64,000 nucleotides of DNA, from positions 496,001 through 560,000 of the forward strand of contig CP030887.1 in NCBI GenBank assembly GCA_006969905.1, read 5' to 3'. Below are positions 1 through 64,000 of this stretch, piece after piece. Source of the stretch: Balneolaceae bacterium (lineage in GTDB: Bacteria > Bacteroidota > Rhodothermia > Balneolales > Balneolaceae). The notes under the pieces were generated by a model. It did not search any database, was not told where the DNA came from, and worked only from the letters and a program-made list of their open reading frames with translations. The position numbers and the translations under genes were made by a program. Position 1 is the stretch's first letter; every line of letters starts with the position of its first letter.

Positions 1-597
<597 letters not shown>

Positions 598-624
598 TTG
601 CTGATATAGCACTTACTAAAGTTT

Positions 625-654
625 AAAGGGGCAATTATACAATTGCCCTTTTTC
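625..654 (+). terminator. Rho-independent terminator of katG
   Basis: Arms gggcaatt (629-636) and aattgccc (641-648) pair perfectly around a 4-nt loop. They are preceded by AAA and followed by a run of T. It lies 30 bases after the katG stop codon. Confidence 0.85.
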
Positions 655-719
655 ATTTACCAAAGATAATATGAGTTCGAGATAAGAAATGCTTAGATAG
701 GTACCTAAGCGAGTTTTTA

Positions 720-815
720 GTCATTCCCGCACATGCGGGAATCCAAAGTTAGCTTTTACAAGGAGTATTTTACTTTTAGCCTGATTTTAGATTCCGGCTT
801 TCGCCGCGGAATGAC
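720..815. repeat. Pair of opposed REP-like palindromes
   Basis: The first palindrome has perfect 8-bp arms attcccgc (723-730) and gcgggaat (735-742) preceded by gtc. The second (791-812) begins attccg, ends cggaat, and is followed by gac. The two units face each other about 48 bp apart in the head-to-head layout typical of composite REP elements. The same gtcattcc...ggaat design recurs at 8119, 8902, 11568, 18412 and 48970. A REP-associated transposase is encoded at 8246-8785. Confidence 0.75.
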
Positions 816-869
816 ATTCTTTAGCATTCAAAGAGTGTTTCTTATCTTAAACTCACGTAAAAATAGTGA

Positions 870-2120
870 TCAAACGAACTCTGCATCAGCTTCATAGTGT
901 TTCATTGCCCGGATAAAACAAACTGTTGCCATCGCTCCGCATGCTACAAACACAAGCATTAATGCTTTTGACGGAGCATAAACTCCTTCAAACATATTAT
1001 CTATCAACCAGCCTGTTAATGGAGGGCCAATCCCAAAACCAACCACACTAACCACAAATAAGTAAAGCGCCCCTGCCATGCCACGCATCTTAGGGCCTAC
1101 AAAATACTGCATTAGTGCTGCTGCCACTCCGTTATAGGACGATGAAATAACATTGGCAAAGCCAATTAATAAAAAAGCCATAATTGCTGATTCAGCAAAT
1201 AATCCAAAATAGTAGAAAGGTAATCCCCCCAAAGCTGCAACTATTCCCATTATGAAACGCTTCTCGGCTCCCCATTTTGAAGCAAAACGATCTGCCAACC
1301 AGCCGGATACATTCACGCTGATACCTGTCAGAAACATAAACCACCCGTAACCAGCAATCCTGTTTGGAGCTTCGAAAACATCCGTGAATACTGTACTTAT
1401 AAAAGCCAGGATGGTATATCCGCTTAATGCCAGCAAAGAAAACCCAGCTAAATGATAACGGACTGTTTTCTTTTTGAGAATATATCTCAAAACTTCTAAA
1501 AAGGAATGTACTTCTTCATGGGCACCCAGCTTTGTTCTCACAGGCTCCTTTAAGAAAAAAGCTCCCAGTAAAGCTATTCCTACTCCCGGTAAACCCACCG
1601 TTTTGAGTGCGACCCGCCAATCATATGCCTGGGCAACCGACCCTCCGATCAGAAAAGAAAGCCCTACCCCTATAAAAATCCCTGAGGCATATATCGAAAA
1701 TACTGTGGCTCTTTGTGAGGGTTTAAAATAATCAGCCAATAATGAATATACTGCCGGACTTAGGGCAGACTGGCTTACACCCACAAACAACCTTGCTGTT
1801 ATTAAAAAGGAAAGAGAAGCAGCAAACCCACTTGCGAATGTCATCATACTCCAGATGATAAGCCCGCTGAGAATGATATATTTCCTGGAAAACTGATCCG
1901 CTAATCTCCCCATAAAAATTCCGCAAATAGCATAGATCAAAGAAAATGCAGGACCGTAAAGTACCCCTATCTCTGTGTTGCTTAAACTAAGCTCATTCCT
2001 GATCTGTGTAGCCAGTACAGCAATAATTTGGCGATCCACAAAACTGGTGATATAGATAACCACCAAAATGGCCAGTGCTATCCAACTGTACAGAGATGTA
2101 TGATTTCCTTTAATATTCAT
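870..2120 (-). CDS. MFS transporter, Spinster-like
   Basis: This 416-residue protein has about twelve hydrophobic segments. It shows the major-facilitator motif A, GRLADQFSRK, in the loop after TM2 (about residues 70-80), and a TM1 containing ITSFVDRQIIAV, as in the Spinster/hexuronate-like MFS branch. It is an inner-membrane secondary carrier. The substrate cannot be read from sequence; relatives move organic anions, lipids or sugar acids. It is transcribed divergently from nth with 81 bp between the starts, and no partner gene indicates a pathway. Family call firm, substrate unknown. Confidence 0.85.
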   Translation of the reverse strand: MNIKGNHTSLYSWIALAILVVIYITSFVDRQIIAVLATQIRNELSLSNTEIGVLYGPAFSLIYAICGIFMGRLADQFSRKYIILSGLIIWSMMTFASGFAASLSFLITARLFVGVSQSALSPAVYSLLADYFKPSQRATVFSIYASGIFIGVGLSFLIGGSVAQAYDWRVALKTVGLPGVGIALLGAFFLKEPVRTKLGAHEEVHSFLEVLRYILKKKTVRYHLAGFSLLALSGYTILAFISTVFTDVFEAPNRIAGYGWFMFLTGISVNVSGWLADRFASKWGAEKRFIMGIVAALGGLPFYYFGLFAESAIMAFLLIGFANVISSSYNGVAAALMQYFVGPKMRGMAGALYLFVVSVVGFGIGPPLTGWLIDNMFEGVYAPSKALMLVFVACGAMATVCFIRAMKHYEADAEFV

Positions 2121-2201
2121 AGCCGAAGTTAGAAACTATTCTGTAGATAAGTTCCTTATCTCTCCTACAATCTTTATGTTTGATAAAATTTAAAAAGAGA
2201 C

Positions 2202-2885
2202 ATGCCGAAAATTCCACGAAAATCACCTCAGCAGAAAGAACGGGCGCAGCAAATACTTAAAGAACTGTATACCCATTACCCGAATCCCCATTGTGAGCTC
2301 AATCACCGGAATCCTTTTGAACTATTAATCGCCACAATTTTGAGTGCCCAGTGTACCGATGTTCGTGTTAATAAGGTTACACCTGCTCTTTTTGAAACTT
2401 ACCCTACCCCGGAATTGATGGCTGAAGCGCCCCTTGAAGAATTGGAAGAGCTGGTAAGAACAACCGGGTTTTATAAGAACAAGGCGAAATCGCTAAAAGA
2501 AGCTTCCAAAACGCTGGTAGAAAACTTCGGAGGAGAAGTTCCGCAAAACATGGATGACCTTCTTACCCTAAGAGGTGCGGCCCGGAAAACGGCTAATGTA
2601 GTAATGGGAAATGCTTTTGGTATTAATCATGGTGTGGTTGTTGATACACATGTGAAACGTTTTTCAAATCGCTTTGGGCTTACCAAACACAAAGATAATA
2701 CCGATAAAATTGAACGCGATTTGATGGCACTATTCCCTCAGGAAAGCTGGACAGATTTATCGCATTTAATGATTCATCATGGACGGGGGCCTTGCAAAGC
2801 ACGAATTTCAAAAGCACCTGATCATCCGCTCTGTATTAAATACGGCAAGAATTGTGAATGCCAGAAAATGAGAGAGAATGACTGA
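2202..2885 (+). CDS. nth: Endonuclease III (DNA glycosylase/AP lyase)
   Basis: This 227-residue protein of the HhH-GPD family removes oxidised pyrimidines and cuts at abasic sites. The catalytic lysine is K129 (in RKTANVV) and the aspartate is D148 (in VVVDTHVKR). LLIATILSAQCTD is the usual N-terminal glycosylase signature. Two features are odd. The helix-hairpin-helix turn, normally LPGVGRKT, reads LRGAARKT. The four C-terminal cysteines (C198, C211, C218, C220) are spaced X12-X6-X1 instead of the canonical X6-X2-X5 of the [4Fe-4S] loop. The cluster may therefore be absent or reshaped. The next gene starts 21 bp downstream on the same strand. Confidence 0.93.
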   Translation: MPKIPRKSPQQKERAQQILKELYTHYPNPHCELNHRNPFELLIATILSAQCTDVRVNKVTPALFETYPTPELMAEAPLEELEELVRTTGFYKNKAKSLKEASKTLVENFGGEVPQNMDDLLTLRGAARKTANVVMGNAFGINHGVVVDTHVKRFSNRFGLTKHKDNTDKIERDLMALFPQESWTDLSHLMIHHGRGPCKARISKAPDHPLCIKYGKNCECQKMREND

Positions 2886-2906
2886 AGAGGCCGTCCACGT
2901 GATTTT

Positions 2907-4265
2907 ATGAAAAAGCTGATTTTCAACTCTTACAACCTGCCTATTCCATCGATTAGACATGACATTCAGCGCATTTCTATTCAGCAAAATGGGCAATCAT
3001 TTATTTATTTTCATGATCAGCTTAATTACGCCACTTCTGATTTTGCACTGCCAACTGATGCCGAACCCATACTTTCATTAATAGATGGAAGCCGAAGTGT
3101 GGAAGATATTTTGAAGTTCGGCTCGGATGAAATAACCAGGGATCAGATCCTGGAGTATATTCAGTTCCTGGATGAACATGGCCTTCTCGAATCTGAGTAC
3201 TTTACAGAACAAGCTGAACTCATAGAAAGTGAATACGAAGCATCTTCAAAGCACACCAGTACAACGGCTGGTAGTTCGTATCCTGATGATCCCGATGAAA
3301 TCCTCACTTTCCTGGATAATGTTTTTTCTGCACATCCAAACTCAAAGCCCGTAAAATATGCCCGGGCTTTGTATGCCCCCCATATCGATCCCCGTGTTGG
3401 AATGGCCGGGTATGTAAAGGCATTTTCCGCAATCAGAGAGTTAAAACCTTCCCGGGTCGTTATCCTGGCCACTTCCCATTATTCCGGATTGTATAGTGAT
3501 TTATATGAAGAGTCCCCGTTCATTATCTCAGATAAAACATTTGTAATGCCTAATGGTGAAGTCAAAAGCGATATTGCCGCCATTCAGAAATTGAAAAAAA
3601 TTTCAGTACCTGAATTCAATTCCAAACGAGAACGGATCCTGAAACAAGTTCAGGATAACCCGGTTAAAGAAAATCCAGGTGGAAAAAATAGTCGTCATGC
3701 TGAACTTGATTCAGCATCTGTGGACGCTTCGAAATTTGGAATAAGTTTTCATGACCGTGCCCATCGCATCGAACATAGCATAGAGCTTCCCCTGTTATTC
3801 TTGAATTATATCTGGAACCACGATTTTGAGATCATCCCTATCCTTGTCGGTAATCTTGATGAGCTATTGTACAGTAAAAACAGTCTTAAGGAGCAAAAAC
3901 TGGGTTCCTTTTCATCCCTATTGAGAGAGCAATTCAAAAATGATAAAGAAACATTCTTTTTAATCAGTGGTGATCTCTCACACTTTGGGCATAAATTTGG
4001 AGATGAACAAGCCGCTTCAACTATGTTTGAAGAGGTAAAAATTAATGACGAGTGTTTTTTAGAAACCGGAGCTTCAGGAAGTCCTGAGAGACTCATTTCA
4101 TTAATGAAGGAAGAATATGACCCCTACCGGGTTTGTGGATTCCCTCCTTTACTCACTTACCTTAAAACCTTTCCAAAGCATTCCGGCAAAATTCTTTCCT
4201 ATGATTTGTGGGATGAACGAGAGCAGGAAAGTGCTGTTAGTTTTGGAAGCATCCTTTATCAATAA
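2907..4265 (+). CDS. Memo-family (AmmeMemoRadiSam system protein B) protein with PqqD-like N-terminus
   Basis: This protein has 452 residues. Residues about 50-100 (PILSLIDGSRSVEDILKFG onward) resemble a PqqD-like winged helix. Residues 135-452 match the Memo family, with metal-site candidates H159 (APHIDPR), H191 (ATSHYSG), the EHSIE block at 289-293, H359 (GDLSHFGH) and C410 (VCGFPP). Family members sit beside AMMECR1 and radical-SAM proteins in a system whose reaction is poorly known; neither partner is visible here. Residues about 241-276 are not part of the family fold: they are the translation of two palindromic repeats inserted in frame. The gene follows nth by 21 bp and may be co-transcribed. 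Confidence 0.82.
   Translation: MKKLIFNSYNLPIPSIRHDIQRISIQQNGQSFIYFHDQLNYATSDFALPTDAEPILSLIDGSRSVEDILKFGSDEITRDQILEYIQFLDEHGLLESEYFTEQAELIESEYEASSKHTSTTAGSSYPDDPDEILTFLDNVFSAHPNSKPVKYARALYAPHIDPRVGMAGYVKAFSAIRELKPSRVVILATSHYSGLYSDLYEESPFIISDKTFVMPNGEVKSDIAAIQKLKKISVPEFNSKRERILKQVQDNPVKENPGGKNSRHAELDSASVDASKFGISFHDRAHRIEHSIELPLLFLNYIWNHDFEIIPILVGNLDELLYSKNSLKEQKLGSFSSLLREQFKNDKETFFLISGDLSHFGHKFGDEQAASTMFEEVKINDECFLETGASGSPERLISLMKEEYDPYRVCGFPPLLTYLKTFPKHSGKILSYDLWDEREQESAVSFGSILYQ
3636..3717. repeat. Two palindromic repeats inserted in frame inside the Memo-family gene
   Basis: Two perfect inverted repeats with 8-bp arms and 5-nt loops lie 40 bp apart: atcctgaa/ttcaggat (3636-3643/3649-3656) and atgctgaa/ttcagcat (3697-3704/3710-3717). 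They are read through in frame as ILKQVQDN and RHAELDSAS. The RHAELDSAS string is a familiar translation of dispersed bacterial palindromes. The segment falls between family-conserved blocks, so the reading frame survived the insertion. Confidence 0.75.
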
Positions 4266-4290
4266 GCAATATTCAACACACAATGGCCAA

Positions 4291-4318
4291 TTGAGTATTG
4301 AGTATTGAGTATTGAGTA
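4291..4318. repeat. Four tandem copies of a 7-bp unit
   Basis: The unit ttgagta is repeated four times without a mismatch, in the short gap between the convergent Memo-family gene and gldC. It is probably a slippage product with no coding role. Confidence 0.8.
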
Positions 4319-4322
4319 TAGA

Positions 4323-4652
4323 TTACGCTTTTATCTTCATTTTCTCAGCAAAGTATTCACAAAAATCTTTCATATCCCCGGCCATTGCTTCTTCATTTGT
4401 TGAATTCTTGAGAGTGTCTGCCATGGTCAAAAGTGTTTGATGGAAGAAGATTTTCATCTCATCTACTGTCATGGTTTTAGTCCATAGATCTAAACGCAGC
4501 GTATCTTTTTGTTTAGCATCCCATAGTGATAACAGCATAGCCCGGCATTCTGCCCGGTCCATTCCCTGCATATCCGTTGCATTCCAGATTATATTTTCCG
4601 GGATGTTTTGTTCGTCAAGTTCTACCGTAATATTAATTTCTTTCTTTTTCAT
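4323..4652 (-). CDS. gldC: Gliding-motility-associated protein GldC
   Basis: This 109-residue soluble protein matches GldC over its whole length. Key blocks are IIWNATDM near residue 20, LSLWDAKQKDTLRLDLWTK, VDEMKIFFHQTLLTMADTL, and the C-terminal DFCEYFAEKMKI. GldC is conserved in Bacteroidota and relatives and is linked to gliding motility; its biochemical role is not established. No other gld genes are in the window. The two secreted proteins with C-terminal sorting domains (at 18451 and 60336) suggest the organism has the related type IX secretion machinery. Confidence 0.9.
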   Translation of the reverse strand: MKKKEINITVELDEQNIPENIIWNATDMQGMDRAECRAMLLSLWDAKQKDTLRLDLWTKTMTVDEMKIFFHQTLLTMADTLKNSTNEEAMAGDMKDFCEYFAEKMKIKA

Positions 4653-4800
4653 GAATAGCTTTTTAGTGTATTCGAAAAAATACTGGTGAATTTATTTATG
4701 GTCAATTTATTCATCTGATCTTAATATTTAAACGATATATCTAATAGTATGTAGTCTGTTGTGTATTTCATGCAATAAATAACAACGTAATAAGTGTGAA

Positions 4801-5394
4801 ATGATTAATTGGCTAATTGATAACCCGGCAATAACAGGAATACTTACAACATTAATGATGTGGGGGGATTGGCTGCTCACCCTCGCCCAGGAAAGGGAAA
4901 GAAAAAGGCATTATTATGAACACTATAAGAGCTACCCTATAGATACAATTGAAGGTAATCCAATCCTTCGTAAAGATGTATCAAAGTTCAAGCTATTCAG
5001 CTTAAAGCATATTACTGCAGCTATTCTATTTGGGGTATTTATTATCCTTTTTTTAAAGTATACACCTACTCAGCTTAGCCAATTCTATTTAGGGTTTTTT
5101 TGGGGGATATTTTTAATTGTCATCACCCAACATGTAAGCAACCTGATAGCATATAGAATAAGCCGGAAAGGTATTCACGGAAAAATTTGGATGCATTTAC
5201 GAACAGGCTACTATATTCAGGCCGGTAGATATTTTGCGATTGCGTTATTGCTGTTAGTTTTATCAGTATTGGTTGGGGAATTAGTACTTTATGGTATTAC
5301 CTTAGCTGCTTTTGTTTCCTCTCTAAGAATGTTTATCTGGGTGAAGAAAGTGCCTGAAATAGATGAAAAGGATTCCCATCCTGAACATAAATAA
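4801..5394 (+). CDS. Hypothetical integral membrane protein
   Basis: This 197-residue protein has about five hydrophobic segments: roughly residues 8-28, 72-92, 97-120, 142-160 and 162-178. A charged cytoplasmic-looking stretch (QERERKRHYYEHYKSYPID) follows the first helix. I do not recognise the family. The ATG at 4801 is the first start after several stops and is followed by the amphipathic MINWLIDNPAITGILTTL. It is divergent from gldC and precedes a run of same-strand genes with small gaps, so it may head that transcription unit. Confidence 0.6.
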   Translation: MINWLIDNPAITGILTTLMMWGDWLLTLAQERERKRHYYEHYKSYPIDTIEGNPILRKDVSKFKLFSLKHITAAILFGVFIILFLKYTPTQLSQFYLGFFWGIFLIVITQHVSNLIAYRISRKGIHGKIWMHLRTGYYIQAGRYFAIALLLLVLSVLVGELVLYGITLAAFVSSLRMFIWVKKVPEIDEKDSHPEHK

Positions 5395-5453
5395 TGCACA
5401 CTAAAAGGAAATAAATTAACTTCAATTCAATATTCCCAATGAATGATTGATTG

Positions 5454-5969
5454 ATGAGTTCTGACCTGGAGTCGATTTTAATGCGCCGGAAAAAATCAGA
5501 AATGGTCCGGTTTCTGACTGAACACCCGGAATATTTTGAAGAGACTATAAATGTAGCCCTCACCCAACAACAACCTTTTTGCTGGAGGGCCGCCTGGATA
5601 GTTGGCGGGTGCATGAAAAAAAATGATCCCCGGGTCACTCCATATATTTCCAAAATCATAGAGGTGCTGCCGGAATTGGAAGACGGTCATCAGCGGGAAC
5701 TTCTTAAGATTCTTATTCAACTTGATCTAGCTGAAGAGCATGAAGGCCAGTTATTGGACCTTGCCATTGAAATCTGGGAACAAGTAAGAAAACAACCCGG
5801 CGTTCGGCACTTCGCATTCAGAATAATGTTCGAAGCCATCAAAAAATATCCTGAGTTAACTAATGAAATCCTGATGTTAACCCAGCCCCAGTATGTGAAT
5901 TCTTTATCCCCGGGCATAAAAAACAGCATCCTTAAAATGAAAAGAGCTGTAGAGAATAGCATTTCATGA
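5454..5969 (+). CDS. Hypothetical helical (HEAT-repeat-like) protein
   Basis: This 171-residue protein appears all-helical, with alternating hydrophobic heptads resembling HEAT/ARM repeats (FCWRAAWIVGGCMKKNDPRV; LLKILIQLDLAEEHEGQLLD). It has no signal peptide or catalytic motif. I chose the ATG at 5454 over the TTG immediately before it. Its stop overlaps the start of the next gene (ATGA at 5966-5969), so the two are translationally coupled. The role is unknown; a protein-binding scaffold is a guess from fold type only. Confidence 0.6.
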   Translation: MSSDLESILMRRKKSEMVRFLTEHPEYFEETINVALTQQQPFCWRAAWIVGGCMKKNDPRVTPYISKIIEVLPELEDGHQRELLKILIQLDLAEEHEGQLLDLAIEIWEQVRKQPGVRHFAFRIMFEAIKKYPELTNEILMLTQPQYVNSLSPGIKNSILKMKRAVENSIS

Positions 5970-6829
5970 ATTATCCTGAGCCTGAAATTACTATTACTGA
6001 ACTCCAAATCAGGACTATGCTCGATGATCAATTCCCGCAGTTTTCTGATCTTGAATTACAACTTATAACAAGCGGGTGGGATAATTTTATTTATCGATTG
6101 GGTACCGGCTTGCTGGTCCGGGTTCCCCGAAGAGAACTCGGAGCTCAGCTTATCCATAATGAAATAGTATGGCTGCAAAAGCTGAAAAATATTCTTCCTG
6201 TCAGCATTCCCACTCCTCTAAACATTGGGCGACCCAATGAACACTATCCATGGACATGGATAATTATGCCCTGGTTTGAAGGCAATAGTTTTTTAGATGC
6301 TGATTTAAACCTATCCCAGGTAAACAAATTGGTTTTGTTTCTTAAAAAACTTCATTCAGTAAATTCGAATGGTGCTCCATCTAATCCTTTTCGTGATGTG
6401 CCTCTTTCAGAAAAAGATAAAGATGTTCAGCAACGATTAAGTGAACTAAACTCGAAACTGATTACTGTTCCTGAAAAAATAAAGGAGCTATGGCAATCAC
6501 TAACAGAAGTTCAAATTGATTCTGCACCCTGCTTAATCCATGGCGACTTACATCCGGGAAATATCATTGCCAAGAATGGAGAAATTGAAGCCATCATTGA
6601 CTGGGGAGATATTACTAAAGGCGATCCCGCAACCGACCTGGCCTGTTTATGGATGATGATTGAAGACCCTGATCTGCGAGCTTGCTCTTTTAACAAATAC
6701 GGGGCTTCTGAAGCAACAGTACTTCGTTCTAAAGGCTGGGCCATTTTTTACGGGATTACCTTTTTAAATACCGGGGCTGAATATGCAGCAGCCGGAAAGC
6801 ATATTTTAAACAACATTGATTCCGTTTAA
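5966..6829 (+). CDS. Aminoglycoside-phosphotransferase-family kinase
   Basis: This 287-residue protein has the APH/choline-kinase fold. The catalytic loop LIHGDLHPGN lies near residues 188-197 and the metal-binding DWGD near 211-214, followed by DPATDLACLW. The N-lobe carries DNFIYRLGTGLLVRVPRR. The family phosphorylates small molecules (aminoglycosides, macrolides, choline, sugars). Nothing in the sequence shows which, so a resistance role should not be assumed. It overlaps the upstream helical protein by 4 bp. Confidence 0.82.
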   Translation: MNYPEPEITITELQIRTMLDDQFPQFSDLELQLITSGWDNFIYRLGTGLLVRVPRRELGAQLIHNEIVWLQKLKNILPVSIPTPLNIGRPNEHYPWTWIIMPWFEGNSFLDADLNLSQVNKLVLFLKKLHSVNSNGAPSNPFRDVPLSEKDKDVQQRLSELNSKLITVPEKIKELWQSLTEVQIDSAPCLIHGDLHPGNIIAKNGEIEAIIDWGDITKGDPATDLACLWMMIEDPDLRACSFNKYGASEATVLRSKGWAIFYGITFLNTGAEYAAAGKHILNNIDSV

Positions 6830-6895
6830 AATTTGGGTTGAAACCATTATTATTGGGATAACTATGATGCATCTTTAATCAAATCATTTATTACA

Positions 6896-8116
6896 ATGGG
6901 GAATTCGCTTAGTCCGGTACAAGCTAAAGAAAGAATTCAATCGCTGGATATTCTCAGAGGCATTGCCATTCTTGGTATTTTGATCATGAATATCCAAAGT
7001 TTTGCTATGCCGGGAGCGGCTTATTTAAATCCTACAGCTTATGGAGATTTGGAAGGGTTGAACCGCTGGGTCTGGATCCTCAGCCATATTTTTGCAGATC
7101 AAAAATTCATGACCATTTTCTCCATTTTGTTTGGAGCCGGCGTGATCTTGGTTACAGATAAAGCCGTTGCTAAAACAGGCAAATCTGCAGGCTTACATTA
7201 CAAAAGAACTTTTTGGCTGTTGGTGATCGGCCTTTTGCATGCTCACCTGATCTGGTATGGTGATATTCTCGTTGCTTATGCTTTGTGTGCGTTATTCGTG
7301 TACTTGTTCAGGAAAATGAAACCTAAAAAACTTTTTATCATTGGCATTCTTATCATCTCAGTACATACACTTATTTATGTATTTTTCGGGCTGACCATAC
7401 CATTTATGCCTCCGGAAGCAGCACAAGAAATAAGTCAAAGCTGGGCTCCTTCTTCTGAACTAATTAATGAAGAGATTACAGCTATTACGGGAAGCTTATC
7501 TCAACAGATCAGTGCAGTTTCTGCTGCTGCTCTGGAGATGCAAACTTTTATATTCTTTATCGTTATGATGTGGCGGGCTGGCGGACTTATGCTTGTTGGC
7601 ATGGCACTGTACAAATGGGGAGTTCTATCCGCTGAAAAGAGTACAGGTTTTTATACAAAAGGATTGATCATTTCATCACTAATCGGTTTTCCGGTTATAA
7701 TTTTAGGGTTGGTCAAAAACTTTGATGCAAACTGGAGCTTTGAATATTCCATGTTTTTAGGCTCCCAGTTTAACTATTGGGGGAGCTTGTTTGTTGGTTT
7801 CGCTTACATTTGTTTAATCATGTTGTTTTGTAAGTCTCCAGTGGTTCCCTGGCTCAAAGAACGATTTGCTGCCGTTGGACAAATGGCGCTTACCAACTAT
7901 ATAGCACAATCAGTGATTTGCGTACTACTTTTTTTCGGAATCGGATTCGGCCTTTTTGGACAAATAGACCGAACCGGACAAATTCTTATTGTACTTGGAG
8001 TTTGGTTACTGCAACTGCTTTGGTCAAAACCCTGGTTGTCAGCATATAAGTTTGGCCCTCTTGAGTGGATATGGCGTTCGCTCACCTACTGGAACAGACA
8101 ACCAATGGAGAGGTAA
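6896..8116 (+). CDS. DUF418-domain membrane protein
   Basis: This 406-residue polytopic protein has the N-terminal signature SLDILRGIAILGILIMNI near residue 20 and a C-terminal DUF418 block (AAVGQMALTNYIAQSVICVLLFF; FGPLEWIWRSLTYW). About nine or ten membrane segments are visible. The family (YeiB-like) is related to acyltransferase-3 membrane proteins; its substrate is unknown. It starts 66 bp after the kinase gene. Its stop codon runs almost directly into the repeat/RAYT block, suggesting a repeat insertion just beyond the gene end. Confidence 0.85.
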   Translation: MGNSLSPVQAKERIQSLDILRGIAILGILIMNIQSFAMPGAAYLNPTAYGDLEGLNRWVWILSHIFADQKFMTIFSILFGAGVILVTDKAVAKTGKSAGLHYKRTFWLLVIGLLHAHLIWYGDILVAYALCALFVYLFRKMKPKKLFIIGILIISVHTLIYVFFGLTIPFMPPEAAQEISQSWAPSSELINEEITAITGSLSQQISAVSAAALEMQTFIFFIVMMWRAGGLMLVGMALYKWGVLSAEKSTGFYTKGLIISSLIGFPVIILGLVKNFDANWSFEYSMFLGSQFNYWGSLFVGFAYICLIMLFCKSPVVPWLKERFAAVGQMALTNYIAQSVICVLLFFGIGFGLFGQIDRTGQILIVLGVWLLQLLWSKPWLSAYKFGPLEWIWRSLTYWNRQPMER

Positions 8117-8118
8117 GT

Positions 8119-8186
8119 GTCATTCCACGGCGTATGCCTGGAATCCAGAACTGTTTCCCCTCGTTCCGATGCTCTGCGCCGGAACG
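8119..8186. repeat. Two adjacent REP-like palindromes upstream of the RAYT gene
   Basis: The first palindrome (8122-8144) has arms attcca/tggaat and is preceded by gtc, as in the family at 720. The second (8162-8186) has arms cgttccg/cggaacg around a gctctg core. It belongs to the gttccg...cggaac family also seen at 46336 and 49083. They lie about 60 bp upstream of the RAYT start, the usual place for REPs recognised by a cognate RAYT. Confidence 0.75.
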
Positions 8187-8245
8187 ATCCTCCACCCTAT
8201 TTAAAAAAATGTAAGGGGATAGCTTTCCGGCTGATCTGGCCCAGT

Positions 8246-8785
8246 ATGGGAAGAAGCAGGTATAAAATTCTGGACGAGGACTATCCATACTTTATAACGT
8301 CAAGTGTAGCAGGAAAACTACCTTTATTCACAGATCAAAATATGGCTACGATTATAGTTGATGGATTCAAGTTCTTAATCCAAAAGCGCAATATTCAAAT
8401 ATATGCGTATGTCATCATGCCCAACCATATACATCTTATCGCTGAAGGAAAACATGTAGCAAAGCACATTTCCAGTTTCAAATCTTTCACCGCCAGAATG
8501 ATCATTGATTTTCTTGTAAATAAAAGAAGAGCCCATGAACTGAACATTTTGAGAAGTGCTAAACCGATACATAAAAGAGATCGTGAATATCAGGTTTGGT
8601 CGGAAGGTTTTCATCCAAAAGAAATCAGTTCTGATAAGATGATGGAGCAAAAGATTGCATATATACATTACAACCCGGTAAAAGCCGGATTGGTTTTTGA
8701 TGAACCAGACTGGCAATATTCCTCAGCCCGATGTTATGCTGGCAAACCTACTGACTTGCCTTTGACTTTCTTCGGAGCGAGGTAA
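8246..8785 (+). mobile_element. REP-associated tyrosine transposase (RAYT, Y1_Tnp family)
   Basis: This 179-residue HUH-type single-strand transposase has the HxH metal site in MPNHIHLIAEG and the catalytic-tyrosine helix in YIHYNPVKAGLVFDEPDWQYSS, both hallmarks of Transposase_17/Y1 proteins. The frame stays open 43 codons upstream, but that stretch is repeat sequence and unlike the family. The family start MGRSRYKI at 8246 is therefore preferred. RAYTs act on REP palindromes at single-strand level and are thought to spread them. REP-like hairpins flank the gene at 8122-8186 and 8902-8921. Confidence 0.88.
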
Positions 8786-8901
8786 AGAATGCCACTCCAG
8801 CTAATGATAGGAAATCATTCTGTGGCCTGTCTACGCAAAGCCTTGCACAACCAGACATATTCCCGGAATCCTGAACTATTTGATGGTTATTCTTGCTCAA
8901 G

Positions 8902-8921
8902 ATTCCTGCCTTCGCAGGAAT
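8902..8921. repeat. REP-like palindrome downstream of RAYT
   Basis: Perfect 8-bp arms attcctgc (8902-8909) and gcaggaat (8914-8921) with a 4-nt loop, followed by gac. The same palindrome occurs at 48970-48989. Confidence 0.75.
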
Positions 8922-8938
8922 GACTAACACTTTTTTAC

Positions 8939-11539
8939 CTACTCCGTCTTCAACGAATTAACAGGATTAGCCAGTGATGCTTTAATTGAATGATAGCTTA
9001 CTGTAAGCATGGTAACTAGAAAACATGAAATAATTCCTATACCATAAATCCACCAATAAATCTGTATTCGATATTCGAAATCCTGCAGCCATGTGTTCAT
9101 AGCATAGGAAGCTATTGGTATGGATATTATACATGCCAGGAGTACTAACAGTCCAAAGTCTTTCGAAAGTAGTGCCCACAGATTAGTAACCGAAGCACCT
9201 AATACTTTTCGTATTCCTATTTCCTTAACCCTTTGAGTAACCATAAACGCGGACAATCCAAATAACCCAAGGCAACTAATCAGAATTGCAAGTCCGCTGA
9301 AAATAGTAGCAAGTACTCCGGTCTGCTCCTCAGCTTTAAATTTGGTGAGATACTGATTATCTGCAAAAGCATATTCGAAGGGATGTTCAGGCGCTACTTT
9401 AGAGAATATCTCCCGAATTTCAGGGATTGCATTACCCAAAGGTATATTAGGATTTACCCGAATAAATAAATATCTCATAGGAAATTCAGCTGGAAATAAC
9501 ATCAAAGGTTTGGGTTCATCAAAAGGAGAGCCCTTGATCATATCCCGAACTACTCCAATAATGGTAAATCGGTTATGCCCGTTAAATTCATATTTAGCTT
9601 CAATTTCCTGACCAATAGGATTTTCCAACCCCATTGCTTCTACAGCAGATTCACTAATTATTATGTTTGCAGACTCATCTCCTAACTCTCTTGAAAAATC
9701 TCTTCCTGTTGTTAATTCCCATTGAGTAGTTTTTCCATACTCGGGACTTACAAAAATAGTGTTGAAAGAAGTAGTTAACTCGCTGGATGCTCCCGGCAGT
9801 TTAAATCCGTCATTATTTCCTAGTGTAGTAGTAAGTGGATAGTTCGCCAATGCCATTTCTTGTACAACACCTGTGTTCTTCAATTCTGAGCGAAGTACAT
9901 CCAGACTTTGGTACAAAGTCCGGCTACCCGTCATAGTAATTAGTCCTTCTTTTTCATATCCAATTGGTCGGTTTTTGGCGTGTTGAATTTGTTGATGGAT
10001 AGTAATGGTACCGATAATCATTACAATTGAGATTGCAAATTGAAGAACCACCAACCCTTGACGAAATCGCTCACTTTTTTTGCCTTGTCTCAGTCTTCCT
10101 TTTAAAGCCTGAATTGGATTAAACGATGACAAAAATATTGCGGGATAACTTCCGGCGATTAAACCTACAGTCAAACTAAAGCCAAGGCTAACCAGCCAGA
10201 AAAGAGGGTTTGCCCACTGAAACATAATTTCTTTAGCTGCAACCGTATTGAATGTTGGGAGAAACAGATATACCAAAGATAATGAGATGATAAGTGCGCC
10301 AAACGTGTATAAAAAAGCTTCCGTCATGAACTGATTTATCACCTCACCGCGTGCTGAACCAATTGCTTTTCGAACACCTACTTCTTTTCCCCGACTTTGA
10401 AACTGAGACGTATTCAGATTCATAAAGTTGATACATGCGATGAATAGAATAAAAACTCCAATCAGACCATATAAACGAATGAACTGAACTTTTTTACTCG
10501 TAACCTGAACTCCATCTTCGAAGGTTGAATTCAGGTGCCAGTCCTTCATCGGAAGTAAGAACAGTTCCCTTGGATCGTCCTCCACATCCCGATAAGGTTT
10601 CATCAATTCTTTGATAGCCAGGGAAGCGTCTGATATAGAAACCTCTTCCTTAAGCTTGGCAAAAGCTTTCATATTGTAATTATTCCACGTATAAGGATTG
10701 TTCTCATTGTAGATAAGTGCCATTGATGCAAAAAAGTTGGCATCCCCGAAAGTGGAGTTCTCTGGTAAGTCTTCAAAAACTCCCTGTACGATTAAATCGG
10801 TTGTTCCATTAATTGAAACCGTTTTACCGATTGGATTCTCCTTTCCAAACACTTTTTGAGCGAACCGATCTGAGACTAAGATGTTGGCAGGATTTTCCAG
10901 AGCCTCTCGTGTTCCCTGTTTCATTTCCAGAGAAAGGATATGAGGAATATCTTTTTGAAAGAAATATCCCATTTCACGATAGGGTTCCTCTTTTACCACT
11001 AATAATTCGGTCTCTGGACGAAAGAAAGTCATAGCAATATGCTCGAAGTAATGACCGTAAGTTTCCTCCAATTCCACGCCAACTCCCCCTGTAAGCGAAC
11101 TATTAACCCGTATCCCATCAGGAGAAATATCTTTTCGCATCACCTGGACAATCCGGTCATAATGCTCATGATTTGTGTTATAGGAGTATTCATCATAAAT
11201 CCAGAGTGCGATAAAAATGGCAACGGTCATTCCCAGTGCCAACCCACCAATATTGATCAAAGAAAAAGTCTTGTTTTTAAGAAGTGTTCGGTAACTGATT
11301 TTGAGATTATGACTAAACATGACGGGATACATATTTGGAGTTGAAAAATTACGGATAGCGAACGGTCTCAGATAATTAAACACCTGATACCAGTAAAGAA
11401 GCTTTGCCCTGTTCTTTGATTTTTTTTGGATGTTGAAATAGAATGCCTCCTCTAAATCACCAAGCACTTCTTCCTGTAATTCCTGCTTCAGGAAAAAGGA
11501 TAGAAAACGAACGGCGTATTTGGGAGGCTGAGTACTCAT
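8939..11539 (-). CDS. MacB/FtsX-type ABC transporter permease with prefix domain
   Basis: This 866-residue protein starts with the small cytoplasmic 'permease prefix' domain (residues about 1-75, with QEEVLGDLEEAFY). Two MacB-periplasmic/FtsX units follow in tandem. Each unit has one helix before and three after a large periplasmic part, for example LINIGGLALGMTVAIFIALW near 105 and KEVGVRKAIGSARGEV near 395, repeated as KEIGIRKVLGASVTNLW near 780. No ATP-binding domain is present and no ABC ATPase is adjacent. Such permeases work with LolD/MacB-like ATPases and move lipids, peptides or drugs, or sense stress. It is paired with a PadR regulator 173 bp upstream on the same strand, a common association for this permease class. 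Confidence 0.88.
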   Translation of the reverse strand: MSTQPPKYAVRFLSFFLKQELQEEVLGDLEEAFYFNIQKKSKNRAKLLYWYQVFNYLRPFAIRNFSTPNMYPVMFSHNLKISYRTLLKNKTFSLINIGGLALGMTVAIFIALWIYDEYSYNTNHEHYDRIVQVMRKDISPDGIRVNSSLTGGVGVELEETYGHYFEHIAMTFFRPETELLVVKEEPYREMGYFFQKDIPHILSLEMKQGTREALENPANILVSDRFAQKVFGKENPIGKTVSINGTTDLIVQGVFEDLPENSTFGDANFFASMALIYNENNPYTWNNYNMKAFAKLKEEVSISDASLAIKELMKPYRDVEDDPRELFLLPMKDWHLNSTFEDGVQVTSKKVQFIRLYGLIGVFILFIACINFMNLNTSQFQSRGKEVGVRKAIGSARGEVINQFMTEAFLYTFGALIISLSLVYLFLPTFNTVAAKEIMFQWANPLFWLVSLGFSLTVGLIAGSYPAIFLSSFNPIQALKGRLRQGKKSERFRQGLVVLQFAISIVMIIGTITIHQQIQHAKNRPIGYEKEGLITMTGSRTLYQSLDVLRSELKNTGVVQEMALANYPLTTTLGNNDGFKLPGASSELTTSFNTIFVSPEYGKTTQWELTTGRDFSRELGDESANIIISESAVEAMGLENPIGQEIEAKYEFNGHNRFTIIGVVRDMIKGSPFDEPKPLMLFPAEFPMRYLFIRVNPNIPLGNAIPEIREIFSKVAPEHPFEYAFADNQYLTKFKAEEQTGVLATIFSGLAILISCLGLFGLSAFMVTQRVKEIGIRKVLGASVTNLWALLSKDFGLLVLLACIISIPIASYAMNTWLQDFEYRIQIYWWIYGIGIISCFLVTMLTVSYHSIKASLANPVNSLKTE

Positions 11540-11570
11540 TTATTAGACTCCTAATACCATGTTTGAAGTC

Positions 11571-11681
11571 ATTCCGCGGCGTATGCCCGGAATCCAGAGC
11601 TTTATTAAGAGTAAAATTTCAGTATTGTATAAAACTCGAGATTCCTGCCCTGTCTGCCTAACAGGCAGGCTTCGAAGGAAT
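11571..11681. repeat. Opposed REP-like pair between the PadR and permease genes
   Basis: The left unit (11571-11593, arms attccg/cggaat, preceded by gtc) and the right unit (11641-11681, arms attcct/aggaat, followed by gac) face each other as at 720-815. The right hairpin contains a second nested palindrome, ctgcct...aggcag. The pair sits in the middle of a probable operon, so it would be transcribed and could form stable RNA hairpins between the two genes. Confidence 0.7.
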
Positions 11682-11712
11682 GACGATGTGGTGGTATTAG
11701 TGAGTAAGTCAA

Positions 11713-12057
11713 TCATGATCCAATATTAAACTTCAGATCAGAAAAGGCAGGGAATTGGCTCCATAAAGAGAGTTTTATATCTCTTGAGTTTTTTAAAGCT
11801 CGCTCTCCAGCACCTGTGATTTCATAAATCCGCTTTCGGCGTCCTCCGCGTTCGGCTGTAGGCTCTCCCATTTCGGAAGTCAAAAAACCTTTTTCACCTA
11901 ATCGGTTCAAGGTTGAATGGACTGCTCCGATAGACACTGAGCGTTCGAGTTGGTTTTCAAATTCTTCTGCGATCTTAAAGGCGTATGCTTCCTCTCCTAG
12001 TATTCCTACAATCAGAAGTAAAGTCTCTTCAAAATCACCTAGTTTCGTTTCTTTCAT
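11713..12057 (-). CDS. PadR-family transcriptional regulator
   Basis: This 114-residue winged-helix protein of the PadR type has the block AFKIAEEFENQLERSVSIGAVHSTLNRLGEKGFLTSEMGEP, followed by RRKRIYEITGAGERAL. PadR proteins act as dimeric repressors, often of neighbouring transporters. It is the first gene of a unit whose second gene is the prefix-domain permease, so it probably controls that permease. The effector is unknown. The start is unambiguous because stops lie directly upstream. Confidence 0.9.
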   Translation of the reverse strand: MKETKLGDFEETLLLIVGILGEEAYAFKIAEEFENQLERSVSIGAVHSTLNRLGEKGFLTSEMGEPTAERGGRRKRIYEITGAGERALKNSRDIKLSLWSQFPAFSDLKFNIGS

Positions 12058-12087
12058 AGTTTTGTTACTAAATTGTAGAACAAATAT

Positions 12088-12112
12088 AGTAGAAAAATAT
12101 ATAACCTCTACT
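12088..12112. promoter_or_regulatory. Candidate PadR operator upstream of the PadR gene
   Basis: An imperfect dyad with arms agtaga (12088-12093) and tctact (12107-12112) lies 31-55 bp upstream of the regulator start, inside AT-rich promoter-like sequence. Autoregulation is usual for PadR proteins, but the motif is short and found by eye only. Confidence 0.3.
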
Positions 12113-12221
12113 TTTTAGAAAGAAATAAGTTTCAAGCTTGAAAAATTATTTCAATCCTACCTTTATTTCACTTTGATTTGCAGTAATAAACACATTACGT
12201 TCGGTTAAGCAATCAATTGGA

Positions 12222-13052
12222 ATGGAGCTTTTAAAAAAGGAAAAATATAGCAAACTCATTGAGCCCCTGAAAAAAGTGACGATAAACAATTTGTTCGCAC
12301 GGGCGGTAGTCGAACAAAGAGTATCGGGAAAGGTGTATGTGGATGACTGTTTAAATCCATCAACATATCATGTGGTCCATCCCTATGGGATGTCTCTACT
12401 TTTTGGAAACCATACTAATCATACATTTAACAAAACTTTTAAACAATATGCCTTAAATAGCAAGAAGCTTCGTTCAAGTTATGAATGGATGCAGGCTTTT
12501 CCCGAAAAATGGGATGATGTATTAAGTGATTTATTTGAGGATTGCAGCGTATCTTCTTCAAAGAATACTAATAACAATTTTGAGGGAGTAATTGAATTAA
12601 ATACGCGTGTAAATTTCCGGTTTAACACCCATAAATACAATGAGTTTAAACAGAATCTGCCCATTTTGGCTCATGCTATTGTCTGTACCGACCGAGATTT
12701 ATTTCATGCAATGAAAGGCAGTGTAATCCCCTCCAATTTTTGGGATAGTGCGGACGACTTTATAGCAGAAGGTGTGGGTTTTAGCCTGATAGCCGAAAAC
12801 CAATTGGCTTGTACGGCTTACTCCGCTTTTATTTTCGATTATATGCTGGAACTTGGTATGGAAACCATCCCCCGGTTTCGTGGAAAGGGATTTGCCAAGC
12901 ACACTTGCGCACGACTTATCGATTTCTGCCTGGAAAACAAGTATGAACCTGTTTGGGCATGCAGATTAGAAAACACAGGCTCCTTTCGATTGGCGCAGGC
13001 ACTTGGTTTTGAACCTACTGTCGAAATTCCTTATTACCGGTTATGTAACTAA
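12222..13052 (+). CDS. GNAT-family N-acetyltransferase
   Basis: This 276-residue protein resembles the GNAT_acetyltran family. The C-terminal acetyl-CoA fold carries GVGFSLIAENQLACTAYSA, then the pyrophosphate-loop-like RFRGKGFAKHTCARLIDFCLE, then the terminal strand NTGSFRLAQALGFEPTVEIPYYRL. The N-terminal half (about 1-140) is the weakly conserved partner domain. The acceptor substrate cannot be inferred. It is a single gene, with about 100 bp or more of non-coding sequence on each side. Confidence 0.82.
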   Translation: MELLKKEKYSKLIEPLKKVTINNLFARAVVEQRVSGKVYVDDCLNPSTYHVVHPYGMSLLFGNHTNHTFNKTFKQYALNSKKLRSSYEWMQAFPEKWDDVLSDLFEDCSVSSSKNTNNNFEGVIELNTRVNFRFNTHKYNEFKQNLPILAHAIVCTDRDLFHAMKGSVIPSNFWDSADDFIAEGVGFSLIAENQLACTAYSAFIFDYMLELGMETIPRFRGKGFAKHTCARLIDFCLENKYEPVWACRLENTGSFRLAQALGFEPTVEIPYYRLCN

Positions 13053-13163
13053 ACCAACAATTTGTATATCTAAGCTCAAACCCATTTCCCTCTTTTTTTG
13101 ATTTTTAGGATTAACGTATTACGTTCACTAAAAACGAATATGTTAATATTGCCAGAATAAAAA

Positions 13164-13715
13164 ATGATTGCTAACTCATTCAAAATAACGATCCATATGG
13201 TTGCAAGCCTGGATGGGTTCATTGCGAAAAAGAATGGAGATACTTCGTGGATGCAATCAACCGATCACTTCAAAAAAGGGGTTACTTTAACCGAAGAACT
13301 TATCGCGGATATTCTCAGCTCCATCGATTGTTATGTTATGGGTTCACATACCTACGAACATGCCCTTAAGTTAGGATGGCCATACGGAGATGTTCCTGTA
13401 ATCGTATTAACTCATCGGAACTTTGAACCTGAAAGAGAAAGTGTGCAGTTCTACTCAGGTGATCTTACCAAACTGGTAAATCATCAACTAAAGCCGAAGT
13501 ACACAAATGTATGGATGGTTGGAGGAGCTAAAACAACAAAAGAGTTTCTACAATTACAGCTTGCCGATGAATTAATCATATCTTTTATGCCCATCCTCCT
13601 GGGTGATGGATTACTATTCTTTGACTATATAGAGAAAGAACAAAAGCTGCATCTAAAAGATGTAGCTGCTTATAAGGATGGCATGGTGGAAATGAGTTAT
13701 GATATTTTAAAATGA
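13164..13715 (+). CDS. Dihydrofolate-reductase-family (RibD C-terminal-like) protein
   Basis: This 183-residue protein has the DHFR/RibD_C fold: MVASLDGFIAKKNGDTSWM at the N-terminus, YVMGSHTYEHALKLGWPYGDVPVIVLTHR in the middle, and VWMVGGAKTTKEFLQLQLADELIISFMPILLGDGLLFF at the NADPH-binding half. Proteins of this YwjB/YyaP group are stand-alone reductases of unknown substrate. The stop overlaps the ATG of the next gene (ATGA at 13712-13715), indicating a two-gene unit. Confidence 0.85.
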   Translation: MIANSFKITIHMVASLDGFIAKKNGDTSWMQSTDHFKKGVTLTEELIADILSSIDCYVMGSHTYEHALKLGWPYGDVPVIVLTHRNFEPERESVQFYSGDLTKLVNHQLKPKYTNVWMVGGAKTTKEFLQLQLADELIISFMPILLGDGLLFFDYIEKEQKLHLKDVAAYKDGMVEMSYDILK

Positions 13716-14286
13716 TCCCCGAAGTAGATAAATACCTGTTGGATGGTTGTATGCGTTACGGTGCAACGCCAAAGTGTAAAGTGAATGAAGGCAGGAGGAA
13801 CTGAAAACCCTCAGGATGATTGTTTTGGAAACCGGCCTTACCGAAGAATTAAAGTGGGGGACTCCTTGCTACACTTATAACAAAAAGAATGTACTAATGG
13901 TCAGTGCACTTAAAGATGCTGCCACCATTAGCTTTTTTAAAGGTACCCTACTCGAAAATCCTCACAACCTCCTCAAAAAACCAGGCCCAAACTCACAGTC
14001 TGCCCGGTATATGAAGTTTACCAGTGTGGATCAGGTTCTTGAGGTTGAACATTTTTTAAAGGAGTACATTCCTGAAGAACTTCAATCAAAGCTGGATGAA
14101 GACCCTGTATTCAAAAATGCCTTTGAGTCGCTGACTCCCGGAAGACAGCGGGGCTACATTATTTATTTTTCTCAGTCTAAAAAACCTGAAACCCGAATCA
14201 GCAGAATTGAAAAAAGCGTACCAAACATTTTGAATGGCATAGGCCTGCACGACAAATACACTTCGGCAAAAAGAAAGAAGCAGTAA
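13712..14286 (+). pseudogene. YdeI/OmpD-associated (DUF1801-type) protein gene with a frameshift
   Basis: The ATG at 13712 opens 30 codons (MIPEVDKYLLDGCMRYGATP, then KCKVNEGRRN) that fit the family N-terminus but stop at 13802-13804. The rest of the family sequence (QEELKTLRMIVLETGLTEELKWG onward, then LTPGRQRGYIIYFS, RIEKSVPNILNGIGLHDKY) continues in the next frame from about 13792 to 14286. The join needs one extra base near 13785-13791, so one base was lost or mis-assembled. If translation began instead at the internal ATG (13816), it would yield a 156-residue product lacking the conserved N-terminus. YdeI-like proteins are linked to stress and peptide resistance. No slippery motif is evident. 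Confidence 0.75.
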
Positions 14287-14288
14287 AC

Positions 14289-15014
14289 TTACCCCTGCGT
14301 TACCAGTGCTTTTCGGTAATTCTTTACCGTCTGCCTGGTTTCTTTAAGGAAACCTATAAGATAGGTGACTAAATGAACGGTCTTTCGCAATAAGAATGGA
14401 AATTCTTTCCTTTCGATATCAAGAATAAGAATGGTACGATATTCATCAGTGGCATTTACGGCAGAATGCAGGAAGGTTTGATCAAAAAGAAACATAGAAC
14501 CTTTCTGCCAGATGTGCTGAGTATCATCTACTTTAAAGTAGCACTTCTCACTTTCTTTCGGGGTTCTGAGCCCTATGTGGCATCTTACCAAGGCCCGGGA
14601 GGTTCCGTGATGCGGAGCTAAATTTGAATCCGGCGGTAAAATTGAAAAAAATGCATTGACAACACCGGGGCTTTTAGCTAAAAGCCGATGGACTGTGGGC
14701 GAAGCCAAATCACCGTTAATCTCACGATGCATGAGCATGAAGGGATAAATTTTCCAGTTTACCGCTGCTTCATTTCCTTTCTGCCCTCCCGCTCCTACTG
14801 TTGCTGTTTCTGAAAGGGTCGGGATTTTTTTAAAGTTGTCAAGTACAATGTCAGCGTCTTTATAAATCTCGTCGATATTTTCGATGTATTCTGAAATCCA
14901 GGGGAATTCCTCTATCACCTTATCTCCTTCTGCTATTGCACCTCGGTTTGGGAGGTAACGATTCATGAATGAATCTGTTGAATCAATGAACTTTCTGACG
15001 AACTTTATAGACAT
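14289..15014 (-). CDS. Aspartyl/asparaginyl beta-hydroxylase-like dioxygenase
   Basis: This 241-residue protein matches the Asp/Asn beta-hydroxylase (cupin-like 2-oxoglutarate dioxygenase) family. The first metal histidine lies in LAPHHGTSRALVRCHIGL (about residues 131-148) and the second in SMFLFDQTFLHSAVNATDEYRTILILD. Like AspH, it seems to use two histidines without the carboxylate ligand of most relatives. Homologues hydroxylate protein residues or lipid A acyl chains (LpxO); which applies is not visible. A hydrophobic stretch near residue 215 might anchor it to the membrane. It is convergent with the frameshifted YdeI-like gene, with a 2-bp gap. Confidence 0.83.
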   Translation of the reverse strand: MSIKFVRKFIDSTDSFMNRYLPNRGAIAEGDKVIEEFPWISEYIENIDEIYKDADIVLDNFKKIPTLSETATVGAGGQKGNEAAVNWKIYPFMLMHREINGDLASPTVHRLLAKSPGVVNAFFSILPPDSNLAPHHGTSRALVRCHIGLRTPKESEKCYFKVDDTQHIWQKGSMFLFDQTFLHSAVNATDEYRTILILDIERKEFPFLLRKTVHLVTYLIGFLKETRQTVKNYRKALVTQG

Positions 15015-15104
15015 CTGTGAAGAGAATTATATATGTGAATTTTAAGGGGGCAAATTTATCCAACTTTTAAGGCACTATCAAGAAAATACGGTTCCCGGTT
15101 GTGA

Positions 15105-16103
15105 TCAGTATTCAGCTTTGCAATGTTCTCTGAGCGTGCTTAACACCGTTAAAAAATCTTCCGGCAGTTCAGAAGCGAAGCTTACTTTTTCTCCAGTGGC
15201 AGGATGTTCAAACCCAAGTGTTTTAGCATGTAGAGCTTGTCGGCCCAGCCCGGTTATCAATTTATGAAACATCACTTTTCTAGCGCCGGTGTTTGGTCCG
15301 TAGCGAACGGAAGTACCACCATATGTTGTATCTCCAAATACATGATGCCCACTATGCGCCATGTGAACCCTGATCTGGTGAGTCCTTCCGGTTTCCAATT
15401 TCACTTCTACGAGGCTTAAGTAGTCAAAGTATTCGAGCACTTTGTAATGGGTTACCGCATGTTTTCCTCGTCCACCCTGCAGTACGGTCATCAATTTCCG
15501 ATCGTGCTTGGAACGTCCGATATCACCTTCAATCGTGCCCTCCTCAGCAGGTGTTCCCCATACAATCGCCCAATAGGTTCGGTCTACGTCTTTCTCTGCA
15601 AACTTAGCCGAGAGCTTGGCCAGCGTTTCGTCGTTCTTTGCAACAACCAATAACCCACTGGTGTCTTTATCCAATCGATGTACTATTCCCGGGCGAATGT
15701 TTTCGTCTTCATCTTCTCCAGCTAATTCATCTACGTGATGCATAAGTCCGTTTACTAACGTACCTGTCCAGTTGCCATAGGCCGGGTGCACTACCATCCC
15801 ACTTTCTTTATTGACTACAATAAGGTCATCGTCTTCGAAAACGATATTCAACTCCAGTTCTTCCGCTTTCGCTTCAGGAGGAGGAGCTATGGGGAGTTCA
15901 ATGTAAATTTCATCTCCGGGAAGCATTTTATAAGACGACTTCTCCTGCTTTCCATTCACCCATACATAGCCATCTTTTATTGCTTTCTGAACCTTATTTC
16001 TTGTAGCATTCTCCACAAATCCGGTGATGTACGCATCCAGTCGTATCGACTCCTGCTGTCCCTGCGGTACTTTGAATTCGTAGATTGTTTTTTCTTTCTC
16101 CAT
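15105..16103 (-). CDS. rluD: Pseudouridine synthase, RluD family
   Basis: This 332-residue protein has an N-terminal S4 RNA-binding domain (residues about 20-80, with VQKAIKDGYVWVNGKQEKSSYKM). The RluA-type catalytic core follows, containing GIVHRLDKDTSGLLVVAKND, whose aspartate is the nucleophile, and TGRTHQIRVHMAHSGHHVFGD. It converts uridines in 23S rRNA to pseudouridine. RluD (helix 69) is the closest match, but RluA-family members cannot be separated by eye with certainty. The gene reads away from the IVS-like element and recN. Confidence 0.9.
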   Translation of the reverse strand: MEKEKTIYEFKVPQGQQESIRLDAYITGFVENATRNKVQKAIKDGYVWVNGKQEKSSYKMLPGDEIYIELPIAPPPEAKAEELELNIVFEDDDLIVVNKESGMVVHPAYGNWTGTLVNGLMHHVDELAGEDEDENIRPGIVHRLDKDTSGLLVVAKNDETLAKLSAKFAEKDVDRTYWAIVWGTPAEEGTIEGDIGRSKHDRKLMTVLQGGRGKHAVTHYKVLEYFDYLSLVEVKLETGRTHQIRVHMAHSGHHVFGDTTYGGTSVRYGPNTGARKVMFHKLITGLGRQALHAKTLGFEHPATGEKVSFASELPEDFLTVLSTLREHCKAEY

Positions 16104-16148
16104 ATAAACAAGATAGGCAGATTGTAAGGACTTTGCTTCTTCCTCAAT

Positions 16149-16179
16149 AATTCAAAATTTAAAATTAAAGATTCAAAAT
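16149..16179. repeat. Left 31-bp inverted repeat of the IVS-like element
   Basis: AT-rich arm, exact reverse complement of 16602-16632. The match stops sharply at both edges. Confidence 0.9.
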
Positions 16180-16245
16180 TTGTAAGGAGCTGGATTTATT
16201 ATGGTCTTACTTAGATAATTAGAAATTAAAATCCCAAAAAAAAGT

Positions 16246-16599
16246 ATGGCTATAAAGAATAATCTGATTCAGGAAAAAAGCTTTGATTTTGCTTTATCTA
16301 TAATATCACTCTTTAAAAGATTACAGGAGGAAAGAGAATATATAATTTCTAAACAGATACTAAGATCAGCAACAAGTATTGGAGCAAATGTTGAGGAAGC
16401 AATAGCAGGTCAATCCAGAAAAGATTTTATAAATAAACTATCTATATCTTTAAAAGAAGCTCGAGAAACCAGATATTGGCTGAGATTACTACAGGAAAGT
16501 GAATTGACATCTATTGATGTTTCTGAATACCAAAAGGAAGCTCTGGAAATTGTAAATATTCTATCTGCTATTGTTAAGACTACCAAATCACGATCTTAA
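16246..16599 (+). CDS. Four helix bundle protein (S23/IVP family)
   Basis: This 117-residue protein has the TIGR02436-type four-helix bundle. Recognisable blocks are SFDFALSIISLFKRLQEERE, SKQILRSATSIGANVEEAIAG and DFINKLSISLKEARETRYWL, then a final helix ending SAIVKTTKSRS. The family is encoded by rRNA intervening sequences and by stand-alone genes, and is related to the Avd accessory protein of diversity-generating retroelements. It probably binds nucleic acid through basic faces. No reverse transcriptase is nearby. The whole gene lies inside the inverted repeat and probably moves with it. Confidence 0.9.
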   Translation: MAIKNNLIQEKSFDFALSIISLFKRLQEEREYIISKQILRSATSIGANVEEAIAGQSRKDFINKLSISLKEARETRYWLRLLQESELTSIDVSEYQKEALEIVNILSAIVKTTKSRS

Positions 16600-16601
16600 T
16601 G

Positions 16602-16632
16602 ATTTTGAATCTTTAATTTTAAATTTTGAATT
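16602..16632. repeat. Right 31-bp inverted repeat of the IVS-like element
   Basis: Exact reverse complement of 16149-16179. It ends two bases before the recN start codon, so it occupies the place where the recN leader and ribosome-binding region would be. Confidence 0.9.
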
Positions 16633-16634
16633 CA

Positions 16635-18341
16635 ATGATCCAATCATTGTACATAAAAGATTTCGCACTTATCGATGAACTCGAAGTTCAATTCGGAGAG
16701 GGCTTGAATATCCTAACCGGGCAAACCGGAGCAGGGAAGTCGATCATCATCGGGGCGTTGAATATGATACTGGGCGAACGGGCCGATACAGAAGTGATTC
16801 GCAGGGGAGCAGATAAAGCGATTTCTGAGGCAACTATTAAAGTGAGTGACAATTCTGAACTAAAGACATTGCTTTCTGAGAATGAAGTTGAATTTAGTGA
16901 ATACCTGATCCTTCGAAGAGAAATACGCCAAACCGGAAGCCGGGCATTTATTAATGATACTCCTGTAAATATAAGTGTATTGAAAGCCGCTGGAGATTTG
17001 CTGGTTGATTTACACGGTCAGCACGATCACCAATTGTTATTGAGAGAAGAAAATCATCGTGGGGTTATTGATAGTTTTGGAGAGATTGAACCTGTATTAG
17101 CAACTTATCAGGTAGAATTTGCAAAAATGAAAACACTACAAAAAGAACTTTCATCACTTAAAAAAAGAGAGTCTGAACTTCAGGAAAAAACCGAACTTTA
17201 TCGTTTCCAGGTTAAGGAGTTAGAGCAAGCACAACTGACTACCGATGAGGAAGAAGAAATGCTTACTGAGATGAATCTGCTTGACAATGCAGAGGTACTC
17301 GACCAAAAAGCAGCGGCCATTTCTGAACTTTCTGAGAACGAAGAAGCTGATATACTTCAACTCCTCAACATCCTGAAATTAAATCTTGAAGACCTCGCGC
17401 GTATTGAGCCTGAATTCGCCTCCTATCTGGAAGAAATAAATGCCGCAAGAGTAAGTGTGAATGAGGCCATACAGTTTGCAGAACGGTATCGAAACAATAT
17501 CGAATTCAACCCGCAACGACTGGAAGAACTTCGGCAACGGCAATCGGAATTAAACCGGCTTCAAAAAAAATATCAGCGGGATGTTCCCGGTTTGATTTCT
17601 TATCTAAACGAGATCCAACGAGAACTTTCCATCGCTGATAACTTCGATCTCGAGATTGAAAAACTCCAGAAATCGGTAGCAAAGCAGGCTTCCCTACTTG
17701 CTGGTTCTGCCAGAATACTTCATGAGGAGCGTGTTTCGGTTGGTAAAAAGCTAAGTACTAATATTGAAGAAGAACTTTCCCGACTTGGCATTCCTAACGC
17801 GAAATTAGCTGTTCGGGTGGATTGGCAGCAAAGTACCAATGGCTGGTTTGAAATTGATGGTTTATCCGTCGAATGTACCGAATATGGTTGTGACGACATC
17901 CGGATTTTCATTTCAACAAATAAAGGTGAAGAACCTAAACCTCTTGCTAAGATTGCGTCGGGTGGGGAAATAAGTCGTGTTATGTTGGCTTTGAAATCAA
18001 TCCTTGCTAAAGAACAGAGCCTGCCTGTTATGATTTTTGATGAAATTGATACCGGAATAAGCGGTGAGATTTCCGAAAAAGTAGGGCGCTCGATGCGAAC
18101 ACTATCGATGCATTGCCAGATTGTTGCTATTACGCATCAGCCCCAGATTGCCAGCCAGGCACATCATCACTACAAAGTAGCCAAAATCGAAAATGAAGAT
18201 CGAACGATCACCAGAATTATTCCTCTTTCACAGGAAGAACATATCAGAGAAGTAGCAAGCCTGATGAGTGGAGCTGAAATTTCAGAATCGGCCCTTCATA
18301 GTGCTAAAGAACTAATCGATCAAAATACCTTTAGCAATTAA
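16635..18341 (+). CDS. recN: DNA repair protein RecN
   Basis: This 568-residue SMC-like ATPase acts in double-strand-break repair. Walker A is GQTGAGKSIIIGALNM near residues 30-45 (Q replaces the usual E). The central coiled-coil arms run from about 150 to 370. The signature is ASGGEISRVMLALK and Walker B is LPVMIFDEIDTGISGE. The first family-like codon is the ATG at 16635 (MIQSLYIKDFALIDEL); an upstream in-frame TTG lies inside the inverted repeat and is rejected. The start codon overlaps the CAAT flanking the IVS-like element, so any leader is supplied by that element. Confidence 0.95.
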   Translation: MIQSLYIKDFALIDELEVQFGEGLNILTGQTGAGKSIIIGALNMILGERADTEVIRRGADKAISEATIKVSDNSELKTLLSENEVEFSEYLILRREIRQTGSRAFINDTPVNISVLKAAGDLLVDLHGQHDHQLLLREENHRGVIDSFGEIEPVLATYQVEFAKMKTLQKELSSLKKRESELQEKTELYRFQVKELEQAQLTTDEEEEMLTEMNLLDNAEVLDQKAAAISELSENEEADILQLLNILKLNLEDLARIEPEFASYLEEINAARVSVNEAIQFAERYRNNIEFNPQRLEELRQRQSELNRLQKKYQRDVPGLISYLNEIQRELSIADNFDLEIEKLQKSVAKQASLLAGSARILHEERVSVGKKLSTNIEEELSRLGIPNAKLAVRVDWQQSTNGWFEIDGLSVECTEYGCDDIRIFISTNKGEEPKPLAKIASGGEISRVMLALKSILAKEQSLPVMIFDEIDTGISGEISEKVGRSMRTLSMHCQIVAITHQPQIASQAHHHYKVAKIENEDRTITRIIPLSQEEHIREVASLMSGAEISESALHSAKELIDQNTFSN

Positions 18342-18411
18342 CTCCCGATTCTGAACCTGTCTGCCGACTAGAAGGTTTGTTTCAGAACCTTGGATTTTAA
18401 AAAAGCTTGAG

Positions 18412-18432
18412 ATTCCGGGTCAAGCCCGGAAT
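18412..18432. repeat. REP-like palindrome after recN
   Basis: Perfect arms attccggg (18412-18419) and cccggaat (18425-18432), followed by gac. It lies between the convergent recN and cytochrome genes. A looser dyad (ctgaacc...ggtttgtttcag) precedes it at about 18351-18385. Confidence 0.75.
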
Positions 18433-18450
18433 GACTCAAAGCTTATATAC

Positions 18451-19116
18451 TTACTTGATAAGCGTCATAATACCCGAATCAAAGAACAACTCACGTCCAC
18501 TGGCTAACGCCCTCAATCTGTAAATGTACATTCCACTCGGCTGGTTTAGAAAATCTACTGTTACCCTGGCAATTCCGGATGAAACAGTTCCCACCTGTTC
18601 TTTCACCAACTGGCCACTTATAGTAAACACGGAAAGTGTATACTGAACCGAAACCGGAGTTTCAAACTGAACTGTTGTAGATGGGTTAAAGGGATTTGGA
18701 TAATTTCCAACCAACTTAAACTCTTTGGTTATTCCTAATTCTTCCTCATTTGAAGTTACTACCTGATTAGCCCCTTCATTGATCCAAGCTTTTATTTTAT
18801 TTATTTGATCCTGACTAAGTGATCCACCCACTGGCATTTGGCCTCCAAATTGAGGACTAGGCTCAATCTTATCAACCAAAGGACTGCCATCGGCGTTACC
18901 CGGAAGTACATGCTTTGAATTATACCTGTTGGAAGGGCTTGTACTTGCCATTACAGCAGCATATGAGCTGGAATTAAAACTGTTTTGGCCAGCATTGTGG
19001 CAACTATTACAACTTGCATTAAAAATAGATTGTATCTCTGAGGCATAATCAACCTGGGTATAGGCTGTGGTACTTAATAAAAATACAGAAACAAAAAGGC
19101 CGTAAATTTTTTTCAT
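18451..19116 (-). CDS. Secreted c-type cytochrome-like protein with C-terminal sorting domain
   Basis: This 221-residue protein has a signal peptide (residues 1-20, ending TTAYTQ). The c-type haem motif CNSCH lies at 36-40, with a probable axial methionine M94 in GGQMPVGG, as in planctomycete-type cytochrome c domains. The C-terminal 80 residues are a secretion sorting domain with GNYPNPFNPSTTVQFETP and a final strand ending in K. The protein should be translocated, loaded with haem in the periplasm, then exported to the cell surface. Electron partner unknown. No operon neighbour on its strand closer than 86 bp. Confidence 0.85.
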   Translation of the reverse strand: MKKIYGLFVSVFLLSTTAYTQVDYASEIQSIFNASCNSCHNAGQNSFNSSSYAAVMASTSPSNRYNSKHVLPGNADGSPLVDKIEPSPQFGGQMPVGGSLSQDQINKIKAWINEGANQVVTSNEEELGITKEFKLVGNYPNPFNPSTTVQFETPVSVQYTLSVFTISGQLVKEQVGTVSSGIARVTVDFLNQPSGMYIYRLRALASGRELFFDSGIMTLIK

Positions 19117-19202
19117 TTTTTCTCCGGATGATTGTAAGTGATCAGTAAAGTAGCAAAATGATGCTTATTCACAACTATTAAGACAAATCTTTAATAAAAG
19201 TG

Positions 19203-22052
19203 TTACAAATTCAACTTATTGGCAATAAGGGTTGCTGGATGATTTGCTTTTTTTCCTGTCCCGTCTTTGATTTGATGACGGCAGGAAAAGCCGGGAGCAC
19301 AAACTTCTTTTTCTTGCTGCTTAATAACTTGTGGAAATAGGCGCTGTCCACCAATTTCCATAGAAATATCATAATGCTCTTTTTCGTAACCGAAGCTACC
19401 GGCCATGCCGCAGCATCCTGTATCCAGAACATCAACTTTAAATCCTATGGCTTCAAGTGCTTTTTTAGTTGGTTCGTTTCCTATCAGGGCTTTTGTGTAG
19501 CAATGACCATGAACAATTAGTTCTTCTTTGATGGTACTTTCGGGAAGAAGTTCTTTGTTATTTGCCAAAAACTCTTCAAAAGTAAAGCTCATTGAAGCCA
19601 GTTTCTCAGCCTTAGGTAATATTTCCTCGGAGCACAAATCTAAAAACTCATCTCTTAGGGTCAATATCTCTGAAGGCTCTAACCCTACAATAGGTATATC
19701 TTGCTCAGCAAAAGGATGTAGTTCTTCAATAACTTCATGAGTAATTTTTTTTGCAGCTTTTAGCAATCCTTTAGAAATCTGTGGTCTTCCTGTCTCCAGG
19801 CTATCAGGTACCATAACCCTGAACCCCATCTCCTCTAAAACTTTGACCGCAGAAATCGCAATTTCGGGCTCATGGAAATTGATGAAAAGGTCTACAAATA
19901 AAACTACCTGTTTGCCTTTTAGGTCTCCTTCATATCTTCTTTTTCGAAACCATTCTTTAAAAGTCTGCTTTGCGAAAAGCGGTAAGGTTCGATGTGCAGA
20001 AATACCCATTGTATCTTCAAGCAACTGTTTACCAACTCGTGATCCAACCATCCAGTTGGATAATGTTGCAAATTGCGCTGCCAACGGATAAAGCTTTCCG
20101 GCTGATCCAAAGAAGTATTCCCTGAAACTCACCCCTTCTTTTTCATGCCATCCATTCATGAATTCTGCTTTCATCCGGGCCATATCCACATTAGCCGGGC
20201 ATTCACTTTTGCAGGCTTTGCAACTCAGACATAGATCAAGTGCTTCTTTGAGTTCTTCGGATTCAAATGTTTCCGGATTCTCTCCCGAAAAAACCAGCCG
20301 GAATACATTAGCCCTGCCGCGAGTGCTGTCTTTTTCATCAGCCGTTGCCATGTACGAGGGACACATAGTTCCCCCACTCTCTGCCAGCTTTCTGCACACC
20401 CCGGCTCCATTGCATAATTCAATGGCATTTGCAAGACTCCCCTCCTTCCTCCAATTAAAAACCGTTTCATAGCCTTCAGCAGGTGTATATGAAGGAGAAA
20501 ACCGCAGGTTTTCATCAATAGGTTTTGATTTTATGATTTTGCCCGGATTGAATATGTAATTGGGGTCCCATATCTCCTTTACCTGTTCAAGAATGGGCAT
20601 CATTTCTTTGCCAAGAACTTTTTCTATATAAGGTGCTCGCGCACGCCCATCTCCATGCTCTCCCGAAAGTGACCCTCGGTATTTACCCACTAAACCGGCA
20701 ACTTCTTCGGCCATTGTCTTCATTTTGTCAACACCTGCCTGAGTCGTAGTATCTATTACCGGGCGAATATGTAATTCGCCTACCGAGGCATGAGCATAAA
20801 ACACACAATTAGTATTGTGTTTCTCGAGTATCCGCTGGAACTTTTTTACATACCCAGGTAAATCAGGAACCCGGACAGCCGTATCCTCACAAAAGGTTGG
20901 AGAACGAGAATCCTTACCTAAGCCCATTAACAAACCTAAACCTGCTTTTCTGAGATTCCAAACCCTGTCCATCTTTTCCTGTTCGGAAAACTGGGGGAAA
21001 GCGTAACCAAGATCTTTGTCTTTTAGTACACCAGCCAGACTGTTTGTTTTTTCCTCCAGTTCAATTTCTGAATCTCCTTCGAACTGAATGATAAGAATAC
21101 ACTTTGGGTCGCCTTCTAAAAAAAATCGGTTTTGAATATGCTCAATATTTCCTTTGGTGGCGTTCATAATGATGTCGTCAATCAACTCAACAGCAGAAGG
21201 CTCTAATTTTACCGCTTCAACCGTAGCATGCATTGCTTCATCTAGTGTATTAAACTGGGGAATAATGAGCCTCTTGAACCTTGGAAGCTTTTCTAAGTTA
21301 ATCTTTGCACTGGCAGTTAAAGCCAGTGTTCCCTCACTGCCACAGAGTAATTCACATAAATTAAAAGGCCGTCCATTTGGATCGATAGGTTTCATTTCAC
21401 AAAGTTTATCAAGAGCATAACCCGTATTCCGCCTGGTGATTTCCGGGTGTGGGTAATTGTTCCTGATTAAATCTTTGTTCTTCATCAATAAGCGGATCAT
21501 AGCACGATATATATGCCCTTCCAGTGAATGAAGTTTTAGTTTCTCATCCAGCTCTGTTTGGCTGAGTGGCTTGAAATGAGCGATGGAACCATCACTCAAT
21601 ACCACTTCCATTTCCTTTACATGCTCACGAGTAGTTTTGTACTTAATGGAAAATGAACCCGATGAATTGTTTCCAATCATACCTCCTATCATACACCGGT
21701 TGGTAGTTGAAGTATCAGGCCCAAATAAAAGTCCGTGCTTGCCGGCTTCCCGGTTGAGAGAATCCCTGATTACTCCCGGCTGTACCACAGCCGTTTGCTC
21801 CTCTATATCCACGGAAAGTAGTTCAGTCATGTACCGGGAAATATCCATGATTACTCCTTCCCCTGTTGCCTGGCCTGCAAGGCTGGTTCCTGCACTTCTG
21901 GCTGTAATGGAAAACTTCTCTTGTTGAGCTTTTAGTACCAGTTTCTGAATGTCCTGAATAGTTTTAGGAAACGAAGCCCCTTTAGGCTCCTCCTGGTACA
22001 TAGATGCATCCTGGGCATAAAGTTTGCGAGTGAGTGAGTCGGTTTTGATCAA
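19203..22052 (-). CDS. FAD-linked oxidase/Fe-S fusion, D-2-hydroxyacid dehydrogenase (YdiJ/Dld type)
   Basis: This 949-residue protein combines an FAD_binding_4 (PCMH) domain (about 20-250, with TARSAGTSLAGQATGEGVIMD), an FAD-oxidase C-terminal domain (to about 510), a two-cluster ferredoxin part and a CCG-type domain. The ferredoxin part has CNGAGVCRK...GGTMCPSYMATADEKDSTRGRANVFR and CLSCKACKSECP. The CCG-type domain ends with GCCGMAGSFGYEKEHYDISM. This order matches the YdiJ-like group, whose characterised members oxidise D-2-hydroxyacids such as D-lactate or D-2-hydroxyglutarate and pass electrons to the respiratory chain. The nearby L-2-hydroxyglutarate oxidase favours D-2-hydroxyglutarate, by inference. 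Confidence 0.88.
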   Translation of the reverse strand: MIKTDSLTRKLYAQDASMYQEEPKGASFPKTIQDIQKLVLKAQQEKFSITARSAGTSLAGQATGEGVIMDISRYMTELLSVDIEEQTAVVQPGVIRDSLNREAGKHGLLFGPDTSTTNRCMIGGMIGNNSSGSFSIKYKTTREHVKEMEVVLSDGSIAHFKPLSQTELDEKLKLHSLEGHIYRAMIRLLMKNKDLIRNNYPHPEITRRNTGYALDKLCEMKPIDPNGRPFNLCELLCGSEGTLALTASAKINLEKLPRFKRLIIPQFNTLDEAMHATVEAVKLEPSAVELIDDIIMNATKGNIEHIQNRFFLEGDPKCILIIQFEGDSEIELEEKTNSLAGVLKDKDLGYAFPQFSEQEKMDRVWNLRKAGLGLLMGLGKDSRSPTFCEDTAVRVPDLPGYVKKFQRILEKHNTNCVFYAHASVGELHIRPVIDTTTQAGVDKMKTMAEEVAGLVGKYRGSLSGEHGDGRARAPYIEKVLGKEMMPILEQVKEIWDPNYIFNPGKIIKSKPIDENLRFSPSYTPAEGYETVFNWRKEGSLANAIELCNGAGVCRKLAESGGTMCPSYMATADEKDSTRGRANVFRLVFSGENPETFESEELKEALDLCLSCKACKSECPANVDMARMKAEFMNGWHEKEGVSFREYFFGSAGKLYPLAAQFATLSNWMVGSRVGKQLLEDTMGISAHRTLPLFAKQTFKEWFRKRRYEGDLKGKQVVLFVDLFINFHEPEIAISAVKVLEEMGFRVMVPDSLETGRPQISKGLLKAAKKITHEVIEELHPFAEQDIPIVGLEPSEILTLRDEFLDLCSEEILPKAEKLASMSFTFEEFLANNKELLPESTIKEELIVHGHCYTKALIGNEPTKKALEAIGFKVDVLDTGCCGMAGSFGYEKEHYDISMEIGGQRLFPQVIKQQEKEVCAPGFSCRHQIKDGTGKKANHPATLIANKLNL

Positions 22053-22371
22053 AGAAAGCTCCGTTTTTAGAGTAGACAGAGTTTGAGGCTATTTGAAATA
22101 AATATCAATCCTCATTTAGTAAACTTTGATGATTTCTTGTCTCTTTATTTCCTTTTATGGTTTTAACAATCGCTTCAATAGGCTGCCTTTAGAAGCTAAA
22201 ATTTGATGCCTAGTTATCTGCAAGAAGAGTATCCATTTTACAAATATTATTTTTTGCCCTTAATCGACTACTAAACAATGTTTTATGAAACAAGTCAATC
22301 AAAGAAAACTCTTTACTATATACATACCGCACTACACTGATTAGTGCCAATTTCAAATAAAACATAACGTC
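22053..22371. other. Intergenic region with no recognisable feature
   Basis: 319 bp between divergent genes. It is AT-rich and must hold the promoters of both the FAD/Fe-S enzyme and the M57-type protease. No clear hairpin, repeat or small gene was found. Confidence 0.5.
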
Positions 22372-23502
22372 ATGAAAAAGAAACGAAATTTACTCAAGTA
22401 TTTACTGTTTTTAGCGCCGGTAATCTTATTCGCTTGTAAAGAGGGCATTGTTGAAACTGCCCCGGAACTTTTAGATCCGGAAATTGAAGCTATGAAAAAA
22501 GTTTTAGTTGAAAATGGGTTTCCTGAAGATTTGATTGTATACCAGGGTGAGTACTTTGTTGTTGATAAAGACATAGCTATTTCTTTAGAACGTATCCAAG
22601 AAATGAAAAGAAAACTTCCTATCAAACAAAGGCAAGCTTATGGAGGCACTGGTTGGGGACTTGTATCTCTCAGCAATGTACAAAGCATTAATGTAAAAGC
22701 TCATTCAAGTGTTCCATCGAGCTGGAAAAATGCTCTCCAAGATGCTATAAGCTATTGGAATGCTGTGTCTGGAGCTCGAATTAATATAACTTATGTTACT
22801 TCAGGTTCTGCTGACATCACGGTTTATACAGATGATTATGCACCTATTTATGATGATTTACCAAACTATGTAATAGCCGTAGCTGATCCCGCTTATAACG
22901 GAAATGTAGGTTCTGAAATATCTATTAATTTAGGTTATGCTTATGCGCCAAGTGGATCCCCAACCTATTTATCCAAAGTTTACAATATGGTTCATGAACT
23001 TGGACACTCGATAGGATTCAGACATACTAATTGGTCTTCGGAAGGAGAAAGTTCTGCTACAAAAATACCTTATACTCCTTCATCGGATGCTAATTCTGTT
23101 ATGAATGGTGGCACCGCAAATAACAACTGGAATGGATTTTCCATCTATGATCAAACCGGAGCAAGGGTTCTTTACCCAACAAGTCTAGCAACGCCGACTA
23201 TCAGCATTACCAATACAAATAATTTTGGAGACTTCATCTTGATTGAGCTAAACAGTTCATTTGGAAGTTATGGTTACGAAAATACTTTTTATAAGAGAAT
23301 AGATGGTGGAAGCTGGCAATTACTGAACTCAACCCCGAGAACATATCCGAATGGTAACTATAGCCTTACTGTACCTGCTGATATCCCTGCTACTTATGAA
23401 TTCCGTGTCCAAACCAAAAGTTATCATGGTGGCTTGTATTCAAACTATAGCAGCAATATAAGTTATGAAGTACAAGGTTCAGGAGGAGGGGGTATTTTTT
23501 AA
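22372..23502 (+). CDS. M57-like metzincin metalloprotease lipoprotein
   Basis: This 376-residue protein has a lipoprotein signal peptide (KYLLFLAPVILFACKE, lipobox cysteine at about 22). The zinc motif HELGHSIGFRH starts at H208, and SVMNGG follows as a Met-turn candidate about 30 residues later. This fits the M57/HEIGH family of small secreted metzincins. The last 95 residues look like a fibronectin-type beta-sandwich (ESTFYKRIDGG-like strands, ending VQGSGGGGIF). It is probably lipid-anchored on the envelope and cleaves peptides or proteins; substrate unknown. It is flanked by two hydroxyacid oxidases on the other strand, with no evident functional link. Confidence 0.83.
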   Translation: MKKKRNLLKYLLFLAPVILFACKEGIVETAPELLDPEIEAMKKVLVENGFPEDLIVYQGEYFVVDKDIAISLERIQEMKRKLPIKQRQAYGGTGWGLVSLSNVQSINVKAHSSVPSSWKNALQDAISYWNAVSGARINITYVTSGSADITVYTDDYAPIYDDLPNYVIAVADPAYNGNVGSEISINLGYAYAPSGSPTYLSKVYNMVHELGHSIGFRHTNWSSEGESSATKIPYTPSSDANSVMNGGTANNNWNGFSIYDQTGARVLYPTSLATPTISITNTNNFGDFILIELNSSFGSYGYENTFYKRIDGGSWQLLNSTPRTYPNGNYSLTVPADIPATYEFRVQTKSYHGGLYSNYSSNISYEVQGSGGGGIF

Positions 23503-23534
23503 CTTTTAGTTTTCAAATTAATGAGCCATTCTTT

Positions 23535-24770
23535 TTAAAGGATGGGTTTTAGTTTAGATACTTCATTGATTTTTTTCATAATCTCATCAGCAATAGCTAA
23601 GCCAGCCGTTGCAGCTGGGCTCGGCGCATTCAATACGTGTATCTGCCGTTCAGCTACCTCAAAATAAAAATCATCTAAAATCTCTCCATCAGGTTTTAGT
23701 GCCATAGCGCGAACTCCCGTTGGTGCTACTTTAAGGTGTTCTTCCCTTACTTCAGGAATAAGCTTTTGCAGGCCTTTTACAAATGCTTTTTTAGACAGTG
23801 ACCGGTGATACTCATCAACGCCCATCCGCCAATGCTTAAACGAAAGCTTCCAAAATCCCGGGAAATTGAACATCTCGGTTGCCTCCTTCAAATCAAAAGA
23901 AAGCTTCCCGTATCCTTCCCGCTTAAACGAAGGAACTGCATTAGGCCCACATTCAATACCTCCCAATGCCATTCGGGTAAAATGCACACCAAGAAATGGG
24001 AAATCCTTATGAGGTAAAGGGTAGATAAGATTCCTCACCAGATATTCAGCTTCAGGTTTTAGCTCATAATACTCACCCTTAAACGGAACAATTTGAACCG
24101 GTGATTGAACCCCTCCGGATTTTGCAACATGATCGCAGTAAAGACCTGCACAGTTGATTAAAAAGTCAGTATGAAAAATCTGCTTTTGGGTTTTAACTTT
24201 TAAACCTTCACCATTCTGATGAATACCCTGTACTTCATAGCCAAATTCTACATGGTTTCCTGACTTTTCAATAAGCTCTTTAAGCTTTTCACACATCCCA
24301 GCAAAGTCTACAATACCGGAGCATGGCACATGTATAGCTGCGATTCCTTCCACATAGGGTTCCAACTCTTTCAGCCGCTCTCTTCCAATTTTCTCTATTC
24401 CCTCAATCTCATTTTCCAACCCACGCTGATAAATCTTTTCTAAGCGACCCAGCTCTTCTTCTTCAGTTGCTACAATTACTTTACCACATACATCAATCTC
24501 AACCTCATGTTCGGTACAAAATTCCACTAACTGGTGGCGGCCATTAATACACAATCTCGCCTTGTAACTGCCGGGCATGTAATAAATACCCGAATGGATA
24601 ACCCCGGAATTTTTTCCAGTCTGATGGGCTGCAACTTTGTGCTCTTTTTCAAGAACCAGGATATTGGCATCTGGTTGAGTCAAGCTTAGTTTATAAGCAG
24701 TTGAAAGACCTACAATACCTGCGCCAACGATGATATAATTATAGTGCTTTTGCTCTGTCGATGAACTCAT
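23535..24770 (-). CDS. lhgO: L-2-hydroxyglutarate oxidase
   Basis: This 411-residue FAD-dependent DAO-family enzyme has the N-terminal dinucleotide motif YIIVGAGIVGLSTAYKL, then HQTGKNSGVIHSGIYYMPGSYKARLC, typical of LhgO/YgaF. The C-terminus carries GVRAMALKPDGEILDDFYFE and VLNAPSPAATAGLAIADEI. It oxidises L-2-hydroxyglutarate to 2-oxoglutarate, a metabolite-repair or lysine-breakdown step, with electrons to oxygen or quinone. It is divergent from the TlpA lipoprotein gene. The window also encodes a D-2-hydroxyacid dehydrogenase, so both enantiomers may be handled. Confidence 0.92.
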   Translation of the reverse strand: MSSSTEQKHYNYIIVGAGIVGLSTAYKLSLTQPDANILVLEKEHKVAAHQTGKNSGVIHSGIYYMPGSYKARLCINGRHQLVEFCTEHEVEIDVCGKVIVATEEEELGRLEKIYQRGLENEIEGIEKIGRERLKELEPYVEGIAAIHVPCSGIVDFAGMCEKLKELIEKSGNHVEFGYEVQGIHQNGEGLKVKTQKQIFHTDFLINCAGLYCDHVAKSGGVQSPVQIVPFKGEYYELKPEAEYLVRNLIYPLPHKDFPFLGVHFTRMALGGIECGPNAVPSFKREGYGKLSFDLKEATEMFNFPGFWKLSFKHWRMGVDEYHRSLSKKAFVKGLQKLIPEVREEHLKVAPTGVRAMALKPDGEILDDFYFEVAERQIHVLNAPSPAATAGLAIADEIMKKINEVSKLKPIL

Positions 24771-24905
24771 GCTTAAAGATAAGCCAGATTCTTAATAAAG
24801 CACAGAAGTTTTAGTCCCAATCATGCTAATAGAATACGTTGATTACGCTTTTCTCTGAACTAAGTGGTATCTTTTCACGTTCTGAGACATAACCAAATAC
24901 TATCA

Positions 24906-25445
24906 ATGAAAATATTTTTTCGTTTACCCTTATTTATACTTCTTGGCGCTTCATTTATTATATCCTGTGGCGAAGTTCGCCAAAATCCCCGTGACATAAG
25001 CGACAACCTTAAAAGAACGGATGAAATTATCTGGAACGCCACATTTAATGATCTGGATGGCAATGAAGTTTCCCTTTCGGACTTTAAAGGAAAAGTTGTT
25101 CTTATTGACTTTTGGGAAACCTGGTGTGGGCCCTGCCTAGCTGTATTCCCAGCAATGGATTCTTTAAGAAATGAGTACGGAGATGACTTCGAAGTTTTGG
25201 CTGTAAATCTTCAGGATTCGGACACCCCTGAGGACGTACAGGCTTTTATGGAAAAAGAAGGATATGATTTTCACTTCCTTCTAGACTCCAACAAAATCGG
25301 CCCTGAAGTTATCACTTACGGAATCCCTTTTAAAGTATATGTAGATCCAAATGGCTATTTGATAAGTGCTGAAGTTGGAACTGCCGGTACGGAGGGTGAT
25401 TATCAGAAAGCAAAACAAATCATTGAAGACAACAAAGATTCTTAA
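24906..25445 (+). CDS. TlpA/ResA-like thioredoxin-fold lipoprotein
   Basis: This 179-residue protein starts at the ATG at 24906. From there a lipoprotein signal peptide is evident (FILLGASFIISCGEV, cysteine near residue 20); an upstream in-frame extension would bury it. The AhpC/TSA-Redoxin fold has the redox site ETWCGPC near residue 75. Such anchored thioredoxins reduce periplasmic disulphides, for example during cytochrome c maturation. ahcY follows 18 bp downstream, so the two are probably co-transcribed, although no functional link is known. Confidence 0.87.
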   Translation: MKIFFRLPLFILLGASFIISCGEVRQNPRDISDNLKRTDEIIWNATFNDLDGNEVSLSDFKGKVVLIDFWETWCGPCLAVFPAMDSLRNEYGDDFEVLAVNLQDSDTPEDVQAFMEKEGYDFHFLLDSNKIGPEVITYGIPFKVYVDPNGYLISAEVGTAGTEGDYQKAKQIIEDNKDS

Positions 25446-25463
25446 CAAACTATTTATTACAAA

Positions 25464-26771
25464 ATGCAACAAGTAGAAGAAAAATTAGCCTATAAAGTAA
25501 AAGACATTGGTCTGGCAAGATTCGGAAGACAGGAAATTGAACTTGCCGAAGCCGAAATGCCGGGCCTAATGGCTATCCGTGAAGAGTACAAAGCCGAACA
25601 ACCGCTAAAAGGTGCTCGTATAGCAGGCTGTCTTCATATGACCATTCAGACTGCTGTTCTCATCGAAACCCTTGTTGAACTGGGTGCAGAGGTTACCTGG
25701 TCATCCTGTAATATCTATTCTACTCAGGACCATGCTGCTGCTGCAATCGCTGAAGTAGGAATTCCTGTTTATGCCTGGAAAGGAATGAATGAAGAAGAAT
25801 TTGATTGGTGTATTGAACAAACATTGTTTTTCCCGGATGGTCAACCGTTAAATATGATTCTTGATGATGGAGGAGACTTAACCAATATGGTACTGGATAA
25901 ATACCCAGAGTTGGTTGATGGAATTAATGGTATTTCTGAAGAGACAACAACTGGCGTTTTGAGGTTGATTGAGCGGCAGCGTAAAGGCACACTTACACTG
26001 CCTGCTATTAATGTAAATGACTCTGTTACCAAATCTAAGTTTGATAACAAATATGGTTGTAAAGAATCCGCTGTGGATGCGATCCGTCGTGCTACCGATG
26101 TAATGATGGCTGGCAAAGTAGCCGTTGTCGCGGGATATGGTGATGTAGGTAAAGGTACCGCAGCTTCTCTTCGTGGAGCTGGCGCTCGTGTGATTGTTAC
26201 TGAAATCGACCCGATTTGCGCGCTTCAGGCTGCTATGGACGGCTTTGAAGTAAAAAGAATGGCAGATGCCGCTCCAAGAGCAGACATCGTGGTAACGGCA
26301 ACCGGAAATAAAGACATTGTTACCGGCGAGCATTTCGAAAGTATGAAAGACAAAGTGATTGTAGGAAACATCGGTCACTTTGATAATGAAATTGATGTAG
26401 CCTGGTTAAAAGCCAATTCGGAAGAAGAGAACATCAAGCCACAGGTAGATATTTTTACCCTTAAATCCGGTAAGCAGGTTGTGTTGCTTTCCCAGGGCCG
26501 CTTGATGAACCTCGGAAATGCTACCGGGCATCCTTCTTTTGTAATGAGTAACAGCTTTACCAACCAGACATTGGCTCAAATTGCACTTTGGAACCGTCCG
26601 GAGGAATTTGAAGTGGGCGTTCATGTCCTACCCAAAACACTGGATGAAAAAGTTGCCAGATTACACCTCAAGAAAATCGGTGTTGAGTTGGAAACACTTA
26701 CAGAAGAACAAGCTGAATATATTGGTGTACCTATTACCGGACCTTATAAGTCTGATCAATACAGGTATTGA
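25464..26771 (+). CDS. ahcY: Adenosylhomocysteinase (S-adenosylhomocysteine hydrolase)
   Basis: This 435-residue protein of normal family length hydrolyses S-adenosylhomocysteine to adenosine and homocysteine, recycling the methyl-transfer product. Diagnostic blocks are [32 protein letters not shown], the NAD-binding [20 protein letters not shown], and the C-terminal [10 protein letters not shown] that completes the neighbouring active site. A strong hairpin terminator follows. No SAH riboswitch-like structure can fit in the 18-bp gap upstream, so any control is likely from the promoter before the TlpA gene. Confidence 0.97.
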
Positions 26772-26788
26772 TCCAATCCTAAATTTAA

Positions 26789-26824
26789 AAGCCCTGTTCA
26801 TTTAATTTTGAACAGGGCTTTTTT
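26789..26824 (+). terminator. Rho-independent terminator of ahcY
   Basis: Perfect 12-bp arms aagccctgttca (26789-26800) and tgaacagggctt (26809-26820), then a T run. The A-rich left side makes it usable in both directions. Confidence 0.92.
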
Positions 26825-26895
26825 ATGTCTGTAAAGATTTCTTCATTAATTGAGATGCCTGGATTTGGAATGAGTGATCTTGTTTTAACCTATAT

Positions 26896-26985
26896 TTATA
26901 ATAGAAAAAGCACCAAAACAAAAACACCTTGGGCAATACCAAAGAGTATTAATGCGGACCACAATTTATCGTCGAAAAAACTCAT
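26896..26985 (-). CDS. Possible small membrane peptide or gene remnant
   Basis: A 29-codon frame encodes MSFFDDKLWSALILFGIAQG followed by VFVLVLFLL, one convincing hydrophobic helix. In the next frame the sequence continues (YYKYRLKQDHSF) to the ahcY terminator. It may be the degraded start of a membrane-linked AraC-type regulator, whose first helix often looks like this, or a real small peptide. Weak support: no homologue recognised with certainty and no ribosome-binding site evident. Confidence 0.25.
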   Translation of the reverse strand: MSFFDDKLWSALILFGIAQGVFVLVLFLL

Positions 26986-27002
26986 CTGATTCTTAAATAA
27001 AA

Positions 27003-27030
27003 AACCCTGCATGAAATCACATGCAGGGTT
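27003..27030 (-). terminator. Rho-independent terminator of the zinc-metalloprotease gene
   Basis: Perfect 11-bp arms aaccctgcatg (27003-27013) and catgcagggtt (27020-27030). On the minus strand they are followed by a T-rich run, 22 bp past the stop codon. Confidence 0.9.
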
Positions 27031-27052
27031 TTCTGCTAAATGAAAGCCAGGA

Positions 27053-29656
27053 CTAATTCTCTAAATCCAAATCTGCTTCCAGAGTTTTTTCAATTCGAGT
27101 CTGGACTTCCCGTAAATGTGCTTCAGTATATGTATCAAAACTGAAGGGAGGAGATAAACGACGATCTATTCGCGACTTAAGATCCGCTAGTTTAAGCCTG
27201 GCTACTGATCTTGCGTCTGCAGGGGTACCTGAAGGTGCATCAGTAACCAAAGCGCTCATTGCATCTACATAAGCTCTTTGAAGATCTCTTCGATTACTGG
27301 AAATATTCTCTCCAGGAGCTGTCCATACTTCACTCCAAATAGCATTAGTGATAGTACCCATTAACTCAGGAATTGTAACAGTATTCTCAGCACCAAATTT
27401 AACTTCAGCATCACGAATACGGGATAACCGGTTACCATTCAAAAGTTGAGATAACAATGACTGTTGCACTCCAAGCATGTATTGGTGCAATGGGTAGTCA
27501 ATGCGTCCGCGGTAAGTATTGTTATTTCCCCAATGGCTCCATCTGTCAGCACCGAACTGCTGGTAAATCTCTTGAGGTACATTAAAAGCTTCATCTACCA
27601 GCGCGTATTCAATAATCATGGATAAAGCCTCTTCCTGCTTTTCTTTTGCAATAGGAACAAATGGCATTCTACCATCAGGATCTCCAACATGATCACGATA
27701 CTGATGCTGGCCACCTATATACTTAACAGCTGGTGCAAGTGCCCTTGAATACTGAAAGAAGTAGGTATTAAACAAATCTGTAGCCTCCGAATAGGGTAAA
27801 TTATCAGAAAGTGCCGTTTCCGGTACTTTCAGAATCAGTTCTTTAAGTAAGTCTGCACGTTCTTTTCCCCATGCTAAAGGATCAGCTCCCAGATCGAATA
27901 CATTTACATGCGGATCGATAGCACTCGGCCCTCTTGCGTCTTCATCTGATCCGTACGCATGACCCGGCTGAGCCGCCATACGAGCAATGTCTTCAGCTTT
28001 TTCATCATCCGGTGTATACCCGTAGCTTATTACCCATAAGTCATAACTTCCAACACTGGGATTGTAATAATTACCTTCCTCAGATTCTGGAGAAACATTT
28101 ATGGTCGGGTAATCCATCACAGAACTGAATACACCATTCTCTTCAGTCCAGTCTTCGTCATAAAGTTTATCTAGTGGCGTATCAACAGATGACCTGAAAT
28201 TATGCCTAAGCCCTAAAGTATGACCTACCTCATGCATGGTAACCCATCGAAAGGCCTGATCCAGGTACTCTTTTGGTACAGGATCACCTGGTTTAATCAG
28301 GCCTTTTGCCTGTAAAACACCTCTTTTCACATCAAGCTGCATACCCATTTCCAAATAGAATGATTCCATTTCATTGTGGCTGCTTGCCTGAAGCTCTTCT
28401 TCGGTTACATTGAAGATTTCATCTATAGCATTTCTGGGTTCTACAAGTTCCCGGTGGCTGTCGCGGAATCCAATCAACATATTTGCTTCAAAAAGGATAT
28501 CTGCATCCAATACTTCCCCTGTTCTGGGATCAACTACGGATGGACCAATAGCCCCATAACCCGTTTGATCAGAGGTATTCCATCGTAGCGTTGAGTACCT
28601 TATGTCTGCTGCATCTGCATCTTCAGGTAATATTTTTGCCTGAATTGCATTTCGAAATCCCGCAGCTTCGAAAGCTCTTCCCCATTCTTCCACACCTTCT
28701 TTCATTGCCTGGCGATATTGATCAGGCACAGTATGATCGATATAATAGACAATAGGTTTTTGAGGTGTACACAACCCATCTTCACCAGGCTCATCGGCAC
28801 ATTCTAATCTCCATTTATTAACATATCTCTTAAAGAAATTGTCATCTTCATTAGTAAAGTCTTTATGAACGGTCATAAAATAACCTGCGCGATCATCTGC
28901 CATTCTAGGCTTCATTGGTTCTTCCGGCAACTTTACCATGTTGTAATGAATGCTTACCGGTATATATCGCGCGTCAGGAACTGTACGCGGGCCAAATCGC
29001 TCATTATTTTTAAATGTAAGCTTTACTTCGACATAAGAATTCTCAGGAAAAGATTTTACCATTTTAAGGTGGCTCCTGCCCTTATCTAATGAAGCTCTTC
29101 CGGGTTGACCGGGTCTGCTCGAAACAGCACCTTGCACTCTTCTCCCTACTTGTGATAGGTCAGATACAAACCAATCGTAAACGTCAATAAGTATAGTGCC
29201 TTCTTTTTCTGCTTCTACTTTCGCTGTTTCCAAAACGGAATTTCCATAACTAAGGTCAACGGCCTTCTCTTGGGGTGTTCCTTTCTCAGCGGTATAACGG
29301 TGTGGCTTCTGAACCAAAAATATTTTCCCGTCATGCTTTTCCAGAGCTACCAATGCCGCTTCAAAAATATTTAACATGGTTCCTCCAAACAGGCCTGAGG
29401 AACCGATACCTTCTGAAATCTCGAAATTCATAAGAAAATCTTTATTCAGGTCTTCCTCTGATATAGCCATGTATAGTTTGTCATCCTTACGATACATGTC
29501 GAAGAAGCCTTCGAATTTCTCGGCATCCTTTGTAAGCTCTGTGAACTTATCAACTTTTTCTTCTTTTGCATCTTTGTCTTTTTTATTTCTTTGTGCCTGC
29601 CCTGACATCGGAACCATCAGAAATGCACAAATCAAAAGTAGTAGTGTTTTTTTCAT
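27053..29656 (-). CDS. Secreted zinc-dependent metalloprotease (DUF5117/DUF4953 type)
   Basis: This 867-residue protein has a signal peptide (residues 1-21, ending MSGQAQ), a charged KDKDAKEEKVDK linker and a DUF5118/5117-like region (about 45-290). The metzincin domain has HEVGHTLGLRH at 475-485, and SVMDYP some 35 residues later is the Met-turn candidate. The C-terminal 340 residues are the helical DUF4953 part. The family is abundant in Bacteroidota and is thought to act in the periplasm or outside the cell; substrates are unknown. Single-gene unit with its own terminator. Confidence 0.9.
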   Translation of the reverse strand: MKKTLLLLICAFLMVPMSGQAQRNKKDKDAKEEKVDKFTELTKDAEKFEGFFDMYRKDDKLYMAISEEDLNKDFLMNFEISEGIGSSGLFGGTMLNIFEAALVALEKHDGKIFLVQKPHRYTAEKGTPQEKAVDLSYGNSVLETAKVEAEKEGTILIDVYDWFVSDLSQVGRRVQGAVSSRPGQPGRASLDKGRSHLKMVKSFPENSYVEVKLTFKNNERFGPRTVPDARYIPVSIHYNMVKLPEEPMKPRMADDRAGYFMTVHKDFTNEDDNFFKRYVNKWRLECADEPGEDGLCTPQKPIVYYIDHTVPDQYRQAMKEGVEEWGRAFEAAGFRNAIQAKILPEDADAADIRYSTLRWNTSDQTGYGAIGPSVVDPRTGEVLDADILFEANMLIGFRDSHRELVEPRNAIDEIFNVTEEELQASSHNEMESFYLEMGMQLDVKRGVLQAKGLIKPGDPVPKEYLDQAFRWVTMHEVGHTLGLRHNFRSSVDTPLDKLYDEDWTEENGVFSSVMDYPTINVSPESEEGNYYNPSVGSYDLWVISYGYTPDDEKAEDIARMAAQPGHAYGSDEDARGPSAIDPHVNVFDLGADPLAWGKERADLLKELILKVPETALSDNLPYSEATDLFNTYFFQYSRALAPAVKYIGGQHQYRDHVGDPDGRMPFVPIAKEKQEEALSMIIEYALVDEAFNVPQEIYQQFGADRWSHWGNNNTYRGRIDYPLHQYMLGVQQSLLSQLLNGNRLSRIRDAEVKFGAENTVTIPELMGTITNAIWSEVWTAPGENISSNRRDLQRAYVDAMSALVTDAPSGTPADARSVARLKLADLKSRIDRRLSPPFSFDTYTEAHLREVQTRIEKTLEADLDLEN

Positions 29657-29853
29657 TCAATCTCCGTTAATGATTTAGTTAGATTTAATTTACCAACTGA
29701 ATTCAACTAATCAATTTCTGATACATTTTTTCACATTAACAGCAAGCTGAACATTTGATCCCAGGCCTGGAAATTAAAACATATCGGATTTAGTGAATAT
29801 CATTACTAATTTCACTGCTTCATTTAGATGCCTAACTAACAGATAAAAATAGT

Positions 29854-30639
29854 TTGAAAAAATACTTTCTATCCCTTGTATCTAACTTTAAAAACGAAAA
29901 TCTCTATCTAGAAGAATGGCTGGATTACCATCTGAATGCTGGTATCGATCATTTCTATTTATATAATCAATGTGGTTCTCCTGAAGCCGATCAAATTCTG
30001 GCACCTTATGTAGCTAAAGGCGTTGTAACCGTTCATGACTGGACAGATTTCAGTAAAAAATATGAGGGGCCTACTTTTTTCTTTCAAAAAAACCGGAATC
30101 ACATGGGCTACACACATGCAGCTACGCATTATAGAAGCGATACCACATGGCTTTTGAAAATTGATGTTGATGAATTTTTATTCATGGCTGATGAACAAGA
30201 AAGCATCAAATCCTGGTTGAAAAAAGTTAATACCAAGAAAGTAAAAACGATACGGGTACCCAGAATAGATTTTGGAAGTAACGGATACAAACAGCTACCC
30301 TCTGGCGGTGTGCTTGAGAATTTTACCAGAAGGGAGGCGACCCCTTCCAATTACAAAGATATGGCCAATACTGATTTCCTCGACAACAATAATCGCTGCA
30401 ATTCTTCACATCGTTGGTCGTATAAGCTCTTTTCAAGTGGGGCAGTCTTAGAGCCAACCACAGCTAATGAACTTAGAATCAATCATTATTACACAAAATC
30501 GAAAGAGGAATATTTTAACCGACAAAATATCAGCAGGGGGCGTAAAGTAAGTGATGAAGACTTTAAACGTATAGAGGAGCGTACTAATGCTGTTGAGGAT
30601 AAATCCATCTTACAACACCTTCCCCTCGCTAAAATCTAA
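29854..30639 (+). CDS. Glycosyltransferase family 92-like protein (TTG start)
   Basis: This 261-residue protein matches GT92/DUF23: FKNENLYLEEWLDYHLNAGI, FYLYNQCGSPEAD, and the DxD site WLLKIDVDEFLFM near residue 105-115. The RGRK segment lies near the C-terminus. The family start requires the TTG at 29854, since stops lie immediately upstream and the next ATG would remove the conserved first strand. It is a retaining or inverting sugar transferase of unknown donor. Its stop overlaps the stop of the convergent Stealth gene. It marks the left edge of the phosphonate/polysaccharide locus. Confidence 0.8.
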   Translation: MKKYFLSLVSNFKNENLYLEEWLDYHLNAGIDHFYLYNQCGSPEADQILAPYVAKGVVTVHDWTDFSKKYEGPTFFFQKNRNHMGYTHAATHYRSDTTWLLKIDVDEFLFMADEQESIKSWLKKVNTKKVKTIRVPRIDFGSNGYKQLPSGGVLENFTRREATPSNYKDMANTDFLDNNNRCNSSHRWSYKLFSSGAVLEPTTANELRINHYYTKSKEEYFNRQNISRGRKVSDEDFKRIEERTNAVEDKSILQHLPLAKI

Positions 30640-31526
30640 AGCTCGAAAGTGGACGGCGTCGGATATTTTTCATCCAAAAATTCTTTCATCATTGCCACAA
30701 TCCCGGGGTTTGGATTATCTCCCATGTCGTCATTAATGCAGTATGAAATCGGGGTTTTGCGTTTCATCTTTTCAAAAAAACGAGCTTGTTTTTCAGGCTT
30801 GTTGGTCAGCCTCCTGAATCGGGAAATCCTTAAAGCCTCAGTAATAAATACCGGGTCTGAAAGCCTGTTCTGATATTCAAGCATATAGTACCTGTATAAT
30901 TTTAACGGGCAAAAATTCGTCCTGTCTCTAAACCTGCACTTCCTGGTTTTTTCTGTTTTTTCCGGGAATAATTCAAAAGCCTTCTCCCAAAAAAACTTAT
31001 TAATCAAAATGGGGTGATGTTCGATTAGCCCCAATCCAATTATATCGTTATAACCATCATAAACTCTCCATCTCAGGTTCTCTCCAAAAAAAGTGTTGTA
31101 CACCCTGTAGCGGGAATCTTTATAAAACATCTCAAACGGAACCGGTGCTCCAAACAGAAAATCATCATTCATATATATAAAGTTTTCACTCAGCCCCGGG
31201 ATTCGGTGCAGAAAACTTTCTATTACATTTGAATTGAATGTGGGCAAATACTCAGACGGGATTATTTCATCATGATGAACAAGAGAAATGTGTTTGTGGT
31301 TAATATCCAGCCACTCCGGAACCTGGGGCCTGACTGTAACCAAATAAATATGACTGAATGAGTTTAGGTAAGCTTCTAATGATCGTAAACTGTACCTTAA
31401 AAGCTCAAAATCGTCCCTGTAGCGCTCGGGATTTATATCTTTTTTTACTTTTGCGTATGAATTGCGAGTTTTTATGTAATCGGGGTCCGCACCGTTAACC
31501 CAGGTATATACCACATCAAATTTCAT
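30636..31526 (-). CDS. Stealth-family sugar-phosphate transferase
   Basis: This 296-residue protein has the conserved Stealth regions in order: CR1 DVVYTWVNGADPDY at residues 4-17; CR2 from RDDFELLRYSLRSLEAYL to NSNVIESFLHRIPGLSENFIYMNDD; CR3 around VYDGYNDIIGLGLIEHHP; CR4 with INDDMGDNP near the end. Stealth proteins transfer hexose-1-phosphate (not just the sugar) and build phosphodiester-linked capsule polymers. This suits a locus full of nucleotidyl- and phosphotransferases. Its start is only 11 bp from the divergent licD-like start, so promoters must lie inside neighbouring coding sequence. Confidence 0.88.
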   Translation of the reverse strand: MKFDVVYTWVNGADPDYIKTRNSYAKVKKDINPERYRDDFELLRYSLRSLEAYLNSFSHIYLVTVRPQVPEWLDINHKHISLVHHDEIIPSEYLPTFNSNVIESFLHRIPGLSENFIYMNDDFLFGAPVPFEMFYKDSRYRVYNTFFGENLRWRVYDGYNDIIGLGLIEHHPILINKFFWEKAFELFPEKTEKTRKCRFRDRTNFCPLKLYRYYMLEYQNRLSDPVFITEALRISRFRRLTNKPEKQARFFEKMKRKTPISYCINDDMGDNPNPGIVAMMKEFLDEKYPTPSTFEL

Positions 31527-31537
31527 TAGCCCGCTTC

Positions 31538-32143
31538 ATGGAAAAAAAGTTATCGCGATTTATTTCTTATCACTTTCGAAGAGTGAAAGAATATACTCAA
31601 AGATATGCTCATACAAGAATGAATAGAAGTGGTATCCGCAATGAAATTCTGTGGGAGCTATTCGAACTATCTAATGAGTTCCTTAGGAAACTAGACATTG
31701 ATTACTGGGTAAATTACGGAACCTTACTCGGATTTTACCGCGAAAAGGACATTATCGGGCACGATTTAGATATCGATTTCGGGTGCGATGAAAAGTTCTA
31801 TTCTTTTATCCTGGAAAACCGGGACAAACTCCCTCCTGAGTTGGAGATTTTTGATACAAGCTTTAAACACTCAGGCCCTAAGCTATATGTAAGCTATAAA
31901 GGTTTTGATGCAGATATTTATTTTTATCGCACTGAAGAAGATCAATTGTACAGCTATGAAAAAACGGATTGGGATAACTATAATGCCCCGATCCCTGAAG
32001 AGTATGTATTTCCAACTCAAAAATTAACCATCCGTGGCATAGAAACCTGTATACCTGCCAATCCCAAAGATTATTTAAAGACTATTTATGGCAGCCTGGA
32101 AAAAAATGCTGTACGAAATCCCGATACAGGATATTGGGAATAA
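31538..32143 (+). CDS. LicD-family phosphotransferase
   Basis: This 201-residue protein of the LicD (nucleotidyltransferase-fold) family has the signature YWVNYGTLLGFYREKDIIGH followed by DLDIDFGCDE (about residues 57-85). LicD transfers phosphocholine from CDP-choline to surface glycans. In a locus that should make 2-aminoethylphosphonate, a CMP-AEP donor is a reasonable alternative. The acceptor is probably the glycan built by the adjacent Stealth, GT4 and GT92 proteins. The first about 45 residues are basic. It is convergent with the LicC-like gene, 7 bp apart. Confidence 0.85.
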   Translation: MEKKLSRFISYHFRRVKEYTQRYAHTRMNRSGIRNEILWELFELSNEFLRKLDIDYWVNYGTLLGFYREKDIIGHDLDIDFGCDEKFYSFILENRDKLPPELEIFDTSFKHSGPKLYVSYKGFDADIYFYRTEEDQLYSYEKTDWDNYNAPIPEEYVFPTQKLTIRGIETCIPANPKDYLKTIYGSLEKNAVRNPDTGYWE

Positions 32144-32150
32144 AAGCTTT

Positions 32151-32876
32151 TTATTTCTTTATGCCCGGCAATACCTCCTGAACCGCATATTCCAGATGTA
32201 TTTCATTGTCGATCTCACACCAACTCAAGTCCGGTTGATGATCAATAAGGATAGGTTCTTCTTCTGAAGAATAGCGCGCCAGCATAATCTCGTAATCTTC
32301 ACTATAATCGATTTCAATATCCCGGCAATAGCCTGAAAAACGCTGTAACAACCCTTTTGACAATCTCCAGATTCCGGTCATCACCCCTTCCGGGTTTTCT
32401 TCTCCTTTTTGCTTACTGAGCTGAACCAGCTTACCCTCAACTGAGCTGTAGTACACATTGTCATCCAAATCTAAAGGAGCAGAAGTAATAATTAAGTTCT
32501 TATCCCCTTCTTCTTTGTTCAATTTTTTAAAAACAGCAGGATCATACAGGATATCCCCTTCCAAAAGGTAAAAAGTATCTGTAACCAGATTTTCAAACAT
32601 CAGGAAAGTGTAAATGCTGGCTTTGGTATCGTAAAAGGAATTCTCAACAAGCTTTACCTCCTTGTACTTTTCTTCGAGGTAATGGAATTCTTCAATAAGG
32701 TGCCCGCACCCAATCAGGATTTGTTGAACTCCGGCATTCACCAAAGCCTGAATCGACCATTCCACAAGTGGAAGTCCATCAATCGGTACAAGCGGCTTAG
32801 GAACAAGATCGCCTGTCACGCTCTTCAATCGAGTTCCCTTTCCCGCAGCAAGTATAACAGCTGTTTTCGGGTTCAT
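32151..32876 (-). CDS. LicC-like nucleotidyltransferase (candidate CTP:2-aminoethylphosphonate cytidylyltransferase)
   Basis: This 241-residue GT-A-like NTP transferase has the nucleotide loop LAAGKGTRLKSVTGDLVPKPLV at 9-30. Further blocks are YDTKASIYTF near 104-113, YLLEGDILYD and CEIDNEIHLEYA at the end, as in choline-phosphate cytidylyltransferases (LicC) and the related PntC enzymes that form CMP-AEP. The AEP-synthesis genes in the same locus make CMP-AEP the best guess; CDP-choline or an NDP-sugar is possible. The ATG overlaps the stop of the GT4 gene by 4 bp (same strand), implying coupled translation. Confidence 0.85.
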   Translation of the reverse strand: MNPKTAVILAAGKGTRLKSVTGDLVPKPLVPIDGLPLVEWSIQALVNAGVQQILIGCGHLIEEFHYLEEKYKEVKLVENSFYDTKASIYTFLMFENLVTDTFYLLEGDILYDPAVFKKLNKEEGDKNLIITSAPLDLDDNVYYSSVEGKLVQLSKQKGEENPEGVMTGIWRLSKGLLQRFSGYCRDIEIDYSEDYEIMLARYSSEEEPILIDHQPDLSWCEIDNEIHLEYAVQEVLPGIKK

Positions 32877-34027
32877 TGCTTTTCCTTGTAATACACCTCT
32901 TCTACCCTATCAGCAATTTTTTTCCAATCATGCTCTTCTGCAATCTTAACACCTTTTTCAATAAGGTGATCCGATTTCTCCGGGTTCAGGACATGACCTT
33001 TAAGCACCTTTAACAGTTTATCTTTATTCCCGGGAGAAGGAAAATTCTCCGGGCCGTACTCAGAAACCACTTTCAGGTATCCCGGATTTCCGTAGCCTGC
33101 TACTTTCAGTTTATGTGCCATAGCTTCAAGAAGAATTATTCCAAAACTTTCACCGTATAAAGACGGGGCTACCAATAAATCAGCTTTTGTCATCCATTCA
33201 ACTTTATCCGCTTCATTGGTTTCATGAATAAAGCTGACATTATTCAGGTTATTTTTTTGAATATAGGACTGCGCCTTGTTCTTGTAAGGCCCATCCCCTA
33301 AAATAAGGAGGCTTATTTTTTTGTCATTAACTTCCTTTTCAAGTTTGGCATACACTTCCAATAAATCCATCAGGCCTTTACGTTCTTCAAATCTACCCAC
33401 AAAAATAAGCCTGAACTCTTCTCCATTATTGGGGTTATTACTCCTCCTGACCTTCTCCGGATGTGAATGAACCCCATTGGGGATGATTTGAAAATTTGCA
33501 AGGTCATTATTGTCTGCAACACCCATAGACCTGGCCTGGATCTTAGAAACTGAAATAATCTCATCCACTTTAGGGAAGTAATATTTTGCAGACAGCTTCA
33601 ACAAACTACCGGCTACAAATTTACCAAAGCCCCTGTCTGGCGGGGTATCATGGCATGTAATGACCTTCTTTACATCCGGCTCAAGCATATCCAAAACCTG
33701 CTTGGGTAAAGCCGGGCTCCATATCGTATGAAAGTGGGCTATATCAGGGGCAAATTCTTTAAGGGTTTTTCCCAGGTCTTTTTTTGCAACAGGTCGCAGA
33801 TAAGAAAGATCGGCTGTTGTTCCCCAAAAAAGCTTTATCCTGGTTACCTCCGCGGCATCAATTAGTTTACAGTCGAAGTTATTTTCAAAATCTGAATTGG
33901 TTATTTTTGGGGCCAATACCAATACATTGTGATTTTTTTTAACCAGCTCATTACTTAAATGTGTAATATGATTTTGCACCCCTCCGGGTTTTGACAAATC
34001 ATAAGGGCAAACCTGAATGATATTCAT
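32873..34027 (-). CDS. Glycosyltransferase family 4
   Basis: This 384-residue GT-B enzyme has the N-terminal PYDLSKPGGVQNHITHLSNEL acceptor-side motif, the mid-protein IFVGRFEERKGLMDLLEVY, and the donor-site E-x7-E region LLVAPSLYGESFGIILLEAMAHKLKVAGYGNPG near 288-320. Close relatives include phosphatidylinositol mannosyltransferase-like and capsule GTs acting at the inner face of the membrane. Sugar donor unknown. It is coupled to the LicC-like gene downstream. Its start is 20 bp from the divergent PLD-like gene. Confidence 0.9.
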   Translation of the reverse strand: MNIIQVCPYDLSKPGGVQNHITHLSNELVKKNHNVLVLAPKITNSDFENNFDCKLIDAAEVTRIKLFWGTTADLSYLRPVAKKDLGKTLKEFAPDIAHFHTIWSPALPKQVLDMLEPDVKKVITCHDTPPDRGFGKFVAGSLLKLSAKYYFPKVDEIISVSKIQARSMGVADNNDLANFQIIPNGVHSHPEKVRRSNNPNNGEEFRLIFVGRFEERKGLMDLLEVYAKLEKEVNDKKISLLILGDGPYKNKAQSYIQKNNLNNVSFIHETNEADKVEWMTKADLLVAPSLYGESFGIILLEAMAHKLKVAGYGNPGYLKVVSEYGPENFPSPGNKDKLLKVLKGHVLNPEKSDHLIEKGVKIAEEHDWKKIADRVEEVYYKEKQ

Positions 34028-34047
34028 TGTAAATATGCAGTACTTAT

Positions 34048-35037
34048 ATGTCTGAGGATTTTACTTCCAGTTCCGCAATTGTTTTTTCGAACAGCCAGGA
34101 TTTCTTTAATCAATTAACCATTGACATTCAAAATGCCCGTAATTCAATCTATATACAGTGCATGAGTTTTGAAGCTGACCAAGTCGGCTCCAAACTTATT
34201 GAATTGCTCATCCATAAGCCAAATATCAATTGTACTTTATTGATTGATTCTTACTCAAAGTATGTAGTTAATGACGTATTCCTGTTAAGTCCTCAGGGAT
34301 TGTTTAATAAGAGAGATGCTTTACAGGAAAGGCGTGCACTTTCCCCGCTTTTGAAAAAAGCCCGTAACGCAGGTATCAACATTTCATTTACTGCCCAGAT
34401 GGGATTTTTACTTCATAAATACCCGGTAAGAAATCATAAAAAAATGATTCTCATTGATGAGGATATCTCTTACCTGGGAGGGATGAATTTCACAGAGCAT
34501 AATTTTCTTTGGAGTGATTTGATGATCAGGCATACCCAGACTTCCCTGAACAAAGCGCTGAAAAATTCTTTTATGGATGATCTGAGTGGTAATATTACTG
34601 CCCCGATAGAATACATTGATGATCAAAACACGCTTTTTTTCCTGAATGGGCTTAAAACCAGGGCTGCATGGTCTGAACTTTTATCGATGATAGCCAGTGC
34701 AAAAAAGGTTGTCGCCATATCCCCGTATATTTCTTATCCTATGCTCGATGCAATTTCGAGAGTGGCTGACAATAAAGTTATCACACCGACTAACAACAAT
34801 AAGCCTTATGTTAAATTGATACATAACTTAAAGCGGTACAGGAATATTAACTTCATGGAGGCTGATGGAAATATGTTGCACATGAAAGTGCTCATACTTA
34901 ATGATGAAGCGGTAGTTTACGGGTCAGCAAATTTTGATACTATCAGTTACCTGTTTGAAAAAGAAGTGGTTTTAAAAAGAAAAGATCAGCAGTTGGTGCA
35001 GCAACTGAATGCTATAGCAAATAACTTAATTAATTAA
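34048..35037 (+). CDS. Phospholipase D-like protein with two HKD motifs
   Basis: This 329-residue protein of the PLD/cardiolipin-synthase superfamily has a first HKD motif HKKMILIDEDISYLGGMNF (residues about 131-149) and a second HMKVLILNDEAVVYGSANFD (about 277-296). In the second motif asparagine stands where the usual HxK-x4-D aspartate is, with aspartate next to it. There is no signal peptide. Such enzymes transfer or hydrolyse phosphatidyl groups. In this locus it might exchange a headgroup on a phosphono- or phospholipid, but that is inference. The CDP-alcohol phosphatidyltransferase gene follows 8 bp downstream. Confidence 0.82.
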   Translation: MSEDFTSSSAIVFSNSQDFFNQLTIDIQNARNSIYIQCMSFEADQVGSKLIELLIHKPNINCTLLIDSYSKYVVNDVFLLSPQGLFNKRDALQERRALSPLLKKARNAGINISFTAQMGFLLHKYPVRNHKKMILIDEDISYLGGMNFTEHNFLWSDLMIRHTQTSLNKALKNSFMDDLSGNITAPIEYIDDQNTLFFLNGLKTRAAWSELLSMIASAKKVVAISPYISYPMLDAISRVADNKVITPTNNNKPYVKLIHNLKRYRNINFMEADGNMLHMKVLILNDEAVVYGSANFDTISYLFEKEVVLKRKDQQLVQQLNAIANNLIN

Positions 35038-35045
35038 GCATATAC

Positions 35046-35996
35046 ATGTTTTCAGGTCCTTTTTTTGCTGATTACGACAAATCTATCAAGAATAAGATTG
35101 TTGAAGAAGGTTATGATCTGGTATTCAGCCGCCCACTGGGTTTTGTTATTGCAAAAGTACTTTCAAAAATAGGGCTCACTCCTACAAACATTTCTGTCCT
35201 GGGAATGCTCATCGGGGTTTCCGGTGGGGTTATGCTTTACTGGCAAGATTCCCTTCTATTCACTTCTGTAGGAGGTTTACTTGTAATTATTGCCGGGGTT
35301 TTTGACAGTGCAGACGGTCAGGCAGCCCGTTTATACAATACCCATACAGAAATGGGCAGATACCTTGATATGTTTAATGACATGTTGGTTTTCATTAGCT
35401 GTTATACAGCAGGATTGCACTTCTTTTGGGATCAATATACATGGGCAGGAGTTTATGGTTTGGGCCTTGCTTCAGGTTATGTGCACAGCTTAAAATCCAA
35501 TATCTATGAGTTCTATAAAGGTGAATTTCTTCATTTTTCGTTAACCGACTCAAAACAACGAAATGATACTGTTGAATATATAAAAGAGAACTTTGACCGT
35601 ACTTCTACCATAACCCGTAGAGTTACTTACCCGATTCTCATCGACTACGTCAAAAAACAGAACAAATATAAATTCCGAAGCGATGAAACCACCCAAATTT
35701 TTGAAGAAGCCCGGGCCAAGCGACCTGAAGAATTTAAAGAAATCTATATAGAACACTGTCGCAGAATGCTTGCCGGATGGGCTTGGGTTTGCGGTTCAAA
35801 TGTGATGCGTAATTCGATTATTGTATCCAGTCTGTTTGGGAGAATAGATATCTACGTAATCGCAAATATCCTTTCTTATGGCTTATTTCTTTGGATAGGC
35901 AAGAAGCAGAATAAAATTGACGAAGAAATACTGACGGTTATTAAGGATTGGGAACTTACTTCTTTTGAAGCAGCGTCCGAACCATTACAGAAGTAA
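35046..35996 (+). CDS. CDP-alcohol phosphatidyltransferase family membrane enzyme
   Basis: This 316-residue membrane protein contains the complete family motif D-G-x2-A-R-x8-G-x3-D-x3-D as DGQAARLYNTHTEMGRYLDMFND (about residues 97-119). Further helices lie on either side and there is an extra soluble insert (about 155-240). The family joins a CMP-activated compound to an alcohol. With CMP-AEP as donor it could make AEP-diacylglycerol or another phosphonolipid; a conventional phospholipid product is the alternative. It is co-directional with the PLD-like gene and overlaps the end of the convergent MMPL gene by 41 bp. Confidence 0.87.
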   Translation: MFSGPFFADYDKSIKNKIVEEGYDLVFSRPLGFVIAKVLSKIGLTPTNISVLGMLIGVSGGVMLYWQDSLLFTSVGGLLVIIAGVFDSADGQAARLYNTHTEMGRYLDMFNDMLVFISCYTAGLHFFWDQYTWAGVYGLGLASGYVHSLKSNIYEFYKGEFLHFSLTDSKQRNDTVEYIKENFDRTSTITRRVTYPILIDYVKKQNKYKFRSDETTQIFEEARAKRPEEFKEIYIEHCRRMLAGWAWVCGSNVMRNSIIVSSLFGRIDIYVIANILSYGLFLWIGKKQNKIDEEILTVIKDWELTSFEAASEPLQK

Positions 35997-38352
35997 ACAA
36001 GGTAGCCGCTAAGGTTGTAGTTATTCCTGTAATTGCCAGAACCCCGATTGATTCCATTCCCGGATGATTAATAAATAACAGCCCGATAAAACCCAGTATA
36101 GTTGTAAACGAACAGGCTGCCAATACCGGGAACTTCTGAGAAACAAAATAATCGAAAAACCGGTCTTTCTTTGAAGTCATAGTATCCACCAGGTGGATAC
36201 CGTTATCTGCCCCCACACCAATTATGATCGGAAATACTATCACGTTGTAAAGGTTGATATCAAATTCGAAAAAGGACCGGATGGAAAGTAACAATCCAAA
36301 AGTAAGTACCAGCGGGGTAACAGCCAGTAAAGATTTAACAAAAGACCGGTAGTAGATAAGCAATAAAAGAATGATAGTGACTAAAGGGGTAACGAAAAGG
36401 AATGTTGATTCACTGATCAGCAACTCAAGAATGCTTGAAGCTATGATATAGGTACTTGCTGCGTAAAAAGTTTTGCCTGATTCGATTTGGATGGCACCGG
36501 AGCTTTTCCTGAACTGTATACCGACTTCACCATCTGCCAGTACTTTAGCCGGATACATCACTACCAAAGGAGCGATAGTTCCATCATTAAAGAAAAAACG
36601 ATTTTTAATATAGTCCGGCAATGTTTCAATGGTTGGGGGAACCGTATTCCGGGCAATCTCGATATATTCAGCAGCCTCTTCGTTTATACTTCCCAGAAAC
36701 TCTTCATTATCGTTTATCAGCTGTTTTAAGTCCTCGATCTTTGCGCTTTTTGCAGCTTTCAGTTCTTTGGTTGATGGATACCTTGCCGAGAAAGATTCAA
36801 CCCGTTCTATATCCGGATAGGCAGTACCGGTTCTTTCTGATAAATACTCGAAAAGAACTTTTGATTCCTGAATGTCATCCGCAATAAAGTAGGACGGATC
36901 ATTATATCTCTTTCCACTGCTTACTTTTGAAGAAAATTCCTTGAACTCTGTTTTCTCTGATTTAGGCTCCAGGTCGGAAAAATCAAAATTAAAGCTTAAG
37001 GATCGAACCCCAAAAAAAGTACCTGCCAGGATCACGGCAATGAAAAAGATAATGCCGGAAATCCTTTGCTTTCTTGGAACAGAAGCTATTTTTACCAGCT
37101 TTGAAAAAAGTGTTTGTTCTTCTCCGGGTCCATTGTGTTCCTGTTTCCCCCGGGAAGGAGACAGAAGTAAAAACAGGTAGGTGGAACCCAGGTTTACTAC
37201 GATGTTGATGAAGAAAATGATCCCGAACTGTATGAAGCCTTCAAAATCCGCATAAATGAGGCTCATGATTGCTAATCCTGTTGTAAGGCAGCTGAGAAGT
37301 ATTGGTTTGGTTGACGACAGGTATGACTTAGCAATTTCAAAAGCCGATGAACCGGCAAGTATGTTGCTCTTATTAACAGAGTACAAATGAAGGATATAAT
37401 CAAGATTAATCCCAAAAAGGATGCTGAATATGATCCCTGTGAAAACATTTATCTCGACGAACAAAAATGTGGAAAGCCCTAAAGAAATAATAAAACCGGA
37501 GAATAAAACGAAAAATACCAAACCGAGGTCAGCAAGAATAAAGCGGTATTTATAACTGGTGTGTCGATTAATAAAAAGCATATACCCGATCAGAAAAAGG
37601 ATAAGGCTGATAATACCAATCACTAACGCTTTGGCCACCGAATACTTAATGTCATTGATCTTATCAAAGTGGCTCACATAAGAACCGCCCCAAAACAACT
37701 GCACATCATTATACTCTGCTTCTATATTCGCTTTCTCAGCCAATAACAATGTATACGCTCTTTCCAGCTTGTTGAAATCACTTTTTGGAAAGGCAACCAG
37801 GAAACGGATGCTGATTACCGTACTGTCCTCGTTAATGGAATATCTTTTTGCGCGGGCAACCTCCTCCAGCAATACAGAGCTGTTCGAACCTATATCTAAT
37901 TCGGGTGATCTGCCCTCAAGCTCAACATAGAAAGGGCTGGCCTCCATCTTTTTCTCATCTATATACCCGGAAACCTTAGCATACAAACTGTCCAGTTCAT
38001 TTGCTGTCATTAGGTACAAAGCGGAGTTCCTGATATCATAAAGATCATTTTCCAGCTCTGCACTTCTGAAAATGTTTTCACCGTCAAGCCGGAGTTTCAA
38101 CAGGCCGGAAGTAATTTCTTTGGATCTCGCTATAACACTTTCATTGGTAAGTGAACTTATCACGAGGTCAAAACCACCCTCGCTCGAGTTCAGCCGTTCC
38201 AGTTTTTTATAGCTTGCCAGGTGATTGTTATCAGCTGGAAGAAGCGCAATAAGTTCCCCGTTAAACTGAAGGTCCAGGCTCCGGTTCAGCAGGAACGCAA
38301 ACGACACCCCATAAAAAACTATAAGTACAACAAGTAGTCTTTTTGGCTTCAT
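35956..38352 (-). CDS. MMPL/RND-superfamily exporter
   Basis: This 798-residue protein has the two-fold RND layout. One N-terminal helix, a periplasmic domain (about 30-235) and five helices (about 237-400, with GINLDYILHLYSV) come first. The second half repeats the plan (helix at about 425; final helices about 655-795, with GVGADNGIHLVD). MMPL/HpnN-like proteins export lipids and glycolipids using the proton gradient. It lies directly downstream of the AEP genes on the same strand (42-bp gap), so it is the likely exporter of the phosphonate-bearing product. The N-terminus resembles an uncleaved signal anchor. Confidence 0.85.
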   Translation of the reverse strand: MKPKRLLVVLIVFYGVSFAFLLNRSLDLQFNGELIALLPADNNHLASYKKLERLNSSEGGFDLVISSLTNESVIARSKEITSGLLKLRLDGENIFRSAELENDLYDIRNSALYLMTANELDSLYAKVSGYIDEKKMEASPFYVELEGRSPELDIGSNSSVLLEEVARAKRYSINEDSTVISIRFLVAFPKSDFNKLERAYTLLLAEKANIEAEYNDVQLFWGGSYVSHFDKINDIKYSVAKALVIGIISLILFLIGYMLFINRHTSYKYRFILADLGLVFFVLFSGFIISLGLSTFLFVEINVFTGIIFSILFGINLDYILHLYSVNKSNILAGSSAFEIAKSYLSSTKPILLSCLTTGLAIMSLIYADFEGFIQFGIIFFINIVVNLGSTYLFLLLSPSRGKQEHNGPGEEQTLFSKLVKIASVPRKQRISGIIFFIAVILAGTFFGVRSLSFNFDFSDLEPKSEKTEFKEFSSKVSSGKRYNDPSYFIADDIQESKVLFEYLSERTGTAYPDIERVESFSARYPSTKELKAAKSAKIEDLKQLINDNEEFLGSINEEAAEYIEIARNTVPPTIETLPDYIKNRFFFNDGTIAPLVVMYPAKVLADGEVGIQFRKSSGAIQIESGKTFYAASTYIIASSILELLISESTFLFVTPLVTIILLLLIYYRSFVKSLLAVTPLVLTFGLLLSIRSFFEFDINLYNVIVFPIIIGVGADNGIHLVDTMTSKKDRFFDYFVSQKFPVLAACSFTTILGFIGLLFINHPGMESIGVLAITGITTTLAATLFTSVMVRTLLQKK

Positions 38353-38394
38353 AAGTATCGGGGACTAAACGGGATGATCTGGCCGGTTAACATT

Positions 38395-39492
38395 TCAAGC
38401 CTTTAAATATTCTCTTACTACAGATATCACCCGCTCCATATCTTCAGTATATAAATCACCGATTACCGCCATCCTGAAGGTTTTACTCTCGGGAATCACC
38501 CCCGGATACACGGTGATATTCCGCTCGAAGAGATAATCATGAAAATGATCAAATCCATGGGACAGTTTTTCATCCAGCTTAATAGCCATCAGGATTTTGG
38601 ACTGTTGCTCCATTGGGAGATAAAAACTGAATCCAAGCTCATTCATTCCCTGGTACAACACTTCCCAATTTGACTGGTAACGTTTCCATCTTGCAGGTAC
38701 TGTTTCGGCCAGGGTTTCTTCTATCGCCTGTTTGAAAGCATAACAGATTTGGACTGGCGGAGTGAATCTCAACTGGTTTTTCTCTTTCAGGTAGCTCCAC
38801 TGCTTGTACATATCGAAATAAAAATTGCCGGAGCTTTTCTTTAATTCCGAAATCAGGTCTTTACGGAAAATCACGAAAGACAACCCGGCCATCCCATGAA
38901 TACATTTGTTTGAAGAAGCTGCGAGGTACCCGATGTTAAGTTTCTGCAGATCGACAGGGCAGGCTCCATACGAACTCATGGCATCCACCATCAATGTTAC
39001 CCCGAGTTCATCACAGCAAGCCGCAATTTCTTCCAGGGGATTCATCATCCCCGTAGAAGTTTCATGATGGATCATAGCCAGGTGAGAAAAACCACCATTC
39101 CGTAAACGCTTTTTGATCAATCCGACATCCGGAAAATTCCCGAATTCATGAATGGATTCGTATGGCAGATGGTACGATTCACAAATTTGCTTCATCCGGA
39201 TTCCATACGCCCCGTTTGTTATGATCAATACTTTGGAAGAAGCACTTAGTGCAGAGCTTAGCATGGCTTCCATCGCACCGGTACCACTCGCAGAAAACAG
39301 GCAAGCTTCGTAAGCATCTCCACCGTTTCCGATTTTGATCAGCCCCTCCACAATTTCGGTCATCAGGTCTCCGAACTCCTCCTCTCGCGGACAAATATCG
39401 TTGACCACCAAAGCTTCTTTTACCGCTTTCGATGTAGTTCCCGGCCCGGGATTCAGTAATATCTTGCGTTCCAGCTCTTTCATCTCAATCAT
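38395..39492 (-). CDS. aepZ: 2-aminoethylphosphonate-pyruvate transaminase-like aminotransferase
   Basis: This 365-residue class-V aminotransferase has LLNPGPGTTSKAVKEAL at the start, CLFSASGTGAMEAMLSS for cofactor phosphate binding, MVDAMSSYGACPVDL, and the PLP lysine in AASSNKCIHGMAGLSFVIF. This is the pattern of PhnW/AepZ. Here it would run in the synthetic direction, making 2-aminoethylphosphonate from phosphonoacetaldehyde. Its start overlaps the end of aepY by 8 bp (or an ATG at 39483 avoids this). The third gene of a tight aepX-aepY-aepZ operon. Confidence 0.9.
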   Translation of the reverse strand: MIEMKELERKILLNPGPGTTSKAVKEALVVNDICPREEEFGDLMTEIVEGLIKIGNGGDAYEACLFSASGTGAMEAMLSSALSASSKVLIITNGAYGIRMKQICESYHLPYESIHEFGNFPDVGLIKKRLRNGGFSHLAMIHHETSTGMMNPLEEIAACCDELGVTLMVDAMSSYGACPVDLQKLNIGYLAASSNKCIHGMAGLSFVIFRKDLISELKKSSGNFYFDMYKQWSYLKEKNQLRFTPPVQICYAFKQAIEETLAETVPARWKRYQSNWEVLYQGMNELGFSFYLPMEQQSKILMAIKLDEKLSHGFDHFHDYLFERNITVYPGVIPESKTFRMAVIGDLYTEDMERVISVVREYLKA

Positions 39493-40612
39493 CCTCCCTG
39501 AGGAATTTCATAAAATCACTTTTGTTATCCACGGGAGCTATAGTGGGCCGTCCCAGATCGGACCTGGCCCCAAGCTGTGTCCTGATTTCGAGTAACACCG
39601 GGCCTTCCTGTTCCATGAAATCACCAACTATTGCATTAAGCGACTCTTTGTTTTCTGCACAAAATGCTTTCCTGTACCCACAGGCTTCCGCAATCTTTCC
39701 AAAATCAATACTGAAACCGGCAGTAGGCTGGCCGCCCACCGACTCATGCGCACCGTTATTGATAACAATATGTTTAAAGTTCTCAGGCTTTTGCTCTCCG
39801 ATAATTGCAAGTCCGCCCATGTGCATTATAACCGAGCCGTCCCCGTCAATACAAAAAACCCTTCGCTTCTTTTTTTCAAGAGCAATACCCAGGGCAATCT
39901 GGGAAGCATGCCCCATACTGCCCACCGTTAAAAAGTCCTGGTGATGAGGCTGCCCATACTTTGCGCGAAGTTCAAAAAGCTCCCTTGAGGTTTTTCCCGT
40001 AGTAGAAACAATTACATCTTTCTCTCCGAATTTCTGAACCAGCAGCTCCAAAACCTCTTCTCTTTTAAGCGGGTACTTTTTTTCGGTTGAAACAGCCTGG
40101 AGTTCGTAATTCCCGAAAGTACCGGACGGCACCAACAGTGCATAAGGTGAGGAGTTTTCCCTCATCACATCGAACGCTTTACTTATCTGGTTTGCTGCTT
40201 CACCTTCTTCACTGCTCAGAATTGTGTATGGAATACCCAACGCCCGGAGCTGCGCTTCCTGTGTACGCCCCTGCTTGATGTGTTGCGGTTCATCCTTAAC
40301 TCCGGGTTGTCCTCTCCAGCCAATCATAAGGAGCATTGGGATAGCATATACCTCTTCGTCTGCCAGCGAGGTAAGGGGATTTACCATATTCCCGAAACCG
40401 GAGTTCTGTAAATAAACCAGGGGAATTTTACCGGATGCCAGGTGATATCCGCTCGCAATAGCTAAAGCACCACCCTCGTTGGCTGCAATTAACTCGTTAC
40501 CCTGATCGAAAGCATAGGAGCCGAAATTTTTGAGCAGCGAATCGGGTACACCCGGCATAAACTCCACCCCATGGTCTTCCAGTAGTTTATATATGAATGC
40601 AGGGCGCAGCAT
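39485..40612 (-). CDS. aepY: Phosphonopyruvate decarboxylase
   Basis: This 375-residue thiamine-diphosphate enzyme fuses an N-terminal pyrimidine-binding part (GVEFMPGVPDSLLKNFGSYA; AANEGGALAIASGYHLASGK) with a C-terminal diphosphate part (CIDGDGSVIMHMGGLAIIGE, a GDG-x-N-like motif). It also has NNGAHESVGGQPTAGFSIDF, all characteristic of Ppd/AepY. It decarboxylates phosphonopyruvate to phosphonoacetaldehyde, which pulls the unfavourable PEP mutase reaction forward. Five bases separate it from aepX, so transcription is surely shared. Confidence 0.93.
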   Translation of the reverse strand: MLRPAFIYKLLEDHGVEFMPGVPDSLLKNFGSYAFDQGNELIAANEGGALAIASGYHLASGKIPLVYLQNSGFGNMVNPLTSLADEEVYAIPMLLMIGWRGQPGVKDEPQHIKQGRTQEAQLRALGIPYTILSSEEGEAANQISKAFDVMRENSSPYALLVPSGTFGNYELQAVSTEKKYPLKREEVLELLVQKFGEKDVIVSTTGKTSRELFELRAKYGQPHHQDFLTVGSMGHASQIALGIALEKKKRRVFCIDGDGSVIMHMGGLAIIGEQKPENFKHIVINNGAHESVGGQPTAGFSIDFGKIAEACGYRKAFCAENKESLNAIVGDFMEQEGPVLLEIRTQLGARSDLGRPTIAPVDNKSDFMKFLREDD

Positions 40613-40617
40613 AGAAA

Positions 40618-41910
40618 TCAGTTGGGAAGTATTTCGAGGATATCCTTAATGGACATGCAATATTCATCTGCTTCCAGGGAGCGTTTGTTCGCCAAAATGG
40701 AAGTAGCTGTTTTTTGCATCGCCGGAAAAGCACTTCGCAATAAGTGATTGGCATAAATCACCACGTTGAAGCCGGCTGCCTTGAGCTCATCTTCCGTGAA
40801 TTTATTGTAGGATGAAGGAACCGAAATAGCCGGAACCTTATACTCAAATCTCTGGTACTCTTTCATGAATTCAAGAATGTCTTTTCCGTCTTTGTAGCGG
40901 CTGTGGATCATGATACCATCTGCTCCGGCTTCGATGTAGGCTTTGGCTCTTTTCAGCGCATCCTCCATCCCCACATTAGCGATCAGGCTTTCGATCCTGG
41001 CAATAATCATAAAGTCCCGGGTCATTTGGGCTTTTTTACCCATCGAGATCTTATGGCAGAAGGTGTCAATGTCTTCCAGTTCCTGGTTTACCTCCGTCCC
41101 GAATAGCGAATTTCTTTTTAAGCCCGACTTATCTTCGATAATGACTGCGGAAACCCCGAGGCGTTCCATATTTCTCACCATCAACTCGAAATGCTCCGTA
41201 AGGCCTCCGGTATCTCCATCCAGGATAATAGGTTTAGTAGTCACTTCCAGGATGTCATTGATCGTCTGGATCCTGGAGGTGCGATCCACATATTCCGTAT
41301 CCGGTTTACCTTTGGCGGTTGAATCGGTAAGGCTGCTCACCCATATCGCATCAAACTCCCTGAGTTCGCCTTCGGCTTCAATTTGAGTTTCTTCCACAAT
41401 AAGGCTTGAAATCCCGTTATGTGCCTCCAGAACCCTGACTATAGGCTTGGCGGCAATCAGCCTTCTTAACAATCTCCGCCTGATATCAGGGGTAGTACCA
41501 ATTTCGCGCATGGCATTTTTAAGCCCTGATGAGGAAATACCTTCGGTATAATCGGGTTCAATAAGCTCGCCTCCCCATTCACTTAAAATGCGAATCACCT
41601 TATCCCGGATGTGCTTCTGAGGACCTACTTTCCAATCTGTACCGTGCACCACATAATCCGGCTTTAGTGCCCGCAGGTTTTCCTCATAATCCAGGCTGGA
41701 TTGCAAAACCACTTTCTCTACCCCTTTTATATTCTCCAGTATCTGCTTGCGTTCTTCATACTCTAAAAAAGGAATCCTGCTGAATTTGGTAACGGCCGCA
41801 TCCGAAAGCAATCCTACGGTAACCTGACCCAATTCCCTGGCCTTTTCAATAATATTAATATGGCCATGATGGATAAGATCGGTCCCCATCCCTACGTACA
41901 CTGTTTTCAT
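40618..41910 (-). CDS. aepX: PEP mutase with N-terminal cytidylyltransferase-like domain
   Basis: This 430-residue fusion has at residues 1-135 a nucleotidyltransferase fold (YVGMGTDLIHHGHINIIEKA with the HxGH site; HGTDWKVG; EGISSSGLK). Residues about 150-430 form phosphoenolpyruvate mutase: LDGDTGG for metal binding, the catalytic loop IIEDKSGLKRNSLFG, and MIIARIESLIANVG. The mutase converts PEP to phosphonopyruvate, forming the C-P bond and committing to phosphonate synthesis. The fused domain may activate AEP or another phosphonate with CTP. It heads the aepXYZ operon; its promoter should lie in 41911-42137. Confidence 0.93.
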   Translation of the reverse strand: MKTVYVGMGTDLIHHGHINIIEKARELGQVTVGLLSDAAVTKFSRIPFLEYEERKQILENIKGVEKVVLQSSLDYEENLRALKPDYVVHGTDWKVGPQKHIRDKVIRILSEWGGELIEPDYTEGISSSGLKNAMREIGTTPDIRRRLLRRLIAAKPIVRVLEAHNGISSLIVEETQIEAEGELREFDAIWVSSLTDSTAKGKPDTEYVDRTSRIQTINDILEVTTKPIILDGDTGGLTEHFELMVRNMERLGVSAVIIEDKSGLKRNSLFGTEVNQELEDIDTFCHKISMGKKAQMTRDFMIIARIESLIANVGMEDALKRAKAYIEAGADGIMIHSRYKDGKDILEFMKEYQRFEYKVPAISVPSSYNKFTEDELKAAGFNVVIYANHLLRSAFPAMQKTATSILANKRSLEADEYCMSIKDILEILPN

Positions 41911-42137
41911 CTATGCTATTTCAGTTAATTTGTGACCGCTAAAATAAGGGATGTATGTATTAAAAAAGAGTTTCTTTTAGGAAATCTGCCGCAGCCAGCC
42001 TGAGGCTATATTCTCCGTATTTCCCTACACTTGCTATGTCTTCCATCACGTTGAACAAACAGATTAATACTGAATTAGTTAGACTATCACTCAAAAAATT
42101 CCTTATCTTTGATGCTCTCAAAAATTCAGTTTAAAAT

Positions 42138-42211
42138 GCACCCGTAGCTCAACTGGATAGAGTACCTGACTACGAATCAGGCGGTTAGAGGTTCGAATCC
42201 TCTCGGGTGTA
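42138..42211 (+). tRNA. tRNA-Arg (anticodon ACG)
   Basis: A 74-nt cloverleaf. Acceptor arms gcacccg (42138-42144) and cgggtgt (42204-42210) pair with one G-U at the end. The D-loop contains agctcaactggatagagt. The anticodon stem-loop is ctgac-tACGaat-cag-like. The T arm has gaggttcgaatcctc. CCA is not encoded. A terminator hairpin follows at 42223. The AT-rich ABC/pentapeptide block lies directly downstream. Confidence 0.95.
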
Positions 42212-42222
42212 CATGAAATGTA

Positions 42223-42253
42223 AAGCCTCTTAGTGTACTAAGGGGCTTTTTTG
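42223..42253 (+). terminator. Terminator after tRNA-Arg
   Basis: Arms aagcctcttag (42223-42233) and ctaaggggctt (42238-42248, one G-U pair) are followed by six T. Confidence 0.85.
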
Positions 42254-42342
42254 TTTTAGGGAATGGAAGTTGAACCTAGTCAATATGAGGAAGAGAAGTA
42301 TTGTTCGGCAACGGAGTTGTGGAGTTAGGCTAGCTAAGTTTG

Positions 42343-43080
42343 TTATTTCGAAATATCGTGAAAAAGATCCATTAGTTTATTCATTTCAATAGTAACGTCT
42401 TCTCCATATCTAATCCCACGAATATTCTCAGGAACTGTTTTAGTTTCTATTATTTTCATTGGTCTAGAACTAGTTATATAAATTTTATTTCCAAAGTATA
42501 ACGCATCCTTTAAACTATGAGAAACAATTACAGTTGTAATTTTTGATGACTCAATTTTTTTAAATACCCATTTTGAAATTCTTTCCCTTTGAATATGGTC
42601 TATATTTCTAAATGGTTCATCCATTAATAGTAACTTAGGTGGATCTACGAATACTCGGGCTAGACCTAGCCTACTAAGCTCTCCTCCAGAAAGTTGACTG
42701 ACCCAAGATTTAGATTGGCCTTGCAACTCAAAAATATCAAGAAGTTCTTGAATTATTTTATGTCCTTTTGTTTTATCAATTCTTGATGGAAGTACCATTC
42801 TAAGTGCCTCATTTACTTTTAACCACTCAGGAATTCTGTCATTCTGAAAAACTATTTGTATTTCTCTACTTGGGTTTTCGGTAATAGTACTATGTATAGA
42901 AACTTGAGTCTCTAAATTTGGATTAATTTGAGCAATAGATTCCAATAAACTAGTCTTACCAGCTCCACTAGGGCCTAGAATAGTAGCTACATCTCCAATC
43001 TGGAGATGTAACTCTATAGGTCCAATTCCAATGACTTCATCTTTATCGATTGATTGTTCTTCAAGTTTTACCTGAATCAT
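42343..43080 (-). CDS. ABC transporter ATP-binding protein (SsuB/NrtD/TauB type)
   Basis: This 245-residue ATPase has Walker A GPSGAGKTSLLESIA near 36-50, Q-loop IVFQNDRIPEWLKV, signature LSGGELSRLGLARV, Walker B LLLMDEPFRNID and H-loop VIVSHSLKDAL. It belongs to the group that drives import of sulfonates, taurine, nitrate or thiamine precursors. It is the last gene of a four-gene unit with the permease (15-bp gap) and binding protein. The DNA is visibly AT-richer than the genes on either side. Confidence 0.88.
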   Translation of the reverse strand: MIQVKLEEQSIDKDEVIGIGPIELHLQIGDVATILGPSGAGKTSLLESIAQINPNLETQVSIHSTITENPSREIQIVFQNDRIPEWLKVNEALRMVLPSRIDKTKGHKIIQELLDIFELQGQSKSWVSQLSGGELSRLGLARVFVDPPKLLLMDEPFRNIDHIQRERISKWVFKKIESSKITTVIVSHSLKDALYFGNKIYITSSRPMKIIETKTVPENIRGIRYGEDVTIEMNKLMDLFHDISK

Positions 43081-43095
43081 AACAAATAGTTTAAA

Positions 43096-43893
43096 TTAAA
43101 AAGCCCTTGTAGTTCTCAATAACCTTTTATCAATTCTTCCCCTTATTGATATAAATAATAGATCCAGTAAATATGCTAAAAGCGCTAATAGAATAAGTCC
43201 TGCAAAAGCATCTTCTATTCGGCCCAATGATTGCTGGTACTTAATGAAAAAAGCTAGCCCACTTTCACTTGGAATTTCAGAACCAAACTCAACAAGAAAA
43301 AGTACAATCCAACCTATAATGACTGCTACCCTTAATGCTGTAAGTACTTCTGGAAGTACTCGCGGTAAATACAAAAAACGCAGTCTTTTCAAAAATGATA
43401 AACCATAGATATCTGCAATACCAGAGTACTCATTCCTAACAGAGCTTGTAGCCGAAAAAGTGTACATATGTACAAGTAAAAAGGTCGCTAAAGACACCAA
43501 AGAAATTTGAAAATACTCACCCACCCCAAAAATTAAGATTGCAAATGGAATCCATACCACAACTGGAATTGGTGCAAAAAAAGCAATTGTAGGGTTTATA
43601 AGTATCTCAACTTTTTTAAACCTAGCAGCAATTGAACCAGAAAAAATACCAAAAACCATTCCAACTAAAACACCTAAAATTAATCTTCGGAGACTTGAAA
43701 AAGAAAATGGAATTATAGCTTCTTCAATAATTAGCTCAGAGATCACTGGAAAAACCATACTAGGTGGGGCTAATTGAGTTCTAGGAAAAACCTCGAAACG
43801 AAAAAATAACTCCCATATTACTAATATAAATACCGGAAGTAATAGACTGATTAAAAATTTCCTAATTCGATTTATATACTTTCTTTTTATCAT
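43096..43893 (-). CDS. ABC transporter permease (SsuC/NrtB/TauC type)
   Basis: This 265-residue membrane protein has about six helices. The BPD_transp_1 EAA loop is present around FLKRLRFLYLPRVLPEVLTALRVAVIIGW (residues about 160-190), and the N-terminus resembles SsuC (LPVFILVIWELFFRF). It pairs with the adjacent ATPase and periplasmic lipoprotein to import an unidentified small anion or organic compound. Its ATG overlaps the stop of the binding-protein gene by 4 bp. Confidence 0.87.
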   Translation of the reverse strand: MIKRKYINRIRKFLISLLLPVFILVIWELFFRFEVFPRTQLAPPSMVFPVISELIIEEAIIPFSFSSLRRLILGVLVGMVFGIFSGSIAARFKKVEILINPTIAFFAPIPVVVWIPFAILIFGVGEYFQISLVSLATFLLVHMYTFSATSSVRNEYSGIADIYGLSFLKRLRFLYLPRVLPEVLTALRVAVIIGWIVLFLVEFGSEIPSESGLAFFIKYQQSLGRIEDAFAGLILLALLAYLLDLLFISIRGRIDKRLLRTTRAF

Positions 43894-44870
43894 TTAGATA
43901 ATGGCTCTGAACCACCGTAGGCAGCATTTATTAAATTGTCCGCGAAGTCTGATGGAGTACCTCTACGTAGCATATCATTTCTTTCTAAAAATGGTATTTT
44001 ATTATCAATATCTTCTTTAAAACTATTATCTAAACGACTACCCCAGTCATGCTTTCCCCAAGCTAATTCGACAACTGAGGGATCTAAGCTTAATTTTCTA
44101 GCAACTATCACCTGAGCATCTTCTGGATGTTCCATTATCCAAACTTTAGCACGCCTTAGCACAGATGCAACTGCCCTCACAATGTCTGGATTTTGGGATT
44201 CTAAATTCTCAGAAACGGCAGCAACACTTTGTATAACTTGATCTCCTCCTCTAACGGGTACCCCCTTTTCTTCAATCACTTGTTCTTCAACAAAAGGAGG
44301 CCATATAGCCCATCCGTCAATGTCTCCCCTCTCAAATGCTGGTTGAGCAATACCAGGCTCCATAAAATTTAACTCGATTTGATCACTCGAAATTCCTGCT
44401 TGTTCAAGAGCTTTAAGCAATCCATAATGTGAACTAGTGCCTTGAAGTACGGCAATTCTAAGACCCCTTAAATCAGATACAGAACTAACTCCTAGATTTG
44501 GTTTTACTAAAATTTCCTGCTGCAAAGTAGCGCTTAATTCAAAAATACTAAGATCTACACCTCTGGCTTTAGTCACCGCAACGGGAGGTGCTGCGGCAAA
44601 TAAAAACTGAAGATCACCTGAATCAAAAGCTCCAGTAATACTTTGCAGATTATCGTATTCTCTAAAAACTACTGAATCGACAATACTACTTAACTCCTCT
44701 TCAATCCATCCAAAATGTTGAGCGATATAAAAAGGAGAATAATCTATTGCACTTGAAAATGTTCCAAATGCAACTATTTTTTTAGTATTACGACTATCTT
44801 TTTGATTACAAGCACTAGCAAAAACAAGTACTATTAGTGATAATATTTTTAGGTTGATTTGTTTACACAT
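43890..44870 (-). CDS. SsuA/NrtA-like substrate-binding lipoprotein
   Basis: This 326-residue protein has a lipoprotein signal peptide (ILSLIVLVFASACNQ, cysteine near 21), followed by an NMT1/SsuA-type binding fold: AIDYSPFYIAQHFGWIEEEL, LFAAAPPVAVTKARG, LRGLRIAVLQGTSSHYGLLKAL, and DGWAIWPPFVEEQVI. It captures the substrate for the importer encoded next to it. The ligand is unknown; sulfonates and nitrate-like ions are typical for the family, and a phosphonate is conceivable given the neighbouring locus but unsupported by motif. Confidence 0.87.
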   Translation of the reverse strand: MCKQINLKILSLIVLVFASACNQKDSRNTKKIVAFGTFSSAIDYSPFYIAQHFGWIEEELSSIVDSVVFREYDNLQSITGAFDSGDLQFLFAAAPPVAVTKARGVDLSIFELSATLQQEILVKPNLGVSSVSDLRGLRIAVLQGTSSHYGLLKALEQAGISSDQIELNFMEPGIAQPAFERGDIDGWAIWPPFVEEQVIEEKGVPVRGGDQVIQSVAAVSENLESQNPDIVRAVASVLRRAKVWIMEHPEDAQVIVARKLSLDPSVVELAWGKHDWGSRLDNSFKEDIDNKIPFLERNDMLRRGTPSDFADNLINAAYGGSEPLSK

Positions 44871-44889
44871 TTGTCTAGTTGATTAATAT

Positions 44890-46071
44890 TTAATTTGAAC
44901 ATGGATCAAAACCAGCAACTGCAAAGCTTTCAGGCGTGAATCCTTCTGGAAAAATAGTTTCTTCTATTAACGCATTTTTCCAGCTTCGAACTTGATCAAG
45001 ACCCGTTGTCTTTCTAAGATCTACCCCCCGTAGATTGGCATCGGAAAAATCAACAAAAGTTATATCTGTCCCTGAAAAAGTTGCATTTCGCAAATCACTT
45101 GAGGCAAAAGAAGTCCCTCTTAGTTTGGCATTAGAAAAGTCAGTATCTAGTGCTGATGAATTAGCTAAGCAAGCGGTTAATAAACTTGCAGCTGATAAAT
45201 CAGCAGAATCTAATATTGCATTATTTAAATCTACATGATCTAGTTTAGCAAATCTTAAATCAGCGTGTTTTAAATCTGCGCGGATCATTCCTGCGTTAAT
45301 AAAATTAGCTCCTCTTAGTTTAGCACTATTAAATACAGATCTTGGAAGCCAGGCATCGGTAAAAGTGCCCCCTTGAAGATCTGATCTGCTGAAGTTTACT
45401 CTTGTTAAGTTCATTTCGGAAAAATCCATATAGGTAAACCTAGCACCCTCAAGCCAAGCTTCCTCAAAAAACCAAAGCTCTGGATTATTTCTTTGCATAG
45501 TACCTAAAAATTCTTCCCTAAGAATCCAATCATAAGCAGTTTCTGCCAATGTTGTAGAGATTAACTCTATTCCATCACTAGGCCCTTCCCTATTAGCGCG
45601 TGCATATTCTCTAAAAAGAGTACGGGAACGACTTAGAAGTATATATTCTCTATCACTATAACTAAGATAGAAAAGATCCCGAAGTGGGCCATACCATACT
45701 GGTTCTGGTTCAGAAATTACTGATCGAAACGCAATCTCATAAAGAGTTCTAATTCCGGCTGCTCGTACAGCTGGGGATTCTGCTTCTAATTGACTAGTCG
45801 CTACAAACAAACCTTGTTCAGTTCTAGCAATTCTATTTTCAATAGATTCCTGAACATATTGTGAGTAAGCAAATAATGCAGTTAGAAAAAACATTAATAA
45901 TCCCACAATTACACCCCACCCCTCAATACTCACATTTAGAGGCTTTGGTTTTAGTTTAATTTCAAAGCCCTTACTTTTTGTACTTTCTTCCCCAGTAGTT
46001 TTTACGACTGATTTAATACCTCTTCTATCTTCTAGAGGATTCGTACCCGTATTTGAATTATCATTAGACAT
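44890..46071 (-). CDS. Membrane-anchored pentapeptide-repeat protein
   Basis: About 393 residues if it starts at the ATG at 46071 (MSNDNSNTGTNP); an in-frame ATG at 46110 would add 13 atypical residues. One transmembrane helix (GWGVIVGLLMFFLTALFAY, about residues 50-70) is followed by a helical linker (to about 205). A right-handed pentapeptide-repeat helix of about 30 coils follows, with repeated A(D/N)Lxx units such as LRGAN, RADLK, HADLR and LRNAT. It ends with a short cap (GFDPCSN). It precedes the ABC importer by 19 bp on the same strand, so it is probably co-expressed and may tether or regulate the importer. No known function. Confidence 0.8.
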   Translation of the reverse strand: MSNDNSNTGTNPLEDRRGIKSVVKTTGEESTKSKGFEIKLKPKPLNVSIEGWGVIVGLLMFFLTALFAYSQYVQESIENRIARTEQGLFVATSQLEAESPAVRAAGIRTLYEIAFRSVISEPEPVWYGPLRDLFYLSYSDREYILLSRSRTLFREYARANREGPSDGIELISTTLAETAYDWILREEFLGTMQRNNPELWFFEEAWLEGARFTYMDFSEMNLTRVNFSRSDLQGGTFTDAWLPRSVFNSAKLRGANFINAGMIRADLKHADLRFAKLDHVDLNNAILDSADLSAASLLTACLANSSALDTDFSNAKLRGTSFASSDLRNATFSGTDITFVDFSDANLRGVDLRKTTGLDQVRSWKNALIEETIFPEGFTPESFAVAGFDPCSN

Positions 46072-46110
46072 ATGCCGAAACCGAAAGTATTTGAGCTTAA
46101 TAAACAACAA

Positions 46111-46598
46111 AATTATAACCTTTTCAATAACTCATTATGGGACTGAATTTATTCTTAATAATATATTTGTTAATAATTCGGATATTTTCTGATGACCAAA
46201 TTATTGGCAAAAGAATCTGGATGATTGATAATGGGCTGGTGCCATTATCAAGAACAAGCTAATTTCCATGAGCTGTATTATCATATCAATCAATGGAGCA
46301 TGTGATTCAGTTTGAATAATCGACTCCTTAACCTAGTTCCGTAGGTCTCCTGCGGAACTTCTATCCAAAGCCTGCCTACCACATAGACAAGGCAAACAGG
46401 CCCCAGCTTCCACACCAAAGCACAAGCAAATCTAACCCAGTAACCTAACTTCGAATTAGTATCAGGAGTTGTACTTTTTAAAAAAATGATTACTGACAGT
46501 CCGCCAATTAAAAAAATTACTCACCGCCCACCTTCACAAAACACTCATATTTTTTGAGTATCCTTGCAGGATATGAACACAACTTAATACTCAGACTT
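46111..46598. other. Intergenic region with one REP-like palindrome
   Basis: 488 bp without a convincing gene. It contains a palindrome with arms gttccg (46336-46341) and cggaac (46353-46358), matching those at 8163 and 49083. A ctgcctacc...ggcaaacagg dyad follows, and the promoter of the S9 peptidase gene should lie near the right end. Confidence 0.55.
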
Positions 46599-48509
46599 AT
46601 GAAAAGATTCGCAATGCTGTCGCTACTGATCCTGGTGCCTTTTGCCTTGCAGGCACAGGAACGTATGACCCCGGAATTATTATGGAAACTGGGGCGCGTT
46701 AGTGCTGCCGGGATTACCGAAGACGGGCAACATCTCATTTACTCAGTGTACTACCCGGATGTGGAGAACAATACAGGTGCACGAACCTACTATAAGGTTT
46801 CAGTACAGGGTGGCGAGCCCGAAGAAATTGAAAGTGCGGATGAGTATCTCCGGGATTCCAAAGTATCGGAGGATGGGCGATTCAAAGTGGGTCACAAAGA
46901 AGTGCAAATCGACCAGGTAAAAGGCAATGAGTTGTATCCCGATTACCCGGAGGCAAATGTACTCATCTACGAATCGCTGCATTACCGGCACTGGGACCGC
47001 TGGCTGGAAGGGAAGTACAATCATGTGTTCTTGCATCAGAAAGAGGGTGATAGCTGGGACGAAGGCATCGATATTATGGAGGGGCAACGCTTTTTCACCC
47101 CTACTATTCCTTTTGGCGGCACTGACGATTATATCATCCGACCGGATGGCAAATATGTGGTCTATGTAACCAAGCAGAAAACCGGGAAGGAGTACGTGCT
47201 GAGCACCAATACCGATCTCTTTCAGTACGATACCGAAACGGGGAAAACCATTAACCTGACGGATGAAAATGAAGGCTATGACACTCACCCCGTGTATGGC
47301 CCGGATGGAGAAAGCCTGGCATATCTGAGCATGAAACGTGACGGTTACGAAGCGGACAAGAATGACCTGATCGTGCTGATAGACGGAAAGAAAACGAATC
47401 TTACAGCCGACTGGAACGGAACCGTGAATATTTTCACCTGGGCGAATTCGGGGGATAAGATCTATTTCAGTGCGCCGGTGGATGGAACCGTGCAAGTGTT
47501 TGAAGTTAGCCTGAATAATCCCGGAAAAGTAACCCAGCTAACCGAGGGGGCATTTGATGTGACCGGTATCGTAGCTGATTTGGGAGACCACCTGATTGTT
47601 ACACGCAGGGATATGAATCATGCTACCGAAATCTTTTCGTATGCGCTGGATGATGAGACCTTTACACAACTGAGCAAGGCCAATAATGAGATTTATGATT
47701 CCATTGAATTGAGCAAAATCGAGAAGCGCGTGATGACCACCACCGATGGTAAAGAAATGCTGACATGGGTGATTTATCCTCCGGGTTTCGATCCTGAAAA
47801 GAAGTACCCGACGCTGCTGTATGCACAGGGCGGACCCCAGGGCGCTTTATCGCAGTTTTATTCGTTCCGATGGAATTTCCAGCTGATGGCGGCTCATGGC
47901 TATATCGTGGTGGCCCCAAACCGACGCGGAATGCCGGGTCATGGCGTGGAATGGAACGAAGAAATCTCCAAAGACTGGGGTGGTCAGGTGATGGATGATT
48001 ATCTCACCGCTATCGATGAAATGGCTAAAGAACCCTTTGTAGATAATGATCGCCTGGGTGCGGTGGGCGCCAGTTATGGGGGCTATTCAGTGTTTTACCT
48101 GGCAGGCATTCATGAAAACCGGTTTAAAACTTTCATTTCTCATGATGGTGTCTTCGACTTACGAAGTATGTACGGCACTACCGAGGAGCTGTTCTTTGTG
48201 AACTGGGATATCGGAGGTCCATATTGGGAAAAGGATAATGTAGCCGCTCAAAAAAGCTATGAGCAGTTTAATCCCATTAATTTTGTTCAGAACTGGGATA
48301 CCCCGATGCTGATTTACCAGGGAGGAAAGGATTATCGTGTACCGATCGGGCAGAGTTTGGCCGCTTACCAGGCGCTACAGCTACTTGGAATAAAATCGAA
48401 GCTGGTGTATTTCCCGGAGGAGAACCACTGGGTGCTGAATGGACAGAATGCGCAAATCTGGCATGCTGAGTTTTATAATTGGCTGGAAGAAACGCTTAAG
48501 GAGCAATAG
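46599..48509 (+). CDS. S9-family (prolyl oligopeptidase/DPP-like) secreted peptidase
   Basis: About 636 residues from the ATG at 46599, chosen because it gives a clean signal peptide (MLSLLILVPFALQAQ); an ATG 15 codons upstream would spoil it. A seven-bladed beta-propeller (about 25-370) is followed by an alpha/beta-hydrolase. The catalytic serine lies in GAVGASYGGYSVFYL, the aspartate in YQGGKDYRVPIGQS and the histidine in PEENHWVLNGQN. It cleaves peptides in the periplasm or at the surface. GC is clearly higher than in the preceding AT-rich block, marking that block's end. Confidence 0.92.
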   Translation: MKRFAMLSLLILVPFALQAQERMTPELLWKLGRVSAAGITEDGQHLIYSVYYPDVENNTGARTYYKVSVQGGEPEEIESADEYLRDSKVSEDGRFKVGHKEVQIDQVKGNELYPDYPEANVLIYESLHYRHWDRWLEGKYNHVFLHQKEGDSWDEGIDIMEGQRFFTPTIPFGGTDDYIIRPDGKYVVYVTKQKTGKEYVLSTNTDLFQYDTETGKTINLTDENEGYDTHPVYGPDGESLAYLSMKRDGYEADKNDLIVLIDGKKTNLTADWNGTVNIFTWANSGDKIYFSAPVDGTVQVFEVSLNNPGKVTQLTEGAFDVTGIVADLGDHLIVTRRDMNHATEIFSYALDDETFTQLSKANNEIYDSIELSKIEKRVMTTTDGKEMLTWVIYPPGFDPEKKYPTLLYAQGGPQGALSQFYSFRWNFQLMAAHGYIVVAPNRRGMPGHGVEWNEEISKDWGGQVMDDYLTAIDEMAKEPFVDNDRLGAVGASYGGYSVFYLAGIHENRFKTFISHDGVFDLRSMYGTTEELFFVNWDIGGPYWEKDNVAAQKSYEQFNPINFVQNWDTPMLIYQGGKDYRVPIGQSLAAYQALQLLGIKSKLVYFPEENHWVLNGQNAQIWHAEFYNWLEETLKEQ

Positions 48510-48518
48510 AACTGTTGA

Positions 48519-49105
48519 ACATTCACGAGCCTGCCTCTGCCGGTAGGCAGGCGGAGCGAAGTGATCTCCCCGGTCTGCATCAGGAGATTGCTTCGTCGCA
48601 TGCACTCCTCGCAAAAGGATACATTCACGAGCGGAGCGAAGTGATCTCTAAATCCGGGCTACATTCCTGAGATTGCTTCGCTCTGCTCGCAAAGTCTGTA
48701 TAATTTAAAATACCTCTCCTGTTTTTCGCTGAGTAATATACAAGGATGATAACGTGAGGTTTCTTCGTTACTCCAATCCAGTACTCATTTTAGGTCATTG
48801 CAAGGAGGCGGGATTAATGTAAAAAGTATTGTGATACATCGACCCAGCAATCTCAGCGGTGAATTAACGACACGGCATTGCCTTGCACAGATCCGGGCTT
48901 TTGCCGCAGGATGACTACTTGGCAATATTTCTTTATAGGTATTAAACCGCGCACTGGAGTAAAATCCGGATTCCTGCCTTCGCAGGAATGACTATCTGAA
49001 GCTGCTGCGTCTTATACTGAATCTTCACATTTCAACAACTACCCCTCTCGCCATTGATCGCTTTTTGGTCTGGTTAACTCTGGTTCCGTAGCTCTGCTGC
49101 GGAAC
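48519..49105. repeat. Field of dispersed repeats between the S9 peptidase and sbtA
   Basis: 808 bp without a gene (48510-49317) hold several repeat copies. Two units starting acattcacgag (48519 and 48621) each contain gcgaagtgatctc and its near-complement gagattgcttcg. A nested ctgcct...aggcag hairpin lies at about 48531-48552. A degenerate copy lies at about 48797-48920 (cattgcaaggagg...gcaatctcagc). An attcctgc/gcaggaat REP lies at 48970-48989, and a gttccg/cggaac palindrome at 49083-49105. The first type resembles the widespread bacterial 'gagattgcttcgc' repeat family. Confidence 0.7.
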
Positions 49106-49317
49106 TCCTGATTGAAGCCTGACTTTGTCGTCAGACCGGTTCAGGGATTATCATACTAAACCTTCATTTTTTAAAACTGCCTCCTCTCCATTAATCGGTC
49201 TTCCACTATAAAGAAATCCACCGCATTACTTTTTTTCTGACAGGATGAAGTGGTATTTTCTGTTGCTTTAAAAACGCATACTGCATTCCGTGATATATCA
49301 ACCAATATGAGAATTGA

Positions 49318-50325
49318 ATGGATTTCTTAGGGGATTTCTTCCTGCGCTTTGTCGTACAATTTCAATCGCCAACACTGGGCTTTTTAATCGGGGGAATGCT
49401 GGTGGCTGCGTTAGGCAGTAAGCTGAAAATCCCTAATGCCATCTATCAGTTCATCGTATTTATGCTTTTGATGAAAATCGGGTTGAAAGGTGGAATTGAG
49501 ATCCGGGAAGCAAATCTAGCCGCCATGGCCCTCCCTGCATTTTTTTCTATTTTGATTGGTGTATTGATTGTGAGGGTAGGTGTAACTCTTTTTGGAATGC
49601 TGCCGGGTATTAATAAGACTGACGGCCTTGCAACTGCGGGATTGTTTGGTGCGGTAAGTGCCTCAACACTGGCTGTAGCCATCGTGATGCTGGAAGAAGA
49701 AGCTATCTTTTTTGAGGCCTGGGCTCCCGCATTGTATCCCTTTATGGATATTCCTGCATTAATACTTGCCATTGTACTGGCTAATATCCATCTCAAAAAG
49801 CAGAAGGAAGGGAAAGATACCAAAGTAAATGTATGGCAGATCATCAAAGACAGTTTACGGGGTTCGGCTTTATCTGCACTAATCCTGGGATTAGCCTTGG
49901 GACTCTTAACAAATTCCGGGAATGTCCTGGAATCCTTTTACGAGCCCTTGTTTAGGGGCTTCCTCTCTATTTTGATGTTAATCATGGGGATGGAAGCTTA
50001 TGATCGTATCAAAGAATTGCGTAGCGTTGCACACTGGTATGCTATTTATGCAGGCGTCGCTCCTCTGATGCATGGTCTGATCGCTTTCGGTTTAGGTTAT
50101 GTAGCCCATTTACTGGTGGGTTTCAGCCCGGGCGGCGTTGTGATACTGGCAGTTATGGCTTCGTCAAATTCAGATATATCAGGCCCACCAACTTTGCGGG
50201 CAGGAATTCCTTCTGCAAACCCTTCTGCCTATATTGGGGCATCGACCAGTGTTGGAACACCTGTTTCAATTGCGATCGGAATTCCGCTGTTTATAGCGTT
50301 AGCACAAATAGTTTTTGGGCTATGA
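49318..50325 (+). CDS. sbtA: Sodium-dependent bicarbonate transporter SbtA
   Basis: This 335-residue membrane protein of the SbtA family has ten hydrophobic segments in two inverted five-helix halves. Conserved stretches are FVVQFQSPTLGFLIGGMLVAALGS at the N-terminus, GLFGAVSASTLAVAIVMLE in the first half, and VMASSNSDISGPPTLRAGIPSANPSAYIGASTSVGTPV in the second, which carry the sodium and bicarbonate ligand serines. It imports bicarbonate, known from cyanobacteria and also found in heterotrophs. The PII-like regulator SbtB is encoded 36 bp downstream. The gene follows the repeat field, and no ribosome-binding site is obvious. Confidence 0.93.
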   Translation: MDFLGDFFLRFVVQFQSPTLGFLIGGMLVAALGSKLKIPNAIYQFIVFMLLMKIGLKGGIEIREANLAAMALPAFFSILIGVLIVRVGVTLFGMLPGINKTDGLATAGLFGAVSASTLAVAIVMLEEEAIFFEAWAPALYPFMDIPALILAIVLANIHLKKQKEGKDTKVNVWQIIKDSLRGSALSALILGLALGLLTNSGNVLESFYEPLFRGFLSILMLIMGMEAYDRIKELRSVAHWYAIYAGVAPLMHGLIAFGLGYVAHLLVGFSPGGVVILAVMASSNSDISGPPTLRAGIPSANPSAYIGASTSVGTPVSIAIGIPLFIALAQIVFGL

Positions 50326-50361
50326 TTTGTATAATACGATATCATACAAGAGGAGATGATC

Positions 50362-50691
50362 ATGAAGTTTTATAAAGCAAAAAAAGTCGTAATCATTGCA
50401 GAGAAAATACTCTCTTCAAAAATCTGTGAGATCATAGAATCGAATGGAGCTCGTGGTTATACGGTGGTTCCGGCGGGCGGAAAAGGTGCTCACAATATGC
50501 ACTACACTTCAGAACGGGCTTCTGTTGTGGATGATTTTTCGAATGTAAGGATTGAGGTTATCGTCAAAAATAAATCAATAGCTGAAAGTATTGGCAGTCA
50601 GGTTGTAGAGAATTGTTTTGAAAATTATTCGGGTATCGTTTACCTGGAAGATGTGGAGATTTTGCGCCCTGATAAATTCAACGGTGGGTAA
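50362..50691 (+). CDS. sbtB: PII-like regulator SbtB
   Basis: This 109-residue protein has the PII fold: KAKKVVIIAEKILSSKICEIIESNGARGYTVV, a T-loop with GGKGAHNMHYTSERA, and the C-terminal IVYLEDVEILRPDKFNGG. The start at 50362 is preferred because AGGAG lies six bases before it; the ATG at 50356 abuts that sequence. SbtB binds adenyl nucleotides and gates SbtA. The C-terminal redox R-loop with cysteines seen in cyanobacterial SbtB is missing here, so redox control of that type is not expected. Confidence 0.9.
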   Translation: MKFYKAKKVVIIAEKILSSKICEIIESNGARGYTVVPAGGKGAHNMHYTSERASVVDDFSNVRIEVIVKNKSIAESIGSQVVENCFENYSGIVYLEDVEILRPDKFNGG

Positions 50692-50741
50692 ATTTAGCAC
50701 ATGATTATAAATCTGTATTTCGTTTTCCTGTTTTCTAAGCT

Positions 50742-51473
50742 TTACACTTCAATAGTTTCTTCCCGTGCTATCGATCGCTTTTGGATAAGCCAAAATGTAC
50801 CCCAAACCATCAGCGACCAAACTACAAAAATAGCTTCGAGGATCAACAGGTAAGCCGGCCATTCGGGCAAGATGCTAAAAAAGGTAGTACCGGGTGGTTT
50901 GCCCATTATGTAGAGATAGTTACTGCCCAGTGCCAGGTTTATAAAATACATGAAAGTCGCTACAACATTCAGTGCAATTACCGTTCGGAATACATCTTTT
51001 AATGTTAGTTGCCATCCCCAAACAATTGCGGGATAAATTGCCAGAAGCACCAGGAAAAGGTGAACCGACCAGTACCGGATAGCATCGTAATGGAATAATG
51101 AAAACTGTATGGATGGAGTGAAGTTTGCTTGTGCAACTCCTAAAACAACCCAGAAAAAAACTGTGGCCCAGGTAGTCCGGTCTTTCTTTAGATACACCCA
51201 GATCATAACGAAAGGCAAAAAGTTGCACATGTGCAGAGGGATGTCTTTAGTGTGGTCAAAAGTTCCCGTATACAGGTTCAACGGAATTTTTGATAATTGC
51301 AGGATCGAAAGAACAATTGCAATGCCGAGCAGTACCTTTCCTTGCTGTTCTTCTGATTTTTGGGGAGCCGCCCTGATAAACCATACCGAATATCCCAGAA
51401 AAGCAATCAGCAATAGTATATGCTCCGGGGTATAAGAAGAGAATAAATGTGTAGTACCGAAAAAGGAATTCAA
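50742..51473 (-). CDS. TIGR02206-family (YwaF-like) membrane protein
   Basis: This 243-residue protein with about seven membrane segments has the family features YTPEHILLLIAFLGY near the start, DIPLHMCNFLPFVMIWVYL in the middle, and YWSVHLFLVLLAIYP followed by NYLYIMGKPPGTTFFSILPEWPAYLL. Function unknown for the family. It is convergent with sbtB and about 90 bp from the end of the DUF6265 gene on the same strand. Confidence 0.85.
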   Translation of the reverse strand: MNSFFGTTHLFSSYTPEHILLLIAFLGYSVWFIRAAPQKSEEQQGKVLLGIAIVLSILQLSKIPLNLYTGTFDHTKDIPLHMCNFLPFVMIWVYLKKDRTTWATVFFWVVLGVAQANFTPSIQFSLFHYDAIRYWSVHLFLVLLAIYPAIVWGWQLTLKDVFRTVIALNVVATFMYFINLALGSNYLYIMGKPPGTTFFSILPEWPAYLLILEAIFVVWSLMVWGTFWLIQKRSIAREETIEV

Positions 51474-51566
51474 ACTAACAAATTCTGGTAATAGGTATCA
51501 AAAAAAGATGATCTGCTTTTTATTTCGTCCTTAATTACAAGAAATTTGAGAAGAAAATAAAGCGAT

Positions 51567-52091
51567 TCAGCCTTTTCTTCGTGTATACTCAAATACCATT
51601 TCTCGTGCCGGGCCATCCACACGTTCCATAGCTACATACATGGTACAGTCATTTTTTCCTTTTTTCTCAATAGTAAATCCATCAAACCAGAATTTATTCT
51701 TGTCTTTCTTTACCAGGCGAAACTCCTGAACTTCACCTTTTTCTTCCCAACCCGTTAAATCAGCATTAAAATGTTTAAGCCGTATGGTAAGCGTGTTTTC
51801 TATTTCGGATATGATAATGAACTCGTAAAAGCCAATCTCTCCTGCCCTTACTGACCGGAACATTCCCATCATAGCACCACCTACAGGACCGGACCAGATA
51901 TCTTCAACCAACCCTCCGAAAGCTTCCCCCACCCAGTTACCTGAAAGCCACGCCATTTCCCCTATTTTGGCATCTGGGCTATTTGCCGGATTGTCCAGTT
52001 TTAAAGTGTTCTCTGTATATGCACTTTGTGCTGTTGCGTAGCCGGTGCTTATGCTAACCAGCAATACTAAGTATACTGTTAAAGTTTTCAT
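51567..52091 (-). CDS. DUF6265-family secreted protein
   Basis: About 174 residues from the ATG at 52091. It has a signal peptide (LTVYLVLLVSISTGYATAQ) and one beta-barrel-like domain: MAWLSGNWVGEAFGGLVEDIWS, GAMMGMFRSVRAGEIGFYEFI, and a C-terminal MVFEYTRRKG. The alternative ATG at 52103 would overlap the sigma-factor stop. It is the third gene of a unit with a DGPF protein and an ECF sigma factor, and is thus a candidate regulon product or partner. Molecular function unknown. Confidence 0.83.
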   Translation of the reverse strand: MKTLTVYLVLLVSISTGYATAQSAYTENTLKLDNPANSPDAKIGEMAWLSGNWVGEAFGGLVEDIWSGPVGGAMMGMFRSVRAGEIGFYEFIIISEIENTLTIRLKHFNADLTGWEEKGEVQEFRLVKKDKNKFWFDGFTIEKKGKNDCTMYVAMERVDGPAREMVFEYTRRKG

Positions 52092-52092
52092 T

Positions 52093-53373
52093 TCAATTCT
52101 CATTAATATTTAGGGTATCGCATTCCACAATTTTTTTACCTATAAAAACCCGATCCGCTTCGGAATGTGAGTAGTCCAAAGCAACACGGTAATAGGATTT
52201 TGCTTTTTCGAAATTGCCTAATCTCGCATTCATCTCGGCTTTAGAAGCATAAATCAGCGCCTTTTTTTCGGAGACTGTTTCTTCCAGCTTCTCCAGTTCA
52301 GCCAAACCAGCACCAGGCCCTTCCAATCGGCTTAATGCAATAATGTAGTTTAGCTGTATTACATCAGAATGATCCATTTCCAAAAGCTTCCGGTAACAAT
52401 ACACAATGGAAGACCAGTCTGTTTCTTCGTAGGATGGAGCCATACAATGCAACGAGGCGATAGAGGACTCCAGGTGGAATTTGCTTAGCTTTTTACTCTG
52501 TCGTGATTCTTTTAAATAATAGAATCCCGCCTGAATCATCTTTTGATCCCATAAAGAACGGTCCTGATGTTCAAGGTCTATCATTTCCCCTACCTGGTTA
52601 ATCCGTGCAGGAAATCGTGCTATTGTCAGATACATAAGTGCTACCAAAGCGGATACTTTTCCCCGGTCAATCTCCGGGATTTCCAGCACCAATGTTGCCA
52701 GTCGCAAGGCCTCGTAACAAAGATCCTCGCTTATCACTTCATTGCTATGGCTTCGCTTATACCCCTCATTAAAGATGAGATAAATGATAGTTAAAACCGT
52801 ATCTATTCGATCAGAAACTTCTGATAGAAACGGAATACCGAGGTTTTCTCCTTCTCTTTGCTGAATCGCCTTTTTTGCCCTGAATATTCCTTTTTTCACA
52901 GCCCCACTTTTCATTAGTAAAGCACTGCCTATTTCCGCATCGCTAAAACCTGACAATACTTTAAGGGTGAGCATAATCCGGGATTTTGTTTTCAGTGCCG
53001 GATGGCAACAGGCAAACAGTACCCGCAGTTGGCTGTCTTTTATTTCATTGTCAAGAAAGAGCTCATCCAGCTTGTCTTCTACTTTTTCGAAATGGAGCTG
53101 CTCATTTTTTTCTGCATGTCGCTTAGCCCTTTTCAGCTCATTGATTAGTTTGTTTTTTGCAACCAGCATCAGCCAGGCTTCGGGATCTTCGGGTTTTCCT
53201 TTAACCGCCCATGTTTTCATTGCCGTTAAAAAAGTTTCCTGGATTATATCTTCTACCAATTCGGTGTGCTGGAAACCAAAAATACGGGTTAGAATAGCAG
53301 ACATCTTTCCCGATTGTTGACGGAAAAGATGCTCTACCACCGTTGTTGTACTATGTTGATTGGATGCGGTCAA
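52093..53373 (-). CDS. ECF sigma factor with C-terminal helical extension (ECF42-like)
   Basis: This 426-residue protein has sigma region 2 (FGFQHTELVEDIIQETFLTAMKTWAVKG) and region 4 (VLSGFSDAEIGSALLMKSGAVKKGIFRAKKAI). A DUF6596-type extension follows (LIFNEGYKRSHSNEVISEDLCYEALRLATLV), ending in TPR-like helices (about 345-420). This layout and the adjacent DGPF protein define the ECF42-like group, in which the extension, not an anti-sigma factor, controls activity. The gene lies six bases after the DGPF gene. Target promoters cannot be read here. Confidence 0.9.
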   Translation of the reverse strand: MTASNQHSTTTVVEHLFRQQSGKMSAILTRIFGFQHTELVEDIIQETFLTAMKTWAVKGKPEDPEAWLMLVAKNKLINELKRAKRHAEKNEQLHFEKVEDKLDELFLDNEIKDSQLRVLFACCHPALKTKSRIMLTLKVLSGFSDAEIGSALLMKSGAVKKGIFRAKKAIQQREGENLGIPFLSEVSDRIDTVLTIIYLIFNEGYKRSHSNEVISEDLCYEALRLATLVLEIPEIDRGKVSALVALMYLTIARFPARINQVGEMIDLEHQDRSLWDQKMIQAGFYYLKESRQSKKLSKFHLESSIASLHCMAPSYEETDWSSIVYCYRKLLEMDHSDVIQLNYIIALSRLEGPGAGLAELEKLEETVSEKKALIYASKAEMNARLGNFEKAKSYYRVALDYSHSEADRVFIGKKIVECDTLNINEN

Positions 53374-53379
53374 TCAGTA

Positions 53380-53715
53380 TTACATTTCCATAACTTCGCG
53401 AACTTCCACATTACCTCCAAGGCGAAGTACCGGGCAGCCTTTAGCCAGTTCTGTGGCTTCTTCTAGGCTGTTGGCATTCAGGATATAGAATCCGCTTACC
53501 AGTTCTTTTGATTCTATATACGGCCCGTCAGTTACTACCTTCTCTTTTCCGTGAATTGCTTTGGCTTCGTGTTGCAAGGGTTCACCTGAATCGTAATGTG
53601 CCCCTAGTTCTTCAATCCATTGCTGGTGTACCCCTATCTCTTTTTGCATATCCTCGGGAGAGAATTCTGCGTACATGTTGTCCTGTTCAAAAAGAATCAG
53701 CATATATTTTTTCAT
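53380..53715 (-). CDS. DGPF-domain (YCII-related) protein
   Basis: This 111-residue protein of the YCII/DGPF family has YMLILFEQDNMYAEFSPEDMQ at the start, VVTDGPYIESKELVSGFYILNA containing the DGPY version of the namesake motif, then GNVEVREVMEM. It forms a ferredoxin-like fold. Members almost always accompany ECF42-type sigma factors and are either regulators or targets of them. First gene of the unit DGPF-sigma-DUF6265. Confidence 0.92.
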   Translation of the reverse strand: MKKYMLILFEQDNMYAEFSPEDMQKEIGVHQQWIEELGAHYDSGEPLQHEAKAIHGKEKVVTDGPYIESKELVSGFYILNANSLEEATELAKGCPVLRLGGNVEVREVMEM

Positions 53716-53811
53716 GATATCTCCATTACATTATGTTTAAGTTCACCCTTATAACAAACCGGTTATTCAAATCGGGACAATGTTCATAAAAAGAAGCTCA
53801 AATTCCAGTTC

Positions 53812-54426
53812 ATGTATATTCCATCATCCTTTAAAGAAGACAATCCCGATATCCTTTTTGACCTGATCCGTACGCATAGCTTTGGCATTTTGTTCAGCCA
53901 ACACCAGGAAACACCCGAAGCTACTCACCTCCCCTTTATGGTTGATCCGGACAGAGGAAAACCCGGAGTTTTGATTGCACACTTTGCAAAGGCAAACAAA
54001 CATTGGCAAAAATTGGATAAAAGCCGGGAAGTACTTTGTGTATTCCAGGGGCCTCATAGCTATATCTCTCCCTCCTGGTATAAAAACCGTGAAACTGTAC
54101 CTACATGGAATTATGCTACAGTACATGTTTATGGTAAACCTCGTCTTATTTATGATATAGAAGAATTGAGAACTATGGTAACCCGGCTTACCCATCTTCA
54201 TGAATCAACAGTGGAAAGTGACTGGAGCCTTAAGGAAGGAGAAAAAACAATGGATACAGAACTAAAGGCTATTGTTGGTTTAGAGATTGATATCCTGAGA
54301 ATGGAGGGAAAATTCAAGTTTAATCAAAACCGGCCAGAAGAAGATCAAAGGGGAGTAATTGAAAACCTTAATGAAGAGGATGCGCCCGGGGTAAAAGCAA
54401 TTATGAAACGAAACCTTAAGAAATAA
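53812..54426 (+). CDS. PaiB-like FMN-binding protein
   Basis: This 204-residue protein has the split-barrel flavin fold of the PaiB family (FMN-binding negative transcriptional regulator): MYIPSSFKEDNPDILFDLIR, FGILFSQHQETPEATHLPFMVD, GPHSYISPSWYKNRETVPTWNYATVHVYGKPRLI, and KFKFNQNRPEEDQRGVIENL. PaiB of Bacillus affects sporulation and protease genes; a direct enzymatic role in related bacteria is as likely. It is convergent with the hybrid kinase gene, with a 9-bp gap. Confidence 0.9.
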   Translation: MYIPSSFKEDNPDILFDLIRTHSFGILFSQHQETPEATHLPFMVDPDRGKPGVLIAHFAKANKHWQKLDKSREVLCVFQGPHSYISPSWYKNRETVPTWNYATVHVYGKPRLIYDIEELRTMVTRLTHLHESTVESDWSLKEGEKTMDTELKAIVGLEIDILRMEGKFKFNQNRPEEDQRGVIENLNEEDAPGVKAIMKRNLKK

Positions 54427-54435
54427 TAGTCCGGA

Positions 54436-56283
54436 TTACTTTTTTGCGAATTCTACAATCTTCTTTTTCAGATCAATAGGATTGAAGGGCTTGGTGATAT
54501 AAGCATTCATTCCGGAAGCAAAAACATGTCCCCGCACCTCTTTTAAAGCTGCTGCGGTTAACGCTATAATTGGAGTATTTCTTTTTTGCGGGTCATCCAT
54601 TTTTCTTATTTCTGATGCAGCCTCGTATCCATCCATCTGCGGCATTTGAAGATCCATAAGGATAAGGTCAAAATTACTATCTTTCATTGCTTCAACAGCT
54701 TTTAACCCGTCATCTACCACTTTTATATCCACTTCCCATCGCTCTAAAAACCTGATCATCACTTTTTGATTTACCAGGTTATCTTCCGCTAAAAGTATCT
54801 TAAGCCCGCTCAGGTCTGATTCTTCTGCTTCCTCAAGAATGCCCGCATCCATATTCTGGCTGCCTTCTCCTTTTTGGAATGCAATTTTTACAATAAAGGC
54901 ACTTCCTTCACCCAGTTTGCTTTCAGCACTAATAGTTCCCCCCTGTAACTCGGTAAGCTGCCTGCTGATGCTCAAACCAAGTCCCGTTCCTCCAAAAAGG
55001 CGTTTTGTATGCCTGTTAGCCTGGGTAAAACTTTCAAATATATTATCCAGACGGTCTTCTTCAATACCAATACCCGTATCAGAAACCCTGAATTCAAGCT
55101 CAATGGTATTTCCTTCACTTTGTATGGCAGAAACAGCCAGCTTCACATGGCCTGATTCTGTGAACTTTAAAGCATTACTCACCAGATTATTCAGGACTTG
55201 AGTAAGCCGGGCAGGATCTCCGATAAGTGCATTGGGAACTTCCTCACCTATTTCAGCAATCAGCTCAACCCCTTTGTTAGTTGCTGTAACCCGGAACGTC
55301 TCAATTATAGTACTTACCAGTTCTTTTAGTTCAAAATCGATATGTTCAAATTCAATTTTCCCAGCTTCTATTTTTGAGAAGTCCAGGATATCATCAATAA
55401 GTGCTAACAGGGTTTTACCGGAAAAGTCGAGAATATTTATGGATTCGAGCTGGTCTTCTCTCGGATTATCCTGTTTTAAAAGATGGGTCATACCCAGAAT
55501 AGCGTTCATAGGGGTTCTGATCTCATGACTCATCGTTGCCAGAAACTCAGATTTAGCTCGCGCACTTTTCTCTAATTCACCACTGGTAAACTCCAACTGA
55601 TCAATATATTCTTCCAGTTTTTCCTGTTTTTCATTCAACTCAATGTTCAGTGCTTTTTCATTTTCAAAAAGCTCCATTGTTTTGGATTCAGCTGATTCTT
55701 TTGATTCAGAAAAGGTGTTAAAGATAATCCAGGTAGTGATAAAAGATGCGGTAAGTACCATCCATCGAACGAAGGAGAGCTTGTCTTCGGTAATATAAAC
55801 CTGGTCAAAAATCACATAGTCCAGTATAAAATAAGAGAATATGGATAGCAGGATCGAAAGATTTCGGAGGCTTACATATTTTTGATCAAAAAGCAGGATG
55901 GCCAAGCCCATTGCCGGGATAAAGAAAGCCTGGATGAGCGCATCACCACCAAAAGTTGAACTCAACAGGATAATTCCTATATCAACATAGGTGATGAGAA
56001 GAAACTTAGCTGTGTTCTCAAATCCTTGCCTGGCAAGTAATGGAATAATCAGGAATGCAATGGCTAGTGAAAGAAAGAACCAAATAAGCGGAAAAGTATT
56101 TCCGATGCTGAAAGCTACTAAAAACAAAGCTATCAGGAATAAAAAACACACCCCTGCCAGGAAGAAGGAAACTGAATTAAGAATTCGGATTCCTGTTTTT
56201 TTAATTTTTTCGGATTCCGTCCTTTTCAGATCTTTCCCTAAAGCTATATCTGTAATACCCGTAAGAGAGAATTTTTTACTCAT
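54436..56283 (-). CDS. Hybrid sensor histidine kinase/response regulator
   Basis: This 615-residue protein has six N-terminal membrane helices in about 35-190 and a coiled coil (about 195-245). HisKA has the phospho-accepting H253 in MSHEIRTPMNAILG. The HATPase domain shows SDTGIGIEEDRL and GGTGLGLSIS. A receiver domain with acidic D501 and phospho-acceptor D544 (in LILMDLQMPQMDGYEAA) completes it. It has no separate sensory domain, so the membrane part itself probably senses. No HPt protein or DNA-binding partner is adjacent; a phosphorelay to an unlinked protein is expected. Confidence 0.93.
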   Translation of the reverse strand: MSKKFSLTGITDIALGKDLKRTESEKIKKTGIRILNSVSFFLAGVCFLFLIALFLVAFSIGNTFPLIWFFLSLAIAFLIIPLLARQGFENTAKFLLITYVDIGIILLSSTFGGDALIQAFFIPAMGLAILLFDQKYVSLRNLSILLSIFSYFILDYVIFDQVYITEDKLSFVRWMVLTASFITTWIIFNTFSESKESAESKTMELFENEKALNIELNEKQEKLEEYIDQLEFTSGELEKSARAKSEFLATMSHEIRTPMNAILGMTHLLKQDNPREDQLESINILDFSGKTLLALIDDILDFSKIEAGKIEFEHIDFELKELVSTIIETFRVTATNKGVELIAEIGEEVPNALIGDPARLTQVLNNLVSNALKFTESGHVKLAVSAIQSEGNTIELEFRVSDTGIGIEEDRLDNIFESFTQANRHTKRLFGGTGLGLSISRQLTELQGGTISAESKLGEGSAFIVKIAFQKGEGSQNMDAGILEEAEESDLSGLKILLAEDNLVNQKVMIRFLERWEVDIKVVDDGLKAVEAMKDSNFDLILMDLQMPQMDGYEAASEIRKMDDPQKRNTPIIALTAAALKEVRGHVFASGMNAYITKPFNPIDLKKKIVEFAKK

Positions 56284-56321
56284 ACCCTTATTTAATGCTC
56301 CGTAAATAAGGCATTTATTTC

Positions 56322-56759
56322 CTATACATCAACATTTCCGGTTAATTTTGCTTTATAAGCCATTGCATAGATTTTCATTTGCTTAACCATTGATGCAAGC
56401 CCATTAGCGCGAGTGGGTGAAAGGTGCTGAGCCATACCAATTTTTTCTATGAATTCGGGGTTAGTATCCAGTATAACTTCCGGAGATTGCCCTGAATAAA
56501 ACCGAACCATTAAAGAAACCAATCCTTTGGTAATAGCTGCATCGCTGTCTGCATTAAAAACTACCTTCCCGTCTTCTAACTCAGCTGTTAACCAAACCTG
56601 GCTTTGACACCCCTTAACCAGGTTAGCATCCACACGATGCTCTTTTGGTAATTCTTCCATTTTTGAGCCGTGCTTAATGATGTATTTGTAACGCTCAGTC
56701 CAATCCTCAAGAAGTTCAAACTCGCGTATTATCCGGTTCTGTATATCTTGAATTTCCAT
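56322..56759 (-). CDS. sufE: SufE-family sulfur acceptor protein
   Basis: This 145-residue protein matches SufE: LEDWTERYKYIIKHGSKMEELPKEHRVDANLVKGCQSQVWLTAEL, with the catalytic cysteine in GCQSQVW near residue 51, then SDAAITKGLVSLMVRFYSGQSPEVIL. It accepts persulfide from cysteine desulfurase SufS and stimulates Fe-S cluster assembly. It is alone here, away from other suf genes. A terminator separates it from the PAS gene upstream. Confidence 0.94.
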   Translation of the reverse strand: MEIQDIQNRIIREFELLEDWTERYKYIIKHGSKMEELPKEHRVDANLVKGCQSQVWLTAELEDGKVVFNADSDAAITKGLVSLMVRFYSGQSPEVILDTNPEFIEKIGMAQHLSPTRANGLASMVKQMKIYAMAYKAKLTGNVDV

Positions 56760-56792
56760 ACTGCAAAGATAAAGAAAGCACTCTCCAAAACG

Positions 56793-56817
56793 AAAAAAGC
56801 CCGTTTTAAACGGGCTT
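56793..56817 (-). terminator. Terminator of the PAS-protein gene
   Basis: Palindrome with arms aaagcccgttt (56796-56806) and aaacgggcttt (56807/8-56817). On the minus strand a run of T follows, ten bases past the PAS gene stop. Confidence 0.8.
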
Positions 56818-56827
56818 TAATTCTGCT

Positions 56828-58165
56828 TTAGGATTTGATTTCCAATTCTACCATCGCAACCGATTTTACCACCACCACATTGGTTCTGGATTCATTCCAT
56901 ATCGGTTTAAAAGATTGAATGACCGCTATCTCTTCTCCTTTCGGGCTGGTATAAATGAATTTGTCGGTGATGAGCTTCCCTGAAAAAGCTCCCTCTATGG
57001 CTTTGAGAATTTCCTCAGTTAATCCTTTAGAGAACACATTGTCCATACTTCCATCAAGTAATTCGGATTGTGGTATTCCGGTTATATCTGAAAAACTATC
57101 GGAAACATAGGAACAGACAACAGTACCGTTCTCCTTCCTGAATTTCATTGTAAACTCATCGTGTCTGTTCAGAAGAGTTTCGAGACTGAGAGTTTTCTTC
57201 TTGAGTGTTTCTATCACGCGGTTACGCATAGAAAGATTATCAAAATGAATGCGAATAACTGTTTGGCTGCCACTTACAAACCAACGAATATCGCCTTCCA
57301 GTAAAATATTCTCCCCTGATTTTGATTTGAACGTCCAGGGATATGGATGCTGTTCAATTTTGGATCCGTCAAAATTTTCGAATAAGTCTTTTAGTTCTTC
57401 TTTGTCTTCTTCTACCAGATCCCAGAATTTAAGCGGCTTTAACTCATCCACATCATAGCCAACTATTTCCCTGAATGACTTATTGCTGGATAAGATATTT
57501 CCCTGCACGTCTAAATCAATAAAGGTTCTTTTAGAATCTTCTTCAAGTTGTTCAAAGTCGATGTTAGCATCAAATAAAAGTTTGCTCGACTCCTGGCGAT
57601 CCGTAATATCCCTCTGATAAGAAACCCAGTGTGTAATTTCGCCATTTTCTTTTGTTAATGGGTGAATATCCCATTGGTTAACAAACTCAGTTCCATCTTT
57701 CTTGTAGTTAATGGTATGGCCGAAAAAAGCCTGCCCTTCAATGAGCCGCTTTTTCAAACGATCCAAAACATCCCGGTCTGTTTTTGGCCCCTGAAGTATC
57801 CGGGGAGTTTTACCGATCACTTCTTCCCGTTCGTAACCCGTCATTTTTTTAAAGCCGTCATTCACATATACAATTCGCGGGCCCGGGCTTTCAAGACCCA
57901 GATCAGTGATCAAAATAGAATCATAATCGTGTTTAACAGCCCTTTCCAATAAATCAAGCTGCATTTTTGACGTTTCATACCTGGAGTATAGTTCAGTTAC
58001 TATCTCTTCTAACTTTGAGTACGATGCCTCATCCTTACTACACCTTTTTAGATGATCTAATACCTGTGAATCCAATTTTAACCTGCCTTTTTTCAAAAAT
58101 TGAGCCAATAAAATTTCATTTGTTGACAGTATATTGTATTCAAACTTTAACTCTGCAGATTCCAT
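56828..58165 (-). CDS. Multi-PAS protein without output domain, first PAS LOV-like
   Basis: This 445-residue cytoplasmic protein has a helical N-terminus (1-75) and three PAS units: about 80-195, 205-320 and 335-440. The first is closest to LOV/PAS_9: ITDLGLESPGPRIVYVNDGF, EREEVIGKTPRILQGPKTDR, WDIHPLTKENGEITHWVSYQRDITDRQ. The flavin-adduct cysteine of true LOV domains (GxNCRFLQ) is absent; the site reads GKTPRILQ. There is no histidine kinase, GGDEF, EAL or DNA-binding domain after the last PAS. It may work by protein-protein contact with a kinase, possibly the hybrid kinase nearby. Divergent from the SUMF1-like gene. Confidence 0.85.
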   Translation of the reverse strand: MESAELKFEYNILSTNEILLAQFLKKGRLKLDSQVLDHLKRCSKDEASYSKLEEIVTELYSRYETSKMQLDLLERAVKHDYDSILITDLGLESPGPRIVYVNDGFKKMTGYEREEVIGKTPRILQGPKTDRDVLDRLKKRLIEGQAFFGHTINYKKDGTEFVNQWDIHPLTKENGEITHWVSYQRDITDRQESSKLLFDANIDFEQLEEDSKRTFIDLDVQGNILSSNKSFREIVGYDVDELKPLKFWDLVEEDKEELKDLFENFDGSKIEQHPYPWTFKSKSGENILLEGDIRWFVSGSQTVIRIHFDNLSMRNRVIETLKKKTLSLETLLNRHDEFTMKFRKENGTVVCSYVSDSFSDITGIPQSELLDGSMDNVFSKGLTEEILKAIEGAFSGKLITDKFIYTSPKGEEIAVIQSFKPIWNESRTNVVVVKSVAMVELEIKS

Positions 58166-58201
58166 TCCTTAAACAAGAAATTAATTCGGCTGTATTCTCT
58201 T

Positions 58202-58943
58202 ATGGTTAATAAAAATATTTTTTTATGGCTCTCAATTATATTGTTTTTTGGAAGCTGCACCATTTTAAAAAAGCCGCATAACCCGTTTGAACCGGAAATG
58301 GTGACAATTAGAGGCGGCGATTTTCTATTGGGAGATTTCTATGACAGTACAAATACCGATGCTATTCCAGTACATTTAGTTACCGTTAATGATTTTTAAA
58401 ATTGGAAAGTATGAAGTTACTTATTCGCAGTTTGATCACTTTTCTCAATTAACAAACAAAGCATTAGCTCGGTCTGCCATCCCTGAAAGAGGAATGAGAG
58501 CTGTGGCTTATATAAGCTGGGATGAAGCTAACGAGTTTTGCAGGCATTTTGGGTATCGCTTGCCTACTGAAGTTGAGTGGGAGTACGCTGCCAGATCGAG
58601 AGGCAAGAAACAGCTTTATTCCGGAACCAATAGCAAAGATTCCCTAGGTTTTTTTGCAATTACTAACCTTCTTGATGTAAGACATACTATGGAGGTGGGA
58701 ATTACCCAGCCTAATGAATTAGGGTTATATGACATGAGCGGAAATGCTTTAGAATGGATTGGAGAGTTTTACCAATTCTACAGCGACCCGAATTTATTCC
58801 CATTTAATACTCGTGACGATGTAAGAATTATACGTGGAGGAAGTTTTCAGGAAGCATTGGTAACAAACAGAACCTATTGGAGAGTAGGTACTCTTAGAGA
58901 TATAAAGTCGGAAGATATTGGATTTCGTTGTGCTTCTGATTGA
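58202..58943 (+). pseudogene. SUMF1/FGE-like lipoprotein gene with a single-base frameshift
   Basis: Two frames together make one sulfatase-modifying-factor-like protein of about 245 residues. The first (58202-58399) gives a lipoprotein signal (IILFFGSCTI) and MVTIRGGDFLLGDF...PVHLVTVNDF, then a stop. The second continues as KIGKYEVTYSQFDHF, ISWDEANEFCRHFGYRLPTEVEWEYAAR, LYDMSGNALEWIGEFYQF, RIIRGGSF and IGFRCASD. Removing one T from the T5 run at 58393-58397 restores GAT TTT AAA ATT. It could be a true inactivation, an assembly error in a homopolymer, or programmed slippage: TTT before a TAA stop resembles a +1 shift site. Relatives include the gliding lipoproteins GldJ and GldK, but this one is shorter. 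Confidence 0.8.
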
Positions 58944-58949
58944 CTATAA

Positions 58950-58973
58950 AAAAGGGGGCCGAAGCCCCCTTTT
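58950..58973. terminator. Bidirectional terminator between the SUMF1-like and acyl-CoA dehydrogenase genes
   Basis: Perfect 10-bp arms aaaagggggc (58950-58959) and gccccctttt (58964-58973) around a CGAA tetraloop. T-rich on both strands, so it can serve both convergent genes. Confidence 0.92.
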
Positions 58974-58982
58974 CTCACTCAC

Positions 58983-60146
58983 TCATCGAAGTAGCAACTT
59001 CGCAATTGTGCTTAGCTGCATGTTCGTTGTACCCTCGTAGATTTTACCGATCTTAGCATCTCGATAAAACTTTTCTACGGGATATTCTTTTACGTAGCCA
59101 TTCCCTCCATACAGGTCAACTGCCATTGAGCTTACCCGCTCGGCAACTTCAGAAGAATAGAACTTTGCCATTGCTGCCTCTTTTAAGAAGGGCTGCCCTG
59201 CCATTTTTATACGGGCTGCATTATACACCAATAATCGGGCTGTTTCGATATCTGTAGCCATGCGGGCTAGATCAAACTGCACACTCTGGAATTCTGAAAT
59301 AGCTTTTCCAAACTGTTTGCGTTCCTGTACATATTCGAGAGCTGCATCAAAAGCACCCTGGGCAATACCTACCATTTGTGCTCCAATACCAATTCGTCCT
59401 TCATTCAAAGTCTCAATAGCAACCTTATATCCTTTTCCTGGTTCGCCAAGTACATTCTCTTTCGGGACTCTACAATCTTCCAGAAGAATTTCGCAGGTTG
59501 AACTTGCCCGGATGCCCAGTTTGTCTTCTTTTTTTGATATAGAAAAACCTTCCATTCCTCTCTCTACCACAAAAGCCGTAATTCCTTTGTACCCTGCTTC
59601 AGGATTGATGTTGGCCATTACCAAAAATATATCTGCTTCATTTGCATTGGTAATCCAAAGTTTTGCACCATTTAGCACATAATAATCGCCGTCTTCTACA
59701 GCCTTACACTTTAATGCAAAAGCGTCGCTGCCTGAGCCAGCCTCGGAAAGGCAATAAGCCCCAACCTTTTCATTAGCCAGTTGGGGTAAAAACCTTTCTT
59801 TTAATTCTTCATCAGCAAAATTAACAAATGCATTATTCACAAGTGTATTTTGTACATCCATGAATACTCCGACAGAAGCATCAACTCTGGATATTTGCTC
59901 TATAGCAACAATTGACATCATAAATGTGCCGCCGCCGCCTGAGTATTTTTCAGGTATGTCTATGCCCATCAATCCCATTTCAAAAAATTCTTTTACAAGA
60001 TTAGGATCGAGTTTGGCTTCTTCGTCCATCTTGTGAACGAGTGGCTTAATTGATGCTTCAGCAAAATCAGCTGCCGCCTCTTTCAGCATTTGTTCGTCTT
60101 CTGTAAGCTGGGTAAGAGGAGGAATCATTTCTGCTAGTTCTTTCAT
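58983..60146 (-). CDS. Acyl-CoA dehydrogenase
   Basis: This 387-residue flavoprotein of the ACAD family has GAYCLSEAGSGSDAFALKCKA and the WITNANEADIFLVMA stretch for flavin/substrate binding. The C-terminal domain has ALEYVQERKQFGKAISEFQSVQFDLARMATDIETARLL, and the catalytic-glutamate region is EKFYRDAKIGKIYEGTTNMQL. It performs the first oxidation step of fatty or branched-chain acyl-CoA breakdown (short/branched-chain type is likely from size and similarity to butyryl-CoA dehydrogenases). Electrons go to ETF. Single-gene unit. Confidence 0.94.
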   Translation of the reverse strand: MKELAEMIPPLTQLTEDEQMLKEAAADFAEASIKPLVHKMDEEAKLDPNLVKEFFEMGLMGIDIPEKYSGGGGTFMMSIVAIEQISRVDASVGVFMDVQNTLVNNAFVNFADEELKERFLPQLANEKVGAYCLSEAGSGSDAFALKCKAVEDGDYYVLNGAKLWITNANEADIFLVMANINPEAGYKGITAFVVERGMEGFSISKKEDKLGIRASSTCEILLEDCRVPKENVLGEPGKGYKVAIETLNEGRIGIGAQMVGIAQGAFDAALEYVQERKQFGKAISEFQSVQFDLARMATDIETARLLVYNAARIKMAGQPFLKEAAMAKFYSSEVAERVSSMAVDLYGGNGYVKEYPVEKFYRDAKIGKIYEGTTNMQLSTIAKLLLR

Positions 60147-60287
60147 GAAATAAATAGTCTTTTTGTGTTGTGAGTGAGAGGTGAATATACGAATTGGAAG
60201 CGCTTTTTTACCAACTAATTATCAATGTGTAACAATTGCCTTAGTTTTAACTCTATTAATAACAGCCGCTTCTTTTTTTAAAAAAAA

Positions 60288-60303
60288 TTGTAAGCGCTTA
60301 CAA
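60288..60303. promoter_or_regulatory. LacI/CcpA-type operator upstream of the alpha-amylase gene
   Basis: The 16-bp perfect palindrome TTGTAAGCGCTTACAA, with the central CG typical of LacI/GalR-family operators, lies 33-48 bp upstream of the amylase start. A sugar-responsive repressor or activator of that family probably controls the gene; none is encoded in the window. Confidence 0.75.
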
Positions 60304-60335
60304 CAAATAACTTTAATGAAATCAAGAGGAAACAA

Positions 60336-62720
60336 ATGAAAAATATAATTTTGTTAGCCACTCTTTGTTTTGGGTTAAATGCAATAACACTTGCTCAAAA
60401 CGATGTAATGATGCAAGCTTTCTATTGGGATGTTCCGGTAGACCAGAATAACCTTAATGGTTTTTGGTGGGACAGCTTAGCAGCGAAAGCGAATAACCTT
60501 TCAACTTCCGGATTTACCGGAATATGGGTTCCTTCACCTTCTAAAGGTAACTTTGGTATTATTGATATGGGTTATGGAATATATGATCACTATGATCTGG
60601 GTAACTATAATCAAAAAGGAACTACCCAAACAAGATTTGGAAGTAGAGCTGAACTTGAAGCTATGATTGACTCCATGCATAATAACGGAGTAGAAGTTTA
60701 TGCCGATATAATTCTCAATCATATTTACTCTAACGGAGATTACTACGATACAAACAATAACCTTGAGGCAAACCCCGATGTTAAAAGCTATGTTTTTGCT
60801 GAAGCTTTTATCAATGGGAATCAATATCAATCTTATCCTACCAATGAAATAACATGGGTAATTCCCAACGCAGCCGCAGGAACCTACTACATTCAAATTG
60901 ATGGATATAATTTAGATTGGGGTGTAAGCCATACCCAACGTGGCTATGATGTTATGATAGACTGGACGGGTGCTGGCCCAACCACTACTACTGTATGGGA
61001 GAGTGAGCCAAATAATGGTGGAGGGAACTACAATGCTGTTTCTACATCAGGAACAACCGTTAGAGGGCATATGAATAACGGAACGGATATTGATGAATAT
61101 GAAATAACATTAAGTTCTTCTTCGGATATAGTTATAAAGTTAACTGCCCGGAAAGAAGGAGTTGACAGTGGCGGCAACTGGGAATGGCAATGGGCTGATC
61201 AAAACAATGGCTATTACCCAACAGCTGTTTGGTTTGGTGGTACTAACCTCGCGAATACCACCCTGGAAGCTCAAACCGGAACTTCTATAACTTATCCTAC
61301 CCATACCGGTACGGGCGAAGCTAACTATTCATGGGATCATGATGATTTTCATCCCGTAGATTCTAATGACTGGCTTGGATATCCGGGAAATGACGAAGTT
61401 ATTACTAATACTAAATTCTTTGGCAACGACTTGAATACTTTCAGTACAACTGTTACAAACAGACTTGAGGACTGGGGTTACTGGATGGCAAACCAAATCA
61501 AATTTGATGGTTTTCGTTTAGACTTTGTTAGAGGCTTCCAGGAAACTATGGTTGCTGATTGGGTGAATAATCTTCCACTACTAAATGGTTCTCAACGTTT
61601 TATTGTTGGGGAGTATTGGGGTAATGCTCAATCTATTAAGTCCTGGGTGAATCATGTCACTAATGGCACTTCATCTGTTACTTCTACTACAACAACCGGA
61701 GCTGATGTGGATGCCTTCGATTTCCCATTGAAGTTCTCGCTTAATAGTATTGTTAATAATACATCCGGCTCCGCTGATATAACTGCCATACTAGATCATG
61801 CTGGAATGGTCAGAAACAACACCGGAAACTCACTCTCTGGAACTGAGATTGTAACTTTTGCTGATAACCATGATACCGGAAAAGAGCATGACAAATGGGT
61901 ATTTAGTGATTGGGATATGGCCTACGCCTATATCCTTACTCACGAAGGCCGGCCTTGTGTTTTCTACTCTCACTACTATGGTGTTGAACAGGAAGATGCA
62001 CATGGAGGTTCTTATACCACCCAGGCGCCAACAAGTCTTCAAAAGGATATCGATAACCTAATTCATATCCGTAAAAACTACTTAGGTGGTTCTCTGGAAG
62101 TACTAAGTGCGGATGGGGCGCCTTATCCTGCAGCTGATGCTGCCGATGTTTATGTAGCAAGGCGTGAAGGTAACGGCACAAAAACCGGTGCCATTATCGT
62201 AATAAATGACAATAGTACTTCTACAAAAGGATTATGGGTTGATCATACCACCGGAAGTGCACTATGGACTAATGATTACCTGGTTAATGTTGAAACCGGT
62301 GACAGTACATTAGTTCAGGGAGATGGCCGTGTTTATGTAGAAGCTCCTGCCCGGGATTTTGCAGTTTATGTGCCTGCAAGTGAGTTCTCTACAACCCTGC
62401 CCCGAAGTAAGGCAGTATCAGGCCCAGAAAGAGTACGTGAAGATAACTCTTCTCCGGAAGAATTTGCGCTTATGGATAACTATCCAAATCCGTTCAATCC
62501 TTCCACAAATATTTCCTTCACTATTCCTGCTCAAGGTAAAGTTACAGTTACCATCTATAATGCCCTTGGTCAAAAAGTAGCTACCCTGGCAGATCGTTCT
62601 TTTAATCAAGGGATGCATACTCTTACATGGAATGCGCAAAATGCTTCCAGTGGATTGTATATCTATTCTATAGATTTTAACGGTTCCCGAATAAGTAAGA
62701 AAATGACCCTTCTTAAATAA
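60336..62720 (+). CDS. Secreted GH13 alpha-amylase with internal insert and C-terminal sorting domain
   Basis: This 794-residue protein has a signal peptide (1-21). The GH13 barrel keeps all four conserved regions: ADIILNH (124-129), FDGFRLDFVRG with nucleophile D396, VGEYWG with acid/base E426, and FADNHDTG with D513. Residues about 160-330, in the B-domain position, hold a long insert with WESEPNNGGGNYNAVSTSGT and beta-strands, resembling a pre-peptidase or carbohydrate-binding sandwich. The last about 85 residues are a sorting domain (MDNYPNPFNPSTNISFTIPA...ISKKMTLLK). It should degrade starch-like glucans at the surface or outside. A LacI-type operator precedes it and a terminator follows. 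Confidence 0.94.
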   Translation: MKNIILLATLCFGLNAITLAQNDVMMQAFYWDVPVDQNNLNGFWWDSLAAKANNLSTSGFTGIWVPSPSKGNFGIIDMGYGIYDHYDLGNYNQKGTTQTRFGSRAELEAMIDSMHNNGVEVYADIILNHIYSNGDYYDTNNNLEANPDVKSYVFAEAFINGNQYQSYPTNEITWVIPNAAAGTYYIQIDGYNLDWGVSHTQRGYDVMIDWTGAGPTTTTVWESEPNNGGGNYNAVSTSGTTVRGHMNNGTDIDEYEITLSSSSDIVIKLTARKEGVDSGGNWEWQWADQNNGYYPTAVWFGGTNLANTTLEAQTGTSITYPTHTGTGEANYSWDHDDFHPVDSNDWLGYPGNDEVITNTKFFGNDLNTFSTTVTNRLEDWGYWMANQIKFDGFRLDFVRGFQETMVADWVNNLPLLNGSQRFIVGEYWGNAQSIKSWVNHVTNGTSSVTSTTTTGADVDAFDFPLKFSLNSIVNNTSGSADITAILDHAGMVRNNTGNSLSGTEIVTFADNHDTGKEHDKWVFSDWDMAYAYILTHEGRPCVFYSHYYGVEQEDAHGGSYTTQAPTSLQKDIDNLIHIRKNYLGGSLEVLSADGAPYPAADAADVYVARREGNGTKTGAIIVINDNSTSTKGLWVDHTTGSALWTNDYLVNVETGDSTLVQGDGRVYVEAPARDFAVYVPASEFSTTLPRSKAVSGPERVREDNSSPEEFALMDNYPNPFNPSTNISFTIPAQGKVTVTIYNALGQKVATLADRSFNQGMHTLTWNAQNASSGLYIYSIDFNGSRISKKMTLLK

Positions 62721-62726
62721 AAAAGT

Positions 62727-62753
62727 AAAGAGCCCCTACCGGGGCTCTTTTTA
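62727..62753. terminator. Bidirectional terminator between the amylase and meaB genes
   Basis: Arms aaagagcccc (62727-62736) and ggggctcttt (62741-62750), perfect, with loop TACC and T runs. It overlaps the last codons of the convergent meaB gene. Confidence 0.9.
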
Positions 62754-63728
62754 ATTGCCCTTATTATTAAAGAGTTCAATCATCTTTACGGATGCTGCTG
62801 AGGGTGTAAGCTCCCCCTGTTCAATTTTAGCAATCAACTCTTCTGCTCTTTTCTTGTTTTCCGGAAAAGTCCACAAATTATTCAAAACTTCATCTTCAGT
62901 TAATCGCTTAAACCAATTTAGCTGCTGGTTTTTTCTGTTCGACTGAAATATGCCTTCTTCTTTTAATTTATAAGTGAATTGGTGAATGCCCTCCCAAACA
63001 TCACTTATTCCTTTTTCGTGAATGGAACTGACCATAAAAAACTGTACGGGATTACTCTCATACTTTGCAGCAACTAAATGAAATGCATTTTTGTATTCTG
63101 TTATCGTACGTTCAGCGAGTTTCTCCTGGTCTCCATCGGCTTTGTTTATAACCAGAACATCAGTTATCTCCATGATTCCGCGTTTTATGCCCTGCAATGA
63201 GTCGCCGGCGCCGGGAAGCATCAAAACCATGAAGCAATCTACCATTGAAGCTACTTCAAATTCACTTTGCCCTACACCCACCGTTTCAACAAGTATGATA
63301 TCGTAACCGGCAGCTTCACACAGCAACATCGATTCACGTGTCCGCTTTGCCACACCACCCAGGGTACCAGAGGTGGGAGAGGGCCGGATAAAGGCCTCCT
63401 CTTTAGAAGACAAAGTCTCCATCCGGGTTTTGTCACCCAGGATACTGCCTCCGGTTGCCGGACTGCTGGGGTCAACTGCTAAAACAGCAACCTTATGCCC
63501 CTGCTCAATCAAGAGGTTTCCAAATGCCTCAATAAAGGTGCTTTTGCCTACTCCCGGAACCCCGGAAATGCCTACCCTTATTGTATCTTTTTCTCCTTTC
63601 AGCTGATCGAGCAACTGAATGGCTTTTTTGTGATCAGATTGCCGGTTACTCTCAACCAGAGTTATGGCTTTTGCAAGTGTTCTTCTTCTGCCCTCGCGGA
63701 TTCCTTTTGCCAGTTCCTCAACCGTCAT
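62751..63728 (-). CDS. meaB: Methylmalonyl-CoA mutase-associated GTPase MeaB
   Basis: This 325-residue P-loop GTPase of the MeaB/ArgK family has Walker [78 protein letters not shown] and the base-specificity NKAD. It protects and reloads the cobalamin cofactor of methylmalonyl-CoA mutase. Its ATG overlaps the stop of the mutase gene (ATGA), so the two are translationally coupled. Confidence 0.96.
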
Positions 63729-64000
63729 ACTTTTTTAGACCGGATTTCATCAATCACTTCTGATGCAGCTTTTGGGATATTGGTTCCCGGACCAAATATA
63801 GCTGAAACTCCCGATTTGTAAAGGAAATCATAATCTTGAACAGGAATTACACCTCCGGCTACAATAACAATATCTCCTGCTCCTTCTTCATTCAAAATTT
63901 TGATGAGCTCGGGAATTAATGTCTTGTGGCCTGCTGCCAGTGTAGATACACCTATAACATGTACATCATTCTCGATTGCCTGCTTGGCTGCTTCATCAGG
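63725..64000 (-). CDS. Methylmalonyl-CoA mutase, C-terminal cobalamin-binding part (5' end outside window)
   Basis: The frame runs off the right edge; 91 C-terminal residues are visible. They match the end of the B12-binding domain: [39 protein letters not shown], and [20 protein letters not shown]. The cobalamin histidine motif DxHxxG should lie upstream, beyond the window. The mutase interconverts methylmalonyl-CoA and succinyl-CoA in propionate and branched-chain metabolism. It is coupled to meaB. Confidence 0.92.

Follow-up and report, generated by a model that had tools for sequence, protein, structure and literature searches.

The gene for a Memo-family protein in a Balneolaceae bacterium contains, well inside its reading frame, two perfect palindromes that are in frame with the rest of the coding sequence. 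What are these palindromes, and how did they come to lie within a coding sequence? We studied them in a window of 64,000 nucleotides, to which the coordinates below refer. Our reading, to which we give a probability of about 85%, is that a REP (repetitive extragenic palindromic) element of the Balneolaceae has entered Memo in frame as a dimer, in a hypervariable segment that tolerates insertions, and that REPs have occupied this site on more than one occasion. The identity of the repeat, its copy number, its frame, its absence from other orthologues and the presence of other REPs at the same position are direct observations. The features concerned are as follows.

2907-4265, plus strand: gene for the Memo-family protein, host of the insertion; open reading frame (ORF) of 452 aa
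3555-3740, plus strand: variable segment between G217 and G278, which exceeds that of same-genus orthologues by about 38 residues (protein alignments)
3634-3659, minus strand: REP unit A, GTTATCCTGAACTTGTTTCAGGATCC on the minus strand, reading ILKQVQDN; palindrome at 3636-3656, 2 mismatches to the 26-bp consensus
3660-3693, no strand: spacer of 34 nt between units A and B, without similarity to the REP
3694-3719, plus strand: REP unit B, GTCATGCTGAACTTGATTCAGCATCT, reading RHAELDSAS; palindrome at 3697-3717, exact match to the 26-bp consensus

The host gene and its palindromes

The product of the ORF matches the Pfam domain Memo (PF01875) with 112 bits and the NCBIfam model AmmeMemoSam_B with 76.7 bits. 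Besides the Pfam match, membership in the Memo family is indicated by the conserved His and Cys positions, which are kept: H159, H191, H359 and C410 are invariant across the orthologue alignment and align with H, H, H and C of human MEMO1 when a profile of eight Memo orthologues is used; we take these human counterparts to be metal-site residues. Of the 92 genomes of the family, 75 have an orthologue. In the query and in the REP-carrying genomes the gene is adjoined by nth, by a GldC-like gene, or by both, which supports orthology. The insertion is placed after a stretch matched to approximately residues 103-115 of human MEMO1 and ahead of the conserved block RAHRIEHSIEL (EHSIE). AlphaFold predictions from one and two sequences gave pLDDT values of 36 and 41, with values below 50 throughout the Memo domain, too low for these models to be of use there.

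The preliminary description had reported two perfect palindromes with 8-bp arms at 3636-3717, translated as about 36 extra residues. Indeed, the arms (3636-3643/3649-3656 and 3697-3704/3710-3717) are 8 nt long and 100% complementary, each pair encloses a loop of 5 nt, and both palindromes are in frame, reading ILKQVQDN and HAELDSAS. The measured number of extra residues is close to the one given there: the interval between G217 and G278 comprises 60 residues in the query and 22 in the same-genus rows, a net excess of 38, which is more than the 86-bp REP dimer alone accounts for. A decayed third REP upstream, at 3556-3633, was considered and rejected, since shuffled sequences reach its best score of 10 in 14-22% of cases and random windows do so in 7-11%.

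The repeat family

The genome census of REP copies was built from pattern searches and retrieved stretches. The pattern TNCTGAAN5TTCAGNA has 69 matches in the 3.49-Mb genome against 1 for a reversed-pattern control, and the Memo palindromes are therefore not a chance occurrence; within the window, the Memo pair provides the only exact matches. When tag and tail are included, the 26-bp unit (consensus GTCATNCTGAAYTNRNTTCAGNATCT, up to 3 mismatches allowed) has 64 matches in the genome and 0 in the reversed-pattern control. Its 8-bp stem, ATNCTGAA, encloses a loop of 5 nt, and all 8 stem positions are paired in 52 of 63 units. In the tag, GTC is fixed in most units and is preceded by G (20 units), T (19), C (13) or A (11); the tail is CT, after which GTA, GTG, TAT or TTG is found in most cases. 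Three of the six reading frames of the unit are open (VILNLFQD, HPELVSGS/HAELDSAS and ILKQVQDD).

Inverted pairs lying within 400 bp of each other are typically of the +- type with tags outward (16 pairs, eight of them with spacers of 53-56 nt), and 4 are of the -+ type with tags inward, the orientation in which the Memo pair is found. By its copy number, palindrome and inverted dimers, the repeat is a REP-type element. A search of Rfam gave no relevant match, and a literature search for HAELVSAS found no mention of it.

Location of the copies

Copies within genes were scanned in the retrieved stretches, with a unit counted as internal when it lay at least 20 codons inside an ORF of 120 aa or more. 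Of the approximately 63 units of the query genome, only those of the Memo pair are credibly internal, and the others lie between genes or at ORF ends. Thus the earlier proposal that the palindromes of this organism can invade coding sequence holds for Memo, but not as a general habit. Two further ORFs of this genome contain internal matches. One, of 137 aa, lies opposite another ORF and is probably spurious. The other is an ORF of 296 aa (G000:C1:1129062-1129950, L154) that matches the REP unit with at most 2 mismatches at VILNLVQHL; from the motif ER[VILNLVQHL]SGIAT we presume it to be nadC-like, and the match is probably a coincidence with native sequence.

Such a coincidence is what one would have to assume for Memo if its palindromes were native coding sequence resembling the repeat by chance, and the nadC-like gene probably provides one instance. 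At the control rate, however, only about 0.0004 matches are expected per gene, and Memo has two, one of them without a mismatch in its 26 bp, tag and tail included. Since the segment is moreover missing in orthologues (see below), this explanation is refuted and has practically no chance of being right.

When the scan was extended to 251 units in five genomes, with coverage of G012 incomplete, no recognisable gene apart from Memo contained a credible internal REP, and one was present in the Memo gene of each genome. The other internal matches were in ORFs of 121-144 aa or, in G012, a match with 3 mismatches. Elsewhere in the family there was one further clear case, in genome G031, where an ORF of the LuxE family (L301:661-1761, minus strand) contains an in-frame REP dimer with its tags outward (RHSELVSES...EILKRVQDD).

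Orthologues without the segment

The extra residues are absent in 28 orthologues in the alignment of relatives and in 41 in the family alignment. Because these orthologues, which lack the approximately 38 residues, come from further Balneolaceae as well as from different families of the same order, the Memo segment is an insertion. The preliminary description had suggested that close relatives be aligned in search of an uninterrupted version, and that the segment would be an old part of the protein if distant orthologues carried it as well. Uninterrupted versions were found; orthologues outside the clade described next are without the segment, and nearer ones carry other versions of it.

In a tree built without the segment, the query, G077, G030, G012, G020 and three rows of genus g11 form one clade with support 100/99. 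The branching inside this clade is weakly supported, so that individual insertion events are not countable. In the same tree, the query Memo groups with genera g6, g14 and g11, apart from the other genomes of its own genus.

We also considered an ancient REP common to all orthologues. This was rejected, since the loops of g1, g7 and g11 and most loops of g4 score near background for REP likeness; the scores of the loops of G018, G070, G072 and G074 are slightly raised. Note that the Memo gene of G024 (L010) has a different insertion at the same place, the STTNGQQGSSNAMQP region, which contains no REP.

The same position in other genera

The preliminary description had overlooked that REPs of the same or of another family occupy the same position of Memo in other genera, which makes the site itself unusual. 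One unit is present in G077 (AAATCCTGAAACAAGTTCAGGATGAC, minus orientation, reading ILKQVQDD), in G030 (GTTATCCTGAACTCGTTTCAGGATCT, plus orientation, reading ILNSFQDL) and in G012 (GTCATTCTGAACTCGTTTCAGAATCT, plus orientation, 26/26 to the consensus, reading ILNSFQNL), and G020 has a decayed plus copy with 3 mismatches. In these four genes the palindrome starts at the same codon, the 13th counting the glycine. G030 and G012 have orientation, frame and the loop CTCGT in common, and differ by a paired stem change (ATT/AAT against ATC/GAT) that leaves the palindrome intact. The segment is only 21-22 residues long in G077, G030 and G012, no longer than in REP-free orthologues, which indicates that the REP replaced native sequence there and was not simply added.

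In the fourth genus, g4, the position is occupied by a REP of another family, of the type GTCATTCC...GGAATC, within 15 extra codons of the Memo genes of G072 and G075. The copy in G075 is GTCATTCCGCGGCGAAAGCCGGAATCT, and that in G072 is the same with one stem change. No REP was found at the Memo position of G070, the nearest relative of G072 (95% identical DNA).

These observations bear on the possibility of one inherited REP insertion that predates the divergence of the query, G077, G030, G012 and G020, with later alteration by inversion, by conversion with genomic REPs and, in the query, by the gain of a second unit. Such a history would account for the confinement of all carriers of the Memo-type REP at this site to one well-supported clade, for the identical start codon of the palindrome in the four genomes other than the query, and for the agreement of G030 and G012 in orientation, frame and loop. 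However, the orientation in G077, tags included, is opposite to that in G030 and G012, no REP is present in the three g11 rows of the clade, and the other REP family in the g4 genomes needs a separate event in any case.

The conservation of the units is also hard to reconcile with simple inheritance. Outside the segment, the carrier Memo genes are 64-70% identical in DNA, and their third positions only 38-45%; with third positions so close to saturation, a unit that was simply inherited would be expected to be scrambled as well, yet 25-26 of the 26 consensus positions are kept in the copies of G012, G030 and G077. This favours a new arrival, or an exchange for copies from elsewhere in the genome, over plain inheritance. 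We consider a single insertion to be possible, at odds somewhat below even.

Alternatively, the hairpin might be retained for a function, in mRNA folding, pausing or stability or as a domesticated protein segment, instead of being a tolerated passenger. The RNA of the Memo REP pair folds as one long hairpin (-31.3 kcal/mol, z -2.7), and the paired stem change between G012 and G030 keeps the palindrome, as one would expect under such a function. The same change, however, would equally result if each gene had received a different variant of the genomic repeat, and almost all such variants are palindromic; furthermore, frames and orientations vary, and most orthologues have neither a hairpin nor a REP at this position. 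We consider a retained function to be improbable.

Proposed course of events

For the preferred reading, in which REPs entered a tolerant segment of Memo on more than one occasion, we envisage the following process. REP units would arrive by transposition, probably via a RAYT-type HUH transposase. An insertion of suitable length and phase would add a short peptide without stopping translation, because three of the six frames of the unit are open. The segment is presumably surface-exposed, and the insert near-neutral for the Memo protein. The site appears to have been filled repeatedly: units, orientations, frames and REP families differ among genera, which would reflect several arrivals or a turnover of units and not a single inherited event. 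In the query, the tags-inward arrangement with a 34-nt spacer is unlike the commoner tags-outward arrangement with about 55 nt, and the pair may thus represent two separate arrivals.

We suggest more tentatively, with chances rather short of even, that, throughout the Balneolaceae, REPs preferentially land or are exchanged at one codon position of Memo, with units of two families arriving, inverting, decaying and being replaced there. If this is true, a segment of a protein is being rewritten repeatedly by mobile palindromes.

Comparison with known elements

REPs within genes, including dimers that encode 20-30 residues, are documented (PMC3733652); intragenic REPs are thus already known, and the unusual part is the repeated occupation of one site. 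A precedent is recB of two Xanthomonas species, which carries different REPs at about the same site (PMC3733652), whereas the Memo site is occupied across several genera and by two REP families. The resulting natural series at one protein site (empty, one REP in either orientation, a dimer, a REP of another family) could reveal by what route REPs move, whether their turnover proceeds through insertion or through conversion, and how large a foreign peptide can be accommodated in the fold of an enzyme.

The intragenic REPs of the GTAG/CGTC superfamilies (Di Nocera et al. 2013, PMC3733652) resemble the Memo-type REP in being small tagged palindromes with an 8-bp stem and a 5-bp loop and with A and T at the first two stem positions, and in being mostly intergenic, often inverted dimers, and sometimes in frame. 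In particular, the Memo-type REP agrees with the description of CGTC-type REPs in that paper in its stem (8-9 bp), its loop (4-5 bp) and its initial A and T, but differs from it in its tail, which is not CCA, and in its tag, whose first base varies among units (C in 13 of 63). No association with a transposase is reported for CGTC families (PMC3733652), and likewise none was found for the Memo-type REP.

The palindromic elements (RPEs) of Rickettsia, to which the insertion had been likened at the outset, are an apt analogy, since RPE-4 and RPE-6 are CGTC-type REPs grouped with the tagged REPs (PMC3733652). Like the Memo REPs, RPEs are palindromic repeats that add in-frame peptides, and they enter unrelated genes. 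Classical RPEs are about 150 bp long, and nearly half of them lie within genes (PMC10969869); compared by description only, the Memo REP differs from them in its unit of 26 bp, in the single gene affected in the genome, and in the phylum of its host.

The second REP family and transposases

REPINs, or RAYT-mobilised REP doublets, resemble the query family in their inverted pairs with preferred spacing, and the query genome does contain IS200-like RAYT genes, represented by five Y1_Tnp matches. Unlike in that system, none of these five genes is flanked by a Memo-type REP unit (the nearest is a copy with 7 mismatches near genome position 2833707), and the Memo pair has its tags inward with a spacer of 34 nt.

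Hairpins of the second family, GTCATTCC...GGAATC, have 38 matches in the query genome, 5 in G070, 13 in G072 and 42 in G075. Seven of them are in the window, at 720, 815, 8119, 8924, 11568, 18435 and 48992. The window also contains a gene for a REP-associated tyrosine transposase at 8246-8785 (NCBIfam REP_Tyr_transpos, 108.8 bits), which is flanked by inverted second-family hairpins at 8119-8145 (plus) and 8901-8924 (minus), and the region 8119-8924 as a whole resembles a REPtron of the second family.

Follow-up and report, generated by a model that had tools for sequence, protein, structure and literature searches.

A conserved Balneolaceae locus that combines 2-aminoethylphosphonate synthesis with lipid- and glycan-transferase genes

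A locus of eleven genes in a Balneolaceae bacterium would make, with a probability of about one half, a lipid-anchored surface glycan decorated with 2-aminoethylphosphonate (AEP). The locus occupies positions 29854–41910 of the window, the whole stretch of 64,000 nucleotides of contig CP030887.1 that was analyzed. The gene inventory of the original prediction was borne out, including a complete aepX-aepY-aepZ set: all eleven named genes are intact open reading frames (ORFs), and each scores over its family cut-off in a profile scan. In the preferred reading, AepX, AepY and AepZ would convert phosphoenolpyruvate (PEP) to AEP, and PntC would convert AEP to CMP-AEP. A LicD-family protein would transfer AEP from CMP-AEP to a glycan, the presumed acceptor, built by the GT4, GT92 and Stealth proteins. 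The lipid under the glycan would be the product of a CDP-alcohol phosphotransferase (CDPOH) and a PLD-like protein, with the anchor probably being an inositol-phosphate lipid supplied by inositol-phosphate synthase (MIPS) and an NTase, both encoded at a distance from the locus on this chromosome. An MMPL protein would export the finished product.

AEP synthesis is assigned by homology to three genes on the minus strand, whose names are common to the Bacteroides fragilis capsule system. AepX (40618–41910), predicted to make phosphonopyruvate, is formed by a cytidylyltransferase domain (residues about 1–140, PF01467) and a PEP mutase (residues 148–429) that scores 404.5 bits for TIGR02320 (cut-off 319.6). 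The protein carries the motifs HHGH, ISSSGLK and EDKSGLKRNS, the last agreeing with the PEP-mutase motif EDKxxxxxNS. The N-terminal domain, which had been overlooked in the original prediction, finds its best solved match in the Fom1 domain 5X3D (E 2.7e-50). AepY (39485–40612), a predicted phosphonopyruvate decarboxylase, scores 470 bits for TIGR03297 (cut-off 312.5), and AepZ (38395–39492), a predicted AEP aminotransferase, scores 374.5 bits for TIGR03301 (cut-off 360.8), with the aminotransferase domain of the Treponema denticola protein 6PD1 as its best solved match (E 2.9e-84). Synthesis of AEP for breakdown by PhnX was rejected: the best PhnX match in the same genome scores 23 bits, where the cut-off is 220.

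The gene at 32151–32876 (minus strand), which had been labelled LicC-like, is identified by homology as pntC, a predicted CTP:AEP cytidylyltransferase that would form CMP-AEP. The protein scores 49 bits for NTP_transf_3, over the cut-off, and is closer to T. denticola PntC (6PD1, E 1.3e-31) than to LicC (1JYK, E 2.3e-14). Five residues were checked: R16, K27, E106, K155 and E196 correspond to R15, K25, E104, K153 and E196 of the T. denticola enzyme. E106 and E196 are both of the glutamates near AEP, at positions where LicC has Asp. A LicC-type phosphocholine role was rejected, since the closest match and the residues fit PntC. The AEP-site residues are found in all five aligned loci of the window type, including L024 (33% identity), and are absent from the three aligned inositol-type NTases. 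The NTases near AepX in G084, G109, G064 and L025 are without the two glutamates, which counts against the preferred reading. The glutamates mark T. denticola PntC, although it is not proven that they set specificity, for which mainly steric effects were found according to excerpts of Rice et al. 2019 (PMC6697681).

Because AepX, AepY and AepZ score over their cut-offs and the PntC residues are conserved, the AEP half follows the known logic of the Pnt (phosphonyl tailoring) pathway described in that paper, and the whole locus, judged by its genes, is a variant with added lipid and glycan genes. Common to both are PEP mutase, decarboxylase, AEP transaminase, a PF12804 PntC with the AEP-site glutamates, LicD nearby and the PF01467-mutase fusion. 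The window differs by Stealth, GT92, GT4, PLD, CDPOH and MMPL, a set that the excerpts do not describe for Pnt. Hence the claim that the combination is not a described system holds only in part: the AEP/nucleotidyltransferase/LicD half is published, whereas searches of the open-licence PMC literature brought up no paper with the full gene set. Likewise, the proposed surface role of AEP is retained in that AEP synthesis, CMP activation and surface transferases share one conserved locus, but the LicC identity is not.

The order Stealth-PntC-GT4-PLD-CDPOH-MMPL-AepZ-AepY-AepX (nine genes) is kept in four further family genomes (G035, G029, G026 and G022), and a rearranged version without MMPL is found in a distant Bacteroidota MAG (L024/G540). 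The AEP and lipid/glycan halves, on whose co-occurrence the original prediction depended, are thus found together elsewhere. G022 and G026 are near-identical, so that the conserved order represents three independent lineages. Given this recurrence of gene content and order, the locus is not a chance array, and the AepX proteins of the six loci form one clade with a support of 100/100. The linkage of AEP genes, lipid module, LicD and Stealth comes from this comparative genomics, in which genes were labelled by their best BLAST match to window proteins (E 1e-4) on mechanical ORF maps. Gene absence is uninformative on the short contigs of G044 (6.5 and 6.3 kb), G115 (7.8 kb), G118 (11 kb) and G084 (3.4 kb), as it is for several of the 21 related loci compared that also lie on short contigs. 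A search for an empty site with a met-zincin homologue gave only matches of 28–38% identity, and the insertion point was not found in sister genomes.

The CDPOH protein (35046–35996, plus strand; PF01066, 40.9 bits) has a complete DGxxARx8Gx3Dx3D motif, and its putative donor is CDP-inositol or CMP-AEP. Solved matches are weak (AF2299 4O6M, E 2.9e-5; PIP synthase 6WM5, E 7.2e-5) and do not distinguish the donor. All 18 genomes tested share CDP-alcohol transferases in three score bands, taken as housekeeping enzymes and separated by score rather than by a tree; the genome of the window has this CDPOH as its only one outside those bands. An AlphaFold model of CDPOH built from two sequences reached a mean pLDDT of 51.5, and no conclusion rests on it. 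The PLD/cardiolipin-synthase-like protein (34048–35037, plus strand; PF13091, PLDc_2, 85.8 bits), which may act in lipid headgroup or phosphatidyl transfer, is encoded next to CDPOH in nine of ten loci and one gene away in G540, with a desaturase between. The MMPL/RND-type membrane protein (35956–38352, minus strand; PF03176, 30.2 bits, over the cut-off) has 12 hydrophobic segments and matches HpnN (6WU0, E 2.1e-10), whose group of exporters carries lipids, and is a probable lipid or glycolipid exporter. Its gene lies on the same strand as aepZ and directly after it, and adjoins aepZ in all four other intact family loci.

An inositol-phosphate anchor is considered probable because the lipid module of relatives sits beside MIPS and an inositol-type cytidylyltransferase. 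CDPOH, PLD and GT4 occur in this setting also without PEP mutase; in G104 and G106 (the latter 82% complete), MIPS and the inositol-type NTase are in the same cluster as the lipid module. The lipid genes are thus not bound to AEP, since in genomes that have no PEP mutase they make up an inositol-linked module as well. Several relatives at class and phylum level also carry the CDPOH subfamily of the window beside MIPS. Within the order, MIPS is present in all nine CDPOH genomes versus 18 of the 119 without CDPOH (one-sided Fisher test, p 2.5e-7 with genomes treated as independent; 2.8e-4 at genus level, with no kinship correction beyond genus). Inositol thus has other uses too, as MIPS is present without this CDPOH in these 18 genomes, which include G001, G003 and G004. 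MIPS lies elsewhere in the assembly in each of the five intact family loci; in the genome of the window, which also carries an inositol-type NTase, it is found at G000:C1:2459127-2460449, about 1.9 Mb along the contig from the locus (about 526–538 kb). This distance, together with the occurrence of MIPS without CDPOH elsewhere, counts against the preferred reading.

In the MAG G540, genes for AEP, inositol, serine palmitoyltransferase (SPT) and a sphingolipid desaturase share a single stretch of 27 kb. MIPS, NTase, SPT, sphingolipid desaturase, CDPOH, AEP, LicD, Stealth and GT92 genes are together, with MIPS about 8.5 kb from CDPOH, which occurs once in the 40 kb examined. This gene content supports, as far as genes can tell, an inositol-phosphate lipid with an AEP-bearing glycan. 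The SPT-like protein of the window's own genome does not reach the SPT cut-off, and 15 of the 16 genomes tested have a member of its group whether or not they have AEP, which counts against the preferred reading. The genomes compared form a series: inositol alone in G104 and G106, both joined in G540, AEP genes at the locus and MIPS outside it in the window family, and a copy in decay in G023. A tentative and rather doubtful extension is that two lineages, the order of the window and the Flammeovirgaceae MAG, make AEP-bearing glyco-inositolphospholipids, probably ceramide-anchored in the MAG, and that the headgroup enzyme of the window family may be shifting from inositol to phosphonate.

The main uncertainty lies in the CDPOH donor, for which ancestry points to CDP-inositol and three motif changes to CMP-AEP. 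In the CDPOH tree, the window family groups with the MIPS-linked G104, G106 and G540 (100/99), yet its active-site motif reads DGQAAR-Y...D[MAF] versus DGQ[LI]AR...DG in 35 of 35 other aligned relatives. The changes A93, Y97 and M/A/F109 are present in six of six window-family rows and in none of the 35 others, the tree and counts comprising the 32 of 40 loci L082-L121 that gave a row (the remainder had no matching ORF of 240–420 aa) and nine chosen rows, with G022 left out as near-identical to G026. The changes may reflect a changed donor, a point against the preferred reading. It is possible, with the odds against it, that the CDPOH of this family has exchanged CDP-inositol for CMP-AEP as its donor and attaches AEP directly to a diglyceride or ceramide in a Kennedy-type reaction, the glycan genes and LicD making a second, separate AEP conjugate. 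In five of five intact family loci CDPOH is encoded together with PntC and AepXYZ and MIPS is elsewhere, which agrees with such a switch, as does the match of MMPL to a lipid-carrying group; in G035, where the locus is without LicD, CDPOH would be the sole local user of CMP-AEP. The larger side chains of Y97 and M/F109 would favor a smaller headgroup, but residue 109 is Ala in G035. Moreover, the same subfamily neighbors MIPS in G104, G106, G540 and various class and phylum relatives; G540 keeps the inositol-type motif despite its AEP genes; and G023 retains an open CDPOH (302 aa), PLD and MMPL although it has no PEP mutase and, in the 20 kb read, no AepY or PntC. A simple phosphonolipid made by CDPOH is thus demoted by the inositol neighbors and partly restored by the motif changes.

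The preferred reading of a lipid-anchored glycan assigns AEP transfer to LicD (31538–32143, plus strand; PF04991, 40.4 bits against a cut-off of 22.6), a probable AEP transferase to a glycan. Its blocks GTLLG..RE, HD[LI]D[IV]D and D[IV]YFY, metal-site motifs of the family, are present in five of five aligned homologues. PF04991 was found in all five intact-locus genomes tested and in none of seven others, G104 and G106, with their lipid module but no PEP mutase, being among the latter. The LicD of G035 (43% identical) lies outside the locus, beside an NTase-aminotransferase fusion. This counts against the preferred reading, and the idea that LicD is always inside the locus is weakened by it. 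The GT4 glycosyltransferase (32873–34027, minus strand; PF00534, 101 bits) is the divergent neighbor of PLD, full length in eight of ten loci, shortened to 139 aa in G023 and absent from this position in G087 (86% complete). GT92 (29854–30639, plus strand; PF01697, 77 bits) is an optional part, present also in G029 and L024/G540 and missing from the locus of G035, G026 and G022.

The Stealth protein (30636–31526, minus strand), a predicted sugar-1-phosphate transferase, scores 119 bits for CR2 and over the cut-off for CR1 and CR4, with CR3 below it (16.2 versus 24.2), and matches GNPTAB (7S6N, E 4.7e-34) and CpsY (8J2N, E 2.2e-23). Stealth is found in 48 of the 128 genomes of the order, PEP mutase over the cut-off in 16 and both in 12; Stealth as an AEP-specific gene was rejected on this count. 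Stealth and LicD are capsule-type genes, and an unlikely alternative is a soluble or capsular phosphonoglycan made by GT4, GT92, Stealth and LicD, with CDPOH, PLD and MMPL as independent neighbors. Wzi-like capsule-assembly proteins occur near the locus in G035, G026 and G540, and Stealth accompanies PEP mutase beyond chance (12 of 16 genomes versus 36 of 112 without; one-sided Fisher p 0.0014, genomes treated as independent). However, CDPOH, PLD and MMPL lie within the AEP block in five of five family loci, CDPOH and PLD stay there after rearrangement in G540, and none of the eleven genes matched a polymerase or flippase family in Pfam scans. The AEP-modified capsule of B. fragilis (cited in PMC6697681) is, by description, likewise a surface glycan with AEP, and the excerpts mention no lipid-transferase module for it. 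A small diffusible phosphonate, made via CMP-phosphonate intermediates by the Fom1-like domain, is very improbable: this domain is closest to the Fom1 CyTase 5X3D, which activates hydroxyethylphosphonate in fosfomycin synthesis, but the rest of the locus consists of surface-type transferases and lipid genes, and PF01467 is fused to 23.6% of PEP mutases in general (excerpts of PMC6697681). The fused domain of AepX may feed another step, a point against the preferred lipid-anchored glycan.

Relations to known systems concern both the lipid and the product. Jorge and co-workers reportedly described in 2015 a CDP-inositol route to ether inositol phospholipids in Rhodothermus marinus; from its description, it shares with the window a CDP-alcohol transferase with a soluble headgroup donor and differs in having no AEP. 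A putative alternative inositol-lipid cluster of Bacteroidetes, with a proposed Kennedy-type logic, was presented by Heaver et al. 2022 (PMC9246714). According to excerpts of that work, the cluster resembles the locus in its NTP transferase and CDP-alcohol phosphotransferase. The present comparison likewise places the CDPOH subfamily of the window next to MIPS in certain relatives within the phylum; in the window, by contrast, the local NTase is PntC, MIPS is elsewhere, the CDPOH motif is changed, AEP genes are added, and Pfam scans found among the eleven genes no HAD hydrolase, a feature of that cluster. The predicted product type, a glycan with AEP on an inositol-phosphate lipid or ceramide, is that of glycoinositolphospholipids with AEP from Trypanosoma cruzi (excerpts of PMC3738449 and PMC7618162), a eukaryotic system; the likeness is one of predicted product type, with the bacterial product deduced from genes alone.

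The tailoring that follows CMP-AEP is called unknown in the excerpts of the Pnt paper (PMC6697681), and the locus supplies candidates for the missing transferase, LicD or CDPOH. It also links AEP with a lipid module and an exporter, and G104/G106, G540, the window family and G023 offer a natural comparison set. Should the product turn out to be a glyco-inositolphospholipid, bacteria would have their own equivalent of the protozoan surface lipid, and membrane-bound phosphonate would have a bacterial source.

All eleven genes at 29854–41910 are intact open reading frames with family matches over curated cut-offs, in agreement with the original prediction. The profile search found the third of the four Stealth regions weak in the Stealth gene, unlike the other family matches of the locus. 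The genes aepX, aepY, aepZ and the MMPL gene share one strand and probably constitute an operon, and the remaining genes alternate between strands. A tRNA-Arg gene (42138–42212) is located just upstream of aepX. Past it (42343–46110) lie a pentapeptide-repeat protein and an ABC transporter whose NMT1-type binding protein matches the phosphonate-binding family below the cut-off only. The window belongs to a single-contig genome (3.49 Mb) in which the PEP-mutase family PF13714 has one match.

AepX is a fusion of an N-terminal cytidylyltransferase domain and a PEP mutase. The former has the Fom1 domain 5X3D as its closest solved structure (E 2.7e-50). The HxGH and EDKxxxxxNS motifs are both intact. 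The nucleotidyltransferase (NTase) at 32151–32876, initially labeled LicC-like, is closer to the CTP:2-aminoethylphosphonate (AEP) cytidylyltransferase PntC of T. denticola (6PD1) than to LicC, and the label was therefore abandoned. According to excerpts of the PntC study, Glu104 and Glu196 lie near the AEP amine where LicC has Asp, activity falls below 10% when Arg15, Lys25 or Lys153 is changed, and specificity is ascribed mainly to pocket space (Rice et al. 2019, PMC6697681). In the alignment, all five positions are kept in the window PntC, in G035, G029 and G026 (genomes of the same order), and in L024, the locus of the Flammeovirgaceae MAG G540, which is just 33% identical. Both glutamates are absent from three inositol-type NTases in the same alignment and from the NTases near AepX in G084, G109, G064 and L025; the G105 NTase has both. 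CMP-AEP is the predicted intermediate at the window locus because the PntC-like NTase keeps the AEP-site residues. The AEP half of the locus is an instance of the published pathway, as excerpted (Rice et al. 2019, PMC6697681).

A PEP mutase over the cut-off is present in 16 of the 128 genomes of the order, and the neighborhood of each was inspected, in several cases on a short contig. Five of them (the window, G035, G029, G026 and G022, the last two near-identical and hence not independent) display the identical order Stealth-PntC-GT4-PLD-CDPOH-MMPL-AepZ-AepY-AepX, in which PLD is a PLD-like protein and CDPOH a CDP-alcohol phosphotransferase. LicD lies within the block in four of the five loci, and GT92 nearby in two. 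The other 11 genomes have no genome-wide CDPOH match at E 1e-20. The conservation of AEP genes with Stealth and lipid genes extends to four further genomes of the order, and the halves co-occur outside it as well: among 21 loci from a genome-contig scan, L024 alone has the same gene set, rearranged, with no MMPL within the 40 kb read. The six AepX proteins form a single clade (support 100/100). Their HHGH cytidylyltransferase motif is found elsewhere only in genome G064 and locus L036, HPGH occupying 16 of the 29 other rows, and GLK or GLR after ISS/T-S/T is exclusive to these six among 35 rows. The AEP half and the lipid half belong together, and the finding is real and conserved.

Several variants of these proteins were observed. 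Two loci (L041 and L042, from one uncultured and one planctomycete contig) encode a stand-alone 148-aa Fom1-like cytidylyltransferase, 57% identical to AepX residues 1–141, without a PEP mutase domain. HxGH is missing from the PEP-mutase-fusion cytidylyltransferase in 8/8 rows from Treponema and relatives (L029, L030, L032–L035, L037, L038). In L046 (G109), two AepX homologues lie close to each other; one of them scores under the PEP-mutase cut-off and lacks EDKxxxxxNS. At the start of L069 (G105), a 738-aa protein with a PntC domain and the AEP-site residues adjoins a 725-aa AepY-matching protein. On L025, a Woesearchaeota archaeon contig, an AepY homologue adjoins a PEP-mutase fusion that shares 62% identity with AepX.

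The lipid module also exists in an inositol-linked form. An alignment-based search found homologues of the window CDPOH in 9 of the 128 genomes of the order. Two of these, G104 and G106, have no PEP mutase match and group GT4, PLD and CDPOH with myo-inositol-1-phosphate synthase (MIPS; PF01658 over the cut-off) and an NTase; the G104 module additionally includes an MMPL protein. The best model for both NTases is the inositol-1-phosphate cytidylyltransferase fusion NF041135, at 109 and 108 bits, far below the cut-off of 580, and the best solved match of the G104 NTase is the CTP:inositol-1-phosphate cytidylyltransferase 2XME (3e-15). MIPS is present in 9/9 CDPOH genomes of the order versus 18/119 without CDPOH, and some remoter CDPOH homologues from the class and phylum also adjoin MIPS. 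In the window genome, MIPS and an inositol-type NTase lie outside the locus. One excerpted source proposes, unconfirmed, that pairs of NTase and CDP-alcohol transferase build inositol lipids from CDP-inositol (Heaver et al. 2022, PMC9246714). According to another, soluble donors such as CDP-inositol fit two CDP-alcohol transferase structures solved earlier, in contrast to PIP synthase (Clarke et al. 2015, PMC4634129).

The window has AdoHcy hydrolase and redoxin genes at 24864–26771, about 3 kb away from GT92 and separated from it by a met-zincin gene. Such genes are also near the inositol version in G104 and G106 (L124, L125); none were seen beside the G035, G029, G026 and G022 loci. These common neighbors hint at a shared ancestral chromosomal site of the AEP and inositol versions.

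In G540, MIPS and the AEP locus share one 602-kb contig, in a joined cluster at 306.7–334.2 kb. It begins with MIPS, an inositol-type NTase, serine palmitoyltransferase (SPT), an epimerase, a GNAT protein, an SDR, a FabA-like protein and two ketosynthases, followed by a short acyl-carrier-protein-like protein (no Pfam match), CDPOH, sphingolipid delta-4 desaturase (PF08557), PLD and GT4. AepZ, AepY, AepX, PntC, PhyH, LicD, Stealth and GT92 come next, and an ABC exporter, a Wzi-like protein and a phosphopantetheinyl transferase close the cluster, which also includes a few unassigned ORFs. The SPT scores 606 bits against NF047600 (cut-off 640), and its best solved matches are SPTs (1.9e-135). 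For its two activated donors the cluster has a single CDP-alcohol transferase and a single LicD. The window genome has an SPT-like gene (497 versus 640 bits, below the SPT cut-off), and the GNAT protein encoded after it shares 24% identity with the GNAT protein of G540; the group of the SPT-like gene occurs in 15 of 16 genomes tested, and this gene is therefore uninformative on AEP.

The window CDPOH is about as close to AF2299 (2.9e-5) as to a PIP synthase (7.2e-5), so solved-structure matches do not allow a choice of donor. The leading reading, with a probability of roughly 0.5, is that CDPOH uses an inositol-type donor and that LicD is the main AEP transferase, in combination with an inositol-type anchor. 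The CDPOH tree and the MIPS association argue for such a donor, as do the grouping of CDPOH with MIPS in G104, G106 and G540 and the open PLD, CDPOH and MMPL genes that G023 keeps though PEP mutase, LicD and Stealth are gone from its genome. LicD occurs in 5/5 intact-locus genomes and 0/7 others tested; against its assignment, the G035 LicD is unlinked to the locus and sits beside an NTase-aminotransferase fusion. The second, less likely reading is that CDPOH instead makes an AEP lipid directly. In its favor, CDPOH sits inside the AEP locus in the window family, and a motif change from DGQ[LI]AR...DG to DGQAAR-Y...D[MAF] is found in 6/6 family rows and 0/35 others. The inositol-type evidence and the tracking of AEP by LicD therefore place LicD with an inositol-type anchor ahead of the direct AEP lipid.

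The G023 locus (L122) is a decaying copy in which GT92 is split in two, GT4 is truncated to 139 aa and AepZ measures 324 aa; AepX, AepY, PntC, LicD and Stealth are missing at the site. PEP mutase, LicD and Stealth are absent genome-wide, and AepY and PntC within the 20 kb read. The G035 fusion (NTP_transf_3 and Aminotran_1_2; L215, 8046–10435) adjoins a LicD 43% identical to that of the window, and the two are probably another CDP-activated headgroup cassette.

The original view that the gene combination is not a described system does not hold for the AEP half, which follows a published pathway. The whole, with AEP joined to an otherwise inositol-linked lipid module and in one genome to ceramide genes, was not found in the open-licence PMC literature searched. 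By analogy only, the closest systems in product type would be the AEP-bearing GIPLs of T. cruzi, as excerpted (PMC3738449, PMC7618162).
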